In this document: one piece after another, positions 1 through 64,000 of the stretch
Layout: every line of letters starts with the position of its first letter
Numbering within the stretch: the stretch's first letter is position 1
Assembly: GCF_001457475.1 (NCBI RefSeq)
Contig: NZ_LN831029.1
Coordinates: 4,588,001 to 4,652,000 of the forward strand
Direction of reading: 5' to 3'
Source: Achromobacter xylosoxidans
GTDB taxonomy: Bacteria > Pseudomonadota > Gammaproteobacteria > Burkholderiales > Burkholderiaceae_B
DNA: 64,000 nt
Program-made: the position numbers and the translations under genes
Notes under the pieces: model-generated
The model's input: the letters and a program-made list of their open reading frames with translations, nothing else
Database searches by the model: none
Told to the model about the DNA's origin: nothing

Positions 1-116
1 GACAGGGTGCCGACTTCACCGCATAGCCGGTCCAGCACCGGCGTCCACCGGCCCGCGTCCGCGCAACACGCGTAGAGATCGAGAAGAAAGGCATCAGACA
101 CCGCGTTGACGGCCAT
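1..116 (-). CDS. LuxR-type regulator, N-terminus only (runs off window)
   Basis: Partial gene read on the minus strand from an ATG at 116 to the window edge. The 38 visible codons begin MAVNAVSDAFLLDLYACCAD and continue with a W-x-P-V-L-x-R-L segment. That pattern (FLxxLY...W.xxLxxL) is typical of the first helices of LuxR-family helix-turn-helix regulators that have an unknown N-terminal sensor region. It is divergent from the aromatic-catabolism genes starting at 365, so it could be their regulator. The DNA-binding domain is not in the window, so the family call is an inference from a short stretch. Confidence 0.4.
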   Translation of the reverse strand, partial: MAVNAVSDAFLLDLYACCADAGRWTPVLDRLCGEVGTL

Positions 117-364
117 GGACGGAGCACCGAACGACCCGAAAGCCGCCAATCGTCCGCCAACTCCAGGCCCCGCGCAACTGGGGTTTGCCAGCAACGCGGG
201 CGGGCCCGGCCATCTGCAATTTGAGAGATGACCAGCCCCGGCGCGCTGCCCATACTCCGAACCGTGTCCATCCAGCCGCGCCGCCTGAGGAGGAGCAGAC
301 GGCGCGGCGGACACGTCTCTTACCCGCCGCGGGACGCGGCGGCAACGCACAGCAAGGACCACCG

Positions 365-1357
365 ATGTCACCAGAACAGAATACGCCGATCGTGGCCGCG
401 TTCGCGATGACCCACACGCCGGGACTGGGCGGCCAGACCGACAAGCCGCCTGCCGACCAGATGCAACGCATGATGGACGGCTTCGCGACCGTGAGGCGCC
501 AGATCTCGGCGGCGCGCCCCAACGTGATCGTGGCGTTCGTCAACGATCACTTCGACATGTACACGCTGCACGCGATGCCGGGCATGGCCATCGCGCTGGG
601 CGACACGCACTGGGGCCCGACGCTGGCCACCGAGGCATGGCTGGGCATGCCGCGCGCGCCCATTCCAGGCCACCCCGCCGTGGCGCGAGCCATATACCAG
701 TCCGTGGTGGATGACGGGTTCGAACTGTTCCGTAGCGAATCGGCCGAACTTGTCCACAACGTGCTCATGCCGCGCAAGTACCTGTGGCCGGACGCGGACA
801 TTCCCGTGGTGCCGATCTTCATCAACTGTTTCGCGCCGCCGCTGCCCACCTGGCGGCGGGCGCACGCGCTGGGCGCGGCCGTGCGCAAGGCGCTGGCGGG
901 CCGCGGCGAGCGCATCGCACTGATGGCCAGCGGCGGGCTGTCCCATTGGCCGCCCATCACGGTGGACGAGGAACACCCCGGCGATCCGCTCATGGAACGC
1001 GTGCTGCGCTGGCAGATCCAGGGCATGGCGGCGTTCGCGCAAGACCCGGACCTGCCGTTGGCGATCCTGCAGCGTGAAGCCGAAATGGCCGCTTCCGGCC
1101 GGAACCTGGTCAACGTCGGCTGGGACCGGCAGGTGCTGCGCTGGCTGGCCGACGGCGACAGCGCGGCGCTGCTGGCGCTGCGCCACGCGCAAGTGCGCGA
1201 GGACGCCGGACCCGGGGGCGCCGAAATGCTCATGTGGGCGGCGCTGATGGGCGCGATGCGCGACGCGCCGGCAGACATCGTCATGTACGAGGCGGTCCAG
1301 GAATGGATGGGCGGCGTGGGGCTGCTCAGCTACGCCAGGAGCCTGGCCCGGCCCTGA
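365..1357 (+). CDS. LigB-type extradiol aromatic ring-opening dioxygenase
   Basis: A 330-residue protein of the class III (LigB/DODA-like) extradiol dioxygenases, which use non-heme iron and O2 to open catecholic or gallate-type rings. Visible hallmarks are an early His in FAMTHTPGLGG, a second His in FVNDHFDMY and the conserved ASGGLSHWPP block. These fit the iron and substrate-binding positions of protocatechuate 4,5-dioxygenase and gallate dioxygenase beta subunits. The start at 365 is preceded by AAGGA; the open frame extends upstream but the extension looks non-coding. It is followed by an FAD monooxygenase and a SphA-type outer-membrane protein, so it probably cleaves the product of the monooxygenase. 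The substrate cannot be read from sequence. Confidence 0.85.
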   Translation: MSPEQNTPIVAAFAMTHTPGLGGQTDKPPADQMQRMMDGFATVRRQISAARPNVIVAFVNDHFDMYTLHAMPGMAIALGDTHWGPTLATEAWLGMPRAPIPGHPAVARAIYQSVVDDGFELFRSESAELVHNVLMPRKYLWPDADIPVVPIFINCFAPPLPTWRRAHALGAAVRKALAGRGERIALMASGGLSHWPPITVDEEHPGDPLMERVLRWQIQGMAAFAQDPDLPLAILQREAEMAASGRNLVNVGWDRQVLRWLADGDSAALLALRHAQVREDAGPGGAEMLMWAALMGAMRDAPADIVMYEAVQEWMGGVGLLSYARSLARP

Positions 1358-1431
1358 ACCGCCGCGCCCGCCCCCCTCGGCAATCTCTCAACATGCCGCC
1401 GGCGAGACGGCCGGCGCAAAAGGAATTCGAC

Positions 1432-2587
1432 ATGACACTGGAAGCCATTATCAGCGGCGGCGGTATCGGCGGCCTGGCCACCGCGGCGGCGCTGGGCCGG
1501 CGCGGCTGGCGCGTCACCGTGTACGAAAGCCGGCCCGGACTGCGCGTCGCGGGCTCGGGCATATACCTGTGGTCCAACGGCCTGGCCGTGCTGTCCGAGA
1601 TCGGCGCTTATGAGCGCGCCATGCGCAACGCCTTCCTGGCCGAAGGCGTCGAACAACGCGACCATACGGGCCAGGTGCTGGTCCCCGCGCTGTTGCCGCC
1701 GGGCCTGCGCGTGCTGGCGGTGGCGCGCAGCGACCTGCTCGCGGGCCTGGAGGCCGCCGCGCGCGACGCCGGCGCGCGCATCGTCACCGGCGCGGAAGTG
1801 GTGGCGGCCGAGGCCGACGGCACGTTGGTGTTCGCCAACGGCGACCGCGCCCACGCCGACCTGGTCATCGGTTGCGACGGCATCGCCTCGCCAGTGCGGC
1901 GCGCGCTGGGACTCGAACTGCACCGTCAGCGCGCGCAGGAAGGCGCCTTGCGCAGCATCGTCGGCGCCACCCAGCAGGAGCTGCCGCCATCGGCGCGCGG
2001 ACGCTGTATCGAGATCTGGAACGGCACGCGCCGACTGCTCATCACGCCGATCAACACGGAGGAAATCTACCTGGCGCTGACCTGCCGGGAGGACGACGAC
2101 CAGGCGCGCGACACCCGCGTGCAGCCGTGCTGGAGCGAGAGCTTCCCGGAATGGTCGTTCCTGCTGGACCGCATCGACCGCTCCCAAGTGCTGTGGAACG
2201 TCTACACGATCGTGCACAGCAAGCGCTGGTCCGCCGGCCGCGCCTGCATCCTCGGCGATGCCGCCCATGCGCAACCACCCAACCTGGGCCAGGGCGGCGG
2301 CATGGCCATGCAGAACGGTCTCGCGTTGGCGGCCCACATGGCCAATGTGCGCGATCCGCGCGACGTTCCCGAAGCGCTCGGCGCCTGGGAAGCCGCGACC
2401 CGGCCGCTGACGGACGAATGCCAGCGCTGGGCCTGTCTGTGGGGCGAGCTGGCGAACATCCCGAACGAGGCGCGCGCGCATCGTCCGGGGCGCGTTCAGC
2501 GAACCCTGGGTGCTGTCCAGGATCACGGCGGCATCCGGTTCGTCGCCGATCGCCGCCACCGACTGGCGCCCGGCCAGCGCGCGCTAG
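1432..2587 (+). CDS. FAD-dependent aromatic monooxygenase, frameshifted near 3' end
   Basis: A flavoprotein hydroxylase of the PHBH / 3-hydroxybenzoate 6-hydroxylase class. It has the Rossmann GGGIGGLATAAALGRRGW motif at residues 8-25, the DG motif LVIGCDGIASPVRRAL and the GD motif ILGDAAHAQPPNLGQGGG. The start has an AGGAATTC RBS. The reading frame is broken at a GC-dinucleotide run around 2469-2481. In the original frame translation becomes nonsense and runs without a stop into the next gene. Shifting by +1 restores a natural C-terminus (ARIVRGAFSEPWVLSRITAA... ending at TAG 2585-2587). Corrected length is about 385 residues, normal for the family. The break is either a real mutation, possibly slippage in the repeat, or a sequencing error. 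An uncritical call would fuse this gene to the downstream one as a 722-residue protein. Confidence 0.75.
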
Positions 2588-2670
2588 ACGCGCGGCCACG
2601 CAGGCCGGCCGACAACACAAAACGCCGGCGCCACGCGTGTCGGACGATGCCAATATCCAAGGGGAAGAAC

Positions 2671-3594
2671 ATGAGACATCGCCATGCCTGGCGGGCGGCC
2701 GCCTGCGCGCTGCTTTGCATGACGGTGCCCGGCGTCGCCAGCGCCACCGAAAACGGCATACCCACCACCGTCAACGGCTTCTATGATTTCGGCGCCGGCA
2801 TGTCACCGCCCGCCACACCGTTCGGCACACTGTCGTTCCGCACTTCGTACAACACGGCGTCGGTGCAGAAGGACCAATACGGCACGAAGCTGGACAACGA
2901 TTTCTCGCTGCGCGTGCATACCGTCAGCGCCGCCTACCTGCGCATGACGCAGACCAGGCTGTTCGGCGCCAGCTACGGTTTCGGCGTGGTGCAGCCCTTC
3001 TTCCACATGAGCGCGGCCTTCGACGTGCCCACGCCGGGCGGCCCGCTGCGGCTCAAGGGCGAAACGTTCCGCATCGCCGACACGCTGCTGCTGCCCCTGA
3101 TCCTGCAATGGGACGCCTCGCCCCGGCTGCATTTCAATGCGCAGTTCCAGGTGCTCGCCCCCACCGGCGACTACGACCGCAAGCGGCTGGTGAACCCCGG
3201 CCTGAACCACTGGGCCTTTTCCCCCATATTCAACTTCACTTATCTCACGGAAGGCGGATTCGAGGTGTCGTCCAGCTTCGAGGTCGACATCAGCACCCGC
3301 AACCGCGCGACCCGCTACCGCAACGGCATCGAATACCGGCATGAGTTCGCGCTGGGCCAGCACGCCGGCCCCTGGACTCTCGGCGTCGGCGGTTACTACA
3401 GCCGACAATTCAGCGATGACGACGCGCCGGGCCTGCAAGGCGGCAATCGCTCGCGGGTGATGGCGCTCGGCCCCGCGGTGAGCTTCTACCAGCCGGGCCT
3501 GCCGCCCGTGTGGTTCCATATCTACAAGGAATTCGGCGCGCGCAACCGGGCCGAGGGCTACACGGCGGCGCTGCGCCTGGCCGCCAGCTTCTGA
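2671..3594 (+). CDS. SphA/MetA-type outer-membrane protein of aromatic degradation clusters
   Basis: A 307-residue secreted protein. A signal peptide (residues 1-26, ending SVAGVASA-like at VASAT) precedes the family signature ENGIPTTVNGFYDFGAGMSP, followed by alternating beta-strand sequence ending in a terminal aromatic (AASF), as in outer-membrane beta-barrels. It matches the phenol-degradation meta-pathway (Phenol_MetA_deg / SphA) family, thought to aid uptake of hydrophobic aromatics. The start at 2671 has an AGGGGAAG RBS. It is in the same frame as the preceding monooxygenase with no intervening stop, because of the upstream frameshift, but the signal peptide and RBS mark it as a separate gene. 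Confidence 0.8.
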   Translation: MRHRHAWRAAACALLCMTVPGVASATENGIPTTVNGFYDFGAGMSPPATPFGTLSFRTSYNTASVQKDQYGTKLDNDFSLRVHTVSAAYLRMTQTRLFGASYGFGVVQPFFHMSAAFDVPTPGGPLRLKGETFRIADTLLLPLILQWDASPRLHFNAQFQVLAPTGDYDRKRLVNPGLNHWAFSPIFNFTYLTEGGFEVSSSFEVDISTRNRATRYRNGIEYRHEFALGQHAGPWTLGVGGYYSRQFSDDDAPGLQGGNRSRVMALGPAVSFYQPGLPPVWFHIYKEFGARNRAEGYTAALRLAASF

Positions 3595-3600
3595 AACGGC

Positions 3601-3620
3601 GCACGGCGGGGGCGCCGTGC
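3601..3620. terminator. hairpin between convergent genes
   Basis: A perfect 8-bp stem (GCACGGCG / CGCCGTGC) with a GGGG loop lies between the convergent ends of the SphA-like gene (3594) and katE (3635). It has no T-tract, so it may be a Rho-aided or bidirectional terminator. Confidence 0.4.
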
Positions 3621-3634
3621 CGCCATGCCTGCCG

Positions 3635-6019
3635 TCACACCCGCGGAGGAGAAGTCTCGCGCTCCGGATGCCGGTGCCGCGCCAGCGAATCGATGAACAG
3701 CGTCGCGGCCTGGGCCGGCGCCGGGTCCACGACCAGCCCGTCGTCCCGCCAGGCCGGATCGATGCCGGCAGCCTCCAGCAAGTCGGCGCCCTCGCCCATC
3801 GCCAGCAACGTCTTGCCATGGCGATAGGTGTCGCGGACGAATTCCAATGCGCGTCCATCCTGCCGCCAACGGTCGACGGCCATGCCGCCGCCCGGCACCA
3901 CGGCCCCATCGAACACGGCGGAGGGCTGGTTGTCCAGCGAGGCATCCGCGTCGAGCGCATCGCCTTCGGCCGTGGCCACGGGGCCGATGCGCTGCCCCAC
4001 CAGGCGCACCACCGCGCCGGCCTGGATCAAGGCTTGCGCCACCGCCGAGACCGCGGCGCCGTCCACGCCCTCGGCGACCAGGATGGCGATCTTGCGCGTC
4101 GCCACGCCTGCCTGGCCCGGGCGGGCCGTCAGCGACAATGACGGCGACTGCTCCACTTCCGGGCGCGGCACCTGCCGCACTGCCCGGGGCATCGGCTCGG
4201 GCAGCGCCATGCCCAGCCTGTCCGCGACCGACTGCGCCAGCTCATCGGACACGTTGCGCAGCGAGGCCACCATGCGTTGCCGCACCGCGGCCACGGTCAC
4301 CTTGCTCAGTTCGAAGGCAAAGGCGCTGGCCAGGTGCCGGCGCTCCCAATCCACCTGGCTGTGGTAGAACAGGCTGGCCTGGTTGTAGTGTTCGGCGAAC
4401 TTTTCGGGATGGCCGCGCAGTTCGTCTCCGCCAACCGGCTCGGGAAACGACACATACCCTTCCATCCCGGCCTGGAACGGACAGCCGCCGGCCAGGGAAT
4501 TGGGTTCATAGGCCACCCGGCCGCGGTGGACCGCCTGCCGGTGCATGCCGTCGCGTTGATTGTTGTGCACCGGCGCCAGCGGCGCGTTGATCGGGATCTC
4601 GTGGAAGTTGGGTCCGCCCAGCCGCGAGATCTGCGTATCGACGTAGGAATGGATGCGCCCGGCCAGCAGGGGATCGTTGGTGAAGTCGACGCCCGGCACC
4701 ACGTGCGCGGCGCAGAATGCCACCTGCTCGGTCTCCGCGAAGAAATTGTCGGGATTGCGGTCCAGCACCATGCGGCCGATGGGCCGCACCGGCACCAGTT
4801 CCTCGGGCACGATCTTGGTCGCGTCGAGCACATCGAAGCTGAAGCGCTCGGCCTCTTCTTCCGTGAATACCTGCACGCCCAATTCCCATTGCGGCCCGTG
4901 GCCCGCGTCGATCGCTTCCCACAGATCGCGCCGATGGAAGTCCGGATCGGCGCCGGACACTTTCACGGCCTCGTCCCAGACCTGGGAATGCGTTCCCTGC
5001 AGCGGATTCCAATGGAATTTCACCAACCGCGCCTCGCCCCGGGCATTGACGAAGCGAAAGGTATGCACGCCAAAGCCCTGCATCATGCGATAGCTGCGCG
5101 GGATGGCGCGATCGGACATCAGCCACATCAGCATGTGGGTCGATTCGGGCATCAGCGACACGAAATCCCAGAAGGTATCGTGCGCGGAGGCGGCCTGCGG
5201 CATGCCATGATGCGGCTCCGGCTTGACGGCATGCACCAGATCGGGGAACTTCATCGCGTCCTGGATGAAGAAAACCGGCATATTGTTGCCCACCAGGTCC
5301 CAGTTGCCCTCGTCCGTATAGAACTTGACCGCGAAACCGCGCACGTCGCGCGCGGTGTCCTTCGACCCGCGTTCGCCGGCGACGGTGGAAAAGCGCACGA
5401 AGACCGGCGTGCGCTTGCCCTGCTCGGCGAACAGCGAGGCCCGCGTCAGGTCCGTCAGCGGCTCATAGCATTCGAAGTAGCCGTGGGCCGCCGAGCCGCG
5501 CGCGTGGACGATGCGTTCCGGAATGCGCTCGTGGTCGAAGTGCGTAATCTTTTCACGCAGGATGAAATCCTTGAGCAGCGCCGGGCCGCGCAACCCGGCC
5601 TTGAGCGAATGCTGGTTGTCGCTCACGGCCACGCCCTGGTTCGTCGTCAGCGCCTGGCCCTGCCCATCGGCCCGCACCCGGCCAAGCTGCCCATCGACCG
5701 CATTCACGCCCGCCTCGGCCGGCTCGCCGGTCTTGGCGTTGCGTTCGCGTTCGGACAGGGAACTGGCCCCCACCGAGTCATCCGGCGGCGCAACCTGGGC
5801 GCCCCGGTAAGGACAGCGCGCGCCCGCCTCGCCGTACTCGTCCGCCTTGTTGGCATGCTGCGGCTGCGCCTGCGCCGTCGCCGCGACGGCGGCCGCGCGT
5901 TTCATGGCGGGAGAGCCGGTATCCGGGGCGGGCGGCGCGGCGGGTCCGCTGTCCGTATTGTTGAACGCGGTGTCGACGGCGCCCTGCGTCCGGGCCTTGC
6001 TGGATTTCCTGCCTGGCAT
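3635..6019 (-). CDS. katE: Catalase HPII (large-subunit, DJ-1/PfpI domain)
   Basis: A 794-residue monofunctional heme catalase that converts H2O2 to water and O2. After a 90-120 residue polar N-terminal extension comes the catalase core, with [16 protein letters not shown] carrying the distal His, [20 protein letters not shown], the [10 protein letters not shown] block and the proximal heme-ligand region. The C-terminal ~150 residues ([20 protein letters not shown]... [10 protein letters not shown]) form the DJ-1/PfpI-like domain that defines the clade 2 (KatE/HPII, ~750 aa) enzymes. The start at 6019 follows AAGGAGATTGCC; the frame extends upstream into the dctM remnant but is not coding there. 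It is a single-gene unit, convergent with the SphA-like gene. Clade 2 catalases are commonly stationary-phase or general-stress enzymes, which fits the stress genes further along the window. Confidence 0.95.
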
Positions 6020-6272
6020 GGCAATCTCCTTGGGTGTATCGGCTGGCCGACGCCAGCCCGAGGGCAATCGGCCTGGACCAGCAAGCGCCGTACCCGCGGC
6101 GGCCACAGGGTGTTTTTTGCGCGCGCATGCGTCGAATATCCAGAATTTCCGTGGTGGCGGGCGCCATCGCAATGGCAGCGGGCCTGGCCTCGCGCAGGAC
6201 GGTGGAACTGCGCTCGCGCACGGAACGGGCAGAGTGGACGATGCCAGCGTTGGAAGGTCAAGGGTCAGTACA

Positions 6273-6353
6273 GGATCGATGCCGAAGGCATCGCGCAGCG
6301 GCACGAAGGTCGGCATGAAGATGACGACGATCCTGGTCCATTTCAGTGGCCAG
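6273..6353 (-). pseudogene. TRAP dctM remnant (81 bp)
   Basis: This 81-bp stretch in the 6020-6378 gap aligns without gaps to 8550-8630 inside the intact dctM gene, with about 10 mismatches by eye. Read on the minus strand it encodes WPLKWTRIVVIFMPTFVPLR, against WPLEWTEIIVIFMPIFVPLL in the intact gene, so the amino-acid frame is also conserved. No similarity continues on either side. It is a decayed fragment of a second dctM-like gene or of a partial duplication, lying just beyond the low-GC cassette. The rest of the 6020-6378 gap shows nothing else I can identify. Confidence 0.75.
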
Positions 6354-6378
6354 GCCGTAGGGAAGGCCGGAAGCCGAG

Positions 6379-7260
6379 CTATTTTGTCAGCGACGACATG
6401 CCCGTTGAACCGGAGTCTCGGGTCTCGTGAAAGAGGGCTCGCCGAGCCGCATGGATCACCTTGACACCGAGCTCCGGCTTATTCTCAAAAGCCCGGAGCA
6501 GTTCATTATCGGGCGCCTGATCATGCCCGCTCCTGAGCACGAACTCGACAGGCCGATCGCCGCTATTCTGCAAACGCACAAAGAGACCGTCCTCCGATAC
6601 GAAAGACACCCACTCCGACGCCTCGCTGTGAAATTGGACTAACACGACGAACCGATCGGAATAGTGCGTCACGGTCGTTCTTTCTTCCCGCTTCGAAGCG
6701 TTAACGAAGCCCTCGATCGCTGCAATGAACCGATCGCGAAAGGGGCGCTTGCTCTGGACCAGATAAGCTTGTAGATGATGCTCAGTATTACGCAGGATCC
6801 GATCGAAATCGTCATAGTGAGCCACAAACGGACCTGGTTCGCGGGCAGCCACTGCCTCGCCTCCCGATGTCTTCGAGGAAGCCCGGGACTCTACTTCATC
6901 CATATATTGGTCGAACTCTAGCGACCCTATCGGCGGCACGGTCTGCTGCGACATCGCTTCCAGATTCATGATCTCGGAGCCAGCGGCCGACGTGGCTGAG
7001 GCAGGCGTTCGGATGCCTCCTCGCACATTCTCGTGCTCCTGGTGCGATCCAAGAGCGGTTTCAATACGGACAACCGCATCAATCAATTGCTCTTCAGACT
7101 CGGAGCGTCCCAGCAAACGTTCCACCACGGCCTCCGCATCCATCCGGCCGCTTTCCGAGGTCAAATCGAAGCTCCGTCCCTCAATTTCTTGGAGGGCGGA
7201 AGCCAGAACATGTGGGTCGACACGGGCGACAAAATTGGTCATGTGGAACGAGAACACCAT
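6379..7260 (-). CDS. Hypothetical protein, last gene of low-GC cassette
   Basis: A 293-residue protein that I do not recognise. The first ~70 residues are mixed helical (MTNFVARVD, EAVVERLLGRSESEEQLIDA); a polar, probably flexible segment (residues ~75-135) follows; then a longer alpha/beta domain (HYDDFDRILRNTEHHLQAYL, DRFIAAIEGFVNAS, DRFVVLVQFHSEASEWVSF). An alternative start is the Met at codon 7. It begins 14 bp after the stop of the GNAT-like gene, so the two are almost certainly co-transcribed. Base composition is clearly lower in GC than the flanks and codon use lacks the strong GC3 bias of the neighbours, which suggests recent acquisition. There are no membrane segments or signal peptide. 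Confidence 0.6.
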   Translation of the reverse strand: MVFSFHMTNFVARVDPHVLASALQEIEGRSFDLTSESGRMDAEAVVERLLGRSESEEQLIDAVVRIETALGSHQEHENVRGGIRTPASATSAAGSEIMNLEAMSQQTVPPIGSLEFDQYMDEVESRASSKTSGGEAVAAREPGPFVAHYDDFDRILRNTEHHLQAYLVQSKRPFRDRFIAAIEGFVNASKREERTTVTHYSDRFVVLVQFHSEASEWVSFVSEDGLFVRLQNSGDRPVEFVLRSGHDQAPDNELLRAFENKPELGVKVIHAARRALFHETRDSGSTGMSSLTK

Positions 7261-7274
7261 GGACGGCGGCTGAA

Positions 7275-7937
7275 CTACCGTTGTCCTCCGAATGTACCGC
7301 AGAACGCCGCAGCCTGGACATCGTCAAAAAGGAAGTACTCATCGGTGCTATGCAAAAACCGTAACGGAGTAACCGCACCCGCCCCACTAGGGAGTTGTTG
7401 CATACCAAGGCTGCGGTAGAACTGCTGAAGCCGGGTGCCGCCAGCTGGTGAGGCATGCAAAATGAGAGAACCTTTGTACCCCCCGTCCAACGCCAGCTGA
7501 ATGGAACAGTCTATCAAAACCCGGGCAACATCCTGAAGCACGGGCATGCCCAGTACCCCTGTATATAACTCTTTGGGCGCATCCGCCAAATACCACGTGA
7601 ACGCGCGTCCTTCCGTAACGCCAAACGCCGTCGTTTCAAGGTTGGGGACGGCCGCCAGCATCCCGATGGGAACGGCCTTGTGCATAGGACCATCCACGAC
7701 CACGCAAAGCGAACGGACATAACCCCAGCGCGCAACGGAACCAAGCAAGTTATACAGGCCTGCCCGTGCTCTCAGGCGCGGCCAGTTCCATGCCCAGTCC
7801 GCTCGAACTCTGCCGCTGGCCGTAGACGTGCTCGATACATAGTTATTCTGTATGACCGGCTGAACAAGCCCGTGCCAACGCCGCGCCTCGGCTGGCCGCA
7901 TTTCGACAATGCTAACTGAATGGATAGACTGCCCCAT
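7275..7937 (-). CDS. GNAT-like acetyltransferase, low-GC cassette
   Basis: About 220 residues from the ATG at 7937 (MGQSIHSVSIVEMRP); an in-frame ATG at 7991 would give 238. The order of elements resembles a GNAT fold: an N-terminal beta-alpha with a W-rich helix, a central strand NLETTAFGVTEGRAFTWYL, a helix VARVLIDCSIQLALDGGYKG and a closing LILHASPAGGTRLQQFYRSLGM that matches the family's 'H...P.g...FYrrlGF' ending. The canonical R/Q-x-x-G-x-G/A acetyl-CoA loop is not obvious, so activity is uncertain. It overlaps the end of the upstream small ORF and is followed after 14 bp by the 293-aa gene. Context (foreign composition, no recognisable partner) leaves the role open; toxin, self-protection or protein modification are all possible. 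Confidence 0.55.
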   Translation of the reverse strand: MGQSIHSVSIVEMRPAEARRWHGLVQPVIQNNYVSSTSTASGRVRADWAWNWPRLRARAGLYNLLGSVARWGYVRSLCVVVDGPMHKAVPIGMLAAVPNLETTAFGVTEGRAFTWYLADAPKELYTGVLGMPVLQDVARVLIDCSIQLALDGGYKGSLILHASPAGGTRLQQFYRSLGMQQLPSGAGAVTPLRFLHSTDEYFLFDDVQAAAFCGTFGGQR

Positions 7938-8238
7938 GGCGCCCGCCGACTTGCCCACGAGCGCGCGGATTGGATTGCGCAACAATGCCATTAAACGTGA
8001 GCGCCCCGGTGAAATTGACGATCAAGACTCGGCGTCCTTCTTGCGCCCACGGATGAGCTGCTTTCAGATGCTCGCACGAAATAGTCATGGATTCTAAGCG
8101 AATCAGCGTAGCCCGATCCATCCACTTGGTCCCAAAATCCACGTCGACCCTCCTACCGGACATCTTCCTGCGGCAGGGTCTCGCCAGCGAACAATCCCAT
8201 GGTATTTGCCATGCCACTTCCTTGGGAAAGGAAAGCAT
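7912..8238 (-). CDS. Hypothetical small protein, first ORF of low-GC cassette
   Basis: A 108-codon ORF from ATG 8238, preceded by a purine-rich GAGGCGAG, ending inside the GNAT-like gene (26-nt overlap if that starts at 7937). Internal starts (MSGRRVDVDFG, MDRATLIRLE) are possible. The best-looking part is residues ~40-95 (ATLIRLESMTISCEHLKAAH, RRVLIVNFTGALTFNG). The overlap with the next gene suggests translational coupling. I cannot assign a family and the composition is too neutral to prove coding, so confidence is modest. Confidence 0.35.
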   Translation of the reverse strand: MLSFPKEVAWQIPWDCSLARPCRRKMSGRRVDVDFGTKWMDRATLIRLESMTISCEHLKAAHPWAQEGRRVLIVNFTGALTFNGIVAQSNPRARGQVGGRHGAVYPFS

Positions 8239-8323
8239 GGCTTCACTCGCCTCACCAAATTTTTCTGCCGACGCTCCTTGCCGGAAGACGCTTATTATTT
8301 CTCCTGGAAATAGCTCCGCCCCA

Positions 8324-10360
8324 TCACCGATACAGCACCGTCGGTAGCCACATGCCGATGCCCGGAAACATGTACAGCAGGAAGATCGCGACCACCTGGA
8401 TGCCCATGAACGGCATCATGCCCAGGAATATCTGGTTCAGCGTCACGTGCGGCGGCGACACGCCCTTCAGGTAGAAGGCGGACATGGCCACCGGCGGCGA
8501 CAGGAAGGCCGTCTGCAGGTTCAGCGCCACCAGCAGGCCGAAGAACAGCGGATCGATGCCGAAGGCGTTGAGCAGCGGCACGAAGATCGGCATGAAGATG
8601 ACGATGATCTCGGTCCACTCCAGCGGCCAGCCCAGCAGGAAGATGATGACCTGGGCCAGCAGCAGGAACTGGATCGGCGTCAGCCCCAGCGACAGCACCC
8701 ATTCCTCGATGATGCGTTGACCGCCCAGCAGCGCGAACGCGGCCGAAAAGATCGACGAGCCGACGAACAGCCAGCACACCATCGCGCTGGTCTTGGCGGT
8801 CAGGAACACCGACTCCTTCAGCACCGGCAGGTTCAGGCGCCGATAGGCCAGGGCCAGCAGCGCGCCGCCCATCGCGCCCATGGCCGCGGCCTCGCTGGGC
8901 GTGGCCAGGCCGAAGGCGATCGAACCGAGCACCGCGGCGATCATCACCGCCAGCGGAAAGAACGATCCCAGCAGCATCTTGAAGATCTCCAGCCGCGCCC
9001 AGGTCAGCAGCCCGTAGAACAGGGCCAGCGCGGCCACGCAGACGCCAAGGAAGATCCAGAAGCCGCGCGGGGCGGGCTTCTCGCCGCCCGTCGGGGACGT
9101 CGACGCGGTATCGGCGGGCGCGCCGTTCCCACTCGCGGCGCCCGCCCCCGCCCGCTGCGGCGCGCCCGGCGCCGTGGCGGCCTGGCCGCCGCCATCCGTT
9201 CCGGGCGGTTCGGCCAACCCGCTGGCGGCAGGCTCTGTCACGCCGCTGGCGGGAGGCTCCGCCAATCCGCCTGCCGGCGGCTCGGCCAGCCCATCGGTGG
9301 GCGGCTCCGCCAGCCCGCCAAGCGGCGGCTCGCTCAACCCCGACTGGAATTCATCCGAGCCCAGCCGCAGCTCGGCGGGTATGTCGTACACGACCTCGGG
9401 CTGCGTCACCGCGTAGTGGACCGCGCCCACCAGCAATCCGGCGGCGGCCAGCGGCGCCAGCGCCAGTGTCATGTTGCGCGCCAGGTAGGAGAGCGGCACG
9501 TCGCGATTGCGCCGGCCCTTGAACAAGGCGGCCAGCATGCCCGACAGCGCGCGCGTATACCCCTGCCTGGCCAGGGTCGCCGAGGCCGCCGGCAGCGCCA
9601 CGCCGCGTTCGGCCTCGGCCAGCGGCGGCGCCATGTCGGGCCGCAGTTTGGCGACGATGATGACGTAGACCATGTAGAGCGCCGCCAGCATGATGCCGGG
9701 AAACAGCGCGCCGGCGTAGAGCTGCACCACGGAAACGCCGGTGGTGGCGCCGTACACGATCAGCATCACGGAAGGCGGCAGCAGGATGCCCAGGCAGCCG
9801 CCGGCCGTGATGGCGCCGGCCGTCAGGCGCACGCTGTAGCCGGCCTTGAGCATGGCCGGCATGGCCAGCAGGCCCATCAGCGTCACCACCGCGCCGACGA
9901 TGCCGGTGGCGGTGGCGAAGATGGCGCAGGTGGCCAGCGTGGCCACCGCCAGCGCGCCCGGCACCCGCGCCAGCGCCAGGTGCATGCTGCGGAACAGCTT
10001 TTCGATCAGGTTGGCGCGTTCGACCAGATAGCCCATGAACACGAACAGCGGAATCGAGATCAGCGAGTCGTTGGTCATGGTGGCGTAGGTGCGCTGCACC
10101 ATCAGGTCCAGCGTCTGCCCCATCGAGCGCGCCGGGTCATGGCTCTGCATGTAGTAGGCCAGGAAGGTGAACAGCACGCCCATGCCCATCAGCGTGAACG
10201 CGGTGGGAAACCCCAGCATGATCGCCACCACGATCAGCGCCAGCATCAGCAGGCCGATGTGTCCGGTGCCCAGGTTGTCCCATGGCGTGAGGAAGGCGAT
10301 CATCAGCAGCACCAGGCCGATGCACGACAGGCCGAACCACAGAGCCTTGTTGATCTTCAT
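8324..10360 (-). CDS. TRAP transporter large permease (DctM) with repeat insert
   Basis: A 678-residue integral membrane protein, the 12-TM transport subunit of a tripartite ATP-independent periplasmic transporter. Typical DctM blocks are visible: LGFPTAFTLMGMGVLF, ISIPLFVFMGYLVERANL, ATATGIVGAVVTLMGLLAMP, ITAGGCLGILLPPSVMLIVYG and, near the C-terminus, EWTEIIVIFMPIFVPLL. DctM is normally ~430 residues; this one carries ~200 extra residues in the middle, with a TM pair around six tandem octapeptides and an Ala/Pro-rich linker. The start at 10360 overlaps the dctQ stop by ATGA. The long in-frame extension upstream belongs to dctQ in another frame. Confidence 0.9.
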   Translation of the reverse strand: MKINKALWFGLSCIGLVLLMIAFLTPWDNLGTGHIGLLMLALIVVAIMLGFPTAFTLMGMGVLFTFLAYYMQSHDPARSMGQTLDLMVQRTYATMTNDSLISIPLFVFMGYLVERANLIEKLFRSMHLALARVPGALAVATLATCAIFATATGIVGAVVTLMGLLAMPAMLKAGYSVRLTAGAITAGGCLGILLPPSVMLIVYGATTGVSVVQLYAGALFPGIMLAALYMVYVIIVAKLRPDMAPPLAEAERGVALPAASATLARQGYTRALSGMLAALFKGRRNRDVPLSYLARNMTLALAPLAAAGLLVGAVHYAVTQPEVVYDIPAELRLGSDEFQSGLSEPPLGGLAEPPTDGLAEPPAGGLAEPPASGVTEPAASGLAEPPGTDGGGQAATAPGAPQRAGAGAASGNGAPADTASTSPTGGEKPAPRGFWIFLGVCVAALALFYGLLTWARLEIFKMLLGSFFPLAVMIAAVLGSIAFGLATPSEAAAMGAMGGALLALAYRRLNLPVLKESVFLTAKTSAMVCWLFVGSSIFSAAFALLGGQRIIEEWVLSLGLTPIQFLLLAQVIIFLLGWPLEWTEIIVIFMPIFVPLLNAFGIDPLFFGLLVALNLQTAFLSPPVAMSAFYLKGVSPPHVTLNQIFLGMMPFMGIQVVAIFLLYMFPGIGMWLPTVLYR
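9200..9343 (-). repeat. Six tandem 24-bp repeats coding GLAEPPx octapeptides
   Basis: Inside dctM, six consecutive octapeptides follow the pattern (S/G/D)-G-(L/V)-(A/S/T)-E-P-(P/A)-x. In order they are SGLSEPPL, GGLAEPPT, DGLAEPPA, GGLAEPPA, SGVTEPAA and SGLAEPPG. Each is encoded by a 24-bp unit, and third positions vary while the peptide stays constant, so the peptide appears to be under selection. The stretch is Pro/Glu-rich and probably unstructured, between membrane segments. Confidence 0.85.
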
Positions 10361-10980
10361 TGCGCCGGCCCTCCGGATTTGACGTAGCGGTCGAGCCTGG
10401 CGATGTCCTCGTCCTTGACGTGCACCATTTCCTTGAGCTTGTCGACGTCGACCTCCTCGACGTCCTCTTCGCGCGAGGGCCACGCCCCGCGCCGCAGGCA
10501 CAGCACGCAGCGCAGGATCTCGGCCACGCCCTGCAGCAGCAGGAACGCCCCGGCCACCGGGATGAAGGCCTTGAACGGGTAAATGGGCGGCCCGTTGGCC
10601 ATCAGCGAGGAATGCTCGCGGATGGCGATGGAATAGCCGGCGTAGTGCCAGCCGGCCCACACCAGCGCGATGACGCCCGGGATGAAAAAGACGATGAACA
10701 GGATCAGGTCGAGCCCGGCCTGCACCCGCGGCGGCAGGAATCCGTAGAGGATGTCGCCGCGCACGTGGCCGTTCTTGGCCAGGGTGTAGGCGCCCGCCAT
10801 CATGAACAGGATGCCGTAGTACATCATCTGCAGGTCGAAGGCCCAGGCGCTCGGCTGGTTCAGCAGGTAGCGCGCGCCGACCTCCCAGCATACGTGCAGG
10901 GTCAGGATGACGATGAGCCAGGCGAAGGTCTTGCCGACGAAGGTGGAGATGCGGTCTATGAAACGGATGAATCGGATCAT
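10357..10980 (-). CDS. TRAP transporter small permease (DctQ)
   Basis: A 207-residue small membrane subunit of the same TRAP system. It has four hydrophobic segments (TFVGKTFAWLIVILTLHV, LQMMYYGILFMMAGAYTLA, LDLILFIVFFIPGVIALVWA, FIPVAGAFLLLQGVAEILR) and an acidic cytoplasmic tail (EEDVEEVDVDKLKEMVHVKD) longer than usual. The family W-E-V-x-x-R-Y motif is seen as CWEVGARYLL. The start at 10980 follows AGGACG. The stop overlaps the dctM start, and dctP lies 150 bp upstream beyond a GC-rich hairpin. Confidence 0.9.
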   Translation of the reverse strand: MIRFIRFIDRISTFVGKTFAWLIVILTLHVCWEVGARYLLNQPSAWAFDLQMMYYGILFMMAGAYTLAKNGHVRGDILYGFLPPRVQAGLDLILFIVFFIPGVIALVWAGWHYAGYSIAIREHSSLMANGPPIYPFKAFIPVAGAFLLLQGVAEILRCVLCLRRGAWPSREEDVEEVDVDKLKEMVHVKDEDIARLDRYVKSGGPAQ

Positions 10981-11089
10981 CGGACGTCCTGGTGAAGACG
11001 TGCGCCGCCCCGTCGCACGCGCGGCGCGGCGCCGTGGGCGGGCATGGCGCAGGCGGCGTGAGCGCGCGCCCGCCATGGCGACGCGGACG

Positions 11090-11122
11090 CCGCCGCCCCG
11101 CCCCGACGGGGACGGGCGGCGG
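11090..11122 (-). terminator. GC-rich hairpin after dctP
   Basis: The 15-nt arms CCGCCGCCCCGCCCC and GGGGACGGGCGGCGG pair except for a two-base internal loop, immediately after the dctP stop and before dctQ. Its place inside the transporter operon fits a partial terminator or 3' stabiliser that lets the binding protein be made in excess over the permeases. There is no T-tract. Confidence 0.4.
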
Positions 11123-11130
11123 CAAAGGCG

Positions 11131-12255
11131 TCAGCCGGTCTTGCCGCCGCGCGAGAAGTAGTGGTTGAAGGCCATCCGGTAATTGACCGTGGTGTCGCCA
11201 TGCCAGCGGCCGACCCGTTCGGCGAAGGCGCGCTGGGAGTCGAGCACCTTCTTGAACAGCGGATTCTCGGCCGAACGCTTGGCGATCATCTCGTCCCAGA
11301 TCTTGAGCTGCTGCTGCAGGATGGCGTCAGGCGTCTTGTAGAACTTGACGTTGTGGTCCTTCTGCAGCTTGACGTAGTCCTGGGAATAGCGGTTGGACGC
11401 CTTCCACGACATGTCGGCGCTGGAGGCCTGCGCGGCGTAGCTGAGGATGTGCTTGAGGTGTTCAGGCAGCGCGTCGTACTTGGCCTTGTTGAACAGCACC
11501 TCGAATTGCTCGGCGCTCTGGTGAAAGCTCTGCAGCATGCAGATCTTGGACACGTCCTGAAAGCCCAGCGCCAGGTCGGAAGAAGCGTTGTTGAATTCGG
11601 CGCCGTCGAGCAGGCCGCGGTCCAGCGCCGGCACGATCTCGCCGCCCGGCAGCGCGTTCACGGCCGCGCCCATCGCGGTGTACATGTCGATGGCCAGGCC
11701 GACGGTGCGGAACTTCACGCCCTTGACGTCCTCGATCTTGGAGATCGGGCGCTTGAACCAGCCGAAGGGCTGCGTCGGCATGGGCCCGTACATCAGCGAC
11801 ACCACGTTCACGCCCATGGCCTTCTGGATCTCGACCAGCAGCTCCTTGCCGCCGCCATATTCGTGCCAGGCCAGCAGCATATTGGCATCCATCCCGAACG
11901 ACGGTCCGGAACCCCACAGCGCCACGGCGGTGTTCTTGCCGTACCAGTAGGCCACCACGCCATGGCCGCCGTCCAGCGTGCCGGCGGACACCGCGTCCAG
12001 CAGGTCGAAGGCCTTGACCACGGCGCCGGCCGGCAGCACCTCGATCTTCAACTGGCCGCCGGCCATGTCATTGACCTTCTGGGCGTAGTCGCGCGCGAAC
12101 TCGTGGAAGATGTCGTTGGCGGGCCAGGTGCTCTGGAAGCGCAGGGAAATCGGCGCGTTCTGCGCGCGGGTGACGGCGGGAAAAGCCAGGGCGGCCGCGC
12201 CGGCGGCCGCCGCGCCCGAGATGAACTTGCGGCGGGGTTTCGTAACGTGTTGCAT
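11131..12255 (-). CDS. TRAP transporter substrate-binding protein (DctP)
   Basis: A 374-residue periplasmic solute receptor with a twin-arginine signal (PRRKFISGAAAAGAAALAFPAVTRA) and the TRAP SBP fold: ISLRFQSTWPANDIFHEFAR, then YGPMPTQPFGWFKRPISKIEDVKGVKFRT, then GGEIVPALDRGLLDGAEF. It resembles the mannitol/chloroaromatic-type (2-oxo acid) DctP subgroup, which often binds carboxylates. The conserved Arg expected to salt-bridge a carboxylate is in KFRTVGLA. The start at 12255 has AGGAGA. It is the first gene of the dctP-dctQ-dctM unit, driven by the promoter at 12376-12404. The ligand is not known. Confidence 0.9.
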   Translation of the reverse strand: MQHVTKPRRKFISGAAAAGAAALAFPAVTRAQNAPISLRFQSTWPANDIFHEFARDYAQKVNDMAGGQLKIEVLPAGAVVKAFDLLDAVSAGTLDGGHGVVAYWYGKNTAVALWGSGPSFGMDANMLLAWHEYGGGKELLVEIQKAMGVNVVSLMYGPMPTQPFGWFKRPISKIEDVKGVKFRTVGLAIDMYTAMGAAVNALPGGEIVPALDRGLLDGAEFNNASSDLALGFQDVSKICMLQSFHQSAEQFEVLFNKAKYDALPEHLKHILSYAAQASSADMSWKASNRYSQDYVKLQKDHNVKFYKTPDAILQQQLKIWDEMIAKRSAENPLFKKVLDSQRAFAERVGRWHGDTTVNYRMAFNHYFSRGGKTG

Positions 12256-12375
12256 GGTGTGCTGTCTCCTGTAAGGGCATGCATGACCAGCTTGTAGTTA
12301 CTGCTCGCGGCGTCATGAGGCGCGGCGCCGATACGACGTCGGACCGAGGCCTGGGGCGGCCGCCGCGTCGTCCGA

Positions 12376-12404
12376 TGATTAAACCTTCCTGAACGTAAGC
12401 TGAC
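12376..12404 (-). promoter_or_regulatory. Sigma70-like promoter for TRAP operon 1, with palindrome over -35
   Basis: On the minus strand TTGTCA (12404-12399) and TTTAAT (12381-12376) are separated by exactly 17 bp; each differs from consensus at one position. A perfect palindrome AGCTGACAATCAGCT (12396-12410) covers the -35 box, a natural repressor site. Transcription would start ~110 bp before dctP. Confidence 0.6.
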
Positions 12405-12453
12405 AATCAGCTGTTTGCTGGGATTTACCCTATGGCATGTGGACGCCGCGCCC

Positions 12454-13086
12454 TCACGCTTTGTCGGCCAGGCGTCCCGCCCGCCGCAACGCCTCGACAA
12501 TGGTCTGGAACGCCGCCTGCCGGCCTTCAGGGTCCGGGCTGCGCAACGCGAATGACGGATGGTATGCGACCAGCACCGGCGTCTTGCCGCACAGCAGCGA
12601 CTGGCCCAGCGCGGCCTTCAGGGTCAGCTTGCGATCGGGCACCAGCGCGCCGAGCGCGGTGGCGCCCAACGCGATGATGACCCGCGGCCGGATGTCGTCG
12701 AGCTCCTGTTCCAGCCAATAGCCGCAAGCGGCGATCTCGGCTTGCGCCGGCGATTTGTGCATGCGGCGCTTGCCGCGCAGTTGCCACTTGAAGTGCTTGA
12801 CGGCGTTGGTGATGTAGACCGCGTCGCGGCTCACGCCGGCCTGCTCCAGCGCCCTGTCCAGCAGCGCGCCGGCCGGCCCCACGAAGGGATGGCCAGCCAG
12901 GTCCTCCTTGTCGCCGGGTTGTTCGCCAACCAGCATGATGGTGGCGCGGCGCTTGCCCTCGCCGCCGACAGCTTGCGTGGCGTTGCGCCACAAGCCGCAG
13001 CGGCGGCAATCGGCAAGCTTGCGAGGGTGCTGGTCGGGGTCGATCTCGTCGTCCGCGTCATCGGCGGACCGCGGGTGGGCATTCAT
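12454..13086 (-). CDS. UdgX-type uracil-DNA glycosylase / covalent uracil-DNA binding protein
   Basis: A 210-residue family of the uracil-DNA glycosylase superfamily with an Fe-S cluster. Motif 1 reads GEQPGDKEDLAGHPFVGPAG and the downstream motif is YHPSFALR; Cys residues in CRRCGLW and the central region fit the 4Fe-4S ligands. The decisive feature is GKRRMHKSP, matching the KRRIH loop that separates UdgX from family 4 UDGs. In Mycobacterium smegmatis UdgX the His of this loop becomes covalently attached to the abasic site after uracil removal. Here Ile is Met and the His is kept. The start at 13086 follows GAGGAG; earlier in-frame sequence is not coding. It probably acts on uracil-containing DNA and appears to be a single-gene unit. 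Confidence 0.85.
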   Translation of the reverse strand: MNAHPRSADDADDEIDPDQHPRKLADCRRCGLWRNATQAVGGEGKRRATIMLVGEQPGDKEDLAGHPFVGPAGALLDRALEQAGVSRDAVYITNAVKHFKWQLRGKRRMHKSPAQAEIAACGYWLEQELDDIRPRVIIALGATALGALVPDRKLTLKAALGQSLLCGKTPVLVAYHPSFALRSPDPEGRQAAFQTIVEALRRAGRLADKA

Positions 13087-13141
13087 GCCGTCTCCTCGAT
13101 CGGGCTTGCACGCAATGGCGCCTTCAAGGCGAGGCCGAAGG

Positions 13142-13351
13142 TCAGGAACGGTTGTCCACCGGCGGCGCGCCGGGCGTGGCCCGGCCCGGGTCCCATACGT
13201 CCTCGGGGGCCATGCCCGGAGGTATCTGGCGGCCGGCGCCACTGCGGTTCGGGTCCGCCGGACGGTCCGACAGGGTTCGTTCGTTTTCAGGCACGGGCTT
13301 GTGCGGCGCGTCGGCCGGGGAGTCCTGGTGGGAATGGGGTTTGGTTCTCAT
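13142..13351 (-). CDS. Small disordered protein, unknown function
   Basis: 69 residues, starting MRTKPHSHQDSPADAPHKPV, with a GAGGAC RBS. It is rich in Pro, Asp, Arg and Ser, has no hydrophobic core and is predicted by eye to be unstructured. It resembles in style the other short polar proteins of the window (36881, 39013, 58164). It lies 55 bp upstream of udgX on the same strand, so the two may be co-transcribed. No family recognised. Confidence 0.55.
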   Translation of the reverse strand: MRTKPHSHQDSPADAPHKPVPENERTLSDRPADPNRSGAGRQIPPGMAPEDVWDPGRATPGAPPVDNRS

Positions 13352-13433
13352 GTCGGCGTCCTCGCAGGCGTGGGCTCGCCGCCACGGCGGGACGCCGTGA
13401 CGGGCAAGCCTGTGCAGCAAGTGATGTGCCGCG

Positions 13434-14495
13434 CTATGGCAGGTTCTCGCGCAGGATCACCTGGCTGCGGTTCATCTCCACCCCGCTCATGGGGCTGCGC
13501 TTGTCGCGCACGTTGCAGAAGATGCGCACGCAGCTCATCAGCGCCTCGACCGGGCTCTGCGTGATGACGGCGTCCATGGTGCCGTCGATCAGCAGCGCGC
13601 GCGTGTCCGGCGTCAGGCCGTGGCCGATGAACACCACGCGATGCTGCAGGCCGGCCTCCTTGAGCGCGCGCGCCACGCCGTCGGAGGCGCCGCCGATGTT
13701 GTAGATGCCGGCCAGTTGCGGATATTGCTCCAGCAACTGGCGCGTCTGCTCGTAGTTGCGCTGCGCGTCGTCGTAGCCTTCGCGCAGGTCCACCACCTGC
13801 ATGGCCTGGAACTGCTCGGCGTACAGCTGCAGGAAGCCGCCCTCGCGCTCCTCGTGGGCGCGGTAGTGGCGCGAACCGGCGATCAGCGCCACGTGCGCGG
13901 CGCGCGGGCCGATGAAGCGCGCGAGCAGGTAGCCGGCGGTGCGGCCGGCGGCGCGGTTGTCCAGGCCCACGTAGGCCACGCGGGCGCTGTTGGCCAGGTC
14001 GGAGATCAGCGTCACGGTCGGCACGCCCTGCTGCGCCAACGCGTTGACGGCCTCGCGCACCACCGGATGCTCCAGCGCCATGAAGGCGATGCCGTCGGCG
14101 CGCTTGCCGTGATGCAGCAGCGTCTGCGCCAGGGCCTCGGGGTTGAAGCTCTCGACGTAATCCACCTGGCAGCGCGCGTTGAGCGGCGCGAAATGCTCGT
14201 GCGCGTAGCTCACGCTGTCGCCCAGCATGCGCAGGAAGCGGTTGCTGCCGCGCGGCAGCAGGATCACCAGCCGCATGGGCTCGGGCGCCATGGCCGCGTA
14301 CAGGTCGGCCTCGGGCAGGTAGTCCAGTTCGGCGGCGGCCTTGAGCACGCGCTGCGCGGTGCTGCCGCGCACGCCCGGACGCCGGTTCAGCACGCGGTCG
14401 GCCGTGGCGGTGGACACGCCGGCCAGCGCCGCGACCTCGGCCAGGGTCGCCAGCTTGCGTTCGCGAGTGGACTTTTTCACATCAAAAACCATCAT
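13434..14495 (-). CDS. LacI-family transcriptional regulator
   Basis: About 353 residues. The N-terminal helix-turn-helix reads LATLAEVAALAGVSTATADRVLNRRPGVRG, a LacI headpiece, followed by the hinge helix and a periplasmic-binding-protein-like effector domain (MRLVILLPRGSNRFLR... VFIGHGLTPDTRALLIDG). The start at 14495 or 14492 is chosen because the longer frame adds an unlikely basic tail; no strong RBS is visible. It is divergent from the TRAP/RLP/kinase operon with a 111-bp shared intergenic region, so it almost certainly represses that operon. The effector is probably the transported sugar acid or a phosphorylated intermediate. Confidence 0.9.
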   Translation of the reverse strand: MMVFDVKKSTRERKLATLAEVAALAGVSTATADRVLNRRPGVRGSTAQRVLKAAAELDYLPEADLYAAMAPEPMRLVILLPRGSNRFLRMLGDSVSYAHEHFAPLNARCQVDYVESFNPEALAQTLLHHGKRADGIAFMALEHPVVREAVNALAQQGVPTVTLISDLANSARVAYVGLDNRAAGRTAGYLLARFIGPRAAHVALIAGSRHYRAHEEREGGFLQLYAEQFQAMQVVDLREGYDDAQRNYEQTRQLLEQYPQLAGIYNIGGASDGVARALKEAGLQHRVVFIGHGLTPDTRALLIDGTMDAVITQSPVEALMSCVRIFCNVRDKRSPMSGVEMNRSQVILRENLP

Positions 14496-14504
14496 TGTTC
14501 GGGT

Positions 14505-14534
14505 TTGACGATGCGGGCGCCGGTTCACTATTGT
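14505..14534 (+). promoter_or_regulatory. Candidate promoter for TRAP/RLP/kinase operon
   Basis: TTGACG (14505-14510) and TATTGT (14529-14534) with an 18-bp spacer lie 70-100 bp before the binding-protein gene in the LacI-divergent region. The -35 is near consensus and the -10 moderate. No clear LacI-type palindrome could be picked out by eye. Confidence 0.4.
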
Positions 14535-14606
14535 CCGTCATGCCTCAGCGCGATGGACTTCTGCGGCACCTCAAAAAACATCATAACCAAGATTCTGGAG
14601 ACAACC

Positions 14607-15629
14607 ATGAAGCTGCTCACCCGCCGCAGTGCCTTGCGCCGCCTGTGCGCCCTTCCCGCCGCGGCCGCCCTGGGCGGCGGTTTTCCGTTGATCGCCCGCG
14701 CCGCCGACTATTCCCTCAAGTACGGCAACAACCTGCCCGTCTCGCACCCGCTGAACATCCGCGCCCAGGAAGCCGCCGACCGCATCTTCAAGGAAAGCAA
14801 TGGCCGCGTCGACATCAAGATCTTCCCCAACAACCAGCTCGGCGGCGACACCGACATGCTGGCCCAGGTGCGTTCGGGCGGCATCGACTTCTTCACGCCG
14901 TCGGCGCTGGTGATCGCCACGCTGGTGCCGGTGGCCGCCATCAACGCCGTGGGCTTTGCCTTCAAGGACTACGGCCAGGTCTGGGGCGCCATGGATGGCG
15001 CGCTCGGCGCCCACGTGCGCGCCGCCATCGCCCAGCGCCGCCTGTACGCCTTCGAGAAGATGTGGGACAACGGTTTCCGCCAGACCACCAGCAGCAAGGC
15101 GCCGGTGGCCCGCGCCGCCGACATGGATGGCCTGAAGATCCGCGTGCCGGTCAGCCCGCTGCCGATCTCGATGTTCAAGGGCCTGGGCGCGGCGCCGGCC
15201 AGCCTGCAGTTCAGCGAGGTCTATTCCTCGCTGCAGACCAAGGTGGTGGACGCGCAGGAAAACCCGCTGCCCATCATCCAGGTGGCCAAGCTGTACGAGG
15301 TGCAGAAGTACTGCTCGCTGACCAACCACATCTGGGACGGCTACTGGTTCATCGCCAACGGCCGCATGTGGGAGGGCCTGCCGCAGGACCTGAAGGCGGT
15401 GGTGGCGCGCGGCATCAACGAGGCCGGCCTGGCGCAGCGAGAAGACATCAAGAAGCTCAACGCCTCGGTGCAGGCCGACCTGGAAAGCAAGGGACTGGTG
15501 TTCAACCAGCCCGCCGCCGACAGCTTCCGCGACCAGTTGCGCAAGGCAGGCTTCTACGGCGAATGGCAGCAGCGCTTCGGCCAGGAAGCCTGGGCACTGC
15601 TGGAGCAGGCCGTCGGCAAGCTCGCCTGA
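14607..15629 (+). CDS. TRAP transporter substrate-binding protein (second system)
   Basis: A 340-residue periplasmic binding protein with a Tat-like/Sec signal (LLTRRSALRRLCALPAAAAL... ARA) and DctP-family blocks: YSLKYGNNLPVSHPLNIRAQ, IFPNNQLGGDTDMLAQVRSG, the conserved-Arg segment GLKIRVPVSPLP and VVDAQENPLPIIQVAKLYEVQKY. The Arg in KIRVP and Asn in QENP are the usual carboxylate-binding positions, so a sugar acid or other carboxylate is likely. It is the first gene of an operon with the fused permease, VOC, RLP and acid-sugar kinase. RBS CTGGAG. Confidence 0.9.
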   Translation: MKLLTRRSALRRLCALPAAAALGGGFPLIARAADYSLKYGNNLPVSHPLNIRAQEAADRIFKESNGRVDIKIFPNNQLGGDTDMLAQVRSGGIDFFTPSALVIATLVPVAAINAVGFAFKDYGQVWGAMDGALGAHVRAAIAQRRLYAFEKMWDNGFRQTTSSKAPVARAADMDGLKIRVPVSPLPISMFKGLGAAPASLQFSEVYSSLQTKVVDAQENPLPIIQVAKLYEVQKYCSLTNHIWDGYWFIANGRMWEGLPQDLKAVVARGINEAGLAQREDIKKLNASVQADLESKGLVFNQPAADSFRDQLRKAGFYGEWQQRFGQEAWALLEQAVGKLA

Positions 15630-15639
15630 GGCCGCGTCC

Positions 15640-17532
15640 ATGACCTCGCTCTCTTCTTCCCACGCCGCCGCGCCCGCGCTGCCGGCCCATCCGCTGCGGC
15701 GCGCCGGCGAGGCGCTGGACGCGGCGCTGGGCGGCCTGATCGAACTGGCGGCCGCCGCCATCGTGCTGATCGAGATCCTGGTGCTGTTCGCCGGCGTGGT
15801 GGCGCGCTACGTGTTCCACAGCCCGCTGGTGTGGTCCGATGAGCTGGCGTCCATCCTGTTCCTGTGGCTGTCTATGCTGGGCGCCGTGGTGGCGTTGCGC
15901 CGCGGCGAGCACATGCGCATGACGGCGCTGGTCAACCACATCGGCCCGGCGCGCCGCGCGCAGCTGGAGGCCGGCGCGCTGGCCGCCTCGCTCGCCTTCC
16001 TGTTCCTGATCCTGGCGCCCGCCATCGAATACGCACACGAAGAACACTTCATCATCACGCCCGCGCTGGAACTAAGCAACGCCTGGCGCGCCGCCGCCAT
16101 TCCGGTCGGCATGGGCCTGATGGCGGTGGTGGCGCTGCTGCGGCTGCTACGCACGCAGACCGTGCCGCACCTGCTGCTGGCGCTGGCCGGCGCGGCGGCG
16201 ATGGTCGCGGCGTTCTGGCTGGCGCAGCCGCTGTTCACGGGGCTGGGCAAGCTCAACCTGGTGATCTTCTTCGTCGGCATCGTCGCCGCCACCGTGTTCG
16301 CGGGCGTGCCGATCGCGTTCTCGTTCGCGCTGGCGACGTTCTCCTACCTGGCGCTGACCACCAACACGCCGATGCTGGTGATGGTGGGCCGCCTGGACGA
16401 GGGCATGTCGCACCTGATGCTGCTGGCGGTGCCGCTGTTCATCTTCCTGGGTTCGCTGATCGAGATGACCGGCATGGCGCGCGCCATGATCCAGTTCCTG
16501 GCCAGCCTGCTGGGCCACGTGCGCGGCGGCCTGTCGTACGTGCTGATCGGGGCGATGTACCTGGTGTCGGGCATCTCCGGCTCGAAGATCGCCGACATGG
16601 CCGCGATCGCGCCGGTGCTGTTTCCCGAGATGCGCAAGCGCGGCGCCAAGCCGGGCGACCTGGTGGCGCTGCTGTCGGCCACCGGCGCGCAGACCGAGAC
16701 CATTCCGCCGTCGATCGTGCTGATCACCATCGGCTCGGTCACCGGCGTGTCCATCGCCGCCCTCTTCACCGGCGGCCTGCTGCCGGCCGTGGTGCTGGGG
16801 CTGGCGCTGTGCTCGGTGGTGTGGTGGCGCTACCGCAAGGAAGACCTGAGCCTGGCGCAGCGCTTCGCGCCGCGCGAGATCGGCCGCTTCTTCGTCATCG
16901 CCCTGCCGGCCGTGGCGCTGCCCTTCGTGATCCGCGCCGCGGTGGTCGAAGGCGTGGCCACCGCCACCGAGGTCTCGACCATCGGCATCGTCTATTCGGC
17001 GGTGGTGGGCGCGCTGGTCTACCGGCGCTTCGACCTGGCGCGGCTCAAGCCCATGCTGATCGAGACCGCCTCGCTGTCCGGCGCCATCATGCTGATCGTC
17101 GGCTGCGCCACCGCCATGGCCTGGGCCCTGACGCAATCGGGCTTCTCGGGCGACCTGGCGCGGCTGATGGCCGGCATGCCCGGCGGCAGTTACGGCTTCC
17201 TGGCCGTGTCGATCGTGGCCTTCATCATCCTGGGCAGCGTGCTGGAAGGCATTCCCGCCATCGTGCTGTTCGGGCCGCTGCTGTTCCCGGTGGCGGCGCA
17301 GGCCGGCGTGCATGAGGTCCATTACGCCATGGTGGTCATCTTCGCCATGGGCATCGGCCTGTTCGCGCCGCCCTTCGGCGTCGGCTACTACGGCGCCTGC
17401 GCCATCAGCCGTGTCGATCCCGACGAGGGCATCCGCCCGATCTGGGGCTACATCGCGGCGCTGCTGGTCGGGCTGGTCATTGTCGCCGCCTTTCCCTGGA
17501 TTTCCATCGGGTTTCTCAAATCCGCGTCCTGA
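15640..17532 (+). CDS. TRAP transporter fused permease (DctQ-DctM)
   Basis: A 630-residue membrane protein. Residues ~25-180 form the four-TM small subunit (ILVLFAGVVARYVFHSPLVWSDELA, a typical DctQ W-x-D-E motif). Residues ~200-630 form the DctM part: FAGVPIAFSFALATFSYLAL, LLAVPLFIFLGSLIEMTGMA, GISGSKIADMAAIAPVLFPE and PPSIVLITIGSVTGVSIAAL. Fused QM proteins are common in TRAP systems. It starts 10 bp after the binding-protein gene and ends just before an intra-operon hairpin. Confidence 0.92.
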   Translation: MTSLSSSHAAAPALPAHPLRRAGEALDAALGGLIELAAAAIVLIEILVLFAGVVARYVFHSPLVWSDELASILFLWLSMLGAVVALRRGEHMRMTALVNHIGPARRAQLEAGALAASLAFLFLILAPAIEYAHEEHFIITPALELSNAWRAAAIPVGMGLMAVVALLRLLRTQTVPHLLLALAGAAAMVAAFWLAQPLFTGLGKLNLVIFFVGIVAATVFAGVPIAFSFALATFSYLALTTNTPMLVMVGRLDEGMSHLMLLAVPLFIFLGSLIEMTGMARAMIQFLASLLGHVRGGLSYVLIGAMYLVSGISGSKIADMAAIAPVLFPEMRKRGAKPGDLVALLSATGAQTETIPPSIVLITIGSVTGVSIAALFTGGLLPAVVLGLALCSVVWWRYRKEDLSLAQRFAPREIGRFFVIALPAVALPFVIRAAVVEGVATATEVSTIGIVYSAVVGALVYRRFDLARLKPMLIETASLSGAIMLIVGCATAMAWALTQSGFSGDLARLMAGMPGGSYGFLAVSIVAFIILGSVLEGIPAIVLFGPLLFPVAAQAGVHEVHYAMVVIFAMGIGLFAPPFGVGYYGACAISRVDPDEGIRPIWGYIAALLVGLVIVAAFPWISIGFLKSAS

Positions 17533-17537
17533 AAGCC

Positions 17538-17560
17538 GCGCGGCCCATCGCGGGCCGCGC
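17538..17560 (+). terminator. Intra-operon hairpin after TRAP permease
   Basis: A perfect 9-bp stem GCGCGGCCC / GGGCCGCGC with loop ATCGC begins 5 bases after the permease stop and lies before the VOC gene. There is no T-tract, so it is more likely an attenuator or mRNA end-stabiliser separating transport from enzyme genes than a full stop. Confidence 0.4.
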
Positions 17561-17591
17561 CCTCCCGCCACTTCCTACACAAGAATCCAAC

Positions 17592-18131
17592 ATGAGTCGT
17601 TTCCTGGGCGAGATCCGCCAACTCGGTTATGTGGTGCCCGACATCGAGGCCGCCATGGACTACTGGAGCCGCACGCTGGGCGTGGGCCCCTGGTTCTACA
17701 ACCCCAAGGTGCCCATCGTGAACTACCGCTACGACGGCGCGCCGTACGAGCCGCACAACTCGGTGGCGCTGGCCAATTCGGGCTTCGTGCAGGTTGAGCT
17801 GATCCAGACCCGCAACGACGTGCCGTCGATGTACCGCGACTTCCAGCAGGCCGGCCGCAGCGGGCTGCAGCACGTGGCCTACTGGACCCAGGACTATGAC
17901 GCCGACCTGGCGCGCCTGCTGGCGCAGGGATTCGTGCCGAAGATGCAGGGCGAGGTCGGCGAGAAAGGCCGCTTCATCTACTTCGACACCGAATACCACC
18001 CGGGCACGGTGATCGAGCTGTCCGAGGTGGCCGGCCCCAAGGGCCGCCTGTTCGACCTGATCCGCGACAGCGCTCGCGACTGGGACGGCCGCGATCCGGT
18101 GCGCCCCTTCCCCGACCTGAAGCAGCTTTGA
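17592..18131 (+). CDS. VOC (glyoxalase/bleomycin) superfamily enzyme
   Basis: A 179-residue metal-dependent VOC fold. The first beta-alpha-beta unit is IRQLGYVVPDIEAAMDYWSRTLGVGPWFY and the second SGLQHVAYWTQDYDADLARLLAQGF. Candidate metal ligands are a His in GLQHVAY and a Glu in GTVIELSEV. Family members include epimerases, isomerases, dioxygenases and lyases. It lies between the TRAP permease and the RuBisCO-like protein, 19 bp from the latter, so it probably converts the imported substrate or an intermediate. No VOC protein is part of the D-apiose/isoapionate pathways known to me that use an RLP with a DUF1537 kinase. RBS not strong (ACAAGAATCC). Confidence 0.8.
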   Translation: MSRFLGEIRQLGYVVPDIEAAMDYWSRTLGVGPWFYNPKVPIVNYRYDGAPYEPHNSVALANSGFVQVELIQTRNDVPSMYRDFQQAGRSGLQHVAYWTQDYDADLARLLAQGFVPKMQGEVGEKGRFIYFDTEYHPGTVIELSEVAGPKGRLFDLIRDSARDWDGRDPVRPFPDLKQL

Positions 18132-18150
18132 GGCCGGCCGGAAACCATCC

Positions 18151-19428
18151 ATGAACACCCAAGTCATCCGCGCCACCTACCTGATCGAAACCCCGCTGGA
18201 CCCGGCGCGCGTCGCCGAGGTGATGGCGGGCGAGCAGTCCTGCGGCACCTTCACCCGCGTCGAGGGCGAGACAGACGAGCTGCGGGCACGCGCCCGCGCC
18301 CAGGTCGAATCGGTGCAGGAACTCGAATCCGCCCGCCAGGCCAGCCTGCCCAACGCCTGGCTGGCGCGCCAGCCGGGCGGCATGCCGGCCGTGCTGCGCC
18401 GCGCCCGCGTGCGCATCGCCTTTCCGGTGGCCAACATCGGCCCCAACCTGCCGACCCTGGCCGCCACGGTCGGCGGCAACCTGTACGACCTGGGCGAAGT
18501 GACCGGCCTGCGGCTGGAGCAGCTGGAACTGCCGTCCGACTACCGCGCGCAATTCGAGATGCCGCGGGTCGGCGTGGCCGGCACGCGCCAGCTGACCGGC
18601 GTGGCCAGTGGCGCGCTGGTGGGCACCATCATCAAGCCCAATGTCGGCCTGTCGCCCGAGCAGACCGCGCACCTGGTGGCGCGGCTGTGCGCGGCCGGCG
18701 TGGATTTCATCAAGGACGACGAGGTCTGCGCCAACCCCGCCCATGCGCCGCTGGCGCAGCGCGTGGCCGCCGTGATGGCGGTGGTGCGGGCGCACCGCGA
18801 ACGCACCGGCCGACAGGTGATGGTGGCCTTCAACATCACCGACGAAACCGACGCCATGCGGCGCCACGCCGACCTGATCGAACGCGAGCAAGGCAGCTGC
18901 GTGATGGCCAGCCTGAACTGGTGCGGCCATTCCGCCATCCAGACCCTGCGGCGCCACACGCCGCTGGCGCTGCACGGCCATCGCAACGGTTACGGCGCGC
19001 TGTCGCGCCACCCCCTGCTGGGCATCGGTTTCCAGGCCTACCAGACGCTGTGGCGGCTGGCCGGCGTGGACCACATGCACGTGCACGGCCTGCAAGGCAA
19101 GTTCTCGCAGCCGGACGCGGAAGTGGTCGAGAGCGCGCGCGATTGCCTGGCCCCGCTCACGCCCGGCATCGACGACGCGGTGATGCCGGCGTTCTCGTCC
19201 GGCCAGTGGGCCGGCACGGTGCCCGCCACCTGGGCCGCGGTGCGCACCGACGACCTGCTGTTCATGTCCGGCGGCGGCATCCTGGCGCATCCGGACGGCC
19301 CGGCGGCCGGCGTGCAAAGCATCCGCCAGGCCTGGCAGGCGGTGCGCGCCGGCCAGGACCTGGCTGCCTTCGCCGCCCAGGCCCCGGAGCTGCGGCGCGC
19401 GCTGGCGCACTTCGGATCGCGCGCATGA
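18151..19428 (+). CDS. RuBisCO-like protein (form IV)
   Basis: 425 residues of the RuBisCO large-chain superfamily. The catalytic region shows GTIIKPNVGLS (Lys175-equivalent kept; the second Lys of TxKPKxG replaced by Asn), DFIKDDEVCANP with the carbamylation Lys and both metal acidic residues, LHGHRNGYGALSRHP, MHVHGLQGKFSQPDAEV (loop-6 Lys retained) and LLFMSGGGILAHPDGPAAG. The enolase-like metal centre is therefore intact but substrate loops differ, so it is not a CO2-fixing enzyme. RLPs next to DUF1537 kinases act on 3-oxo-isoapionate 4-phosphate (decarboxylase OiaC or hydrolase/transcarboxylase OiaX/OiaT types). The adjacent kinase overlaps by ATGA, supporting kinase-then-RLP chemistry on an acid sugar. 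Confidence 0.9.
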   Translation: MNTQVIRATYLIETPLDPARVAEVMAGEQSCGTFTRVEGETDELRARARAQVESVQELESARQASLPNAWLARQPGGMPAVLRRARVRIAFPVANIGPNLPTLAATVGGNLYDLGEVTGLRLEQLELPSDYRAQFEMPRVGVAGTRQLTGVASGALVGTIIKPNVGLSPEQTAHLVARLCAAGVDFIKDDEVCANPAHAPLAQRVAAVMAVVRAHRERTGRQVMVAFNITDETDAMRRHADLIEREQGSCVMASLNWCGHSAIQTLRRHTPLALHGHRNGYGALSRHPLLGIGFQAYQTLWRLAGVDHMHVHGLQGKFSQPDAEVVESARDCLAPLTPGIDDAVMPAFSSGQWAGTVPATWAAVRTDDLLFMSGGGILAHPDGPAAGVQSIRQAWQAVRAGQDLAAFAAQAPELRRALAHFGSRA

Positions 19429-20768
19429 CGGACGGCCTCGCCCGCGCCGCCGCGCCGCGCGTCACCTGGTATGGCGACGACTTCACCGGCGCCACCGACA
19501 CCCTGGCGCACGTGGCGCTGGCCGGCTGGCGCAGCCTGCTGTTCCTGGGCGTGCCGACGCCGCAACAGCTTGAACGCGCCGGCCCGCTGGACGCCATCGG
19601 CATCGCCGGCGCGGCGCGCGGCATGGCGCCCGACGAAATGACGGCCGAGCTGCGCGCCGCCGGCCGCTTCCTGGCCGCCACCGGCACCCGCATCCTGCAC
19701 TACAAGTGCTGCTCCACCTTCGACAGCGCGCCGCACGTGGGCAGCATCGGCGCGGCCGTGGCCGAGCTGCGGCGCCACATGCTCAATCCGCTGGTGCCCA
19801 TCGTCGGCGGCCAACCCGGCATCGGGCGCTATTGCAGCTTCGCCAACCTGTTCGCGCGCGCCGGCGCCGCCGCCGAGGTCCACCGGATCGACCGGCACCC
19901 GGTGATGCGCGCGCATCCCGTCACCCCCATGCACGAGGCCGACCTGCGCCGCCACCTGGCGGCGCAGGGGCTGGCCGGCATCGCCTCGCTGCCGCACACC
20001 GCCTATCCGCCGCTGCGCGCCGCCGCCGACCTGCGCGCCGTGGACCCATGGATCGACGCCATCGTGAACACGACCGACGGCCCCTTGCTGCTGGACCTGG
20101 TCGACGACGAGCAACTGCCGCTGATCGGCCGGCTGCTGTGGCGCGCCGCCTCGGCGCTGCCGCTGCTGGTGGTCGGCCCCAGCAGCGTGCAGCAGGCGCT
20201 GGCGCGCGCCGCCGGCCCCGGCCCGGCGTCCTCGGCGCCCGCGCTGCCGCCCGCCCAAGGCCCTGTGCTGGTGGTGGCCGGCAGCCTGTCGCCAGTCACG
20301 GCGCGCCAGATCGGCGCCAGTCGGCGCTATGCGCGGCAGCCGCTGGATGTAGAGCGCCTGCTGGGAGAGGCCGCCTACGCCAGCGCCAGCATCCAGGAGG
20401 CGGCCGGCGCCCTGGCCCAGGGCCGCAATGTGCTGGTGCACACCGATGAACCGGGCCAGGCCCTGTCGCCGCAGCGCACCGCCGCCACCGCCCGCGCCAC
20501 CGGCCGGCTGGTGGCGGGCATCGTACGCGCCAGCGCGGCCGCGGGGCGCAAGCTCACGCGCCTGGGGATCGCCGGTGGCGACACCTCCAGCCACGCCACG
20601 CTGGCGCTGGGGCTATGGGGCCTGGGCTTTCACAGCACGCTCGCGCCCGGCGTCACCGTCAGCGTCGCGCACAGCGACGATCCGCTCACCAACGGCTTGC
20701 AGCTGATGCTCAAAGGCGGGCAGATGGGCGGCGATACGTTGTTCGACGATCTGGTGACGGGCCGCTGA
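19425..20768 (+). CDS. DUF1537 four-carbon acid sugar kinase family protein
   Basis: A 447-residue two-domain kinase. The N-terminal substrate domain opens with VTWYGDDFTGATDTLAHVAL (the DDFTGA signature) and the C-terminal nucleotide domain has GPVLVVAGSLSPVTARQI and GIAGGDTSSHATLALGLWGL. Family members phosphorylate D-threonate, D-erythronate, 4-hydroxy-threonate or 3-oxo-isoapionate (OiaK). It overlaps the RLP stop by ATGA and is the last gene of the LacI-controlled operon. The RLP partner favours an OiaK-like or related acid-sugar role over threonate/erythronate kinases, which pair with PdxA2-type dehydrogenases not seen here. Confidence 0.88.
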   Translation: MTDGLARAAAPRVTWYGDDFTGATDTLAHVALAGWRSLLFLGVPTPQQLERAGPLDAIGIAGAARGMAPDEMTAELRAAGRFLAATGTRILHYKCCSTFDSAPHVGSIGAAVAELRRHMLNPLVPIVGGQPGIGRYCSFANLFARAGAAAEVHRIDRHPVMRAHPVTPMHEADLRRHLAAQGLAGIASLPHTAYPPLRAAADLRAVDPWIDAIVNTTDGPLLLDLVDDEQLPLIGRLLWRAASALPLLVVGPSSVQQALARAAGPGPASSAPALPPAQGPVLVVAGSLSPVTARQIGASRRYARQPLDVERLLGEAAYASASIQEAAGALAQGRNVLVHTDEPGQALSPQRTAATARATGRLVAGIVRASAAAGRKLTRLGIAGGDTSSHATLALGLWGLGFHSTLAPGVTVSVAHSDDPLTNGLQLMLKGGQMGGDTLFDDLVTGR

Positions 20769-20812
20769 GCCAGCGCGGCGACTGGCGCGGCACGGCGGCG
20801 CCCGAGCGGCAA

Positions 20813-21049
20813 TCAGCCTGTCGCGACGGGGATGAACAACGTATCGCTGCCCAGCACGCGGATCCCGTCGGGCCCGCTTTCCAGGATGCGCCGTTCGCCA
20901 GCCTCGACCCAGAGTTCGCAGCGGAACCCGTCGACCGCCTTGAACAGGCCTTGAATTTCCGTCACGGCCTGGCGCGTCATGCGCGCGTTGGCGTCGAAAT
21001 GACCCAGCAGTTGGCCGTGGCGGTGAATCACGATTCGGTGTTTGAGCAT
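20813..21049 (-). CDS. Small conserved-looking hypothetical protein
   Basis: 78 residues, starting MLKHRIVIHRHGQLLGHFDA, mixed alpha/beta with a C-terminal strand pair (RRILESGPDGIRVLGSDTLF). No signal peptide or TM segment. The start at 21049 overlaps the 3' end of the glutamine amidotransferase gene by 22 bp, so it is translationally coupled to it. No family recognised. Confidence 0.55.
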   Translation of the reverse strand: MLKHRIVIHRHGQLLGHFDANARMTRQAVTEIQGLFKAVDGFRCELWVEAGERRILESGPDGIRVLGSDTLFIPVATG

Positions 21050-21747
21050 ACGATGCGGTCCAGCCAGTCGTTGAAGACGGCGCGGGCGGCGCCGCGCAGG
21101 TCGGCCTGCACTGCCGGCGCCTGGGCCCGCAGCGTCGCCGGGTCGATGCCGGCGCGGGCCAGTTCGCAGGCATGCCCGACCAGCCAGTGCTCGAAGTTGC
21201 CCAAATCGGCCTCAAGGTGGAATTGCAGCCCGAGCACGCTGTCGCCATACTCGAACGCCTGGTTCGGTCCCGCCGCCGTGCCCGCCAGCCGGATGGCGCC
21301 TGCCGGAATGTCGAACTGGTCCCCGTGCCAATGCAGCACCGGCGTATCGCGCAGGCCGGCCAGCGCCGAGCGTTGGCCCTGGTCGGTCAGCGTCAGGGCG
21401 CCGAAGCCGATCTCCGGCCCGGCCGCCATCGGGTAGACGTTGGCGTCCAGGGCCCGCGCGATGAGCTGCGCGCCCAGGCAGATCCCCAGCGTCGGCGCCC
21501 GATTCGCCAGGCGCGCGCGCACCAGTTCCAGCTCCCGCGCCAGGAACGGATAGCGCGGTTCATCGAAGGCTCCGATCGGCCCGCCCAGCACCACCAGCAG
21601 ATCCGTCGCCAGCGCGTCCGCCACCGGCAGGTCCTCCACCGGCGTGTCGACATAGCGCACGGTGTAGCCGCGCGCCTGCAACAGCGGCTCCAGCACGCCA
21701 AGGTCTTCGAAGTGGACGTGGCGCAAGGCAATGGCGTTCAGGGTCAT
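21028..21747 (-). CDS. Class I glutamine amidotransferase
   Basis: A 239-residue stand-alone GATase1 protein. The nucleophile elbow is TLGICLGAQLIARAL (catalytic Cys), the catalytic His is in LQFHLEADL with Glu following, and the oxyanion region is VVLGGPIGAFDEPRYPFL. This group (GuaA-like, about 235-245 aa) hydrolyses gamma-glutamyl amides or acts in amine metabolism. It lies downstream of a TTGTCCT...AGGACAA inverted repeat also found before the Orn/Lys/Arg decarboxylase, with a MocR regulator between them, so a role in amine or gamma-glutamyl-polyamine metabolism is plausible but inferred. Confidence 0.85.
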   Translation of the reverse strand: MTLNAIALRHVHFEDLGVLEPLLQARGYTVRYVDTPVEDLPVADALATDLLVVLGGPIGAFDEPRYPFLARELELVRARLANRAPTLGICLGAQLIARALDANVYPMAAGPEIGFGALTLTDQGQRSALAGLRDTPVLHWHGDQFDIPAGAIRLAGTAAGPNQAFEYGDSVLGLQFHLEADLGNFEHWLVGHACELARAGIDPATLRAQAPAVQADLRGAARAVFNDWLDRIVCSNTES

Positions 21748-21807
21748 GAGGGTCGGCTTCCAGGATGGGCAGTAGCGGCAACGCGCCTGTGGCGTTGCTC
21801 GCTATTA

Positions 21808-21844
21808 TTGTCCTATGCCAAAATATTATCAAGATCCAGGACAA
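21808..21844. promoter_or_regulatory. Inverted-repeat operator 1 (upstream of amidotransferase)
   Basis: TTGTCCTATGCC at 21808 and AGGACAA at 21838-21844 form an inverted repeat with arms 30 bp apart around an AT-rich core. A TAATAT -10-like element for the minus-strand amidotransferase lies in the core. The same layout occurs at 25725-25760. Length and spacing suit a MocR-type dimer, and the PtsJ-like regulator at 21936-23231 is the obvious candidate. Confidence 0.55.
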
Positions 21845-21935
21845 ATAAGAAAGCGTGACGCGACCAAGCGACGCGCGGCCGCCACGGACGCGCGAGCATT
21901 GAATGACAACCCGATATGGCGCGCCGCGCCGTGGC

Positions 21936-23231
21936 TCAGCGCAGGCTGTGCCCGATATCCTGCGCCAACTTGCGGCACTGGGCGGGCGTCATGCCGGAAA
22001 GCGTGATCCGCAGTCCATTGATGCCGCCCTGGACCCCGAAGGCGCCGCCATGCCGCACCAGCCAGCCCTTGCGCGCCAGCGCCAGGGCGACCGCCTGGTC
22101 GTCGGTATCCAGCGGCACCCAGAGATTGAGGCCGTCGCCGTTCTCCAGGCAGGGCAGCCCCTGCTCGCGCAATGCATCTTCCAGCTGCCGCCTGCGCGCG
22201 GCATAGTCCTGGCGCGCCCGCGCCATCTGGCTGGCCACCTGGGGCTGGCCCAGGGTCACTTCCACCATGTCCTGCAGCAGATGGCTGACCCAGCCGGTGC
22301 CCGAGGCCAGCCGCGTGCGCAATTGGCGCGAGGTGGCGGCATCGCTGGCGACCAGCGCCACCCGCACGTCCGGGCCCAGCGCCTTCGAGAAGGACCGGAT
22401 CAGTGCCCAGCGCTGCGTCTGCGGCGCCAGCGCGCTGTGGTAAGCGGCCTCGGACAGCAAGGCGAAATGGTCATCCAGGATGACCATCACTTGCGGGTGC
22501 CGGGCCAGCACGCGCGCCAGGGCGCGCGCGCGCTTCGCGCTCAGCCCGCACCCGGTCGGATTGTGCGCCCGCGGCGTCAGGATGACGGCCCGTGCGCCCT
22601 TTTCCAGCGCCGCTTCCAGCGCCTGCGCCTGCATGCCTTCCGCGTCGACCGGCACCCCGACCGGCTGCAGGCCCGCAACCCGCAACATGTTGATGCTGCT
22701 GAGGAAACACGGGTCCTCGACCGCCACCCGGTCGCCGGACACCAGGTAGGAACCCAGCAGGCGCTCGATGGCGTCGACCGCGCCATGCGTCAGGTTGATC
22801 TCGAACGCGGCCGGGCAGTCCGGCGTGAACCAGCCCCGGGCGTAGTCTTCCAGGCCCGGGTTGACGGTGGCTTCGCCGTACAGCCGGGGCACGTACGGAC
22901 GCGCGGCGAATGCCGCGGTCAGGTCGGGCAGCCAGGCCGGATCCGGATTGCCGCTGGCCAGGTCCGCCAGCGGCGTATCCGCCTGCGCGCCCTCCTGTTC
23001 CCGGGGACCGGACGGGTCGCGGATGATCGTCCCCAGGCGCCCCTGGGTCAAGGCGATCCCCGCCGTCGCCAGCCGCTTATAGGCGGCGGCGACCGTGTTG
23101 CGGTTGACGTCCAGCTCGATCGCCAGGTCGCGCACTGGCGGCAGCGCCTGCCCCGCCCGCAACGATCCGGATTGCAGCAGGCCGCGCACGCTCTCGAAGA
23201 TCTCCGCGGCGGTCTTTCCTTGTATTTTCAT
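21936..23231 (-). CDS. MocR/GntR-type regulator, PtsJ-like
   Basis: 431 residues from ATG 23231 (MKIQGKTAAEIFESVRGLLQ), which matches the expected N-terminus of PtsJ-like MocR regulators; an in-frame ATG at 23267 would add 12 residues. The winged helix (LPPVRDLAIELDVNRNTVAAAYKRLATAGI) is followed by a fold-type I aminotransferase domain (EINLTHGAVDAIERLLGSYL, PRAHNPTGCGLS, RSFSKALGPDVRVAL with the PLP Lys). It is flanked by two genes carrying an almost identical inverted repeat, so it probably controls both, with PLP or an amino donor as effector. Confidence 0.85.
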   Translation of the reverse strand: MKIQGKTAAEIFESVRGLLQSGSLRAGQALPPVRDLAIELDVNRNTVAAAYKRLATAGIALTQGRLGTIIRDPSGPREQEGAQADTPLADLASGNPDPAWLPDLTAAFAARPYVPRLYGEATVNPGLEDYARGWFTPDCPAAFEINLTHGAVDAIERLLGSYLVSGDRVAVEDPCFLSSINMLRVAGLQPVGVPVDAEGMQAQALEAALEKGARAVILTPRAHNPTGCGLSAKRARALARVLARHPQVMVILDDHFALLSEAAYHSALAPQTQRWALIRSFSKALGPDVRVALVASDAATSRQLRTRLASGTGWVSHLLQDMVEVTLGQPQVASQMARARQDYAARRRQLEDALREQGLPCLENGDGLNLWVPLDTDDQAVALALARKGWLVRHGGAFGVQGGINGLRITLSGMTPAQCRKLAQDIGHSLR

Positions 23232-23341
23232 ATGGGCCTGGGTCAATACCGGCAAGGGCGCTGACATAACGATGGCGCCATGAAGTCAATGCGCCAGTTT
23301 GACATGATTGCCTTGCCGGCGAAAGCGCGCCCCCCGGCCGG

Positions 23342-25606
23342 CTACGCGACGCAGTCCACGTAGTAGCGCGGCTTGCCGCCCTCGTCGGGCAGTTCCACGA
23401 AACCGTGGATATCGGTGCCGAACCCCGGGCATTCGCGGTTCAGCTCGCGCGAGAATTTCAGGTACTCGACAATCGTGCGGTTGAAGACCTCGCCGGGGAT
23501 CAGCAGGGGAATGCCGGGCGGATACGGCGTGATCAGGTTGGTGGTGATCCGGCCTTCGAGATGGTCGACCTCCACCCGCTCGGTGCGCCCCTGGGCGATG
23601 CAGGCGTAGGCGTCGCTGGGTTTCATCGCGGGCGTCACGTCGGCCAGGTACATGCGCGTGGTCAGGCGGGCGATATCGTGGGCGGCATAGGTCTCGTGCA
23701 CGGACTGGCATACGTCGCGCAATCCCCGGTTTTCATAGCGCGGGTGTTTCGCGCAGAAATCCGGCAGCACCCGCCACATCGGCTGGTTGCGCTCGTAATC
23801 CTCCTTGAACTGCTGCAACGCCGTCACCAGCGAGATCCAGCGGCCCTTGGTGATGCCGATGGTGAACATGATGAAGAAGCTGTACAGGCCGGTCTTCTCG
23901 ACAATGACGCCGTGCTCGGCCAGGAACTTGCTGACGATCGCCGCCGGAATGCCCTCGGCGGCGAAATTGCCGGCCAGGTCCAGGCCCGGCGTCACGATGG
24001 TGGACTTGATCGGATCCAGCATGTTGAAGCCGTCGGCCAGGGGCCCGAACCCATGCCAGTCCTGTCCGTCGCCCTCGTCGCGGATGATCCAATCCTCGGC
24101 CGGGCCGATGCCTTCCGGCGCCAGGGCGTCGGGTCCCCACACCTTGAACCACCAATCGTGCGCGGCCAGATGCGAACCGACCTCGCGCATCGCGCGCCGG
24201 AAATCCATGGCCTCGGCGATGCTTTCCTCCACCAGCACCGTGCCGCCCGGCGGCTCCATCATCGAGGCCGCCACGTCGCAGCTGGCGATGATGGCGTACT
24301 GCGGACTGGTGCTGGTGTGCATCAGGTAGGCCTCGTTGAAAAGGTGGCGGTCCAGCTTGCGTGTCATCGAATCCTGCACCAGGACATGGCTGGCCTGGCT
24401 GATCCCCGCCAGGAGTTTGTGCGTGGACTGGGTCGAATACACCATCGAGCGGCTCGGCCGCGGCCGCCGCCGGCCCATGCAGTGGTAGGCGCCATAGAAC
24501 GGGTGGAACACCGCGTGCGGCATCCAGGCCTCGTCGAAATGCAGCACATCCACATAGCCGTCGAGCGCGGCCTTGATCGTCTCAGTATGGTAGATGATGC
24601 CATCATAGGTGGACTGGGTCAGCGCCAGGATGCGCGGACGCGCCTGCTCCGGGTCGACGTGGCGCAGCAATGGGTGGGCTCGGATCCTGTCCTTGATGGC
24701 CTGGACGTCGAATTCGCCGCGCGGGATCGGCCCAATGATGCCGAAGTGATTGCGCGTCGGACGCAGGAACACGGGAATGGCGCCCGTCATGATGATGCTG
24801 TGCAGGATGGACTTGTGGCAGTTGCGGTCGACGACGACCACATCGCCCGGAGCCACCGTGTGATGCCACACGATCTTGTTGCTGGTGCTGGTGCCATTGG
24901 TCACGAAAAAGCAATGGTCGGCGTTGAAGATGCGGGCCGCGTTGCGCTCGCTCGCGCCGATGGCGCCGTTGTGGTCCAGCAATTGCCCCAGTTCCTCGAC
25001 CGCGTTGCACACGTCCGCGCGCAGCATGTTCTCGCCGAAGAACTGGTGGAACATCTGCCCGACCGGGCTTTTCAGGAAGGCCACGCCGCCGGAATGCCCG
25101 GGGCAGTGCCAGGAATACGAGCCATCCTCGGCATAGTCCAGCAACGCCTTCAGGAACGGCGGCTTGACGCCTTCCAGGTAGGCGCGGGCCTCGCGCACCA
25201 GGTGGCGGGCAACGAACTCCGGCGTGTCCTCGAACATATGGATGACGCCCTGGAGCTGGCGCAGGATGTCGTTCGGGAGATGGCGCGCCGTCTGGGTCTC
25301 CCCGTAGACGTAGATCGGCACGTCGGCATTGCGGCGTCGCACCTCGCCGATGAATTCCCGCAGCGCCAGCAAGGCCGGCGCCAGGCCTTCGCCATGCGTC
25401 AGTTCCTCGTCGTCGATCGACAGGATGAAGGCGCTGGCCCGGCTCTGCTGCTGCGCGAACTGGCTGAGATCGCCATAGCTGGTGGTGCCGAGCACCTCGA
25501 AACCCTGCGCCTTGATTGCTTCGGCCAGCACCCGGATGCTCAGGCCGGAGGTGTTCTCGGAACGGAAGTCTTCGTCAATGATGACGATAGGAAATTGAAA
25601 CAGCAT
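23342..25606 (-). CDS. PLP-dependent Orn/Lys/Arg decarboxylase
   Basis: 754 residues, the length of biodegradative arginine decarboxylase (AdiA, ~756) and longer than lysine or ornithine inducible enzymes (711-715). It has an N-terminal response-regulator-like wing (FPIVIIDEDFRSENTSGLSI), the PLP domain with CPGHSGGVAFLKSPVGQMFH, FFVTNGTSTSNKI, LHFDEAWMPHAVFHPFYG and the Schiff-base Lys in STQSTHKLLAGISQASH, and a C-terminal domain with ITPYPPGIPLLIPGE. It decarboxylates a basic amino acid to a polyamine or agmatine, usually for acid resistance or polyamine supply; the exact substrate is uncertain. The upstream operator at 25725-25760 links it to the MocR regulator. Confidence 0.93.
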   Translation of the reverse strand: MLFQFPIVIIDEDFRSENTSGLSIRVLAEAIKAQGFEVLGTTSYGDLSQFAQQQSRASAFILSIDDEELTHGEGLAPALLALREFIGEVRRRNADVPIYVYGETQTARHLPNDILRQLQGVIHMFEDTPEFVARHLVREARAYLEGVKPPFLKALLDYAEDGSYSWHCPGHSGGVAFLKSPVGQMFHQFFGENMLRADVCNAVEELGQLLDHNGAIGASERNAARIFNADHCFFVTNGTSTSNKIVWHHTVAPGDVVVVDRNCHKSILHSIIMTGAIPVFLRPTRNHFGIIGPIPRGEFDVQAIKDRIRAHPLLRHVDPEQARPRILALTQSTYDGIIYHTETIKAALDGYVDVLHFDEAWMPHAVFHPFYGAYHCMGRRRPRPSRSMVYSTQSTHKLLAGISQASHVLVQDSMTRKLDRHLFNEAYLMHTSTSPQYAIIASCDVAASMMEPPGGTVLVEESIAEAMDFRRAMREVGSHLAAHDWWFKVWGPDALAPEGIGPAEDWIIRDEGDGQDWHGFGPLADGFNMLDPIKSTIVTPGLDLAGNFAAEGIPAAIVSKFLAEHGVIVEKTGLYSFFIMFTIGITKGRWISLVTALQQFKEDYERNQPMWRVLPDFCAKHPRYENRGLRDVCQSVHETYAAHDIARLTTRMYLADVTPAMKPSDAYACIAQGRTERVEVDHLEGRITTNLITPYPPGIPLLIPGEVFNRTIVEYLKFSRELNRECPGFGTDIHGFVELPDEGGKPRYYVDCVA

Positions 25607-25713
25607 CGTTGTCCTCGATCGATGGATGGCCGCCCGCGGGGCAGCCCGGCTTCAAGGACAACGGCGCAGCGCCACGGCAATCCTCACGGCGCGATGCGAT
25701 GCAGGTTTTCCGC

Positions 25714-25741
25714 TTGCCTTTGTTTTGTCCTATGACATAAT
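25714..25741 (+). promoter_or_regulatory. Candidate promoter for tRNA-Cys
   Basis: TTGCCT (25714-25719) and CATAAT (25736-25741) are 16 bp apart, with the tRNA starting 32 bp downstream of the -10. The -10 is one base from consensus. It overlaps the operator of the divergent decarboxylase, so the two could influence each other. Confidence 0.4.
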
Positions 25742-25760
25742 TATATCCACGTCAGGACAA
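25725..25760. promoter_or_regulatory. Inverted-repeat operator 2 (upstream of decarboxylase)
   Basis: TTGTCCTATGAC at 25725 and GTCAGGACAA ending at 25760 form an inverted repeat with 29 bp between arm starts. It matches operator 1 nearly base for base in the left arm and in the AT-rich core. A perfect TATAAT on the minus strand (25745-25740) sits in the core, facing the decarboxylase gene, with no good -35. That suggests an activator-dependent promoter under the nearby MocR regulator. Confidence 0.6.
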
Positions 25761-25773
25761 ACCAGGACGTAAC

Positions 25774-25847
25774 GGCGCGGTGGCAGAGTGGTCATGCGAT
25801 GGATTGCAAATCCGTCCAGGTTGGTTCGATTCCAGCCCGCGCCTCCA
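25774..25847 (+). tRNA. tRNA-Cys (GCA)
   Basis: 74 nt including encoded CCA. The acceptor stem GGCGCGG pairs with CCGCGCC; the D arm is TGGCAGAGTGGTCA; the anticodon loop 25804-25810 is TTGCAAA with anticodon GCA; the T arm is GGTTCGATTCC-like; the discriminator base is U, as expected for tRNA-Cys. All arms pair well by eye. Confidence 0.95.
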
Positions 25848-25870
25848 GGCCATTGGGGGCCGCGCGCGGC

Positions 25871-25885
25871 AGCGGCGGGGCCGCT
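25871..25885. terminator. Short hairpin after tRNA-Cys / at xdhC stop
   Basis: AGCGGC-GGG-GCCGCT, a perfect 6-bp stem, lies 24 bp after the tRNA and overlaps the stop codon of the convergent xdhC-like gene. It could terminate the tRNA transcript; there is no T-tract. Confidence 0.3.
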
Positions 25886-26897
25886 AGGCGGCGCGCGGTT
25901 CGCGCGTCTTGGCGACGGCCACCGAGAGCGTGGCGGGCAAGGCCACGCCATTCTTGACGGCCAGGATCTCGGCCATGACGCTGACGGCGATCTCCGCCGG
26001 CGTGCGGCTGCCGATGTAAAGGCCCACCGGCGCCCGCAGGCGCTTGAGCGATTCCTCGGTCTCGTCGAAATGCTCGATCAGCCGCTGGCGGCGCAGGTCG
26101 GTGTTGCGCCGCGAGCCGATCGCGCCGACATAGAAGGCCGGGCTGTGCAGCGCCTCCAGCAACGCCAGGTCGTCCAGCTTGGGATCGTGGCTCAGCGCCA
26201 CGATGCAGGTGCGCGTGTCCGGACGCATGGCGCGCACGGCATCATCGGGCATCTCGGTGGTCAGGCGCACGCCCTGCACCGACCAGGCGCCCAGGTGCTC
26301 GACGCGCGGATCGCAAAGCGTGACCGCGAAATCGTTGAACAGCGCCATGGTCGCGACGTACTCGGCCAGCGCGCCGGCGCCGATGAGCAGCATGCGGTAC
26401 TGCGGCCCCAGCGTGCTGGACAGGGTGGCGCCATCGAAATGCAGGGCCTGCGGCGCCGAAGCCGGCGCCTGCGTCACCGCGCCCGTCGCGCAGTCGACGC
26501 TGCGCCGGACCAGCTGCCCGGATTCCAGCTGCCGCACCAGCGTGTCCAGCGCGGCGACGTCGGGATCGAACTCCAGCAGCAGTTCCAGGGTGCCGCCGCA
26601 AGGCAGGCCGAAGCGGTGCGCATCGTCGGCGTGGACGCCATAGCGCACCAGTTCCGGCGTCGCATGCGGCATGCCCGCGCCGCCGTGGGCGCGGGTATAG
26701 CGCAGCACCAGATCGTCCTCGATGCAGCCGCCCGAAACCGAGCCGACGCAGCGGCCGTCCTCGCGCAGCGCCATCATCGAACCCGTCGGGCGCGGCGACG
26801 ATCCCCAGGTGCGCGCCACCGTGGCCAGCAACACCCGCTCTCCCGCCATGGCCCAGTCGCGCGCGGCGCGCAACACGCGTACATCCACACTTTCCAT
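25884..26897 (-). CDS. XdhC-family molybdenum cofactor insertion protein
   Basis: 337 residues. An N-terminal XdhC/CoxI domain (LLATVARTWGSSPRPTGSMMAL, GSVSGGCIEDDL, FGLPCGGTLELLLE) is followed by a Rossmann XdhC_C domain (MLLIGAGALAEYVATMAL, VGAIGSRRN). XdhC binds sulfurated molybdenum cofactor and inserts it into xanthine-dehydrogenase-type enzymes. It is the last gene of an IorA-IorB-MobA-like-XdhC series, which fits maturation of the molybdo-flavoprotein encoded upstream. Its start at 26897 abuts the stop of the MobA-like gene. Confidence 0.92.
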   Translation of the reverse strand: MESVDVRVLRAARDWAMAGERVLLATVARTWGSSPRPTGSMMALREDGRCVGSVSGGCIEDDLVLRYTRAHGGAGMPHATPELVRYGVHADDAHRFGLPCGGTLELLLEFDPDVAALDTLVRQLESGQLVRRSVDCATGAVTQAPASAPQALHFDGATLSSTLGPQYRMLLIGAGALAEYVATMALFNDFAVTLCDPRVEHLGAWSVQGVRLTTEMPDDAVRAMRPDTRTCIVALSHDPKLDDLALLEALHSPAFYVGAIGSRRNTDLRRQRLIEHFDETEESLKRLRAPVGLYIGSRTPAEIAVSVMAEILAVKNGVALPATLSVAVAKTREPRAA

Positions 26898-27470
26898 TCA
26901 GTCCGCTCCTTGCAGGGACTGGCGGGCGGCAAGCAGCGACTCGGCCCGCGCCAGGTCTTCCAATGTATCGATATCGGCCACGATGCCCGGATCGTCCAGG
27001 GCCAGCGCCAACACCTCGCCGGCCTGCCGGCGCGCCGCCACCACCGCGGCGGCGCCCTTGTCTCCGGAGAGCCGCGCCAGGGCCTCGTAGCAGGGCCGGC
27101 CAAAGCCGACCGGGTGGCCCTGCCGGCCATTCCAGAACGGCTGCACCACCGTGGCGGCCGCCAGGGCCCGCGCCACCCGGCGCAGGCTGTCGGCGCCGAC
27201 CAGCGGCAGGTCGCCCGGCAGGATCAGCCAGCCCGCCGCCCGCGGCGTGGCGCGCACGCCGCGGGCGATGGAATCGCCCATGCCGGCCGCCGGATCGTCG
27301 CCGGGCAGCACCACATGGCAGGGCAGGCCCGACCGCGCCACCGTATCCCGCACCCGCTGCAACACCGCGATGCCGGCCAGGGGCGTATCGAGCTTGTGCC
27401 GGGCGCCGCCGGAGCGCGCAAAGCGCTCGCCCCGGCCGGCGGCCAGCACGATGACGACAGGTGTATCCAT
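26898..27470 (-). CDS. MobA-like NTP transferase (MocA type)
   Basis: 190 residues. The N-terminal VVIVLAAGRGERFARSGGARHKLDTP is the nucleotidyltransferase signature (LAAG-x-GxRxG...K); the acceptor region is GWLILPGDLPLVGADSLRRV and the substrate loop GRQGHPVGFGR. MocA-type enzymes transfer CMP to molybdopterin to make the MCD form used by IorAB and aldehyde oxidoreductases. The start at 27470 is chosen because it begins just before the conserved strand; 27479 is also possible. It lies between iorB-like and xdhC-like genes. Confidence 0.88.
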   Translation of the reverse strand: MDTPVVIVLAAGRGERFARSGGARHKLDTPLAGIAVLQRVRDTVARSGLPCHVVLPGDDPAAGMGDSIARGVRATPRAAGWLILPGDLPLVGADSLRRVARALAAATVVQPFWNGRQGHPVGFGRPCYEALARLSGDKGAAAVVAARRQAGEVLALALDDPGIVADIDTLEDLARAESLLAARQSLQGAD

Positions 27471-27522
27471 TGGCGGCATGGCGGAATCGGCTCTTTTCGC
27501 GGTGCGGTCTGCCCCGGTGGTC

Positions 27523-29814
27523 CTAAGCGACGCTGCGCACCGGCAGGCTGCGCACCCGCTTGCCGGTGGCGGCGAAGATGGCGTTGCACAGCGCCGGCGC
27601 CACCGGCGGCACCGGCGGCTCGCCCACGCCGCCTGGCGGCAGGGCATGGTCGTCGTTGACCAGGTGCGTGCGGATCACGCGCGGCGATGCATTATGGCGC
27701 AGGACTTCATAGTCGTAGAAGTTGTTCTGCTTGACGCGCCCCTTCTCGAAGGTGATCTCGCCCAGCAGCGCCAGGCTCAGGCCCATGATGGCGCCGCCTT
27801 CCATCTGCGCGCGGATGCGTTCGGGCTTGATCTGCGGGCCGCAGTCCAGCGCCATGTCCACGGCCACCACCCGCACTTCGCCCTTCTCGTCCACCGCCAC
27901 CTCGACCACCGTGGCCGTGTAGCTCATGAAGCTGTAGCAGAACGCCAGGCCCAGGCCATGCCCCTTCGGCAGCTCGCGCCCCCACTTGGCGCCGCTGGCC
28001 GCCGCCTCGATCACCCCGCGCAGGCGGCCGGTGTCGTAGGGATAGCGTTCGGGCGATTCGCTGTAGTTCCAGGTGTCCGCCAGCGTGCCCGGATCGATGC
28101 GGCGGGCCGGGCCGATCAGGTCCAGCGCATACTGCTTGTGGTCCCGGCCGGCGCGGTGCGCCAGCTCGGCGATGAAGCATTGCGCCGCGAACGCATGCGG
28201 AATGTTGGCCACCGAACGGAACCAGCCGATGCGGGCGTGGGCGGCGACCTCGGCCGTTTCGACCCGCACGTTCGGAATCACGTAGGGCATGTTGATGGCC
28301 GACATGGCCGACTCGAACAACTGCTCGCCCTTGGCCCCCTCGGTGAACAGCGACGCGATGGTCGGCGCGGCGCTGCGGTGCAGCCAGGACTGCACCTTGC
28401 CGTCCTTGCCGACCACGGCCTCCAGGTGCTCGGCCGACACGGTATGCAGGTAGTCGTGGTGGATGTCGTCTTCGCGCGTCCACACCAGCTTGACCGGCGT
28501 GCCGGCGGGCATGGCCTGGGCCACGATGGCCGCCTCGTCGACATAGTCCGGCTTGGACTTGCGGCCAAAGCCGCCACCCAGCAGCAGCACGTGGACCTTG
28601 ACGTTTTCGGGCTTGAGCTTGAGGCGCTTGGCCACCGCCTCCTGCGCGGCCGCCGGATTCTGCACCGAGGTCCAGACCTCGGCCGCGCCGTCCTGGATCC
28701 GCACCGTCGCCACCGGCGTCTCCATCGACGCATGCGCCAGGTGCGGCACGTGGTATTCCGCCATGAAGCGCTCGGTCTCGCCGGCCTTGGCCCAGGCCTG
28801 CGGCGCGTCGCCCTGGTCGCGCACCACCTTGCCCGGCTTGCGGCTGGCCTCGGTCAGCGTCTCGCGGTAGGCGACCGAGTCGTAGGCCGCGTTGGGGCCA
28901 TCGTCCCATTCGATGGCGAGCGCGGCGCGGCCCTGCATCGCGGCCCAGGTATTGCTGGCCACCACCGCCACGCCTCCCAGCGGCTGGAAGGCGGGCGCGC
29001 CGGCCATGGCGGGAATCTCCACCACCTTCAGCACGCCAGGCACCGCCAGCGCCTTGGCGCTGTCCACGCGGCGCAGCTTGCCGCCCACCACCGGCGGGCG
29101 CGCCACCACGGCATAGACCATGCCGGGCAGGCGCATGTCCATGCCGTACATGGCCTCGCCCTTGCCGATGGCCTCCAGGTCGACCAGGCGCACCTCGTCC
29201 TTGCCGATATAGCGGAATTCGGCGCGGGTCTTGAGCTTGACCGCATCGCCCGCCGGCACCGGCAGCTTGGCGGCGTCGGCCGCCAGCTCGCCATAGCCCA
29301 GCCGCCGGCCGCTGGGCGCATGGACGACCTCGTGCTGCGTGGCGCGCACCTCGGCCAAGGGCACCGACCAGCGCGCGGCGGCCGCCGCTTCCAGCATCTG
29401 GCGGGCCGCGGCGCCCACGCGCCGCATCGGCATCAGGAAGTGGCGCACGCTGCGCGAGCCGTCCACGTTCTGGTTGCCATAGCGCGCTTCGTCGGCATCG
29501 GCCTGCACCACCCGCACCCGGTCCCAGGCCGCTTCCATCTCGTCGGCCACCACCATCGGCAGGCTGGTGCGCACCCCGGTGCCCATCTCGGCGCGATGCG
29601 CCACGATGGTCACGGTGCCGTCTGCCGCGATCGAGACAAACGCCAGCGGGTCGTCCACCGTGCCGCCCGGCATGGAATCGGCGCCATACTTTTTGGGCTC
29701 GTCGGCCGCCCACACCGCGCTCACCAGGCCATTGCCGGTCACCGCCAGGGTCAACGCGCCCAGGCCGCCCTTGAGGAAACCGCGCCGCGAAACCTGCATC
29801 GTGGTCGTCATCAT
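27523..29814 (-). CDS. IorB-type molybdopterin dehydrogenase large subunit
   Basis: 763 residues, the aldehyde/isoquinoline 1-oxidoreductase beta type. A Tat signal ([20 protein letters not shown]) shows export or membrane anchoring. Molybdenum-site blocks include [41 protein letters not shown] and the C-terminal [20 protein letters not shown], where the Glu of GVGEP is the usual catalytic base. The start at 29814 overlaps the iorA-like stop by ATGA. With the 2Fe-2S subunit it oxidises an aldehyde or N-heterocycle; the true substrate cannot be fixed from sequence. Confidence 0.92.
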
Positions 29815-30281
29815 TTGCCTCCCTGGGCCAGTTGCGCGGCCGCCTGCTGGATGGCGGCGCGGATGCGCGGATAGGTGCCGCAGCGGCAGATGTTGCCGCT
29901 CATGGCCTCGTCGATCTGCTGTTCGGTCGGCGCCGGCGTGGTCTTGAGCAGCCCCACCGCCGTCATGATCTGGCCGGCCTGGCAGTAGCCGCACTGCGCC
30001 ACGTTGTTTTCCACCCAGGCGCGCTGCACGGTGCGCCCGACCGGGTCGGCCGCCATGCCTTCGATGGTGCTGATGGCCCGGCCCGCCGCGGCGGACACGG
30101 GCGTCACACAGGCGCGGGTCGGCTGCCCGTCCAGGTGCGTGGTACAGGCGCCGCACAGCGCCATGCCGCAGCCGAACTTGGTGCCGGTCATGCCGAGCTC
30201 GTCGCGCAGCACCCACAAGAGGGGCATATCGTCGGGAACGGAGACTTCCTTGGGCTGACCGTTGACTTGCAATCGTGTCAT
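29811..30281 (-). CDS. IorA-type 2Fe-2S subunit
   Basis: 156 residues with two [2Fe-2S] centres: a plant-ferredoxin type ([18 protein letters not shown]) and a helical type ([13 protein letters not shown] with [16 protein letters not shown]). It transfers electrons from the molybdenum subunit to an acceptor. The start at 30281 has GAGGAT. First gene of the iorA-iorB-mobA-xdhC unit; an AraC regulator is divergent 203 bp upstream. Confidence 0.93.
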
Positions 30282-30484
30282 GGCGGGATCCTCATGGGGC
30301 GTGGCGGGTGGGGGAGCGGGCAAGGACGGTCCAGCGTGCCTGCCCACAAGCATTTTCCGCAATCGCGCCCATCGCTGGTAGCGCATTTCGCTGAATTTCT
30401 TGCCTGATCCTATGAGGGATTGATGACTTTGTGTGCAAGCCGTTCCCGGGCGAGTACAGTGCGCCCAGGAGGTTGCGGCCAACC

Positions 30485-31453
30485 ATGACACTGACACCCG
30501 ATGCGGCGGCGCATCATGACATTTCCTGCCAGGCGCTGGCGCGCGTCATCGGCGGACGGACCCCGGGGCCGGGCGACTTCGACACCGCCATTGCGGGGCT
30601 GGGCCTGTTCCGACGCGACGCGGTGGCGCCGGCCTGCGCCTGCCTGGTCGAACCCAGCATCGTCCTGGTCGTGCAGGGCGCCAAGCAGATGTGGATCGGC
30701 GGGCAGGCATTTCCCTACGATACCTCACGCTTCCTGATCACGTCACTGGACCTGCCCGGCGATTCGGAAGTCACCGCGGCGACGCCCGAGCGCCCCTGCC
30801 TGGGGCTGGCGCTGAAGCTGGACCTGCGCATCCTGGCCGAGCTCATCGCCCAGGGCGACACGCTGGCGCCGCGCGAACGCGCCCAGGGAATCGGTGTCGG
30901 CATCGGCACGGCAACCCCGACCATCCTGGCGCCGTTCACGCGCCTGCTGGCCCTGCTCGACGAACCCGACGCCATCCCCGTGCTGGCGCCGCTGGTGCTG
31001 CGTGAAATCCACTACCGCCTGTTGATGAGCGACCAGGCCGCCAGGCTGCGGCAGATCACCGCCGTGGATGGCCAGGGCCAGCGCATCGCGCGGGCGATCT
31101 CATGGCTGAAGCGGCACTACGCGCTGCCGTTGCGGGTGGAGGACCTGGCCGCGCGCGTGCAGATGAGCCCGCCGACGTTCCACCACCATTTCCGCCAGCT
31201 GACCGCCATGAGCCCGCTGCAGTACCAGAAGTGGCTGCGGCTGAACGAGGCGCGGCGGCTGATGCTGAACGAATACCTGGACGTGGCCAGCGCCGCGTTC
31301 AAGGTGGGGTACGAAAGCCCCTCGCAATTCAGCCGCGAGTACAGCCGCCTGTATGGCGTGCCGCCCAAGCGCGACATCGCGGCCCTGCGCGGACAGCCCG
31401 GCGCCAGCCCGGGGCCGGCCGGGCCCGCGCCCGCGGACGTCGTGGGAGCCTGA
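30485..31453 (+). CDS. AraC-family transcriptional regulator
   Basis: 322 residues. The N-terminal AraC_N-type domain ([51 protein letters not shown]) matches the AraC_binding_1 group found next to dehydrogenase genes. The C-terminal pair of helix-turn-helices ([46 protein letters not shown]) is intact. Divergent from iorA with 203 bp between, so it is the likely activator of that operon. A Pro/Ala-rich C-terminal tail follows the DNA-binding domain. Confidence 0.9.
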
Positions 31454-31496
31454 GCGGGCAGGCGCCGGCCGCGCCGGGTCCGGGCACGCCCCCCGC

Positions 31497-32843
31497 TCAT
31501 CCCGCCCGGCCTGGCAGGCCCGCCAGCCGCGTCAGGGCCATCTCCAGGTCCGCGAAAGCGGGGCCGCCCAGGCAGAGCCGCACGCCCGCCCGGCGGTCCG
31601 CGGCATCGACCATCATGCTTTCCGGCGGCGTCAGGCGCACGCCCCTGTCGGCGGCGGCGGCCACGAAGCGCCGGGCCGCCGCGCTCGCCATCGGCAGCCA
31701 GGCATGATAGGCGTCGGCAGACAACGCCAGGGCATGCGTCCCGAGGATCGACGCGGCCAGGCCGGCGCGCCGCCGCGCCTCATGCAGCAAGTCGCGCTGC
31801 AATGCGGCGATCATGCCACTGGCCTGCCATTCCTGCACCACGGCACAGGCAAGCGCGGACGGCCCCGCTGGCAGGTCGCGCAACCGTTCCCGCGCCGCGT
31901 CGCGCAAGGCGGCGGGCAGCGCCAGCGCGCCGATCTGCAAACCCGGGCCGAGCGCCTTGGACATGCCATTGACGTGCAGGCAGAGGTCCGGCGCCAGGGC
32001 CGCCAACGGCGGCAGATGGGGCGCCGCCACCGAATAGACGCCGTCTTCGATGATCCATGCGCCCGCGCGGCGGCAAAGGTCGACGATGGCCCGCCGCCGC
32101 GCCGCGCCCATCGTCGCGGTCGTCGGATTGTGCAGGGTCGGGGTCAGGTAGACCGCCCGGCCCGCCGTTGCCGGGGTCGCCTCGAGCGCGGCGGCGAGCG
32201 ATTGCGGCACCATGCCCTCGCCATCGATCTCGACGCCCCGCACACGGCAGCCCTGCCTCCGCGCCAGGGCCAGGGCGCCGGGATACGTGAGCCTCTCGGT
32301 CAGCAGCACCCCCCGCGGGCCGCAGGCCAGTTCGATGGCCAATGACAGCGCCTGGCGCGCGCCGCTGGTCAACACCAGGTGCGAGGCCTCCACGGGCAGG
32401 CCGACGGTTTCGAGCCAACGCGCCAGCGCGCGGCGGTGTTCCAGGTGGCCGCCCGGCGGCGCGTAGAGATTGAAATGGTCGGCGTCGATGCTGCGCGCGA
32501 TGCCGGCCAGGGTGCGCGCCAGCACGCGCGCATCGAGGGCGGCCGGCGGGGCGTTGGAAGACAGGTCGATTACCGCGTCGCCCGGCGCCTGCCGGCTTGC
32601 GACGAACGTGCCGCGCCCCTGCACGCTGCGCGTCAGGCCGCGCCGCTCCAGCGACACATAGGCCTGGGTCACCGAACCCAGGCCGATGCGCAGCCGCTTG
32701 GCCAGGTCGCGGTGCGCCGGCAGGCGGTCGCCGCCGGCCAGCCGCCCTTCGACGATATCGTCGGCCAGCGCCAGCGCCAGGCGCTCGGCCGGGCTGGCCT
32801 CGATGTTCGCCAGGCGGGGAATCCAGGGCGATTGCAGCAGCAT
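31497..32843 (-). CDS. MocR/GntR-type PLP-domain regulator (second)
   Basis: 448 residues from ATG 32843, preceded by a strong GGAGG; a TTG start at 32858 is less likely. The winged helix (LPAHRDLAKRLRIGLGSVTQAYVSLERRGLTRSV) is followed by a fold-I aminotransferase domain (VLTSGARQALSLAIELACG, TPTLHNPTTATMG, NGMSKALGPGLQIG with the PLP Lys). It is divergent from a VOC-RhtB-PhzF gene set with an ACACT...AGTGT inverted repeat between them, so it probably controls these genes. Confidence 0.9.
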   Translation of the reverse strand: MLLQSPWIPRLANIEASPAERLALALADDIVEGRLAGGDRLPAHRDLAKRLRIGLGSVTQAYVSLERRGLTRSVQGRGTFVASRQAPGDAVIDLSSNAPPAALDARVLARTLAGIARSIDADHFNLYAPPGGHLEHRRALARWLETVGLPVEASHLVLTSGARQALSLAIELACGPRGVLLTERLTYPGALALARRQGCRVRGVEIDGEGMVPQSLAAALEATPATAGRAVYLTPTLHNPTTATMGAARRRAIVDLCRRAGAWIIEDGVYSVAAPHLPPLAALAPDLCLHVNGMSKALGPGLQIGALALPAALRDAARERLRDLPAGPSALACAVVQEWQASGMIAALQRDLLHEARRRAGLAASILGTHALALSADAYHAWLPMASAAARRFVAAAADRGVRLTPPESMMVDAADRRAGVRLCLGGPAFADLEMALTRLAGLPGRAG

Positions 32844-32874
32844 CCGGGCGGCCTCCAAAAATAAGCGTCACATG

Positions 32875-32900
32875 ACACTTTTTGCTGTCTTCAATAGTGT
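32875..32900. promoter_or_regulatory. Inverted repeat between MocR and VOC genes
   Basis: ACACT (32875-32879) and AGTGT (32896-32900) with 16 bp between them lie in the unusually AT-rich divergent region 32844-32976. The right arm overlaps a TAGTGT -10-like element for the plus strand. Likely the binding site of the adjacent MocR regulator. Confidence 0.4.
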
Positions 32901-32976
32901 AACGTTGATCCCGCAGTCTCCCGCCCGTTCGCTGCCGGATGCTCCGGCCGCGATGTCGGCCGGCCTGGAGGAACCC

Positions 32977-33381
32977 ATGTTCAGCCACGTTACCGTCGGC
33001 ACGCGCGATCTCGAACGCGCAGGCCGCTTCTATGATGCAGTGCTGTCCCCGCTCGGACTGCGCCGCCGCCCCGTCTCGCCCGATGGCGGCCCGGCGGCGC
33101 TGTGCTGGGTCGCGGCGCACGCCGCGCTGCCGCGCTTTTACGTCTACACCCCTTATGACGGCGAACCCACGAGCGCGGGCAACGGCGCCATGACGGCCTT
33201 TCTGGCGCCTTCGACGGGCGCGGTCGACGCGGCGCACGCCGCCGGCCTGGCGCACGGCGGCGCCGACGCAGGCGCCCCCGGGCCCCGCCCGCGCTACGGC
33301 AACGGCTATTACGGCGCCTACCTGCGCGATCCCGACGGCAACAAGATCCACATCGTCCACCGCGCCGACCTGCTGCCCTGA
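32977..33381 (+). CDS. VOC family protein (small, glyoxalase-like)
   Basis: 134 residues from ATG 32977 with GGAGGAA. The two paired beta-alpha-beta-beta-beta halves read MFSHVTVGTRDLERAGRFYDAVLSPLGL and NGYYGAYLRDPDGNKIHIVHR. The first His (FSHVTVG) and the C-terminal DPDGNKI are hallmarks of the lactoylglutathione-lyase-like/dioxygenase-like VOC group. Function unknown. First gene of the set divergent from the MocR regulator. Confidence 0.85.
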   Translation: MFSHVTVGTRDLERAGRFYDAVLSPLGLRRRPVSPDGGPAALCWVAAHAALPRFYVYTPYDGEPTSAGNGAMTAFLAPSTGAVDAAHAAGLAHGGADAGAPGPRPRYGNGYYGAYLRDPDGNKIHIVHRADLLP

Positions 33382-33417
33382 GGGCGCAAGGCGGTGTCTC
33401 ACCCGGAGCAAGCCGGC

Positions 33418-34047
33418 ATGAATGCCAGCCACCTCGCCATGGTCTATGGCACCTATCTGATCGCCACCGCCAGCCCGGGGCCCAGCACCATGGCCATCAT
33501 GGCCACGGCAATGCGCGACGGCCGCGGTCCGGCCCTGGCGCTGGCGGCCGGCGTCGTCACGGGTTCGCTGTTCTGGGCGCTGCTGGCCGCCACCGGCATC
33601 GCCGCCGTGCTCAACGCCTATGCGCAGGCCCTGGCGCTTCTCAAGATCGCGGGCGGCCTTTACCTGTTGTACCTGGCCGCGCGCACGGGCCGATCCGCCT
33701 TGCGGCCGGCCGCGGCCTGCGCGGCGCCGCGCGCGGCGGGCAGCACTGGGCGACTCGGCGCCCGTTACCGCCAGGGCGTGTTCATGCACGTCGGCAATCC
33801 CAAGGCCATCATGGCCTGGACCGCCATCATCTCGCTCGGGATGGGTCCGGACGGCGCCGCCCACGAACTGCCGGCCATCGTGGGCGGCTGCGTGGCCCTG
33901 GGCGTGGGCGTGTTCGGCGGCTACGCGCTGCTGTTCTCGACCGCGTCGATGGCGGCCCTGTACGCGCGAGCGCGGCGCGCCATCGAAGGCGCGCTCGCCG
34001 CGGTGTTCGCCGCCGCGGGGCTGAAGCTGCTGTTCTGGCGCGGCTGA
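33418..34047 (+). CDS. LysE/RhtB-family amino-acid exporter
   Basis: 209 residues, usual length for RhtB. ATG 33418 is favoured over GTG 33394 because GGAG lies 9 bp upstream and the product begins just before TM1. The signature is LIATASPGPSTMAIMATAMRDGRGPALALAAGVVTGS, then five further hydrophobic stretches and MHVGNPKAIMAWTAII (the NPK motif). Likely exports an amino acid or derivative. Lies between VOC and PhzF genes. Confidence 0.9.
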   Translation: MNASHLAMVYGTYLIATASPGPSTMAIMATAMRDGRGPALALAAGVVTGSLFWALLAATGIAAVLNAYAQALALLKIAGGLYLLYLAARTGRSALRPAAACAAPRAAGSTGRLGARYRQGVFMHVGNPKAIMAWTAIISLGMGPDGAAHELPAIVGGCVALGVGVFGGYALLFSTASMAALYARARRAIEGALAAVFAAAGLKLLFWRG

Positions 34048-34118
34048 GCCCGCATGGATCGCCCTCCCCTGCCCGCGCCGCGCGGCGCGGCTTCCCTTTC
34101 ATCGAACTGCGCACTGAC

Positions 34119-34964
34119 ATGATGCCTCTCACCGTCCATATGGTCGACGTCTTCGGCGCCGGCCCGCTTGCCGGCAATCCGGTCGCGGTCGTCAGCGGCG
34201 CCGACGCGCTGTCGACGTCCGACATGCAACGCCTGACGCGCTGGTTCAACCTGTCGGAGACCACGTTCCTGGTCGCGCCGACCCATCCGCAGGCCGACTA
34301 CCGCGTCAGGATCTTCACGCTGGACCGCGAAATGCCCTTTGCCGGCCACCCCACGCTGGGCACCTGCCACGCGTGGCTGGCGGCACATGCGCCGCGCCAC
34401 GATATCCACGTCATGCAGGAGTGCGGCGCCGGACTGGTGCGCATCCGGCGCGACCCGCGGCGGCTGGCCTTCGCCGCCCCGCCGCTGATCCGCGCGGGCG
34501 CGCCGGACGCGGACGAACTGGAGCAGGCGCGGCGGCTGCTGGGCATCGAGGCCCGCGACATCCTGGCCGCGGCCTGGGTCGACAACGGCCCGGGATGGCT
34601 GGGAATCCGGCTGGCGTCGGCGGAGAAGGTGCTCTCGCTCGAACCGGCCGGACGCTGGCCGACGCCGGTCGACATCGGCGTGATCGGCCCTCACGCGCCG
34701 GGCGGCGAGGCCGCATTCGAAGTGCGCGCGTTCTTTTCCGACCCGGCCGGCGCCATCGTCGAGGACCCGGTCACCGGCAGCCTGAACGCCGCGCTGGCGC
34801 AGTGGTTCTTCGCGCAGGGATGGATCGACCACGACTATGTCGCCGCCCAGGGCACGCGCCTGGGCCGGCGCGGCCGCGTCCATCTATCGCGTGACGACAG
34901 CGGCCAGGTCTGGGTCGGCGGCGACACCCGCATCCATGTGAGCGGCACGCTGCAGGCCGTTTGA
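34119..34964 (+). CDS. PhzF-family epimerase/isomerase
   Basis: 281 residues with two diaminopimelate-epimerase-like halves. Residues 6-45 read HMVDVFGAGPLAGNPVAVV, then NLSETTFLVAPTHPQADYRVRIFTLDREMPFAGHPTLG with the catalytic Glu in SETTF, and the second half ends FFSDPAGAIVEDPVTGSLNAALAQ. PhzF isomerises trans-2,3-dihydro-3-hydroxyanthranilate in phenazine synthesis; most homologues outside phenazine clusters have unknown substrates, and no phenazine genes are here. No clear RBS. Confidence 0.9.
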   Translation: MMPLTVHMVDVFGAGPLAGNPVAVVSGADALSTSDMQRLTRWFNLSETTFLVAPTHPQADYRVRIFTLDREMPFAGHPTLGTCHAWLAAHAPRHDIHVMQECGAGLVRIRRDPRRLAFAAPPLIRAGAPDADELEQARRLLGIEARDILAAAWVDNGPGWLGIRLASAEKVLSLEPAGRWPTPVDIGVIGPHAPGGEAAFEVRAFFSDPAGAIVEDPVTGSLNAALAQWFFAQGWIDHDYVAAQGTRLGRRGRVHLSRDDSGQVWVGGDTRIHVSGTLQAV

Positions 34965-35033
34965 GCGGTTGGGAGGGCCGGATCGATCGCGTTAGCATGG
35001 AAGCACCTGACAGCAAGCACCACAGGAGGCACC

Positions 35034-35300
35034 ATGGAAAACACCAAATGGGATTTCCAGATCGAACGCCCGGTCCACGACGACGGCGCCTGGCGCATCG
35101 GGTACACCTTGATCTCCCCCGCCGCCGGTCCGGGCAGGGAACGCATCGCCATCGATGAACGCTTTGCGTCCGCCCAATCCGCCATCGACGAAGCGACCCG
35201 CCTGGCGCAGATCCACGTGGCGGACCTGAACGGCGACACCGCGACCTTCGACAAGCCGACCGCCGCCGAGCAGCCGTTCGGCAGGCATACGCGCTTCTGA
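35034..35300 (+). CDS. Small conserved-looking hypothetical protein
   Basis: 88 residues with an excellent AGGAGG RBS. The start reads MENTKWDFQIERPVHDDGAW. Soluble, mixed alpha/beta, with a central helix FASAQSAIDEATRLAQIHVA. It begins a run of small stress-type genes on the plus strand (to 38468), all with good ribosome sites. No function assigned. Confidence 0.75.
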   Translation: MENTKWDFQIERPVHDDGAWRIGYTLISPAAGPGRERIAIDERFASAQSAIDEATRLAQIHVADLNGDTATFDKPTAAEQPFGRHTRF

Positions 35301-35384
35301 GCCGGCGCCCCGCCGGACGCGGGAGCGGCGCTTGCTGGCAACGGGGCCTGGCCATCCGCGCCTTCCCGTTACCAGGAGCCCGCC

Positions 35385-35813
35385 ATGCCCCATCCCGACT
35401 CGACGCCGCGCCTGCCACGCGCGGCGCCCCCTTCCCCCGCCGCGCCCGCGCCGCGCGCTCCCGCCGATTCGGAGGACGCCCGCGGCCAGGCGCCGGGCAA
35501 CGCCGTGCCGGAAGAGGACATCGAACCGGCCGATGCCACCGCCGACGATCCGCATCCCGCGCAGGCCGGGCGCGCCGCCAACGCTCCCTGGCTGCGCCGG
35601 ATGCGCGAGATCGACGCCGCCCGCCCCGGCTTTCCCGGCGAGCACCTGGCGGTGCTGGGCCTGGGCGTATGGCTCATGCGGCGCGGCATGCGCGGCGGCA
35701 CGCCGCTGCGCCGCATGCTGCTGACCCTGGCCGGCACCACGCTGGTCGGCCGCGCCGCCAGCGGCACGGGCGGCATCGCGCGGGTGGCGCGCGTGCTGCG
35801 GCGGCTGGGCTGA
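35385..35813 (+). CDS. Hypothetical protein with disordered N-terminus and membrane-like C-terminus
   Basis: 142 residues. Residues 1-65 are a Pro/Ala/Asp-rich disordered region; residues ~80-142 hold two moderately hydrophobic stretches (HLAVLGLGVWLMRRGM, RRMLLTLAGTTLVGRAASG) separated by Arg-rich turns. AGGAGCC RBS. The C-terminus vaguely recalls short YgaP-like/DUF2892 membrane modules but I cannot confirm it. Confidence 0.65.
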   Translation: MPHPDSTPRLPRAAPPSPAAPAPRAPADSEDARGQAPGNAVPEEDIEPADATADDPHPAQAGRAANAPWLRRMREIDAARPGFPGEHLAVLGLGVWLMRRGMRGGTPLRRMLLTLAGTTLVGRAASGTGGIARVARVLRRLG

Positions 35814-35899
35814 ACCACGGCCCGCTGCCGCCACGGGCATAGCGATTGCTGCGCCGCTTTGCGGAGCGCACTGCCGCGTTCCGCAAACAGGAGATTCAC

Positions 35900-36223
35900 A
35901 TGGTTCCCATCCAGATCTTGCGCGCAGCCCTGCTCGGCATCGCCTGCGTGATCGTGCTGCCCGGCTGCGCCGCGGAAGGCGGCCGCCGCAGCACCGGCCA
36001 ATACACCGACGACGTGGCGGTGACGGCGCGGGTCCGCGAAGCCTTGATCCGCGCACCCGGCCTGCGATCCAACACCATCCAGGTCGAAACCTACCGCGGC
36101 ACGGTGCAGCTGAGCGGCTTCGCCGACGACGAAGACAGCGCCGCGAACGCCATCGCGGCCGCGCGCCAGGTGCCCGGCGTGAACGAAGTGCGCAACAACA
36201 TCCAGGTCCGCAAGCCGCAGTGA
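35900..36223 (+). CDS. BON-domain lipoprotein
   Basis: 107 residues. The lipoprotein signal ends in LPGC; the mature part is one BON domain (DDVAVTARVREALIRAPGLR, VETYRGTVQLSGFADDEDSA, ARQVPGVNEVRNNIQV). BON lipoproteins (OsmY/Kbp-like) attach to the outer membrane and are often osmotic or general-stress induced. CAGGAGA RBS. The start at 35900 puts the signal peptide at the N-terminus. Confidence 0.88.
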   Translation: MVPIQILRAALLGIACVIVLPGCAAEGGRRSTGQYTDDVAVTARVREALIRAPGLRSNTIQVETYRGTVQLSGFADDEDSAANAIAAARQVPGVNEVRNNIQVRKPQ

Positions 36224-36265
36224 GGCGGCCCTTCATCCGGCAGGCGCCCGGCGGGAGAAGCGTCC

Positions 36266-36811
36266 GTGCATGATCCCCTGTTCGCGATCCTCTGGTATCT
36301 CATCCTGCCGCTGTGGCTGCTGGCGGGGTTCGCGGACTGGCTGTGCCATCGCGCCAGCCACATCGCGCAAACCGCCGGGCCGAAGGAATCGACGCTGCAC
36401 CTGCTCATGTTCGGCGAGATCGGGGTTGGCTTGCTGGCCTGCCTGTTCCTGGAAATCAACGCGCTGGTGTTCGTGTTGCTGATCGTGATCTTTTTCCTGC
36501 ACGAGGCCACCGCGTTGTGGGACGTTTCCTACGCCGTACGGCATCGACGCGTATCGCCGCTGGAGCAGCACGTGCACAGTTTCCTGGAGATCCTGCCCCT
36601 GGCGGCGGGCCTGATCGTGGCCGCGCGCCACTGGGACGCGTTCCTGTCGGTGTTCGGACTGGGAACGGTCGCCGCCGACTGGCGCTTGCGCCCCAGCCTG
36701 CCCACGGCTCCCGCCGGACACGTGGCGGCGTTGCTGCTTGCCTCTGTCTGCCTGGCGCTGGCGCCGTACGCGCAGGAATGGTGGCGCGCCTGGCGGGTGA
36801 AGCGGGCATAG
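36266..36811 (+). CDS. His-rich multi-pass membrane protein, unknown
   Basis: 181 residues from a GTG start with GGGAG upstream. About four membrane segments (residues ~6-24, 50-78, 105-120 and 145-165). Polar metal-ligand residues cluster at the helix ends: D24/H28/H32 (DWLCHRASH), E41/H45/E51, H79-E80 and E100/H102/H104/E108 (EQHVHSFLE). The pattern resembles the His-box layout of membrane di-iron hydroxylases but does not match their exact spacing. Similar proteins occur in stress islands of other beta- and gammaproteobacteria; the enzymatic role is an inference. Confidence 0.7.
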   Translation: MHDPLFAILWYLILPLWLLAGFADWLCHRASHIAQTAGPKESTLHLLMFGEIGVGLLACLFLEINALVFVLLIVIFFLHEATALWDVSYAVRHRRVSPLEQHVHSFLEILPLAAGLIVAARHWDAFLSVFGLGTVAADWRLRPSLPTAPAGHVAALLLASVCLALAPYAQEWWRAWRVKRA

Positions 36812-36880
36812 GCCACGCCGCTCCCGGGAACGCCGGATGCTGTGCCGGCAAGCCCGAGGCTATCCCGCAAGGAGTCCGTC

Positions 36881-37177
36881 ATGTCCGTCCCCTCCCGTAT
36901 TCCCGACCCCATTGGCTCGCCCCCCGCCGGCCCCAGCGACTCGTCGGATTCTCCCAGCGATCTGCCGGCGTCATCGCCTCAAAGCGACAGCGACAGCGAC
37001 GCCCAAGGCACCGGCGACCGGCCTGCCGCCGACCCCTTGACGCCGGAGGATGCCGGCAGCGATATCGCCCCCGACGGCGTGGTCGACGAAACCGGCGCCG
37101 GCGTGTCGCATGCGCCGCCGGACGCGGCGCGCAACGGGGGGCGTCCCGGCCCGGCGCCCGACGACGACGCGGCCTGA
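36881..37177 (+). CDS. Acidic Ser/Pro-rich disordered protein
   Basis: 98 residues starting MSVPSRIPDPIGSPPAGPSD, with CAAGGAG upstream. It contains Ser-Asp tracts (SPQSDSDSD) and no hydrophobic core. Intrinsically disordered by composition and probably a soluble hydrophilin-like stress protein, though that is inference from composition and neighbours. Confidence 0.6.
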   Translation: MSVPSRIPDPIGSPPAGPSDSSDSPSDLPASSPQSDSDSDAQGTGDRPAADPLTPEDAGSDIAPDGVVDETGAGVSHAPPDAARNGGRPGPAPDDDAA

Positions 37178-37213
37178 GGCGCGCCCTTGAACCATGCGCC
37201 GTCAAGCGATACC

Positions 37214-37252
37214 GGGGCATTGCGCCGCGGCGGTAAAAAATACCGCTGCCCC
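37214..37252. terminator. Two-part hairpin in intergenic 37178-37388
   Basis: An inner perfect stem GCGGTA-AAAAA-TACCGC (37230-37246) is flanked by an outer GGGGCA / TGCCCC pair, with a 10-nt bulge on one side. It lies ~37 bp after the preceding stop and is the clearest structure in this 211-bp gap. No T-tract; terminator or mRNA structure. Confidence 0.4.
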
Positions 37253-37275
37253 GTTGTGGTCCGCGTTGTGGTCCG
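37252..37275. repeat. Two tandem copies of a 12-bp unit
   Basis: CGTTGTGGTCCG is repeated exactly twice, directly after the hairpin and ~110 bp before the DUF4142 gene. It could be a slippage product or a pair of regulator half-sites. Confidence 0.6.
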
Positions 37276-37388
37276 CCCCCCGCCGCCGGGAACGCGGCTT
37301 GCTGCTGCCCAAGGCGGCCTGATGGGCTGGCCGTCATCGATGCTCGCCACCCCTTTCACGATGCCCTATCCAACTCCAGGAGAATTCC

Positions 37389-37937
37389 ATGACCCTCCGC
37401 ACCCTGACCACGGTTTCGCTGTTCGCGCTGTTCGCTCTCGGCGGCCCGCAAGCCGGCATGGCGCAGCAGGCCGTCCCATCCGCGCCGGCCCCGACCAAGC
37501 TGGACAGCGGCGATCGCGACTTTATGGAAAACGCCGCCCAGGCCGGCCACCTGGAAGTCGAGGGCAGCAAGCTGGCCCTGGAAAAGGCGCGCAGCGGCGA
37601 GGTGAAGACCTTCGCGCAGAAGATGATCGATGACCATGGCAAGGCCGGGCAGCAACTGGCCGCGCTGGCCAAGAGCAAGGGGTACGAAGTGCCCACCGAG
37701 CCTTCGCTGGTGCAGAAGGCGCGCCTGCAGGCGCTGGGCCTGCGCGACGAGGGCTTCGACAAGGCCTACGCCGACGAAATCGGCGTGGGCGCGCATGAAG
37801 ATGCCGTCAAGCTGTTCGAAAAGGCGTCGAACGACGTCAAGGACCCCGACGTCAAGCAGTTCGCCATCCAGACGCTGCCCACCCTGCAACAGCACTTGCA
37901 GATGGCCAAGACCTTGAAACAGGCCACCGACAAGTAA
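37389..37937 (+). CDS. DUF4142 periplasmic ferritin-like protein
   Basis: 182 residues. Signal peptide (ending AGMAQQ) followed by a four-helix DUF4142 domain: DRDFMENAAQAGHLEVEGSKLALEKA, EVKTFAQKMIDDHGKAGQQL, DKAYADEIGVGAHEDAVKLF and TLPTLQQHLQMAKTL. Metal-type Glu/His positions (E, H in AGHLEVE; DDH; H in GAHED) resemble a ferritin-like bundle. Function unknown; homologues are linked to envelope stress and catalase-like genes. AGGAGAA RBS. Confidence 0.9.
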   Translation: MTLRTLTTVSLFALFALGGPQAGMAQQAVPSAPAPTKLDSGDRDFMENAAQAGHLEVEGSKLALEKARSGEVKTFAQKMIDDHGKAGQQLAALAKSKGYEVPTEPSLVQKARLQALGLRDEGFDKAYADEIGVGAHEDAVKLFEKASNDVKDPDVKQFAIQTLPTLQQHLQMAKTLKQATDK

Positions 37938-37974
37938 TGACCGCGACGGGTATGGCTGCCCGGGGGATCGTGCC

Positions 37975-38205
37975 ATGGACCGTGATGAGTTGCTGGCGCG
38001 CATGTTGGCGACCTCCGTTTCCGACCGGCCCCTGGCCGATTGGCCGGAGGTCCTGTCCGACTACGCGCAAAGCCTGGCGGCACTGAAGGAAAAGCTGTCG
38101 CCACGGGAAATCGAGGCCCTGGTCCGCGCCGGCGCCGACTTCTACAGAACGCTGGCGCGGGCCGAGCAGTACCGGCAGGCGTCGGTATGGAGCAGCCCGC
38201 CATGA
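37975..38205 (+). CDS. Small hypothetical helical protein
   Basis: 76 residues, largely helical (DELLARMLATSV, EVLSDYAQSLAALKEKLSPREIEALVRAGADFYRTL), soluble. Its stop overlaps the next gene's start by ATGA, so the two are coupled. No family recognised. Confidence 0.6.
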   Translation: MDRDELLARMLATSVSDRPLADWPEVLSDYAQSLAALKEKLSPREIEALVRAGADFYRTLARAEQYRQASVWSSPP

Positions 38206-38468
38206 GCCACCCCAAGACGGCTTCGTCTTCGGTGCTGATCGGCAACGCGGTGGTGTCGCTGACGCCGCCGCGGGCGAGTTCAGGCGCCGCCCGGGTTGCC
38301 GCGGCCAATGCCGACCAGGCGCCCGCCGCCGCACCACTGCCCCTTGCCGTCGACCCGCCCCGGCGCCGCGCCCGACTGTCCTTGAGCCTGCGGCTGGCGC
38401 TGATGCTGTGGGCGCTGGGCGCGGCCCTGCTGGCCACGCTGACCCTGCTGTCGCGCCTGCCGGCCTGA
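38202..38468 (+). CDS. Small single-TM hypothetical protein
   Basis: 88 residues. An N-terminal polar/Ala-Pro region, a basic stretch (PPRRRARLSLSL) and one C-terminal membrane helix (LRLALMLWALGAALLATLTLL) give a tail-anchored type topology. Coupled by ATGA to the 76-aa gene. Function unknown. Confidence 0.55.
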   Translation: MSHPKTASSSVLIGNAVVSLTPPRASSGAARVAAANADQAPAAAPLPLAVDPPRRRARLSLSLRLALMLWALGAALLATLTLLSRLPA

Positions 38469-38553
38469 ACCGTGCTGGCGGCGCCGCGACCTGGCGCGGC
38501 CAGCCTCGCGGCATGCGCGCCAGGGCCGGCATTCGCCCGCCCCCGGCCGCCGC

Positions 38554-38931
38554 CTACCGCCCGAATTCGTTGCTCTTGCTGCCTCCCGAGCCCGCCCTGC
38601 CGCCGGGCAACCGGCCGTCAGGCGTCGGGTTGGCCGTGGACCCCTGGACCGTGCCCTGCCCCGGCGTGGGTTGGGTGGCGCCATCGGCCGGCGCGCCCTT
38701 CGGTATGGTGGGCGGCGGCGCGGACGGGTCGCCCTTGGACGGCCCGGGCGCGGCGTTGGGCGGCATGGGCGCGGGCGCCGGGGCGGGTTTGCCGGATTCC
38801 TGCGCCCCCTGTCCCGCGCCGCCGGTGGCCGGCTCGGCGGCGACGCGGGTCGCGACCGGCAGGCCGACCGCCATGCCCAGGGCCAGCGCCAGCGCCTGCA
38901 GGCGCTGGCCGCGATACGAATGATGTCTCAT
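38554..38931 (-). CDS. Secreted Pro/Gly-rich small protein
   Basis: 125 residues. A signal peptide (LQALALALGMAVGLPVATRVAA) is followed by a ~95-residue low-complexity region rich in Pro, Gly, Ala and Ser, ending SKSNEFGR. AGGAGA RBS. The overall plan is the same as the 128-aa protein at 55853-56239. Probably an unstructured periplasmic or surface protein; role unknown. Confidence 0.6.
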   Translation of the reverse strand: MRHHSYRGQRLQALALALGMAVGLPVATRVAAEPATGGAGQGAQESGKPAPAPAPMPPNAAPGPSKGDPSAPPPTIPKGAPADGATQPTPGQGTVQGSTANPTPDGRLPGGRAGSGGSKSNEFGR

Positions 38932-39012
38932 GATTTTCTCCTGGCCGTGCGCGAGGCAGGCGGGCGCGAAGGCAGCACGCAAGGCGATGCCGCGCGCCGA
39001 TTCCGCCGCGAT

Positions 39013-39192
39013 TCAGGGCTTGCTGCGCGCGCCGGCGCCGCGATTGCGCTGGCTTTGCTGGTCCTGGCCGGTGCCGATCTGCGAGGTATGGCCCGCCTTC
39101 TTCGAACGGTTCTGGGTATCCCTGTGGCTGGCCTGGCTCTCGCGCGGGGTATCGTCCAGGGAAGAATGGGTGTGGCTGTCTTTGGCTTTCAT
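39013..39192 (-). CDS. Small hydrophilic Ser/Gln/Arg-rich protein
   Basis: 59 residues starting MKAKDSHTHSSLDDTPRESQ, preceded by GAGGCAC. No hydrophobic core; charged and polar throughout, a hydrophilin-like composition. Single-gene unit between the secreted protein and the glycan operon. Function unknown. Confidence 0.5.
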   Translation of the reverse strand: MKAKDSHTHSSLDDTPRESQASHRDTQNRSKKAGHTSQIGTGQDQQSQRNRGAGARSKP

Positions 39193-39311
39193 GGTGTGCC
39201 TCGTCTTTGCGGAGTGTGTCCGCCCCGGGGGAGGAATCCATCCGGGGGGTTCCCATCGGCAGCAAACGCCATGCCCGGCGGGCGTCATGGCGCGGCTGGC
39301 CGGCGCCAGCC

Positions 39312-40331
39312 TCAGGCCACGCCCGCCGCCGCGTCCGCGGCTGTTCGCAACGGCCCCGCGGCACCCCGGACGGCGCCGGCCTCGCTGGAAAAATACGCCA
39401 CCGTGCGCGCCATGCCTTCGACCGGCGCGATGCGCGGCGTCCACCCGAGCCGCTCCCGCGCCAGCGAGATATCCGGGCAGCGGTGCGTCGGGTCGTCGAC
39501 CGGCAGGTCGCGATGCACCAGCGGCACGTTGGCGCCCGTCAGGGTGCGGACCATGTCCGCCATTTCCAGCATCGTCAGTTCCGCGGGATTGCCCAGGTTC
39601 ACCGGCCGCACGTCCGGCGGCACGCTTTCCATCAGGCGCACCAGGCCGTCGATCAAGTCGTCCACGTAGCAGAACGAACGGGTCTGCGTGCCATCGCCAT
39701 AGATGGTCAGTGGCTTGCCGGCCAGCGCCTGGACGATGAAGTTCGACACGACGCGGCCGTCATCGGGCGACATGTGCGGTCCATAGGTATTGAAGATGCG
39801 CGCGATGCGCACGTCCACGCCTTCATGCGCGGCGTACTCCATGAAGATGGTCTCGGCGCAACGCTTGCCTTCGTCGTAGCAGGAGCGCGGCCCCACCGGG
39901 TTCACGTGGCCCCAATAACCTTCGCGCTGCGGATGCTCCAGCGGATCGCCATAGACTTCGCTGGTGGACGCCTGCAGCACGCGCGCGCCGCAGCGCCGCG
40001 CCAGCTCCAGCAATTGCATGGCGCCCAGCACGCAGGTGCGCAACGTCTTCAAGGGATCGGCCTGATAGTGCACCGGCGAAGCGGGGCATGCCAGGTTGTA
40101 GATGCGGTCGACCTGCACATCGGCGAGCGGCTCGACGATGTCGTGGCGCACCACGGCAAAGCGCGGATGGGCCGCCAGCATCGCCACATTGCGCGACCGC
40201 CCGGTCTGGAAGTTGTCGACGCACATCACCTCCCAGCCGTCGGCAAGCAGGCGCGCGCACAGGTTGGAGCCGAGGAATCCCGCGCCGCCCGCCACCAGGG
40301 CGCGCCCCTTTGGCAAATTCATCATGTTCAT
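39312..40331 (-). CDS. UDP-glucuronate decarboxylase-like (UXS) NAD-dependent epimerase
   Basis: 339 residues, short-chain extended type. Rossmann motif [10 protein letters not shown], acidic NAD-binding D in [30 protein letters not shown], the active-site SEVYGDP and catalytic Tyr/Lys in [11 protein letters not shown]. The YDEGKR and [15 protein letters not shown] blocks are typical of UDP-xylose synthase rather than RmlB. It converts UDP-glucuronate to UDP-xylose via a 4-keto intermediate. Last gene of the ten-gene glycan operon; its start overlaps the preceding glycosyltransferase by ATGA. Confidence 0.85.
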
Positions 40332-41296
40332 GCCGCCTCCATAAGCGAGTCGAATGCGTTCAGCCAGTCGGCCACGAAGCGTTCCATGCCGAAGCGGCGC
40401 AGGGCGGTTTCACGCCCCGCCGCCCCCCACGCCCGGGCCAGTTCGGGTTCGGCCAGCAGTTGCCGCGCCACCTGCGCCAGGCGTTCGATGCGCGTGTCCA
40501 CGTAGCCGTTCACCCCGTTGCTGATGACGGTGGGCAGTTCGGTGGCGCCGAAGCCCACCACCGGCACGCCGCAGAGCATGGCCTCCACCAGCGACAGCCC
40601 GAGGCTGGCGTAGCGGATCGGGCTGAAGAAATAGCGGTAGCGCGCCAGGCAGGCCGCCACTTCCATATTGGGCACTTCTCCCAACCCGCCGAGGGCCTGC
40701 GAGTCCATGCCGATCAGGTCCAGCGGGGTCTGGGCGCGCATGCGCTCGAACAGGTCCAGGCCGATGCGACGGCCGCGGCGCGCCAGGTGGTTGACCACCA
40801 CGATGCCCCGCGCCACGCTGCCGTCATAGGTCACTCGGGGCGGCGGCACGCCATGTTCGATGACCCGCACCGGCATATCGCCGTTGTCCCACATGTGCGC
40901 GTTGAACGGCGTCACGTGGACCAGCAGGCCGCGCGGGTGGTGAAACGGATGGCGGGTGTCGGTGGGATGCGGTTCCGGCGGATTGTGCTCCAGGTAGGCG
41001 CTGGGCAGCGCGCGCTGCGCGTCGTCCAGCAGCAAGCGGGCATCCTCCAGGTTCTGGCGCGACTGGTACAGGACGCAGTCCAGGCGCTGGTCGCGCAGCG
41101 CGGCCGCCGGCACCTGGACGAGGTTGTCCCCCCAGGGGATGCGGCTGCCCAGCGCGCCGTACCCGGCCGGATTGCCCGGCAGTACCGGTATCACGAAGTC
41201 GTGCGGCACCTGTCCCAGGGCATAGAGATAGTTGCCGTGGACGTGCCAGGTCAGGATGCGCAGGCGTCGGCCGCGCGGCATGCGGGACTGGGTCAT
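40328..41296 (-). CDS. Glycosyltransferase (GT4-like)
   Basis: 322 residues. GT-B fold of group 1 type: N-terminal [20 protein letters not shown], then [20 protein letters not shown] and the C-terminal donor site [30 protein letters not shown] (E-x7-E like). The start at 41296 overlaps the preceding heptosyltransferase stop. Donor and acceptor are unknown; UDP-xylose from the adjacent UXS is one candidate. Confidence 0.8.
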
Positions 41297-42351
41297 GGCA
41301 GCCCCCGCGCCAATTGCTCCTGCGCCCGCGCCAGCACGTCGGCCACCGTGACCCGCAGCGCGCAGGGGTGGCCGATCGGGCAGCTTTCGTACGCGCACGG
41401 CCGGCACGGCACGGGCGCGGCCAGCACCACGTGGCGCCGGCTGTCGCGCGGCGCCCAGCGGCGCGCATCGCTGCCGCAGGCGACGACCACGCTGCGCGCG
41501 CCCATGGCCGCGGCCAGGTGCGAGACGCCGGTGTCATTGCATACCAGCAGGCGGCTGGCGCGCAACAGCGCCGCCAGGCTGCCCAGCGTGGTGGCGCCGC
41601 ACAGGTCGGGCAGCGCCAGGCCCGCGCGCTGGCGCAACTCGCGCGTCAATGCCCGCTCGGCGTCCGAGCCGGTCAAGGCGACCTGCCAACCCGCGCCGCG
41701 CAAGGCGCGCGCCACCTCGGCGTAGCGCGCCAGCGGCCAGCGCCGCGAACGCAGCCGCGCGCCCGGGTGCATCAGCACCAGGCGCGCCGGATCGAGCCCG
41801 TGGCGGCGCAAAAGGGCCTGCGCGGCGGCGGCATCTTCGTCGCTGCACGGGAATTCCAGGCGGTCGTCGGTGGCGGGCAGGCCCAGAAAGCGCAGCAGCG
41901 CCAGATAGCGCTGCGGCTCGGGCAGGTCGTCGGGCCAGCACAGGCGCCGCCCCTCGATCTGCGCGCCGGCGTCGGCCACGAATCCGCCCCAGCGGGCCGC
42001 GCCCAGCCGGCTCACGATCCGGTTCGAATGGACGCCGCTGCCGTGCATCTGCAAAGCCACGTCGGCCCGGGCCGCCCGCACCCGGCGAAAGAAGGCCGGC
42101 AATTCATCCGGCCGGCAGGCCTGCTCGGGGAACTCCGCAATGCCAGGGAATTCGATCAACTCGTCGACGTAGGCGTGGAAGCGGGCCACGAATTCGCGCG
42201 CGCCGGCCAGCCCTATCAACGAAATCCTGGCCTGCGGAAAGGCCTGGCGCAGGGCGCGCAGCGCCGGCACGGCGCACAACATGTCGCCCAGCTGCAGCGC
42301 CCGGAATACGGCGATCCGGTTCGCGGGAGGCGTGAGCAGCGCGGCCGTCAT
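41293..42351 (-). CDS. GT9 heptosyltransferase-like glycosyltransferase (1)
   Basis: 352 residues. N-terminal IAVFRALQLGDMLCAVPALRALRQAFPQA (GDxL...PAL) and C-terminal LMHPGARLRSRRWPLARYAEVARAL with LLVCNDTGVSHLAAAMG are classic GT9 (ADP-heptose:LPS heptosyltransferase). A Cys cluster near the end (CRPCAYESCPIGHPCALRV) is common in these. It couples to the next gene by ATGA. Probably adds a heptose to a glycan or lipid; the chain is not known. Confidence 0.87.
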   Translation of the reverse strand: MTAALLTPPANRIAVFRALQLGDMLCAVPALRALRQAFPQARISLIGLAGAREFVARFHAYVDELIEFPGIAEFPEQACRPDELPAFFRRVRAARADVALQMHGSGVHSNRIVSRLGAARWGGFVADAGAQIEGRRLCWPDDLPEPQRYLALLRFLGLPATDDRLEFPCSDEDAAAAQALLRRHGLDPARLVLMHPGARLRSRRWPLARYAEVARALRGAGWQVALTGSDAERALTRELRQRAGLALPDLCGATTLGSLAALLRASRLLVCNDTGVSHLAAAMGARSVVVACGSDARRWAPRDSRRHVVLAAPVPCRPCAYESCPIGHPCALRVTVADVLARAQEQLARGLP

Positions 42352-43334
42352 GGCCTGGCCCTGGCGAATCGCAACAGGCCGATGGCGCGCCAGCCGATCG
42401 ACAGCAGCGGAATGCAGGCGGACGTGATCGCCAGGTCGGCGACGTCGCGCACGGTCTGACGGGTGCCGCGCAGGCGCCGCCTGAAAAAAAGGGCAGTGAG
42501 CCCCAGCCACACCGCCAGCGCGGCCATGGCGCCGGCGCGCCATCCCAGCGCCGCCAGCGCGAGCGCGCACACCAGGGACGCGGTGACCGCCAGATAGAAG
42601 CGCGGCGGCCGCGCGCGGATGCGGCTGCGATACAGCAGCGGATACTTCCTGCGCAGCAGCATGTCGAACATTACCTTTTTCTGCATGCCCAGCCCGGCCG
42701 CGAAACCTGCCGGCCGCAGCGGGTGCGTCACCCGCGCGTGGCGCGCGCGCCGCACCGCCATGCCATGGTCGAGCAGGGCAAAATGCAGGTCGGAATCCTC
42801 GCGCCACGCCATGGTGTAGCGCGGGTCGAAGCCGCCCACCGCCACCAGCGCCGAACGTTTCACGAAGCAGTTGGCCGTGATGAACTCGGCCCGGGTCAGG
42901 CCGGCCGCGTCCCGCTCATAATCGTTGGGCGGATCCGGCAGCGGCATGTCGGTCTCCCCGGTCACCGCGGCGACATCCGCGTCCAGCGCGCGCACGCCGT
43001 GGCGCAGCCAATCCGGGTGGGCGATGGTGTCGTCATCCGTGAACGCGATGATTTCGGCCTTGGCGCCGCGCCAGCCGAGATTGCGGGCGCCGGCCGGCCC
43101 CCGGGTGCCGGACACCGGCAGGTACCGCAAGGCCGGCATGCCGCCCCATGCGCGCCGCAGCCCTTCCACCTGGCGCCGGGTGGCGGCGCTGGCGGCGTCG
43201 TCGCACACCAGCACCTCGTAGGCGTCGCGCGGAAAATCCTGGCGGGACAAGGCGGCCAGGCAGCGCGCCAGCAGCGCCGGCCGCTTGTAGGTCGGCACCA
43301 CCACCGAAACGGAAGGCGTCGCGGGCGCGTTCAT
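42348..43334 (-). CDS. GT2 glycosyltransferase with C-terminal membrane segment
   Basis: 328 residues. GT-A start VSVVVPTYKRPALLARCLAAL, AFTDDDTIAHPDWL (DDD metal motif), ITANCFVKRSALVAVGGFDPR and acceptor-site REDSDLHFALLDHG. Residues ~245-300 hold two hydrophobic helices (LAVTASLVCALALAALGW, AMAALAVWLGLTALFF) that anchor it to the inner membrane. Couples by ATGA to both neighbours. Confidence 0.87.
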   Translation of the reverse strand: MNAPATPSVSVVVPTYKRPALLARCLAALSRQDFPRDAYEVLVCDDAASAATRRQVEGLRRAWGGMPALRYLPVSGTRGPAGARNLGWRGAKAEIIAFTDDDTIAHPDWLRHGVRALDADVAAVTGETDMPLPDPPNDYERDAAGLTRAEFITANCFVKRSALVAVGGFDPRYTMAWREDSDLHFALLDHGMAVRRARHARVTHPLRPAGFAAGLGMQKKVMFDMLLRRKYPLLYRSRIRARPPRFYLAVTASLVCALALAALGWRAGAMAALAVWLGLTALFFRRRLRGTRQTVRDVADLAITSACIPLLSIGWRAIGLLRFARARP

Positions 43335-45070
43335 CGCGGCTTCTCCACCAGATAGGAACCGATGACCAGCGCGTCCAGCGGCGACGTCCAGAAGCACTCC
43401 ACCGCATCGCGCGGCGTGCATACCACCGGCTCGCCGCGGGTGTTGAACGAGGTATTGACCAGCACCGGCACGCCGGTCAGGCGCTCGAAGGCGGCCAGCA
43501 GGTCGTAGTAGCGCGAGTTCTGGTCGCGCCGCACGGTCTGCACGCGCGCGGTGCCGTCGATATGGCGCACCGCGGGAATGCGGCTGGCCCGGTGCGGCAG
43601 CACGTCGTAGACGAACAGCATGAAGGGCGCGCAGATGGCGTCCGCGCCGCGGCCGTCGAACCATTGCGTGGCGCGCTCTTCCATGACGACCGGCGCCACC
43701 GGCCGGAAGTCCTCGCGGTCCTTCAGCCCGTTCAGGCGCGCCTGCATGGCGCTGTCCAGCGGCGAGGCCAGGATGGAACGGGCCCCCAGCGCGCGCGGCC
43801 CGAACTCCATGCGCCCCTGGAACCAGCCGATGATCTTTTCCTGCGCCAGCAGCGCGGCGGTCTCGCCGGCCACGTCGTCGAGCCGCCGGAAATCCAGCTT
43901 GGCGCCGTACAGGAAGCGCTCGATCTCCTCGTCGCCATACGAAGGCCCCAGATACGCGTGCTCCATGGCCCATGCGCGCTTGCCGCCGCGCCGGTGATAG
44001 TCCACGTACAGCGCCGCGCCCAGCGAGGTGCCGGCATCGCCCGCGGCCGGCTGCACCCAGACGCTATCGAACGGGCCATCGCGCGCGATGCGGGCGTTCA
44101 TCACGCAGTTCAGCGCCACGCCGCCCGCCATGCTGAGATTGCGCGCGCCGGTTTTCTCGTGCAGCCACTGCGCCATGTGCAGCGCCGTTTCCTCCAGCAC
44201 GTACTGCAGCGAACTGGCGATATGCTTGTGCCTGTCCTCGAACGGCGCGCCGCGATGGCGCGGCGGACCGAAGCGTTCGGCCAGCCGCGCCGGCTGCACC
44301 GAATAGCCGCCCTCTTCCTCCAGCCGCAGGATATCGCGGAACTCCTTGCGGAATTCGGGCTTGCCGAACGAGGCCAGCGCCATCACCTTGTACTCGTCGG
44401 AAGAATGCAGGAATCCCAGGTAGCGGGTGACTTCCTCGTACAGCAGCCCCAGGGAATGCGGCAGGTCGATCTGCTTGAGCCGGGCGTACTCGCCATCGGA
44501 GAAATGGCCATAGCTGGTGGTGGTGCGTTCACCGCGCCCGTCCATGGTGAGCACGGCCGAATCCGCGCAGGGCGCCGCCAGGAACGCGCTGGCCTCGTGG
44601 CACAGGTGGTGATCCAGGAACACCCAGCGCTCCATGATGTGATCCAGCGTCAGGGCGTCGAAACGCGGCGACTTGAGGTGGTGCGGCACGCCGTCCAGCA
44701 GCTGGCGCGGCGCGTTCACCAGGTACGAAAGGAACAGCGGGTCCCAGGGCGATTCGCCCGCCGCGCCCAGGGCGGCGCGCGAAGGCTCCAGCGGCAGCGT
44801 GATGTCGCCGGCCAGCGGCCGGCTGCCTGCCAGCAGCGCCGGGTCATACGAGTAGACGATGTGGTCGACATCGCGCAGGCGGATGTCGCCCGCCGACAGG
44901 CAGTAATCGATCGCATGGTAGGGCAGCTGCCAGGTGGTGAACGGCACCGGCCGCTTGCCATGCTTGACGCGCGTGAAGCGCTCCTCCTCGGCCGCCGCGA
45001 CCACGGCGCCGTCGCGCACCAGGGTGGCCGAACAATCGTGATAGGCTGCGTTGATTCCTAGGGTAAACAT
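43331..45070 (-). CDS. NodU/CmcH-family O-carbamoyltransferase
   Basis: 579 residues. N-terminal Kae1-like half (LGINAAYHDCSATLVRDGAVV, DHHLCHEASAFLAAP with the His cluster, AGGVALNCVMNARIA) and C-terminal YrdC-like/carbamoyltransferase half (EFGPRALGARSILASP, REDFRPVAPVV, NTSFNTRGEPVVCTPRDAVE). It transfers a carbamoyl group from carbamoyl phosphate, via an adenylate, to a sugar hydroxyl. AAGGAG RBS at start 45070, 13 bp inside the preceding gene. It should decorate the glycan made by this operon. Confidence 0.92.
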   Translation of the reverse strand: MFTLGINAAYHDCSATLVRDGAVVAAAEEERFTRVKHGKRPVPFTTWQLPYHAIDYCLSAGDIRLRDVDHIVYSYDPALLAGSRPLAGDITLPLEPSRAALGAAGESPWDPLFLSYLVNAPRQLLDGVPHHLKSPRFDALTLDHIMERWVFLDHHLCHEASAFLAAPCADSAVLTMDGRGERTTTSYGHFSDGEYARLKQIDLPHSLGLLYEEVTRYLGFLHSSDEYKVMALASFGKPEFRKEFRDILRLEEEGGYSVQPARLAERFGPPRHRGAPFEDRHKHIASSLQYVLEETALHMAQWLHEKTGARNLSMAGGVALNCVMNARIARDGPFDSVWVQPAAGDAGTSLGAALYVDYHRRGGKRAWAMEHAYLGPSYGDEEIERFLYGAKLDFRRLDDVAGETAALLAQEKIIGWFQGRMEFGPRALGARSILASPLDSAMQARLNGLKDREDFRPVAPVVMEERATQWFDGRGADAICAPFMLFVYDVLPHRASRIPAVRHIDGTARVQTVRRDQNSRYYDLLAAFERLTGVPVLVNTSFNTRGEPVVCTPRDAVECFWTSPLDALVIGSYLVEKPR

Positions 45071-46170
45071 GGCATCTCCTTCCTGGCGGCGGGGGCATCG
45101 GCCCGCCCGCCGCCAAGCAATTCCCGCGCCGCGGCCGCGACGCGCTCGGGATCGACACCAGCCAGGCAGGCATGGTGGCCCTGCGGGCACACGCTGCGAT
45201 AGCAGTATCGGCAGGGAACGTCCTGGTTCAGCACGCGCGCGGCGGTCATCCAGGGGGTGTGCTGGGGATTGGTCAGTGCGTACAGATCCACCACCGGCCG
45301 CCCGAGCGCGGCGGCGATGTGCGCCGGCCCGCTGTTGTTGCAGATGAGAACGTCGGCCGCCTCCAGCACCGCGCCCAGCTCGCCCAGGCTGAGTTCGCCC
45401 GACAGGTCGATCAGGCCCGGCAGCAGCGGCCGCGCGGCGGCCAGGGCCGGCGCCAGCGCCGGGTCCTCATGGCCGCCCAGCAGCAGGATGCGGCGACCGT
45501 CGCCGCGCAGCGCGGTCAGCGCCCGCACCATCAGTTCCGCCGGATAGCGCCGCGAAGGGGCGGTGGCGCCGGCATGCGCGCAAATCCAGCCACCCGTCTC
45601 GGTCACGCCCTGGCGGTGCAGCTTCCAGGCCAGCGACACCCGGTCCTGCTGCCGCACCTGGAACGACAGGCCGGCATGGTCGGCGCGCGCCCCCACTTCG
45701 GCCACCAGGTCCAATTGCCGTTGCACCTCGTGGCGGATGCCGTCGGCGGGCTCCGTCTCGCGCACCCAGTCGGTGATGAGGCGGTAGGGATTCTCCCGGC
45801 AGTAAGCCAACACGCGCGGGATGCCGGCCAGGTGGCACAGCAGTGCCGCGGGCAGCGCGCTCTGGCTGTAGGCGGTGAACACCACCGCCGCGTCCGGCCG
45901 CAAGGCGCGCAGCCGCCCGATGGCGTCCGCGTCATCGGCATTTCCCCGCGACTCATTCTTGATCCACGCGGCGTCGTAGGCCAGGACGGTATCCAGCTCC
46001 GGCACGAACGGCGCCAGCCGCGCCCCGGAGGTCGAAGTCAGCAAGGACAGGCGGGTGGCGCCGGACTGGCGCAACGCCCGCAACGCGGGCGTGCACATCA
46101 GCACGTCGCCCATGTTGTCCAGCCGCACGCCGAGCACGTGGGCGCAGTCCTGCCACCGCGGCGCCATCAT
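45058..46170 (-). CDS. GT9 heptosyltransferase-like glycosyltransferase (2)
   Basis: 370 residues. VLGVRLDNMGDVLMCTPALRALRQSG, ICAHAGATAPSRRYPAELMV and VLICNNSGPAHIAAALGRPVV are GT9 hallmarks; a terminal Cys group (CRYCYRSVCPQGHHACL) again resembles the sister enzyme. The Met-Met start is preceded by GGGAGG. Overlaps the HAD gene stop by ATGA and the carbamoyltransferase start by 13 bp. With its paralogue it suggests two heptose transfers. Confidence 0.87.
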   Translation of the reverse strand: MMAPRWQDCAHVLGVRLDNMGDVLMCTPALRALRQSGATRLSLLTSTSGARLAPFVPELDTVLAYDAAWIKNESRGNADDADAIGRLRALRPDAAVVFTAYSQSALPAALLCHLAGIPRVLAYCRENPYRLITDWVRETEPADGIRHEVQRQLDLVAEVGARADHAGLSFQVRQQDRVSLAWKLHRQGVTETGGWICAHAGATAPSRRYPAELMVRALTALRGDGRRILLLGGHEDPALAPALAAARPLLPGLIDLSGELSLGELGAVLEAADVLICNNSGPAHIAAALGRPVVDLYALTNPQHTPWMTAARVLNQDVPCRYCYRSVCPQGHHACLAGVDPERVAAAARELLGGGRADAPAARKEMPCLP

Positions 46171-46790
46171 CCGCCTCCCGCCTGCCCGGACGGCGCCAAC
46201 GCTTGCGCCCGCGCCCTGTCTGCGCGCCCGCGCTCCGCCAGCACCCGGCGCGCCGCGGCATCCAGGTCGGGCGCGCGCGCATCCGGAACCCGCAGCGGCC
46301 CCTCGCGCCATTCGGTCTCGTTGCCCACGTCCAGCAACAGGCTACGGCAGCCGGCGCGGTGGCCGGCCTCGACGTCGTCGAGGATGTCGCCGATGAACCA
46401 GGACGCGGACAGGTCCAGGCCCAGCTCCGCGGCGGCCTGCAACAACAGGCCCGGCCTGGGCTTGCGGCAAGCGCACTCGACGGCGTAGCCGGCGACGCGG
46501 CCCTGCGGATGGTGCGGGCAACAGTAGAAACCATCCAGGCGCGCCCCGGCGGCGCGGAACATCGCCGCCAGCCGAGTCCGCACCGCCTCCAGTGCCGCCA
46601 GCGGGAACAGGCCCCGCGCCACGCCGGATTGATTGCTGATGACCACCAGCGCCACGCCGGCGGCGCCCAGGCGGTTCAGGCCGGCATGGGCCATGGGCGC
46701 ATACGCCATCCGCCCCGGGTCGACATTGAACGGGACGTCGACCAGCACGGTGCCGTCCTTGTCGAGGAACACCGCCGGCCTCAAGGCCAT
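46167..46790 (-). CDS. HAD phosphatase, GmhB-like (heptose bisphosphate phosphatase)
   Basis: 207 residues. HAD motif I FLDKDGTVL, motif II VISNQSGVARG, and the GmhB zinc-binding pattern Cys-x-His...Cys-x-Cys in CCPHHPQGRVAGYAVECACRKP, then IGDILDDVEAG for motif IV. GmhB removes the 7-phosphate of D-glycero-D-manno-heptose 1,7-bisphosphate on the route to ADP- or GDP-heptose. A second copy dedicated to this operon fits the two GT9 enzymes. A ~45-residue Arg/Ala-rich tail extends the usual length. Confidence 0.88.
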   Translation of the reverse strand: MALRPAVFLDKDGTVLVDVPFNVDPGRMAYAPMAHAGLNRLGAAGVALVVISNQSGVARGLFPLAALEAVRTRLAAMFRAAGARLDGFYCCPHHPQGRVAGYAVECACRKPRPGLLLQAAAELGLDLSASWFIGDILDDVEAGHRAGCRSLLLDVGNETEWREGPLRVPDARAPDLDAAARRVLAERGRADRARAQALAPSGQAGGG

Positions 46791-47509
46791 GACGTTTCCC
46801 GCATGGGCAGCACCATGATCTCGGGCACCACCGTCTCGGCCGGTTGCGTCAGCACGAAGCGCACGGCGCGGGCGACATTGGCCGGGTCCTGCAGCGTATC
46901 CACGTCGATGTCGGGAAAGCGGTCCAGCAGGAACGGGGTGCGCATGCCGCCGGCGATCACCGCGCTCACTTTCAGGCCTTCAGCCCGCAGTTCGGCATGC
47001 AGGGCATGCGACAGCCCCATCAGGCCCCACTTGCTGGCATGGTAGGCGCTGGCATTGGGCCAGGCGCGCCGCGCCGCCGTCGAGGCCACATTGACGATGT
47101 GGCCGCCCGGACTGAGAAGGTCCTTGGCCAGCTTGGCCATAAGGAAGGGGCCGGTCAGATTGGTGCGCAGCACGCGCTCCCAGACATCGGCGTCGAGCTT
47201 GCCGATGGGCGCGGTGACGTCGATGCCGGCACTGTTGACGACGGCATCGAGCCGGCCAAAGCGGCGCACCACGGCATCCAGCCCGTCCTGCACATCACGC
47301 GCCACGCCCACATCCATGACGCAGCCCATGACGTCCCCGCCTTCTGCCTGGAGCCGCTCGGCCAGCTGCTGCGCGCGGCGCTCGTCGATATCGGCCACCG
47401 CCACGCGCGCGCCCTCGCCCGCCAGCATGCTGCAAAGCGCCTGTCCCAGGCCGCTGCCGCCGCCGGTCACCAGCACCACCCGCCCTTTCAAACTATCGGA
47501 TTCCTGCAT
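46781..47509 (-). CDS. Short-chain dehydrogenase/reductase
   Basis: 242 residues, classical SDR: VVLVTGGGSGLGQAL cofactor motif, VVNSAGIDV (NAG), Ser in NVASTAARR and the YHASKWG catalytic pair. The D after VAVADIDE indicates NAD preference. Overlaps the HAD gene by 10 bp. Substrate unknown; probably a sugar or lipid intermediate of the glycan pathway. AGGAGC RBS. Confidence 0.87.
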   Translation of the reverse strand: MQESDSLKGRVVLVTGGGSGLGQALCSMLAGEGARVAVADIDERRAQQLAERLQAEGGDVMGCVMDVGVARDVQDGLDAVVRRFGRLDAVVNSAGIDVTAPIGKLDADVWERVLRTNLTGPFLMAKLAKDLLSPGGHIVNVASTAARRAWPNASAYHASKWGLMGLSHALHAELRAEGLKVSAVIAGGMRTPFLLDRFPDIDVDTLQDPANVARAVRFVLTQPAETVVPEIMVLPMRETSWP

Positions 47510-47524
47510 CTTTCGCTCCTGATC

Positions 47525-48796
47525 TCAAGCCGCCATGCGCGGCGCATGCCGATCCGGCCGGGCCGCCTGCGCCGCCATCTGCCGATACACCGCCAGCAAG
47601 TCCAGCCCGACGCGCTTCCAGGTGTAGAGTCGGCGCGCCCGCAGGCGTCCGGCCTCGCCCATGCGGGCGCGCAGGGCGGGATCGGCGGCCAGTTGGGCCA
47701 GCCGCTCGGCCAGGCTGTCCGGGTCGCGCGGCGGCACCAGGAAGCCGGTCTTGCCATGCACCACCGTGCTGCGGATGCCGCCGGTATCCGAACCCACCAC
47801 CGGCCGGCCGCAGGCCATGGCCTCGACCGGCGTGATGCCGAAGGGCTCGTACCACGGCGTGGTCACGAACACATCGCAGGCGCCGTAGTAGGTCGCCAGG
47901 TCATCCCGATGACGGCGGCCGGTGAACTCCACCCACGGCGCCACGCCCTCGTCCTGCGCGATCTGGCGCAGCCGCGCGATCTCGGGCGTGGCGGTGGCAT
48001 CGGCGTCGTCCGAATTGCCCCCCACCACGCACAGCCTGGCGTTGATGCCATGGCGATGGCGCAGGCGCCCGAGCGCGCGGATCACGTTGTCCACGCCCTT
48101 GCGCGGCACCATGCGGCCCAGCTGCAGCAGGGTGAAGTCCTGATGCTCCCACCCCAGCGCCTGCCGCGCCCGCGTCATGGGCCGGGGCGCCATCTCGGCG
48201 GCGTCGTAGCCGCAGGGCACGATGTCGATCCGGCGCGGGTCGGCGTCGTACAACGCCATCAGGTCGCGCCGGTCCTGCGGGCACTCGGCGATGATGCGGT
48301 CGGCGCGGCGCACGATCTCGGTTTCGATATCGAAGCGGCTGTCCGGGAACAGGTCGGCCTCCTGCTGGTGCTGGCGACGCACCTTGCCGAGCGCGTGGAA
48401 CGTCACGGCCAGCGGGATGCCGTAGCGCTGCGCGAGCGGCAGCGCGGCCCAGGCCGACATGAAGAAATTGGCATGAATGATGTCATAGGCCTTGTCCTGC
48501 CTGCCGGCATGGCGCAGCAGATAGCGCGAGAAATCATCCATGTAGGGCAGCATCTGCTCCTTGGGCAGATAGACTTCCGGCCCGGCCGGCACGTGCACCA
48601 CCTTGACCCCGGGCATCCAGGCGTGTTCCGGTTCCAGTTCCCGATTGTCCTTGCGGGTGAAGACGTCGACCTGCAGGCCGGCGCGCGCCAGTTCGCGCGC
48701 CACGTGCGCGACGTAGACGTTCTGTCCGCCACTGTCGACGCCGCCGGCAACCGCCAGCGGCGAAGCGTGTTCACTGATGATGGCGATCTTTTTCAT
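47525..48796 (-). CDS. GT4 glycosyltransferase (sucrose-synthase/MshA-like)
   Basis: 423 residues. GGVDSGGQNVYVAHVARELARAG is the GGxxGGQNVYV glycine loop of the MshA/sucrose-phosphate synthase group, HANFFMSAWAALPL the acceptor region, LLQLGRMVPRKGVDNVI the donor phosphate site and PWYEPFGITPVEAMACGRPVVG the E-x7-E motif. Its start overlaps the BON gene stop by ATGA, GGAGCGG RBS. This family uses ADP-, GDP- or UDP-sugars; donor not defined. Confidence 0.88.
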   Translation of the reverse strand: MKKIAIISEHASPLAVAGGVDSGGQNVYVAHVARELARAGLQVDVFTRKDNRELEPEHAWMPGVKVVHVPAGPEVYLPKEQMLPYMDDFSRYLLRHAGRQDKAYDIIHANFFMSAWAALPLAQRYGIPLAVTFHALGKVRRQHQQEADLFPDSRFDIETEIVRRADRIIAECPQDRRDLMALYDADPRRIDIVPCGYDAAEMAPRPMTRARQALGWEHQDFTLLQLGRMVPRKGVDNVIRALGRLRHRHGINARLCVVGGNSDDADATATPEIARLRQIAQDEGVAPWVEFTGRRHRDDLATYYGACDVFVTTPWYEPFGITPVEAMACGRPVVGSDTGGIRSTVVHGKTGFLVPPRDPDSLAERLAQLAADPALRARMGEAGRLRARRLYTWKRVGLDLLAVYRQMAAQAARPDRHAPRMAA

Positions 48797-49461
48797 TGTT
48801 CCGCTCCGGTTCGGACGGGCGCCCCGGCGATGCGGATGCGGTTGTCCACGTCCTGCACGCCAGCGCAGCTGTCGGTGCAGTCCTCGATGCGATGCTTGGT
48901 GCGGCGGTCCGGCACGGTGCCGGTCAGGGTGACGCAGCCATCGGCCACGTCCACCGACACGTCGCTCACGTCCAGGCCGCTGTGCGCCAGGTATTCGCAC
49001 ACAATCTCGCGCACGCGCTCGTCCGACCGCACATAGCCCTTGGGGTCGGTGCGTCCGGCCTGGCGCTCGCGCCATGAGGTCATGCCGCCCAGCGGTTCGC
49101 CGCGCTCGGCGGTGGCGAACGACATCATCTCGGCATCGTCGCGCCACGGCGGCCGGTTGCCGTAGAAGCCGCCGTCCTCGCTGCCGTACGAGTCGGGACC
49201 TGACGGCGCGGCGCGGCGAGACGGCTCGCGGCCGTACACCTGCTGGCGCTGATAGGAAGGATCCTCATTGCTGAAGCCGCCGTAGCTGCTCTGGCCCGGA
49301 TCCGCGCTGCGGCTGCGCGCGCCGGCATGCGTGCCGCGGGCGCCGGGCGCGGCGCGGGTGCCCTGGCCCTGGTAGCCATAGGACGGGGCCGGGTCCTGCC
49401 ATGGCTCGCGGTCGGGATCGTCCTGGTATTGGCGGGGCGCCTGTCCGGGTCGATGATTCAT
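48793..49461 (-). CDS. BON-domain protein with disordered N-terminus, head of glycan operon
   Basis: 222 residues. Residues 1-130 are a low-complexity Pro/Gly/Gln/Ser/Tyr region (PGQAPRQYQDDPDREPWQDP, GFSNEDPSYQRQQVYGRE) and residues ~140-215 form a BON domain (ERVREIVCEYLAHSGLDVSD, VADGCVTLTGTVPDRRTKHR, CAGVQDVDNRIRI). No signal peptide. AGGAGA RBS. Together with the GT4 (ATGA overlap) it opens the ten-gene operon. BON domains usually bind phospholipid or envelope polymers. Confidence 0.85.
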   Translation of the reverse strand: MNHRPGQAPRQYQDDPDREPWQDPAPSYGYQGQGTRAAPGARGTHAGARSRSADPGQSSYGGFSNEDPSYQRQQVYGREPSRRAAPSGPDSYGSEDGGFYGNRPPWRDDAEMMSFATAERGEPLGGMTSWRERQAGRTDPKGYVRSDERVREIVCEYLAHSGLDVSDVSVDVADGCVTLTGTVPDRRTKHRIEDCTDSCAGVQDVDNRIRIAGAPVRTGAEQ

Positions 49462-49637
49462 GTCGGCTCTCCTGTTGCGATTCAAGAAAAACTGCGGGTA
49501 TGGGCCCCGCGTGGATGCATCGATATCGCAAGTGCTGTGCCGAACCGCGATGCCGGGCGCGGCGGGTGGGGAGGACATGATGAGGCTGCGGCGAACGCCA
49601 TGCCGGCGCGGCGTCCGTGGCGCCGGGCGGACGCGAT

Positions 49638-49673
49638 CCGGTACTTCTTACTATGCCGTGTAAGAAGTGCCGG
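49638..49673. terminator. 14-bp hairpin downstream of ABC-REC gene
   Basis: CCGGTACTTCTTAC (49638-49651) pairs with GTAAGAAGTGCCGG (49660-49673), with one G.T pair and an 8-nt loop. It lies 5 bp after the stop of the ABC-transporter fusion and upstream of the BON/glycan operon, so it probably ends the ABC transcript. The rest of 49462-49678 shows nothing identifiable. Confidence 0.55.
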
Positions 49674-49678
49674 GCCGC

Positions 49679-52393
49679 TCAGGCGGCGGAAGCGCCGCGG
49701 GCGGGCGACGGCGGCAACAAGGTCCCGACGGTGGCCAGCAACTCGTTGGGATCGACCGGCTTGGCCAGGTGGACCTGGAATCCCGCCAGCAGGCTGCGCA
49801 ACCGGTAATCGGGACTGGCGTGGCCGGACAGCGCGATGGCGGGCAGGCGATGCGCCAGCGCCGCGCCGCGCTCGGCTTCGAGCGCGCGGATGCGGTCGAT
49901 CACTTCATAGCCATCGATATCGCCGAGCGACAGGTCGCAGATCAGCACCTGCGGCCAGCGCGCCGCCGGCAGGGCTTCGAGCGCGGCCAGCACCTGCTGG
50001 CCGTCGGCGTACTGCGCGACGCGCGCGCCCTGCTCGCGCAGGATCTCGGCGACCATCTCGCGCGCTTCGGGCTGGTCGTCGACAAGCACCACCGCCACGC
50101 CGTGCAGATCGGGCAGGTTCATGTCGGTGCGCAACGCGGCCGGCTCCACCGCGCGCACCGGGAAATCCACCGAATACGCCTGGCCGCCGTCGTTCGCGGG
50201 CGCGCCGTGGAACGCGCCGCCCTGGCGTTGCGCCTGCGCCGCCAACTGCGCCGGATCGATCGCCACCGCCGCCCGCAGCGCGTCGGTTGGATTCAGGTGA
50301 AAGTCAGCATCGGACAGCGCCGGGTCGCGGTCCGGTTCGCCGCGCCCGTCCGTCACCGTCAAGCGGGTCAGCGGCCCTTCGCGGTGCAGGCGGATGCCCA
50401 CGCGCCCGCCCGGCGGCGTGACCGCGATGGCGTGCAGGCACAGGCTCCACACCAGTTGCTGCAGCTCGCTGGGGTCGCCGGTGATGCGCGCGGCCTCGCC
50501 GCCGATCTGCGTGTACAGGTTGACGCCTTTTTCCTGCGCGGCCTCGCGCGAGGCGTCCAACACGCCGGCGACCACGGCGACCAGATTGACCGGCTGCCGC
50601 GTCGAACGCCCCTGCGCTTCTTCCAGGGCCGATTGCTGGCGCTGCAAGGCCCACATCTGCGCGTACATGCCCTGCCTGGCCAACAGCTCCTCGTGCCTGC
50701 CCTGCTCGACGATGCGGCCGTGGTCCAGCACCAGGATGTTGTGCGCGTGCACGATGGTCGACAGGCGGTGCGCGATGATCAGCGTGGTGCGGCCCGTGGA
50801 GATGCGCTGCAGTTCCGCCTGGATCGCGCGCTCGGTGCGCGTATCCAACGCCGAGGTGGCTTCGTCGAATACCATGATCGCGGGATTCTTCAGGATGGCC
50901 CGCGCGATCGCGATGCGCTGGCGTTCGCCGCCCGACAGCTTGACGCCGCGTTCGCCCACCGGCGTGTCGTAGCCGGCCGGCAGGCTTTCGATGAATTCGT
51001 GCACGCGCGCGCCCCGCGCCGCCTGGACCACCTGGTCGGACGTGGCGCCGGGCTTGCTGTAGGCGATGTTGTAGGCGATCGTTTCGTTGAACAACAACGT
51101 ATCCTGCGGCACGATTCCCAATGCGCGGCGGATGCTGCGCACATTGACCGCGCGCAGGTCTTGGCCGTTGATCGACACGCGGCCGCTGTCCACGTCATAG
51201 AAGCGGAACAACAGGCGCGCCAGGGTCGACTTGCCCGAGCCGCTGCCCCCCACCACCGCCAGCGTGGTGCCAGCGGGCACCGAGAAATCGATGTTCCACA
51301 GGATCTGCCGGCCCGGCTCGTAGCCGAAGCCGACGTTTTCGAAACGAATGTCCCCGCCCCCGGGTTCCAGGGACGGCAAGGCCGGATCATCGCCGGTCTC
51401 GACCGGCTGGCGCAGCAGGTCGCAGACGCGCTCCGCATTGACGAACGCCTCCTTGGCCTGGCGAAAGACCAGGCCCAGCGTGTTCAAGGGCAGGCAGATC
51501 TGGATAATGTAGGCATTGACCAGCACCAGGTCGCCGACCGTCATCTGGCCGCCCACCACCTGTTGGCCGGCCAGCACCATCACCGCCGCCACGCCGCAGG
51601 CGATGATGCCACTCTGCCCTACGTGCAGCCGCGACAGCGAGCGCTGGTTGCGCACGCCCACCTGGGCCCAGTCGCCCAGCACGCCGCCCAAGCGCTCGGC
51701 CTCCAGCCCTTCATTGGCATTGAGCTTGACCGCCTCGTAATTCAGCAGGCTGTCGACCATGCGGCCGCTGGCCCTGGAGTCCAGTTCGTTCAGACGCCGC
51801 TGATAGGCCATGCGCTTGCGCACCAGCACGCGGGTGTAGGCGGAATAGGCCGTGAAGGTGACCAGCACGATGAGCGCGAACCAGGCGCTGTAGCCCATCA
51901 CCAGGATCAGCACCACCGACACGATCTCCACCAAGGTCGGCAACAGCGTGAACAGGCCGGTTCCCAGCAGGAAACCGACACCGGTGGTGCCGCGCTCGAC
52001 GTCCCGCGCCAGCGCGCCGGTCTGGCGCGCGCCATGAAAGCGCGATCCCAGCCTTTGCAGCCGGGAAAAGACCGACACGGTGAAATCGGCGACCGTCCGC
52101 TGCACGACCTGGGAGAACACCACGTCGCGCAGTTCCGTGAATACGCTGCCGCCAAAGCGCACCAGGGCATACCCCAGCAGCAGGAATACCGGCAGCGTCA
52201 GCAGGCCGGGCGCGCTCAAGGTGTCGACGATGTGCTTGAGCAGCACGGGCACCAGCACCATCAGCAGCTTGGCGGCGACCAGCAGCGCCAGCGCGGCGGC
52301 CGTGCGTCCCCGGTACTTCCACAGGGCTTGCAGAATCGTGCGCGTCACCGCGTTGCGCGCTTCGCGGGCGTTTTTCGTGTCGGATCCGTTCAT
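49679..52393 (-). CDS. ABC exporter (Atm1-like) fused to degenerate HATPase and receiver domain
   Basis: 904 residues. Residues ~15-320: six-TM exporter core with the Atm1-like DSLLNYEAVKLNANE motif. Residues ~360-600: ABC ATPase with GGSGSGKST Walker A, LSGGERQRIAIARA signature and IMVFDEATSALD Walker B, all intact. Residues ~620-760: a histidine-kinase ATPase-like stretch (NLVAVVAGVLDASREAAQEK, GDPSELQQLVWSL, TPPGGRVGI, LTVTDGRG) with no H-box and no N-box Asn (NLLxNA replaced by SLCLHA). Residues ~775-900: a receiver domain with VDDQPEA, phospho-acceptor LICDLSLGDIDGYE, ALSGHA and LAKPVD all conserved. So the exporter appears regulated by phosphorylation from an outside kinase. An ABC-HK-REC fusion is unusual; the cargo is unknown. 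Confidence 0.9.
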   Translation of the reverse strand: MNGSDTKNAREARNAVTRTILQALWKYRGRTAAALALLVAAKLLMVLVPVLLKHIVDTLSAPGLLTLPVFLLLGYALVRFGGSVFTELRDVVFSQVVQRTVADFTVSVFSRLQRLGSRFHGARQTGALARDVERGTTGVGFLLGTGLFTLLPTLVEIVSVVLILVMGYSAWFALIVLVTFTAYSAYTRVLVRKRMAYQRRLNELDSRASGRMVDSLLNYEAVKLNANEGLEAERLGGVLGDWAQVGVRNQRSLSRLHVGQSGIIACGVAAVMVLAGQQVVGGQMTVGDLVLVNAYIIQICLPLNTLGLVFRQAKEAFVNAERVCDLLRQPVETGDDPALPSLEPGGGDIRFENVGFGYEPGRQILWNIDFSVPAGTTLAVVGGSGSGKSTLARLLFRFYDVDSGRVSINGQDLRAVNVRSIRRALGIVPQDTLLFNETIAYNIAYSKPGATSDQVVQAARGARVHEFIESLPAGYDTPVGERGVKLSGGERQRIAIARAILKNPAIMVFDEATSALDTRTERAIQAELQRISTGRTTLIIAHRLSTIVHAHNILVLDHGRIVEQGRHEELLARQGMYAQMWALQRQQSALEEAQGRSTRQPVNLVAVVAGVLDASREAAQEKGVNLYTQIGGEAARITGDPSELQQLVWSLCLHAIAVTPPGGRVGIRLHREGPLTRLTVTDGRGEPDRDPALSDADFHLNPTDALRAAVAIDPAQLAAQAQRQGGAFHGAPANDGGQAYSVDFPVRAVEPAALRTDMNLPDLHGVAVVLVDDQPEAREMVAEILREQGARVAQYADGQQVLAALEALPAARWPQVLICDLSLGDIDGYEVIDRIRALEAERGAALAHRLPAIALSGHASPDYRLRSLLAGFQVHLAKPVDPNELLATVGTLLPPSPARGASAA

Positions 52394-52481
52394 GGCCAGG
52401 CCTCCTCGCCGGTGAGCGGGCGTGGCCAGCAACCCGCGTTCCGCGCCGGCGGCGCCCGGCCTGCGCGCGCCGACCTTGCCC

Positions 52482-52516
52482 GCCCGCGTGCCGCCCAGGA
52501 CGGGCGGCACGCGGGC
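52482..52516. terminator. 15-bp perfect GC hairpin
   Basis: GCCCGCGTGCCGCCC and GGGCGGCACGCGGGC pair without mismatch over 15 bp around a 5-nt loop, 7 bp after the stop of the 159-aa gene. It separates that set from the ABC fusion 90 bp downstream. No T-tract, but stem strength favours termination. Confidence 0.55.
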
Positions 52517-52523
52517 CTGGATG

Positions 52524-53003
52524 TCAGCCGCGCAGGGCGGCTTCCCGCCGTCCGCGCACGACGGCCTTGAACAGATGCGCCACCGCGGCCGCGAAGGCCT
52601 CGTCGAACCAGGGATTGGCGCCGCTCACCGCCACCACGATGCCGTCGATGCAGACGCTGCCCCATACCGTGGAATCCTTGGCCTGCAGCAAGTGCGGGCG
52701 CGCCACGATGACCTCGTGGCTGGACAGGCCGGTGCGCCAGCTCAGGCGGGCCTTGCCGCGGGCGAACGCGCCATAGTCGGCATCCCAGCGCTGTGGATCG
52801 CCCACGCTTTCCTCGTACAGGATGGCGCTGGGAAAATCGCATTCGCCCGGCCTGGCCAGCGGATTCATGACGACCACGTGCAGAAAGCCGCTTTCGCCGA
52901 CGCGGGTGTCGGCGCGCGCGGCCTCCAGCATGGGCAGGGCCAGCCGCACGGCCTGGGCGGCCGCATCGCGTTCCCAATAAGCGGCCAGGGGCAGGGATTT
53001 CAT
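52524..53003 (-). CDS. GlcG/HbpS-like protein
   Basis: 159 residues, no signal peptide. Two segments recall the GlcG/HbpS fold: ARGKARLSWRTGLSS (a 'xxKAxTAxxxxxxS'-like helix) and GSVCIDGIVVAVSGANPWFDEAFAAAVA (a G-x-D-G-x-V-V-A-V-S-G strand-turn). That is a tentative fold assignment; HbpS binds heme and senses redox stress, and GlcG is unassigned. It lies last in the PIG-L/GT2/this unit, AAGGAG RBS, 28 bp after the GT2 stop. Confidence 0.6.
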   Translation of the reverse strand: MKSLPLAAYWERDAAAQAVRLALPMLEAARADTRVGESGFLHVVVMNPLARPGECDFPSAILYEESVGDPQRWDADYGAFARGKARLSWRTGLSSHEVIVARPHLLQAKDSTVWGSVCIDGIVVAVSGANPWFDEAFAAAVAHLFKAVVRGRREAALRG

Positions 53004-53031
53004 GGTGTTCTCCTTGTCGATGAAAGGACCT

Positions 53032-53919
53032 TCAATGACGGACGTCGTCGCGCCAGACGCGCCGCAACGCGTGGCACAGCTCGGGCGGCACCGGGCGGCG
53101 ATGACGCCGGACCCAGCGCCATTGCGCCAGCGCGTCGGCGCAGGCGCGGGTACGGGGCCGCCAGCCGGGCAAGGCGCGCAGCACCGCCCAGCTGCGGGCC
53201 AGCGCCAGACCGATGGGCAGGCGCAGCCATGCCGTCCACAGGGCATTGCGCGCCAGCAGGCGGCGCCGTTGCGGCGCATCGCGCTGCGCGGACGGCCAAT
53301 GGTGGGTCTGCACGGCCGGCGCGTAGGCAATGCGCCCACCCTCGGCACGGATGTCCAGCGCCAGCAGCGCTTCCTCGCCGCCGATGAAGAAACGCGGCCA
53401 GTAGCCGCCCGCGCGCCGGAAGGCGTCGACCCGCATGACGCAGGCGCCAGCCATGAAGCCGACCAGCTCCGGCCCGACGCCGGCCAGCGGCGGCAAGGGA
53501 CTGCGCGCCATTGCCGCGCAGGCCGGATCCAGCCGCGCCTCGGGACCAACCCGCACCTGCGCATTGAGCACCGCGAGCGATTCATGCCGGTCGAGGATAT
53601 CGGCCGCGCGCGCCAGCGCCTCCGGCGCCCACCAGGTGTCGTCGTCGCAGAACGCGACATAGGGCGTGGTCACGCGCGCCACGCCCAGGTTGCGGCCGGC
53701 CGCCCCCAGGTTGGCGCCGGCCCGCAGCACCTGCGCCTGGGGAAACTCGCGCTCGATGGCATCGGCGCTGCCATCCTCGCTGCCGTTGTCCACCACGATG
53801 ATGGCGTAACGGCGTGGCAACGAGACCAGCCGCTCCAGCGTGCGGCGAAGCTCCTCGCGCCGGTTGCGGGTCAGCACCACGATGGCGATGCGCGGGTCCG
53901 GGAGCGCCACGGCGGTCAT
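53032..53919 (-). CDS. GT2 glycosyltransferase (rhamnosyl/galactosyl type)
   Basis: 295 residues. IAIVVLTRNRREELRRTLERL, VDNGSEDGSADAIEREF, GAAGRNLGVARVTTPYVAFCDDDTW (DDD) and FIGGEEALLALDI (EE acceptor motif) give a GT-A GT2 enzyme. C-terminal basic tail. Overlaps PIG-L stop by ATGA, so the two are coupled. Donor not known. Confidence 0.87.
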   Translation of the reverse strand: MTAVALPDPRIAIVVLTRNRREELRRTLERLVSLPRRYAIIVVDNGSEDGSADAIEREFPQAQVLRAGANLGAAGRNLGVARVTTPYVAFCDDDTWWAPEALARAADILDRHESLAVLNAQVRVGPEARLDPACAAMARSPLPPLAGVGPELVGFMAGACVMRVDAFRRAGGYWPRFFIGGEEALLALDIRAEGGRIAYAPAVQTHHWPSAQRDAPQRRRLLARNALWTAWLRLPIGLALARSWAVLRALPGWRPRTRACADALAQWRWVRRHRRPVPPELCHALRRVWRDDVRH

Positions 53920-54626
53920 CCGTCCACCAGGTGCCAGTAGCGTTCCTCGCGGCCCAGGTCGGCCGGCGCGCGTTGCAGACCCTTGAGCTGTGAGGCGTAC
54001 GCCGCCACCGCCCGGGGCTTGGCGCGCGTATCCAGCGCGAAGTCGGCCGGCGCGGCGATCACGCCCCGGCCATGCAGCCGCGCGAAACGCGCCTGGACGA
54101 TGCCCGGCAGGCAACGGTACGGCACGTCCTCGTAGGCCAGCCAGGCCGGCCCGCGCCAGGCATCGCGCACCATCAACCCCGCATCGCTGACGCGGACGTG
54201 GTCGGCATGCAGCAGGCCAAGCGGAATCGCCACCGCGTCCGGCCGCAGCTCGGCCAACGTGCGCATCAACGCCTCGGTCAGCGCCGGCAGGCAGGCGTCG
54301 GCGCACGCGGCGTACTGGCTGTCGAGAAATCCCAGGGCCCGGCCGCGGCCGCGCACCAGGGCCATGGCCCTGGCATCTTCCCGCCGCCGTTCCCGCATCG
54401 CCTCGGCCGCGCTGCCGAAGCCGCAACGGCGGTCCCAATCCGTCAGCACATGCGCGGCGTCCGGCATGCCGGTGTAGACGGTCACCACCGTGCTGCCCGG
54501 CCGCGCGCCCAACAGCGCGCCGCAGCTCAGCACGGCGTCGTCCAGGTGGGGCGACACGACCACGATGCGGGGCATCGATGGCAGGATTTCGCGCGCGGCG
54601 GCGGCGGGGGAATATGAAGCCGGCAT
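53916..54626 (-). CDS. PIG-L family N-deacetylase
   Basis: 236 residues. Zinc and catalytic motif SPHLDDAVLSCGALL (PHxDD) and C-terminal HADHVRVSDAGLMVRDA (H-x2-H). The family deacetylates N-acetylglucosaminyl or related lipids (MshB, BshB, LmbE-like). Adjacent GT2 overlaps by ATGA, so the pair may build a deacetylated amino-sugar conjugate. Divergent from the MscS gene; start at 54626 because the frame upstream is non-coding. Confidence 0.87.
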   Translation of the reverse strand: MPASYSPAAAAREILPSMPRIVVVSPHLDDAVLSCGALLGARPGSTVVTVYTGMPDAAHVLTDWDRRCGFGSAAEAMRERRREDARAMALVRGRGRALGFLDSQYAACADACLPALTEALMRTLAELRPDAVAIPLGLLHADHVRVSDAGLMVRDAWRGPAWLAYEDVPYRCLPGIVQARFARLHGRGVIAAPADFALDTRAKPRAVAAYASQLKGLQRAPADLGREERYWHLVDG

Positions 54627-54742
54627 GTTCAAGCCATTCCTGTCGATCTGACTGAGCGCCACAGCAACTCCCGTGCCTCGCCCGGCGCCAGCGGCGGCAC
54701 GGCATTTGCTGCCCGCCGGCATTCACGCATGAAGGAGACGAT

Positions 54743-55834
54743 ATGCTGACGTCCTGGTTTTCCGGCGCGCCCGCCGACCATCCCATTGCCCTGTGGCTCG
54801 CCGCCGTGGCGCTGGGAGTCGCGCTGTTCCTGGCGCTGACGCTGGTGTTGCGGCTGGCACGGTCGCGCCTGGAGCGGCTGGCCCAGCCGGCCGGCCATGG
54901 CGCCGCCGGCGCGGCGGCGCGCGTGCTGCGGCGGACCAGCTGGCTGATCCTGGCGCTGGCCTCGCTGCTGGTCGCCGCCGACCTGACCGGCGCGCCCTTT
55001 CCCGGGCGCTCGGGCGCGGGCCACCTGTGGTTCGTCCTGGTGGCGCTGCAACTGGCGCTGTGGCTCGACCGCGGCATCGAGGTCGGCCTGACCCATGCGG
55101 TGGCCGCGCGCGGACGGGCCGGGTCGATCACCGCCACGCTGCTCTCGTTCCTGTTGCGGGCGCTGGTCTGGGTGATCGTGCTGCTGGCCATGCTCGACAA
55201 TGTCGGCGTCAACATCACCGCGCTGGTCGCCAGCCTGGGCATCGGCGGCGTGGCGGTGGCCCTCGCGGTCCAGACCATCCTCAGCGATCTGTTCGCATCG
55301 ATTTCCATCGGCCTGGACAAGCCCTTCGAGGCGGGCGACTTCATCGTCTTCGGCACGGTGGCCGGCAGCATCGAACACGTCGGCCTGAAGACCACGCGGA
55401 TCCGCAGCCTGGGCGGCGAACAGATCGTCTGCTCGAACACCGAACTGCTCAAGCAGACGATCCAGAACTACAAACGCATGCAGCAGCGGCGCATCGTCTT
55501 TTCGATCCGGGTGACGTATCGCACCCCGGTCGACCAGGTGGCGGCCGTGCCCGGCATCATCCGCGCCCAGATCGAACGGCAGCCCGACACCCGCTTCGAT
55601 CGCGCGCACCTGGCGCGGATGGCCGAGAGCGCGCTGGAATTCGAGGCGGTCTACTACGTGATGAGCGCCGACTACAACCGCTACATGGACCTGCAACAGG
55701 CCATCTACCTGGGCGTCATGCGCGACCTGCAGGCCGCCGGCATCGCGCTGGCGCTGCCGGAGAGCATCCTGCACCTGGCGCGTCGCCCCCCGCCCGGCGG
55801 CGACGAGCGTCGCGCCGACGCGGGGCCGGCTTGA
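54743..55834 (+). CDS. MscS-family mechanosensitive channel
   Basis: 363 residues. Four to five N-terminal TM segments, then the pore helix GVNITALVASLGIGGVAVALAVQTILSD (Gly/Ala-rich, MscS TM3), the beta-domain LFASISIGLDKPFEAGDFIVFG and an alpha/beta C-terminal vestibule. AAGGAGACG RBS. Opens on membrane tension to release osmolytes; it fits the stress setting. Divergent from PIG-L. Confidence 0.92.
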   Translation: MLTSWFSGAPADHPIALWLAAVALGVALFLALTLVLRLARSRLERLAQPAGHGAAGAAARVLRRTSWLILALASLLVAADLTGAPFPGRSGAGHLWFVLVALQLALWLDRGIEVGLTHAVAARGRAGSITATLLSFLLRALVWVIVLLAMLDNVGVNITALVASLGIGGVAVALAVQTILSDLFASISIGLDKPFEAGDFIVFGTVAGSIEHVGLKTTRIRSLGGEQIVCSNTELLKQTIQNYKRMQQRRIVFSIRVTYRTPVDQVAAVPGIIRAQIERQPDTRFDRAHLARMAESALEFEAVYYVMSADYNRYMDLQQAIYLGVMRDLQAAGIALALPESILHLARRPPPGGDERRADAGPA

Positions 55835-55852
55835 TCAACGGGTATCGGTCGT

Positions 55853-56239
55853 TCAACGGGTATCGGTCGTGCCGCCCGAGCCGGCCGACGCGCCCGAGCC
55901 GGGCATGCCGCCCTGGCCGGTCGACCCGGTGCCGCCCTGGCTGCGCGGCGCGCCGCGGCTGTCCGAACCGCCTTCGCCGCCGAGCCGCTCGGCCGGCCGG
56001 TCTTCCTTGGCCGGCCGGGGCTCGCCCTGCGGCGGCTCGTGCCGGGCGCCGGCCCCGGGCTGGGTTTGCCGCGATGGCGCTTGCGCCGGCGGCCGTGGTT
56101 CGCCCTTATGCTTGCTGGCGTCGGGCGTGGCGGCGGGCGGCGCAGCGCCGCCGTTGGATTGCCCGGCCTGCGCCAGGGCCGGGCCGACAGCCAGCGTGTT
56201 GAGGGCAATCGCGGCAGCGATGATCAGTGTGGTCTTCAT
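55853..56239 (-). CDS. Secreted Pro/Gly/Ser-rich small protein
   Basis: 128 residues. Signal peptide MKTTLIIAAAIALNTLAVGP...ALAQA followed by ~100 residues of low complexity (Pro, Gly, Ser, Arg, Glu) ending TTDTR. Same design as 38554-38931. The start overlaps the Pgi-like stop by ATGA. Convergent with mscS. Role unknown. Confidence 0.6.
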   Translation of the reverse strand: MKTTLIIAAAIALNTLAVGPALAQAGQSNGGAAPPAATPDASKHKGEPRPPAQAPSRQTQPGAGARHEPPQGEPRPAKEDRPAERLGGEGGSDSRGAPRSQGGTGSTGQGGMPGSGASAGSGGTTDTR

Positions 56240-58155
56240 GGAATCTCTCCGATAGCGGTCGCCGCGCCCGGCATGGGCGCGGTGTGGGATTGCGCGTGGC
56301 GGGCGCGCGCTTCTGCCTGGACGGCGCCGGGCGCAAGCGGCGGCGGCAGCGTGGCGGGCGCCAATGCCCTGCGCAACAGCGTGTCCAGCTGCGCCAGCCC
56401 GGCGTCGAGGTCGCCCTGGATATGCACGCGCAGGCACGGGCGGCCGCGCGCCATCAGCTCCTCCATGTCCCCCAGCGCCTGCGCGGCCTGGGTTGCGCCG
56501 AAGCCGGCCGGATAGCCGGGCGCGGCCAGTTCGCGCGGCGCGTCCGCGGTGATGAACAGGAATCGTCCGCAGGCCGTGCCGCCCTTGTGCAACTGGCCGC
56601 AGGAATGCAGATAGCGGGGGCCGAAGCCACCCAGCGTGGCGACGCCGGTCCCGCGTCCGATGCAGTCGCGCGCGGACGCCAGCCACCTTTCGCAGGCCGG
56701 TCCGCGCGGCAGATAGGCCAGCAGCGCCATGTACCCGCCCGCCCGGGCCGGCGCGGCGTGCGCCGCCAGCAATGCCGCCGCGGATGCGGCGGTGGCGGTG
56801 GCGGTCTTGCCATGGAAGGCCAGCGCGCCCTCCACGAGCAACGGTTCATCCGCCTGCGCGGCGACGGCCCCGCCGCCTGCCAGCGCCCGGGTGCGCGCCT
56901 TGCTCGCCTCGACGTCGGGCTGGTCGAAAGGGTTGACCCCGAGGACCGCCGCGGCGACGGCGGTGGCCACCTGCCAGCGGAAAAACTCCTGTCCGATCGC
57001 CAACCCCGCGCCGCTGGTGCAGGTCAGCACCGGGTGGCCGGCGGCCGCAAGTTCACTCGCGTGCGCCGCCAGCTCGGCGTCCGGCGCCTGCGCGCTGGCC
57101 AGATGCACGAAAAGGCGGTCGCGGCGGTATGCCGCGGGCTGGCAACGGGGCTCGTCCGCGACCGGGATCAGGCCCTTGCCATCCTTGCCGGTGGACTCGG
57201 CCAGCAACTGTTCGAGCCAGCATCCCAGCGGCCGCAGCCCCGGGGCCGCCAGCAACGTGACCTTGTCATGGCCGGCCAGCGCGGCCTCGCCCAGCAGCGC
57301 GCCCAGCACCAGCCCCGGATTGCGATGCAGCGCCACCTGCGCCGAGCAGGCCCGCAGCATGGGCTGCATGGCCCGCAGCAGCGCGGCGGGATCGTGGCCG
57401 AGCAATGCCGCGGCCACCAGCCCGAACGGCGACAGCACCGAATAGCGGCCGCCCACCGTCGGCTCGCCCTCGAACACGGCGGCGTAGCCGTCGCGCAGCG
57501 CGCGCGCCTGCAGCGGCGTGCCGGGGTCGGTGATGGCGACGAAGCGGCGGCCGGCCTCGCGCCGTCCCAGCAGCGCGGCCACGCGCTGCTGGAAATACGC
57601 GGCCAGCATGCCGGATTCCAGCGTGGCGCCCGACTTGCTGGCCACGACGAAGAGCGTGCGGGTCAGGTCCAGGCGGGCTTCGAGGGCCAGGATCTGCGCC
57701 ACGTCGGTCGAATCCAGAACGTGCAGGCGCAAGCCGCCCGCGGCCACGCCCAGGATGTGGGCCAGCGCTTCGGCCCCGAGGGTTGCGCCCCCCATGCCCA
57801 GCAACACCGCGTCGGCGTGGCCCGCCACGCACAGCCGGCGGCAGATGGCGGCCAGGCGCGCCGGCCGGGCCGGACCCGCGCCCGGCCGCAGCCAGCCCAG
57901 CCACCGGTCTTCATCGGCGCCGGTCCACAGCGTCGCATCGCGGGCCCACAGCCGCTGCACCCAGGCTTCGCGGTGCGCCAGCGCCAGGCGCTGGTCCAGG
58001 CGCTCGGCCAGGGCCGGCGGCAGCGCCGAGGCAAAACCATTCAGGGCGGTGCGCGGCCGTCGGCCAGCGGCGGGCGGATGGGCGGCGTCCGCGGGCAGGC
58101 GCAAGCGGCGTCCGCGGATCGCCGGGGAAAAAGAGGATGGCACATACATGTCCAT
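56236..58155 (-). CDS. Glucose-6-phosphate isomerase-like SIS-domain protein
   Basis: About 639 residues from ATG 58155 (AGGAA RBS); a Met at 58191 would add 12. Two SIS domains: LLGMGGATLGAEALAHIL, VVASKSGATLESGMLAAYF (SKSGTTxE with Thr to Ala), ITDPGTPL, GGRYSVLSPFGL, ESTGKDGKGLIPVADEP and GQEFFRWQVATAVAAAVLGVNPFDQPDV. It is like the Pgi half of bifunctional transaldolase/Pgi enzymes, so interconversion of glucose- and fructose-6-phosphate is likely. An ~85-residue N-terminal extension is unusual. A duplicate Pgi near stress/glycan genes suggests a dedicated role. Confidence 0.8.
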   Translation of the reverse strand: MDMYVPSSFSPAIRGRRLRLPADAAHPPAAGRRPRTALNGFASALPPALAERLDQRLALAHREAWVQRLWARDATLWTGADEDRWLGWLRPGAGPARPARLAAICRRLCVAGHADAVLLGMGGATLGAEALAHILGVAAGGLRLHVLDSTDVAQILALEARLDLTRTLFVVASKSGATLESGMLAAYFQQRVAALLGRREAGRRFVAITDPGTPLQARALRDGYAAVFEGEPTVGGRYSVLSPFGLVAAALLGHDPAALLRAMQPMLRACSAQVALHRNPGLVLGALLGEAALAGHDKVTLLAAPGLRPLGCWLEQLLAESTGKDGKGLIPVADEPRCQPAAYRRDRLFVHLASAQAPDAELAAHASELAAAGHPVLTCTSGAGLAIGQEFFRWQVATAVAAAVLGVNPFDQPDVEASKARTRALAGGGAVAAQADEPLLVEGALAFHGKTATATAASAAALLAAHAAPARAGGYMALLAYLPRGPACERWLASARDCIGRGTGVATLGGFGPRYLHSCGQLHKGGTACGRFLFITADAPRELAAPGYPAGFGATQAAQALGDMEELMARGRPCLRVHIQGDLDAGLAQLDTLLRRALAPATLPPPLAPGAVQAEARARHAQSHTAPMPGAATAIGEIP

Positions 58156-58163
58156 GGGGGTTC

Positions 58164-58418
58164 CTAGAGCGAGCGCCAGCTGCGCACCCATATCTGTTGT
58201 TCGGGACCCGTATCGCCAAGGCGGTCGATGCCCGGGGTCTGCTGCGGGTCGACGCCCGGCATGGGATTGGGAAGGCCGTCCGGCGGCCAGCGCTCGTGCC
58301 GATCCGGTTCGCGCTTGCGCGCCGGCGGATCGGGCAGCTCCGCCGGCGACTGGTCCGGCGGCCCCGGCCGGTTGCGGCCGGGCATATTGGCGTCTCGGGG
58401 ATCGGGTGTGGTGGCCAT
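58164..58418 (-). CDS. Small disordered Pro/Asp/Arg-rich protein
   Basis: 84 residues starting MATTPDPRDANMPGRNRPGP, with GGGAG upstream. Similar in style and in the D-P-R-x-R-P motifs to the 69-aa protein at 13142, and to other disordered proteins of the window. It lies 8 bp before the Pgi-like gene, so it is co-transcribed with it. Confidence 0.6.
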   Translation of the reverse strand: MATTPDPRDANMPGRNRPGPPDQSPAELPDPPARKREPDRHERWPPDGLPNPMPGVDPQQTPGIDRLGDTGPEQQIWVRSWRSL

Positions 58419-58437
58419 GACAGTCTCCCGGTATGCG

Positions 58438-58560
58438 TCAGGGCTTGGCGGCGCTGGCGGCGCGGGCCATCTTCGGCAGGGCGCGGGTCAGTTGCTTCTC
58501 GGCGCTGTAGATATCGGACAATTCGTGGATGAACAGATCCTGCAAGGTCTTCTGCGTCAT
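58438..58560 (-). pseudogene. Truncated YciE/DUF892 ferritin-like gene
   Basis: A 40-codon ORF starting at ATG 58560 with AGGAGTC upstream; it begins MTQKTLQDLFIHELSDIYSA and goes on EKQLTRALPKMARAASAAKP before TGA. This is the exact N-terminus of YciE-like DUF892 proteins (~165 aa, ferritin-like, stress-linked), cut off where 'ASSPELKQAFEEH' normally follows. The remaining three quarters are absent downstream, so the gene was deleted, or it survives as a short peptide. It is too short for most ORF callers. Confidence 0.7.
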
Positions 58561-58726
58561 TGCTGACTCCTGTGGGGGGTGAAGTGCGTGAGGTTGAAGT
58601 GCGTGCGGTGGATGCGCGGGCCAGGTGGCGCCCGCCGCGCGCTACTCAGCAACCGCCGTGCCGCCCCCCCGCGCATTCCGCCTGGCGCGGTCCGGCGCCG
58701 ACAGCCGGCCCGCGGTTGCGGCGGCT

Positions 58727-59218
58727 TCAATCCGCTTTCTTCTTGAGCACGCTGATGTTGCCGTCGGCCTCCATGTAGGCGCGCCGCACTTCGCTGACAT
58801 CCGTCACGCCTTTCAGGCGCAGTTCGCTCAGCAGCTCATCTTCGGTGATGTACTCGCGCCGCAGGTTGCGGCGCGCAATGACGCCGTCATGGATCAGGCA
58901 GACCTTGTCGGCCGCCAGCAGCCGGCCGACCGGCTTGAAGAAATAGCCCGCCCTGTCGACGATGACGGTCCAACCGACGATCGTCGACACCAGCACCAGG
59001 CCGTCGACGATGGACTTGTATTCCCCGGCCATCGCGTTCTGCGCGGCGTCGGCGATCAGCACCAGCACCAGCATGTCGGCCACGCCGAACGAGCCGATAT
59101 CGCGGCGGCCGGCCACGCGCAACAGCACGAAGATGAACCAGTAGACGATGGAGCCGCGGATGATGATTTCGAGCGGCGATATCGAGAAGGTGAACATCTC
59201 CGACCAGTCAGGACTCAT
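58727..59218 (-). CDS. DUF421 (YetF-type) membrane protein
   Basis: 163 residues. Two to three N-terminal TM helices (LEIIIRGSIVYWFIFVLLRV, VADMLVLVLIADAAQNAM, IVDGLVLVSTIVGWTVIVDR) with the family R-x-x-G-R-R-D-I-G motif (RVAGRRDIGSFGVADML) and a cytoplasmic C-terminal beta/alpha domain (ITEDELLSELRLKGVTDVSEVRRAYMEADG). Function unknown; frequent in stress and sporulation clusters. Confidence 0.88.
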   Translation of the reverse strand: MSPDWSEMFTFSISPLEIIIRGSIVYWFIFVLLRVAGRRDIGSFGVADMLVLVLIADAAQNAMAGEYKSIVDGLVLVSTIVGWTVIVDRAGYFFKPVGRLLAADKVCLIHDGVIARRNLRREYITEDELLSELRLKGVTDVSEVRRAYMEADGNISVLKKKAD

Positions 59219-59275
59219 GATCTTTCTCCCACGCGTGAAACCGCGACGCCTCCTCGGCGGGCCGCCGCAGTCCAT

Positions 59276-60358
59276 TCATTTCGGGCGCGGATCGCGGATG
59301 CCCCGTTCCAGCCCCGCCATCGCGCCGCGCCGCAGCCGCGGTATGAAATTCGCCACGGCCCGCGCCACGTTGCGCACTTCCTGCTGCACCGCGCGGTCGC
59401 GATCCAGTTCCTCGTGGCTGGTGGCATAGGGCCGGTAGTAGCCGATATAGCGGTCCAGCCGCGACGACGCGCCGGCGTCGACCAGCCCCATCCAGTCCAG
59501 CCAGTCGCTGAGCGCGCGCCGCTGCGCCTCGATGCCGGCCACGTCGCCGTGCACCACCAGGCCATAGGCGCGTCCGGCCAGGTGCTTGGGGTAGGGCCAG
59601 CCATCCAGTTCGACCTGCTTGGCCTTGAGCGGATCCTTGCCGCCCGTGAGAGTGGGGTCGGGGTTGCCGCCATCGGCGCACACCAGCCGGTCGATCATCA
59701 GCTTCAGGGGACTGGGCGATTGATACCAATAGGATGGCGCCACCAGGATCACCCCATGGGCCGCCACCCATTGTTCGTAGATCGCGCCCATGGCGTCGTT
59801 GTCCTGCCCCAGTGAATGATTGGGGTAGCAGCTGCAGGGCCAGTGGCACAGCGGCATCGCCGTCGACACGCAGCCCTTGCAGGGATGGATCCGGTATTCG
59901 TATTCCGAGACCAGGCGGCTGAGGTCCAGGGTGTCTGTCCGCATGCCGGCGGCCTGCAGTTCCTCGAGCAGGATGCGGGCCAGCCGCCAGCTCTTGGACA
60001 CCTCGCCAGGACAGGTGCCGTCGTTGCGGGACGCGCCGATGATCACCAGCACGCGGGAAGGCGTGGCCGGATCCTGTTGCGCGCGCTCGGCGAGCGCCAG
60101 CCGGTCTCGCGTTTCCTTCCACTCCACCGACAGGTCATAGTCGGGATCGGCGTGGCCGGGGCCGGCCTTGACGGTGATCGGGGCCTTGCGGCCCTGCGCG
60201 TAGGCGTCCCAGGCGATCGCCTCGAGCCGCGCCAGCGCCACCTGCTCGGCCTGGAACGCCGGATCGTAGAAGCGGCGCATGAAACGGGCGCGGAACGTTT
60301 CACGCTCGAGCTGCCCGGTGTACTGCCCCTTGCGGACCGTCGGTTTGTCGTCTGTCAT
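59276..60358 (-). CDS. NADPH-dependent FMN reductase-like flavoprotein
   Basis: 360 residues. An N-terminal ~100-residue extension precedes a flavodoxin-like domain: VLVIIGASRNDGTCPGEVSKSWRLARILLEEL (FMN phosphate loop), then a Cys-rich insert (CKGCVSTAMPLCHWPCSCYP), VILVAPSYWYQSPSPLKLMIDRLVCADGG. The Cys cluster resembles iron-sulfur flavoproteins (Isf) and could bind an Fe-S cluster. It overlaps the iron-permease gene by ATGA. Function probably redox or quinone reduction. Confidence 0.8.
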   Translation of the reverse strand: MTDDKPTVRKGQYTGQLERETFRARFMRRFYDPAFQAEQVALARLEAIAWDAYAQGRKAPITVKAGPGHADPDYDLSVEWKETRDRLALAERAQQDPATPSRVLVIIGASRNDGTCPGEVSKSWRLARILLEELQAAGMRTDTLDLSRLVSEYEYRIHPCKGCVSTAMPLCHWPCSCYPNHSLGQDNDAMGAIYEQWVAAHGVILVAPSYWYQSPSPLKLMIDRLVCADGGNPDPTLTGGKDPLKAKQVELDGWPYPKHLAGRAYGLVVHGDVAGIEAQRRALSDWLDWMGLVDAGASSRLDRYIGYYRPYATSHEELDRDRAVQQEVRNVARAVANFIPRLRRGAMAGLERGIRDPRPK

Positions 60359-60825
60359 CTCTGCCTCCGGCTGCGGGCGCGCTTGCGCCGCTGGGTCCTG
60401 GCGCGCGCGGTGCAGGCAGCCGCCAACGCCAGCAGTTTGTCCTCGTCCAGGCGTTCGGCATCCACCAGCCTTTCGTCGGCCCCTTCGAGCGCGATCAGCA
60501 GTTCGTCCAGCTTCAGGTGCAGCGCCTCGCTGTCCTTGTTCTGGCTCTGCTGGATCAGGAACACCATCAGGAAGGTCACGATGGTCGTGCCCGTGTTGAT
60601 CACCAGCTGCCAGGTCTCGGAATAACCGAACGCGGGGCCCGAGATTCCCCACAGGATCACCGCGATCAACGCCAGCCCGAATGCCACCGGCGATCCCGCC
60701 CAGCGGGTCACATGGGCGGCAAAATGGTCGAAGAAGCGCGACACCGGATTGCCCTTGGCCGCGTTGCGGGCCGCGGCGGGTCGGGGCGGCGGGGTCCGCC
60801 GCCTCGGTACGCGGGTGGCTGCCAT
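60355..60825 (-). CDS. Low-affinity iron permease family membrane protein
   Basis: 156 residues. Basic N-terminus, then FFDHFAAHVTRWAGSPVAFGLALIAVILWGISGPAFGYSETWQLVINTGTTIVTFLMVFLIQQSQNKD, a near-perfect Iron_permease (PF04120) module with two TM helices and the W-Q-L-x-I-N-T-G-T-T-I-V-T-F signature; acidic/basic tail follows. AAGGAG RBS. Real iron transport is unproven for bacterial members. Confidence 0.88.
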   Translation of the reverse strand: MAATRVPRRRTPPPRPAAARNAAKGNPVSRFFDHFAAHVTRWAGSPVAFGLALIAVILWGISGPAFGYSETWQLVINTGTTIVTFLMVFLIQQSQNKDSEALHLKLDELLIALEGADERLVDAERLDEDKLLALAAACTARARTQRRKRARSRRQR

Positions 60826-60930
60826 GGTGCTCCTTTCGGTCGGGACGGAAACCGTGTTCAGCAAATTGCGTGCCCGCCGCCAGGGACGCGGGCATGCTAG
60901 GCTGGCGCTATTGCGGTCCGCCGGATTCCG

Positions 60931-62016
60931 ATGAAATCCATTCTGCAGTCCGAGAAATACCTGCTGCTGGCCTGCCTGGTGGCCGTGGCGGGATACGCGG
61001 TCGATCCCCGCCTGGGCGATCACGGCCGGCTCGCCAGCGCGCTCGAGACGGCCGTGCTGGTCACGGCCATCCTGGCGGCTTCGCTGAGCGTGGCGCGCCA
61101 CGCCGAACGCATCGCCCAAAAGCTGGGCGACCCCTACGGCAGCATGATCCTGACGTTGTCGGCGGTGCTGGTGGAAGTGATCGTGCTGGCCATCGTCTCG
61201 TCCCGGGCCGCGTCGCCGACGCTGGTGCGCGACAGCATCTATTCGGCCGTGATGCTGGATATCAACGGCATCCTGGGCGTGGCCGCGCTGCTCGGCGGCT
61301 TCAAGCATGGCGAGCAGGCCTACAACGACGATTCCGCCCGCACCTACAGCGTGATGATCCTGACCGCGGTGACGGTATCGATGGTCATCCCCGAGTTCGT
61401 CCCGCAAGCCGGCTGGCGCGCCTACAGCGGCTTCACCATCGTGGCGATGCTGTTGCTCTACGGCGTATTCCTGCGCATGCAGACCGGCCCGCACAGTTAT
61501 TTCTTCAGCTACAGCTATCCCGACAAGAAAACCCGCCGCCCGCTGCCGGCGTCCGGCTATCCGAGCCGGCGCCAGTCGGTTGCCGTGATGGCCGCCGGCA
61601 TCATCGCGGTGGGCGCGCTGGCCGAGCTGATGTCGCACTCCCTGAACCGCAGCCTGGCGGGCATCGACGTGCCGGTCGGGCTGGTGGCGCTGATCGTGGC
61701 CGGCATCTCGGCCGCGCCGGAAATGCTGACCGCCCTGCGCGCGGCGCTGGCCAACCGCATGCAATCGGTGGTCAACATCGCGCTGGGCGCCTCGCTGTCC
61801 ACCGTGATCCTGACCGTGCCGGCCATGGAAGCCATGGCGCTGCTCTCCGGCCAGCGCATCGATATGGCCATGACGCCGCTGCAGACCGTGATGATGCTGG
61901 CGACCCTGCTGGTGGCCGCCATCAATCTGAACGACGGCCAGACCAATGCGATCGAAGGTATGACGCACTTCGTCCTTTTTGGCACTTTCCTGATGCTGCT
62001 GGGCCTGGGACTGTAG
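60931..62016 (+). CDS. ChaA-like calcium/proton antiporter
   Basis: 361 residues, ~11 TM helices. The CaCA alpha repeats are visible as LGDPYGSMILTLSAVLVEVIVLAIV and VALIVAGISAAPEMLTALRAALANRMQSVVNIALG, the second with the expected acidic residue (E in APEML). A loop between them (YNDDSARTYSVM) is cytosolic. Exports Ca2+ or Na+ in exchange for protons. Divergent from the iron-permease/FMN-reductase pair with 105 bp between. Confidence 0.9.
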   Translation: MKSILQSEKYLLLACLVAVAGYAVDPRLGDHGRLASALETAVLVTAILAASLSVARHAERIAQKLGDPYGSMILTLSAVLVEVIVLAIVSSRAASPTLVRDSIYSAVMLDINGILGVAALLGGFKHGEQAYNDDSARTYSVMILTAVTVSMVIPEFVPQAGWRAYSGFTIVAMLLLYGVFLRMQTGPHSYFFSYSYPDKKTRRPLPASGYPSRRQSVAVMAAGIIAVGALAELMSHSLNRSLAGIDVPVGLVALIVAGISAAPEMLTALRAALANRMQSVVNIALGASLSTVILTVPAMEAMALLSGQRIDMAMTPLQTVMMLATLLVAAINLNDGQTNAIEGMTHFVLFGTFLMLLGLGL

Positions 62017-62077
62017 GAACCGCCGCGCCAGGCACGGGAATTGCTCCGGCGCAAAGATTCCCGCGCCTGGAGACGCC

Positions 62078-62833
62078 ATGTCCGCCATGACCTTGACGGT
62101 GCTGACCGTCAACACCCACAAGGGCTACACCAGCTTCAACCGCCGCTACATGCTGTACGACCTGCGCGAAGCGCTGCGCTCGGCGGCGCCCGACCTGGTC
62201 TTCCTGCAGGAGGTGGTGGGCGAACACCAGGATATGGCCGCGCGCCATCCAGGCGACCACGGAGCGGCGGCATCGCAGTACGAATTCCTGGCCGACACGC
62301 TGTGGCGCGACTTCGCCTACGGCCGCAACGCCGTGTATCCCGCGGGCCACCATGGCAATGCCGTACTGTCGCGCTATCCGATCGCGCGCTTCGAGAACCA
62401 CGACGTCAGTGTCGGCGGCCACGAGAGCCGCGGCCTGCTGCATTGCGAACTCGAGGTCCCCGGGCAGGCCGGCGCCGTCCATGCGATCTGCGTGCACCTG
62501 GGGCTGCTGGCGCGCCATCGCGAACAGCAGATCGCCAGCCTGTGCCGCCTGGTGGCGCGCGACGTGCCGGCCGGCGCATCCTTGCTGATCGCGGGCGATT
62601 TCAACGACTGGCGCCTGAAGGCGGACCACCTGCTGCGCGACTGCCGGGTGCAGGAGGTGTTCACGTCGCGCCTGGGACGGCCGGCCCGCACCTTTCCGGC
62701 CCGCTGGCCGCTGCTGCGCCTGGACCGCATCTACGTGCGCAACGTGCGCGGCTGGCGCCCCGTGCCGCTGGCCTCGCGCGTCTGGTCGCGCCTGTCCGAC
62801 CATGTGCCGATCGCGGCGGAGATCTCGCTATGA
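62078..62833 (+). CDS. YbhP-like endonuclease/exonuclease/phosphatase family protein
   Basis: 251 residues. EEP fold: LTVLTVNTHKGYTSF (N and K), DLVFLQEVVGEH (catalytic E), YGRNAVYPAGHHGNAVLSRYPI, LLIAGDFNDWRL (D-x-N) and the closing LSDHVPIAAEISL (SDH). A divergent member also called YbhP when next to clsB, as here, by ATGA overlap. Substrate unknown; could be a lipid or nucleic acid phosphodiesterase. Confidence 0.87.
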   Translation: MSAMTLTVLTVNTHKGYTSFNRRYMLYDLREALRSAAPDLVFLQEVVGEHQDMAARHPGDHGAAASQYEFLADTLWRDFAYGRNAVYPAGHHGNAVLSRYPIARFENHDVSVGGHESRGLLHCELEVPGQAGAVHAICVHLGLLARHREQQIASLCRLVARDVPAGASLLIAGDFNDWRLKADHLLRDCRVQEVFTSRLGRPARTFPARWPLLRLDRIYVRNVRGWRPVPLASRVWSRLSDHVPIAAEISL

Positions 62834-64000
62834 CGCCCCCGCCCCTGGGCTGGCGCAGCGGCAACCGCTACACGCTGCTGGAGAACGGCGAAGCCTATTT
62901 TCCCGCGGTGCGCGCCGCGGTCGACGCGGCTGCCCGCGAAGTGCTGATCGAAACCTTCATCCTGTTCGACGACGCGGTCGGCCGCGACCTGCAGCGCACC
63001 CTGATCGCCGCCGCCGGACGCGGGGTCAGCGTCGACATCCTGGCCGACGGCTACGGCTCGGATGAATTGTCCGAGGAATTCCTGGCGGCTCTGACCGGCG
63101 CGGGCGTCCGCGTGCATCTGTTCGACCCGCGCCCGCGGCTATTGGGGGTGCGGACCAACCTGTTCCGGCGCATGCATCGCAAGATCGTGGCGGTGGACGG
63201 AACCTGCGCATTCGTCGGCGGCATCAATTTTTCGGCCGACCACCTGCCGGACTACGGTCCCGAAGCCAAACAGGATTACGCGGTGCGGGTGGAAGGCCCG
63301 CTGGCCGCCGACATCGCGGACTATGCGCGCGCCGCGCTGGGCGCCAATCGACCGCGTCGCCGGCGTCGCGGCCCGCTCGAGCCCATGCCGGCGGGCGATG
63401 GCGGCGGCCGCCTGGTGGTGCGCGACAACCAGGGCCACCCCACCGATATCGAACGCTACTACCGCGCCGGCCTGCGCGCGGCGCGCCAGGACGTGCTGAT
63501 CGCCAACGCCTATTTCTTCCCCGGCTACCGCCTGCTGCACGATCTGGCCAGCACCGCCCGCCGCGGCGTGCGGGTGCGCCTGCTGCTGCAAGGCGAACCC
63601 GACATGCTGGTGGCGCAGCTGGCGGCCAGCATGCTGTACGACTATCTGATCGATGCCGGCGTCGAGATCTTCGAATACTGCAAGCGGCCCCTGCACGCCA
63701 AGGTCGCCTGCGTCGACGAGGACTGGTCCACCGTGGGATCCAGCAACCTGGACCCGCTCAGCCTGGCGTTGAACCTGGAGGCCAACGTGGTGGCCCGCGA
63801 CGCCGCGCTCAATGCCAGCCTGCGCGCCAGCCTGGAACGGCTCATCGCCGAGGACTGCCGGCCGGTGCGGATGCGGCCGGGCTCGCGCCGGCGCCTGCGC
63901 CGCTTCTGGGTGGGCGTGGTGGTGTTCCATTTCCTGCGCCGCTTTCCCGCCTGGGCCGGCGCGCTGCCGGCGCACAAACCGCGCTTGCGCACGCTCGACG
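62830..64000 (+). CDS. clsB: Cardiolipin synthase ClsB (partial, runs off window)
   Basis: 390 codons visible from ATG 62830; the frame stays open to the window edge. Two PLD HKD motifs: MHRKIVAVDGTCAFVGGIN and LHAKVACVDEDWSTVGSSN, each with GG/GS-x-N following. N-terminal TLLENGEAYFPAVRAAVDAA and VLIETFILFDDAVGRD are typical of YbhO/ClsB. C-terminal FWVGVVVFHFLRRFPAW may be a membrane anchor. It condenses phosphatidylglycerol to cardiolipin. Coupled by ATGA to the YbhP gene, as in the E. coli ybhP-ybhO pair. Confidence 0.9.
   Translation, partial: MTPPPLGWRSGNRYTLLENGEAYFPAVRAAVDAAAREVLIETFILFDDAVGRDLQRTLIAAAGRGVSVDILADGYGSDELSEEFLAALTGAGVRVHLFDPRPRLLGVRTNLFRRMHRKIVAVDGTCAFVGGINFSADHLPDYGPEAKQDYAVRVEGPLAADIADYARAALGANRPRRRRRGPLEPMPAGDGGGRLVVRDNQGHPTDIERYYRAGLRAARQDVLIANAYFFPGYRLLHDLASTARRGVRVRLLLQGEPDMLVAQLAASMLYDYLIDAGVEIFEYCKRPLHAKVACVDEDWSTVGSSNLDPLSLALNLEANVVARDAALNASLRASLERLIAEDCRPVRMRPGSRRRLRRFWVGVVVFHFLRRFPAWAGALPAHKPRLRTLD

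Follow-up and report, generated by a model that had tools for sequence, protein, structure and literature searches.

The question raised by this locus is why an ABC exporter should carry, within a single polypeptide, a kinase-like ATPase domain and a receiver domain, and whether such a protein might be a pump governed by a two-component signal. The gene lies in a stretch of 64,000 nucleotides (denoted here as the window) that spans positions 4,588,001 to 4,652,000 of the 6.81-Mb, single-contig genome of Achromobacter xylosoxidans. The original prediction described a complete Atm1-like exporter half, an HATPase-like stretch devoid of the H-box and of the N-box Asn, and a receiver domain with all its phosphorylation residues, and pictured the whole as a transporter switched by a two-component signal through a pseudo-kinase linker. 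The position, the minus strand and the single 904-residue frame were borne out by the reading of the ORF, which starts with an ATG at 52393, ends with a stop at 49679–49681, has no internal stops and is preceded by an AGGAGG seven bases upstream of the ATG. A 967-residue frame that overlaps the gene on the opposite strand was taken as a shadow frame of GC-rich coding DNA. The features of the region are collected in Table 1.

Table 1. Features of the fusion gene and of the surrounding cluster, in positions of the window.
Feature	Positions	Strand	Basis
NAD-dependent epimerase/dehydratase; relatives in two annotated clusters named UDP-glucuronic acid decarboxylase	39312..40331	-	
Glycosyltransferase family 4, bounds approximate	40328..41350	-	named after annotated relatives
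Glycosyltransferase family 9 (heptosyltransferase-like), first of two	41293..42348	-	
Glycosyltransferase family 2	42348..43424	-	
Carbamoyltransferase	43331..45070	-	named after annotated relatives
Glycosyltransferase family 9 (heptosyltransferase II-like), second; 5' bound approximate	45058..46170	-	
HAD-IIIA phosphatase, GmhB-like (heptose bisphosphate phosphatase family), below the model's cut-off	46167..46790	-	
Short-chain dehydrogenase	46781..47509	-	
Glycosyltransferase family 4; 5' bound approximate	47525..48799	-	
BON-domain protein, next gene downstream of the fusion; match in 10/38 loci	48793..49578	-	
Whole fusion gene: ABC exporter + degenerate HATPase + receiver, 904 aa	49679..52393	-	ORF + Pfam
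Receiver domain, residues 766-892	49718..50098	-	Pfam, alignment, model
Codon of the predicted phospho-acceptor Asp820	49934..49936	-	Asp in 33/33
HATPase_c-like domain, degenerate (residues 600-750); HisKA absent, boxes G1, F and G2 lost	50144..50596	-	Pfam, alignment, model, Foldseek
Predicted helix, residues 576-597, joining exporter to tail	50603..50668	-	model
Nucleotide-binding domain, residues 347-590	50624..51355	-	Pfam, alignment
Transmembrane domain, residues 34-300, Atm1-like, carrying His257	51494..52294	-	Pfam, alignment
Conserved protein encoded upstream of the fusion, approximate start; match in 20/38 loci	52524..53003	-	
Glycosyltransferase	53032..53919	-	named after annotated relatives
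PIG-L family deacetylase	53916..54722	-	

Architecture of the fusion protein

The exporter half (residues 1–590) is Atm1-like and complete, as had been claimed. Pfam recovered ABC_membrane at residues 34–300 (E 2.7e-30) and ABC_tran at residues 367–514 (E 3.8e-32), and in an alignment of 33 fusions the Walker A (382–390) and signature (486–492) segments, together with Q430, D510/E511, D517 and H542, are invariant, R491 being nearly so. Because these ATPase motifs are intact, the exporter should be able to pump. At the opposite end of the protein, Response_reg (PF00072) matched residues 768–889 (E 4.7e-20, 72.3 bits against a cut-off of 30.2), and the full set of phosphorylation residues is indeed kept, here and in every other fusion: D772, D773, D820 and K878 are identical in 33/33 sequences, and position 856 is always Ser (20 sequences) or Thr (13).

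Between both ends, HATPase_c produced only a weak and partial match (residues 639–690, E 0.0025, 18.7 bits, below the cut-off of 26.4), and neither HisKA nor FHA was among the 15 Pfam families found in the fusion protein with E up to 1, a scan in which HMMER's filters hide most matches above 0.1. When the 33 fusion tails were aligned with the hybrid kinase L138 and four other kinases, the tails were seen to retain the HATPase framework despite the loss of its boxes: the G1 box (DxGxG) is intact in none of the 33, the F-box Phe is present in none, and the N-box Asn is kept in 11 and lost in 22, being replaced by His in the protein of the window. The claim of a kinase part without H-box and N-box Asn thus holds for this protein, which has no HisKA, but the loss of the Asn is not a trait of the whole family. 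L138, the best non-fusion match of the tail in a class-wide sample, has intact NLLSNAIKFT, DTGAGI and GLGLGL motifs and, read whole, presents the order REC-PAS-HisKA-HATPase-REC according to our own domain reading.

A predicted model of the tail (mean pLDDT 86.6, pTM 0.53) shows a leading helix, an α/β ATPase domain and a receiver, in this order. With this model, Foldseek first retrieved solved structures of histidine kinases, including the hybrid kinase ShkA and the pseudokinase DivL, with E between 2e-15 and 1e-9. RetS and GacS were also among the fold matches, and the whole-model TM-scores of about 0.34 were put down to rows covering part of a two-domain model. Since the rows of VIA-align covered the receiver only, the HATPase fold is assigned from Foldseek and homology. 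From its sequence, the linker appears to be homologous to the HATPase domain of hybrid kinases, but broken. As it has no HisKA and has lost the nucleotide boxes, the tail should not phosphorylate itself, and a kinase or a small phosphodonor would therefore have to act in trans.

The tail has nevertheless been maintained. In seven pairs of sequences, picked by us and some of them with a common member, dN/dS was 0.05–0.33 for the HATPase-like and receiver parts (well below 1 in 7/7 pairs) and 0.01–0.22 for the exporter parts, values on which a relic tail was rejected and which place the tail under selection, less strict in the linker. The mean share of the commonest residue is 0.565 in the linker, compared to 0.799 in the nucleotide-binding domain, and the exporter–tail junction shows no indels in an 11-row alignment. 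The wider notion of a transporter switched by a two-component signal through a pseudo-kinase linker gained partial support from these results, namely the intact ATPase motifs, the broken HATPase, the receiver conserved in 33/33 sequences and the purifying selection. The recurrent glycan genes and the existence of a whole family lay beyond what that prediction, based on this single window, could reveal.

Spread and descent of the exporter lineage

The same single ORF, with all four parts, recurs in 33 full-length sequences that differ from one another. They come from the window, 10 genomes and 24 loci, two of the loci being regarded as duplicates of two of the genomes. This alignment leaves out L080 and L083 (regarded as duplicates of L072 and L073 because their contigs are equally long), L092, which has a partial frame, and the plasmid rows L134–L136. 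Within the genus, six of 43 genomes match the tail at E 1e-60, and G800, a genome of this genus, has a tail match of 86%; a fusion in only six of 43 genomes counts against the reading preferred below. In the order, 121 of 399 genomes match the 315-residue tail, and the best 30 of these 121 (one locus a genome) comprise seven fusions and 23 loci without the exporter half. The latter were taken as hybrid kinases, L138, from the class sample, being the one read whole; the non-fusion tail matches of the order are about 27–39% identical. The class sample yielded matches in six of 369 genomes, with no exporter half at the five besides that of the window in stretches with 1.5-kb flanks. Six of 398 genomes matched in the phylum sample, where G319 and G348 are known fusions and L187–L189 coincide with L053, L060 and L061, places without the exporter half.

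At least 25 fusions, 24 of them full length, occur among 55 named loci from species genomes. Among the matches listed, the fusion genera are Achromobacter, Bordetella, Pigmentiphaga, Cupriavidus, Paraburkholderia, Burkholderia and Solimonas, the nearest relatives of the fusion are in Achromobacter and Bordetella, and a single fusion (L086, Solimonas) falls outside Burkholderiales. In plasmid records, seven of 25 matches cover at least 80% of the fusion length; three of these seven copies are annotated as a single gene, and the product names, where given, mention the ABC-transporter domain only. As a family, the fusion is well supported; as a switch, it is a proposal.

As for the exporter, residues 12–587 match the plant ABCB25 structure (7n58) with E 1e-150, and the best relatives among solved structures are of the Atm1/ABCB25/ABCB7 types. 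That the sequence is nearest to Atm1/ABCB7 types, and not to a known glycan flippase, also counts against the preferred reading. The fusion clade differs from 26 sampled ordinary Atm1-like paralogues at nine near-fixed positions, including residue 257 of the transmembrane LNxGQ motif, which is His in 33/33 fusions and Asn in 26/26 paralogues; this Asn has a role with glutathione. The genome of the window also encodes an ordinary Atm1-like paralogue, 49% identical to the fusion exporter. Orthology with MsbA was rejected because the fusion scores 399.1 bits against a TIGR02203 cut-off of 602, and the genome's own MsbA (867 bits) is encoded elsewhere.

Two exporters without a tail, in G272 and G176, are 59% and 56% identical to the fusion exporter, carry His257 and adjoin glycosyltransferases of the same cluster type; no tail match was found in the stretches retrieved around them. 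A His-type exporter of the glycan cluster thus occurs both with and without the tail. In a tree of 30 rows, comprising 14 ordinary paralogues, the two tail-less His exporters and 14 of the 33 fusions, the tail-less exporters and the fusions together separate firmly from the ordinary paralogues, with a support of 100/100. The branch of the fusions themselves has a support of 63/10 in that tree and of 0.84 in a quick tree, while in a 62-row tree all 33 fusions fall on one side of a branch supported by 41/36 and present in 42% of the bootstrap trees; a single origin of the fusion is possible on these alignments. In every full-length fusion examined, the tail sits on the same exporter clade. We favor a gain of the tail in the His-type lineage over its loss in the tail-less members, the tree being compatible with both.

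The glycan gene cluster and the search for a kinase

The fusion gene is embedded in a cluster (39312–54722) whose genes all lie on its own strand. A carbamoyltransferase gene is present in the retrieved stretch of 36 of 38 fusion loci, and in the other two (L076 from G422 and L078 from G348) a close carbamoyltransferase lies within 5 kb outside it. The second family 9 glycosyltransferase was found in 36 of these loci, the HAD phosphatase in 35, the family 2 glycosyltransferase in 35, the family 4 enzyme in 31 and the PIG-L deacetylase in 30, in a set that includes L080, L083, L092 and L134–L136 and is not fully independent. Most cluster genes flank the fusion in Paraburkholderia, B. multivorans and Caballeronia plasmids too, where their order and orientation differ.

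Conversely, a close carbamoyltransferase (at least 58% identity, a line of our own) occurs in 11 of 399 genomes of the order, including all seven in which the fusion was seen. No fusion was seen in the other four (G261, G094, G176 and G421), a further observation that counts against the reading preferred below, and the tail-less exporter of G176 indicates that the cluster works without the tail. According to PMC8005017, LPS-core clusters of Pseudomonas contain PIG-L, the carbamoyltransferase WapO, heptosyltransferases and the lipid A-core transporter, and such a gene set serves an LPS core bearing heptose and carbamoyl groups. From the likeness to that set, a surface glycan containing heptose and carbamoyl groups would be the expected product of the pathway.

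Orphan receivers are common, and a kinase partner for this one was sought among its neighbors. A HisKA–HATPase core outside the fusion was found in nine of 35 loci (which include L080, L083 and L092 and are not fully independent), compared to about four if HisKA genes were as dense as in 11 genomes taken for reference (21–49 matches per genome), observed and expected counts coming from two different detection methods. In the whole 64-kb window, no kinase core was found besides the HATPase-like part of the fusion itself. In G013 and G021, a kinase with the order CheB-CheR-PAS-HisKA-HATPase-receiver adjoins the cluster, but a search of the window's genome at E 1e-60 gave no match to it. With nine in 35 loci and none in the window, a kinase was not regularly found beside the fusion; this lack of a consistent companion is another point against the preferred reading.

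Possible functions and known systems

These observations could be integrated, assuming a model to which we give an even chance: the fusion would be a glycan exporter whose receiver is phosphorylated by a kinase in trans, with the pseudo-ATPase as the transmitter of a change in export rate. Specifically, the protein would be the half-transporter of a homodimeric ABC exporter, working for a pathway that makes a glycan or glycolipid with heptose and carbamoyl groups, and moving a product of this pathway across the inner membrane. A hybrid histidine kinase would have contributed the tail, with its HATPase–receiver end now attached to the exporter lineage of the cluster, and the dead ATPase part would now act as spacer and transmitter. 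Phosphorylation at Asp820 by a histidine kinase in trans would cause a change that passes, via the pseudo-ATPase and helix 576–597, to the nucleotide-binding domain and alters the rate of export, the effect and its direction being put forward as conjecture. The helix and the pseudo-ATPase do form a covalent path from receiver to exporter, but coupling along it is a guess, since the full-length predicted model is only moderate (pLDDT 74.4, pTM 0.51). The recurrence of this three-part pump beside sugar-building genes suggests that export may be switched directly by a cell signal. That Burkholderiales possess a dedicated exporter family in which a captured hybrid-kinase tail puts a two-component phospho-signal on surface-glycan transport is a broader proposal, which we hold tentatively, at a little below even.

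The signal might also run the other way, the exporter being a flux sensor whose receiver tail takes phosphate from a kinase, or docks on it, according to the transport state. The kinase-derived tail and the kinase core near nine of 35 loci speak in favor, as does the existence of transporters that inform kinases, such as Pst and Bce. However, a pure reporter has no obvious need for a phospho-acceptor set, yet the five residues are kept in 33/33 fusions, and no conserved kinase partner was found; this version is considered unlikely. Slightly more doubtful is a receiver that serves another pathway, as a phosphate sink or docking module, and is placed at the membrane by the exporter without any control over transport. 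It would fit the absence of a linked kinase at most loci, the lower conservation of the linker compared to the exporter half and the tail-less relatives, which imply that export does not need the tail; against it stand the pairing of the tail with one exporter clade in all full-length fusions examined and a junction free of indels in 11 rows. The protein could instead be an Atm1-type exporter for glutathione conjugates or metal stress, located in the cluster by chance and tuned to stress by its receiver, as its best solved relatives might suggest. This is rather improbable, given the His that replaces the Asn of the paralogues in all fusions, the ordinary Atm1-like paralogue retained by the genome and the linkage to glycan genes in 36 of 38 loci. 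Finally, a read-through or an assembly error, both raised by the original prediction, or a decaying relic uniting two genes, to which the degenerate HATPase and the partial frame of L092 might lend color, has a negligible probability and is refuted for the family by the same frame in 33 distinct single-ORF sequences and by dN/dS well below 1 in both tail domains.

If the preferred model of a phospho-regulated glycan exporter were true, a phospho-Asp would control the pump directly, allowing fast adjustment of export without transcription, and this in a glycan pathway of Burkholderiales that live in soil, associate with plants or act as opportunists. The output of two-component systems is mostly seen as a change in transcription or in a second messenger, and ABC exporters are mostly regarded as governed by their substrate and by ATP. 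The fusion would also offer a case of a pseudokinase domain retained as a mechanical part, and its natural tail-less relatives could act as controls.

The original prediction had left room for the architecture to be already described. No receiver-tailed ABC exporter was found in open-access titles and abstract openings, and closed journals or other wording may hold one. The individual parts are known. Atm1/ABCB7-type exporters (bacterial Atm1, 4mrn; ABCB25, 7n58) resemble the fusion along residues 12–587 and in the motifs of the nucleotide-binding domain, whereas the fusion has His for Asn, the HATPase–receiver tail and the glycan-cluster context. With the hybrid histidine kinases (ShkA, RetS, GacS, L138) the tail has in common the HATPase–receiver order and the fold, but it lacks HisKA and the nucleotide boxes, and an exporter replaces the sensor. 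CbrA, a transporter–kinase fusion in which the transporter part feeds the kinase output, also unites transporter and two-component parts in one chain; in contrast, the fusion joins a receiver to an exporter with intact ATPase motifs. With MsbA and the lipid A-core transporter of LPS-core clusters the fusion probably shares its role, that of an ABC exporter encoded next to PIG-L, carbamoyltransferase and heptosyltransferase genes, as in Pseudomonas (PMC8005017), although it falls under the TIGR02203 cut-off and the MsbA of this genome lies elsewhere. The closest parallel in logic is Rv1747, described in PMC3908365 as an FHA-containing ABC transporter, a probable exporter, modulated by phosphorylation and controlled by PknF. 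Both proteins would bear a phospho-signalling module fused to an ABC transporter, but that of Rv1747, as described there, consists of FHA domains under a Ser/Thr kinase, whereas the fusion has a receiver and no FHA match. The combination therefore resembles Rv1747 in logic but not in kind, and what is new is the place of the fusion family among heptosyltransferase-like, carbamoyltransferase and PIG-L glycan genes, as well as a His-for-Asn exporter lineage that includes tail-less members beside glycan genes.

A candidate partner kinase in relatives

In some relatives, a kinase with a CheB-CheR-PAS-HisKA-HATPase-receiver architecture is encoded close to the PIG-L deacetylase end of the cluster, namely at loci L069 and L134 (a plasmid), as well as near L070. 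The two copies scanned, those of L069 and L134, span 1360-1415 aa, and this kinase is a candidate partner of the fusion in those relatives. The window's genome yielded no match to it at E 1e-60.

Coordinates of features at the window and at related loci
Feature	Location	Strand	Position
CheB-CheR-PAS-HisKA-HATPase-receiver kinase	L069:13621-17868
Same kinase	L134:19787-23869
Two kinase/receiver-tail matches	L184:10482-12192 (genome G421)	opposite strands	after glycan cluster
Inverted repeat	window 49638-49673		between fusion stop codon and BON gene
967-aa open frame	window 49667-52570	+	antisense to fusion
MscS-type mechanosensitive channel gene	window 54743-55834	+	edge of cluster
Fusion neighbourhood	L135 (B. 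multivorans plasmid) 8772-13941

Features flanking or overlapping the fusion

The inverted repeat, ACTTCTTAC-N8-GTAAGAAGT, is bordered by CCGG on either side, lacks a T run, and its core occurs only once in a search of the window's genome; it may be a terminator or a regulatory hairpin. The antisense frame is taken as a GC-rich shadow frame, and the channel gene has matches in 3 of the 38 fusion loci.

Related clusters and a plasmid locus

The glycan cluster of G421 lacks the exporter fusion. Within related glycan clusters, L203 (genome G272) and L204 (G176) carry exporters devoid of the tail and with His257, as in the fusions, which makes them natural controls for the contribution of the tail. 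At L135, genes for a zinc alcohol dehydrogenase, a hybrid kinase with a PAS domain and a BON protein lie close to the fusion. This set is reminiscent of the B. cenocepacia locus that is activated by low oxygen (PMC6127331), the likeness being one of gene types only.
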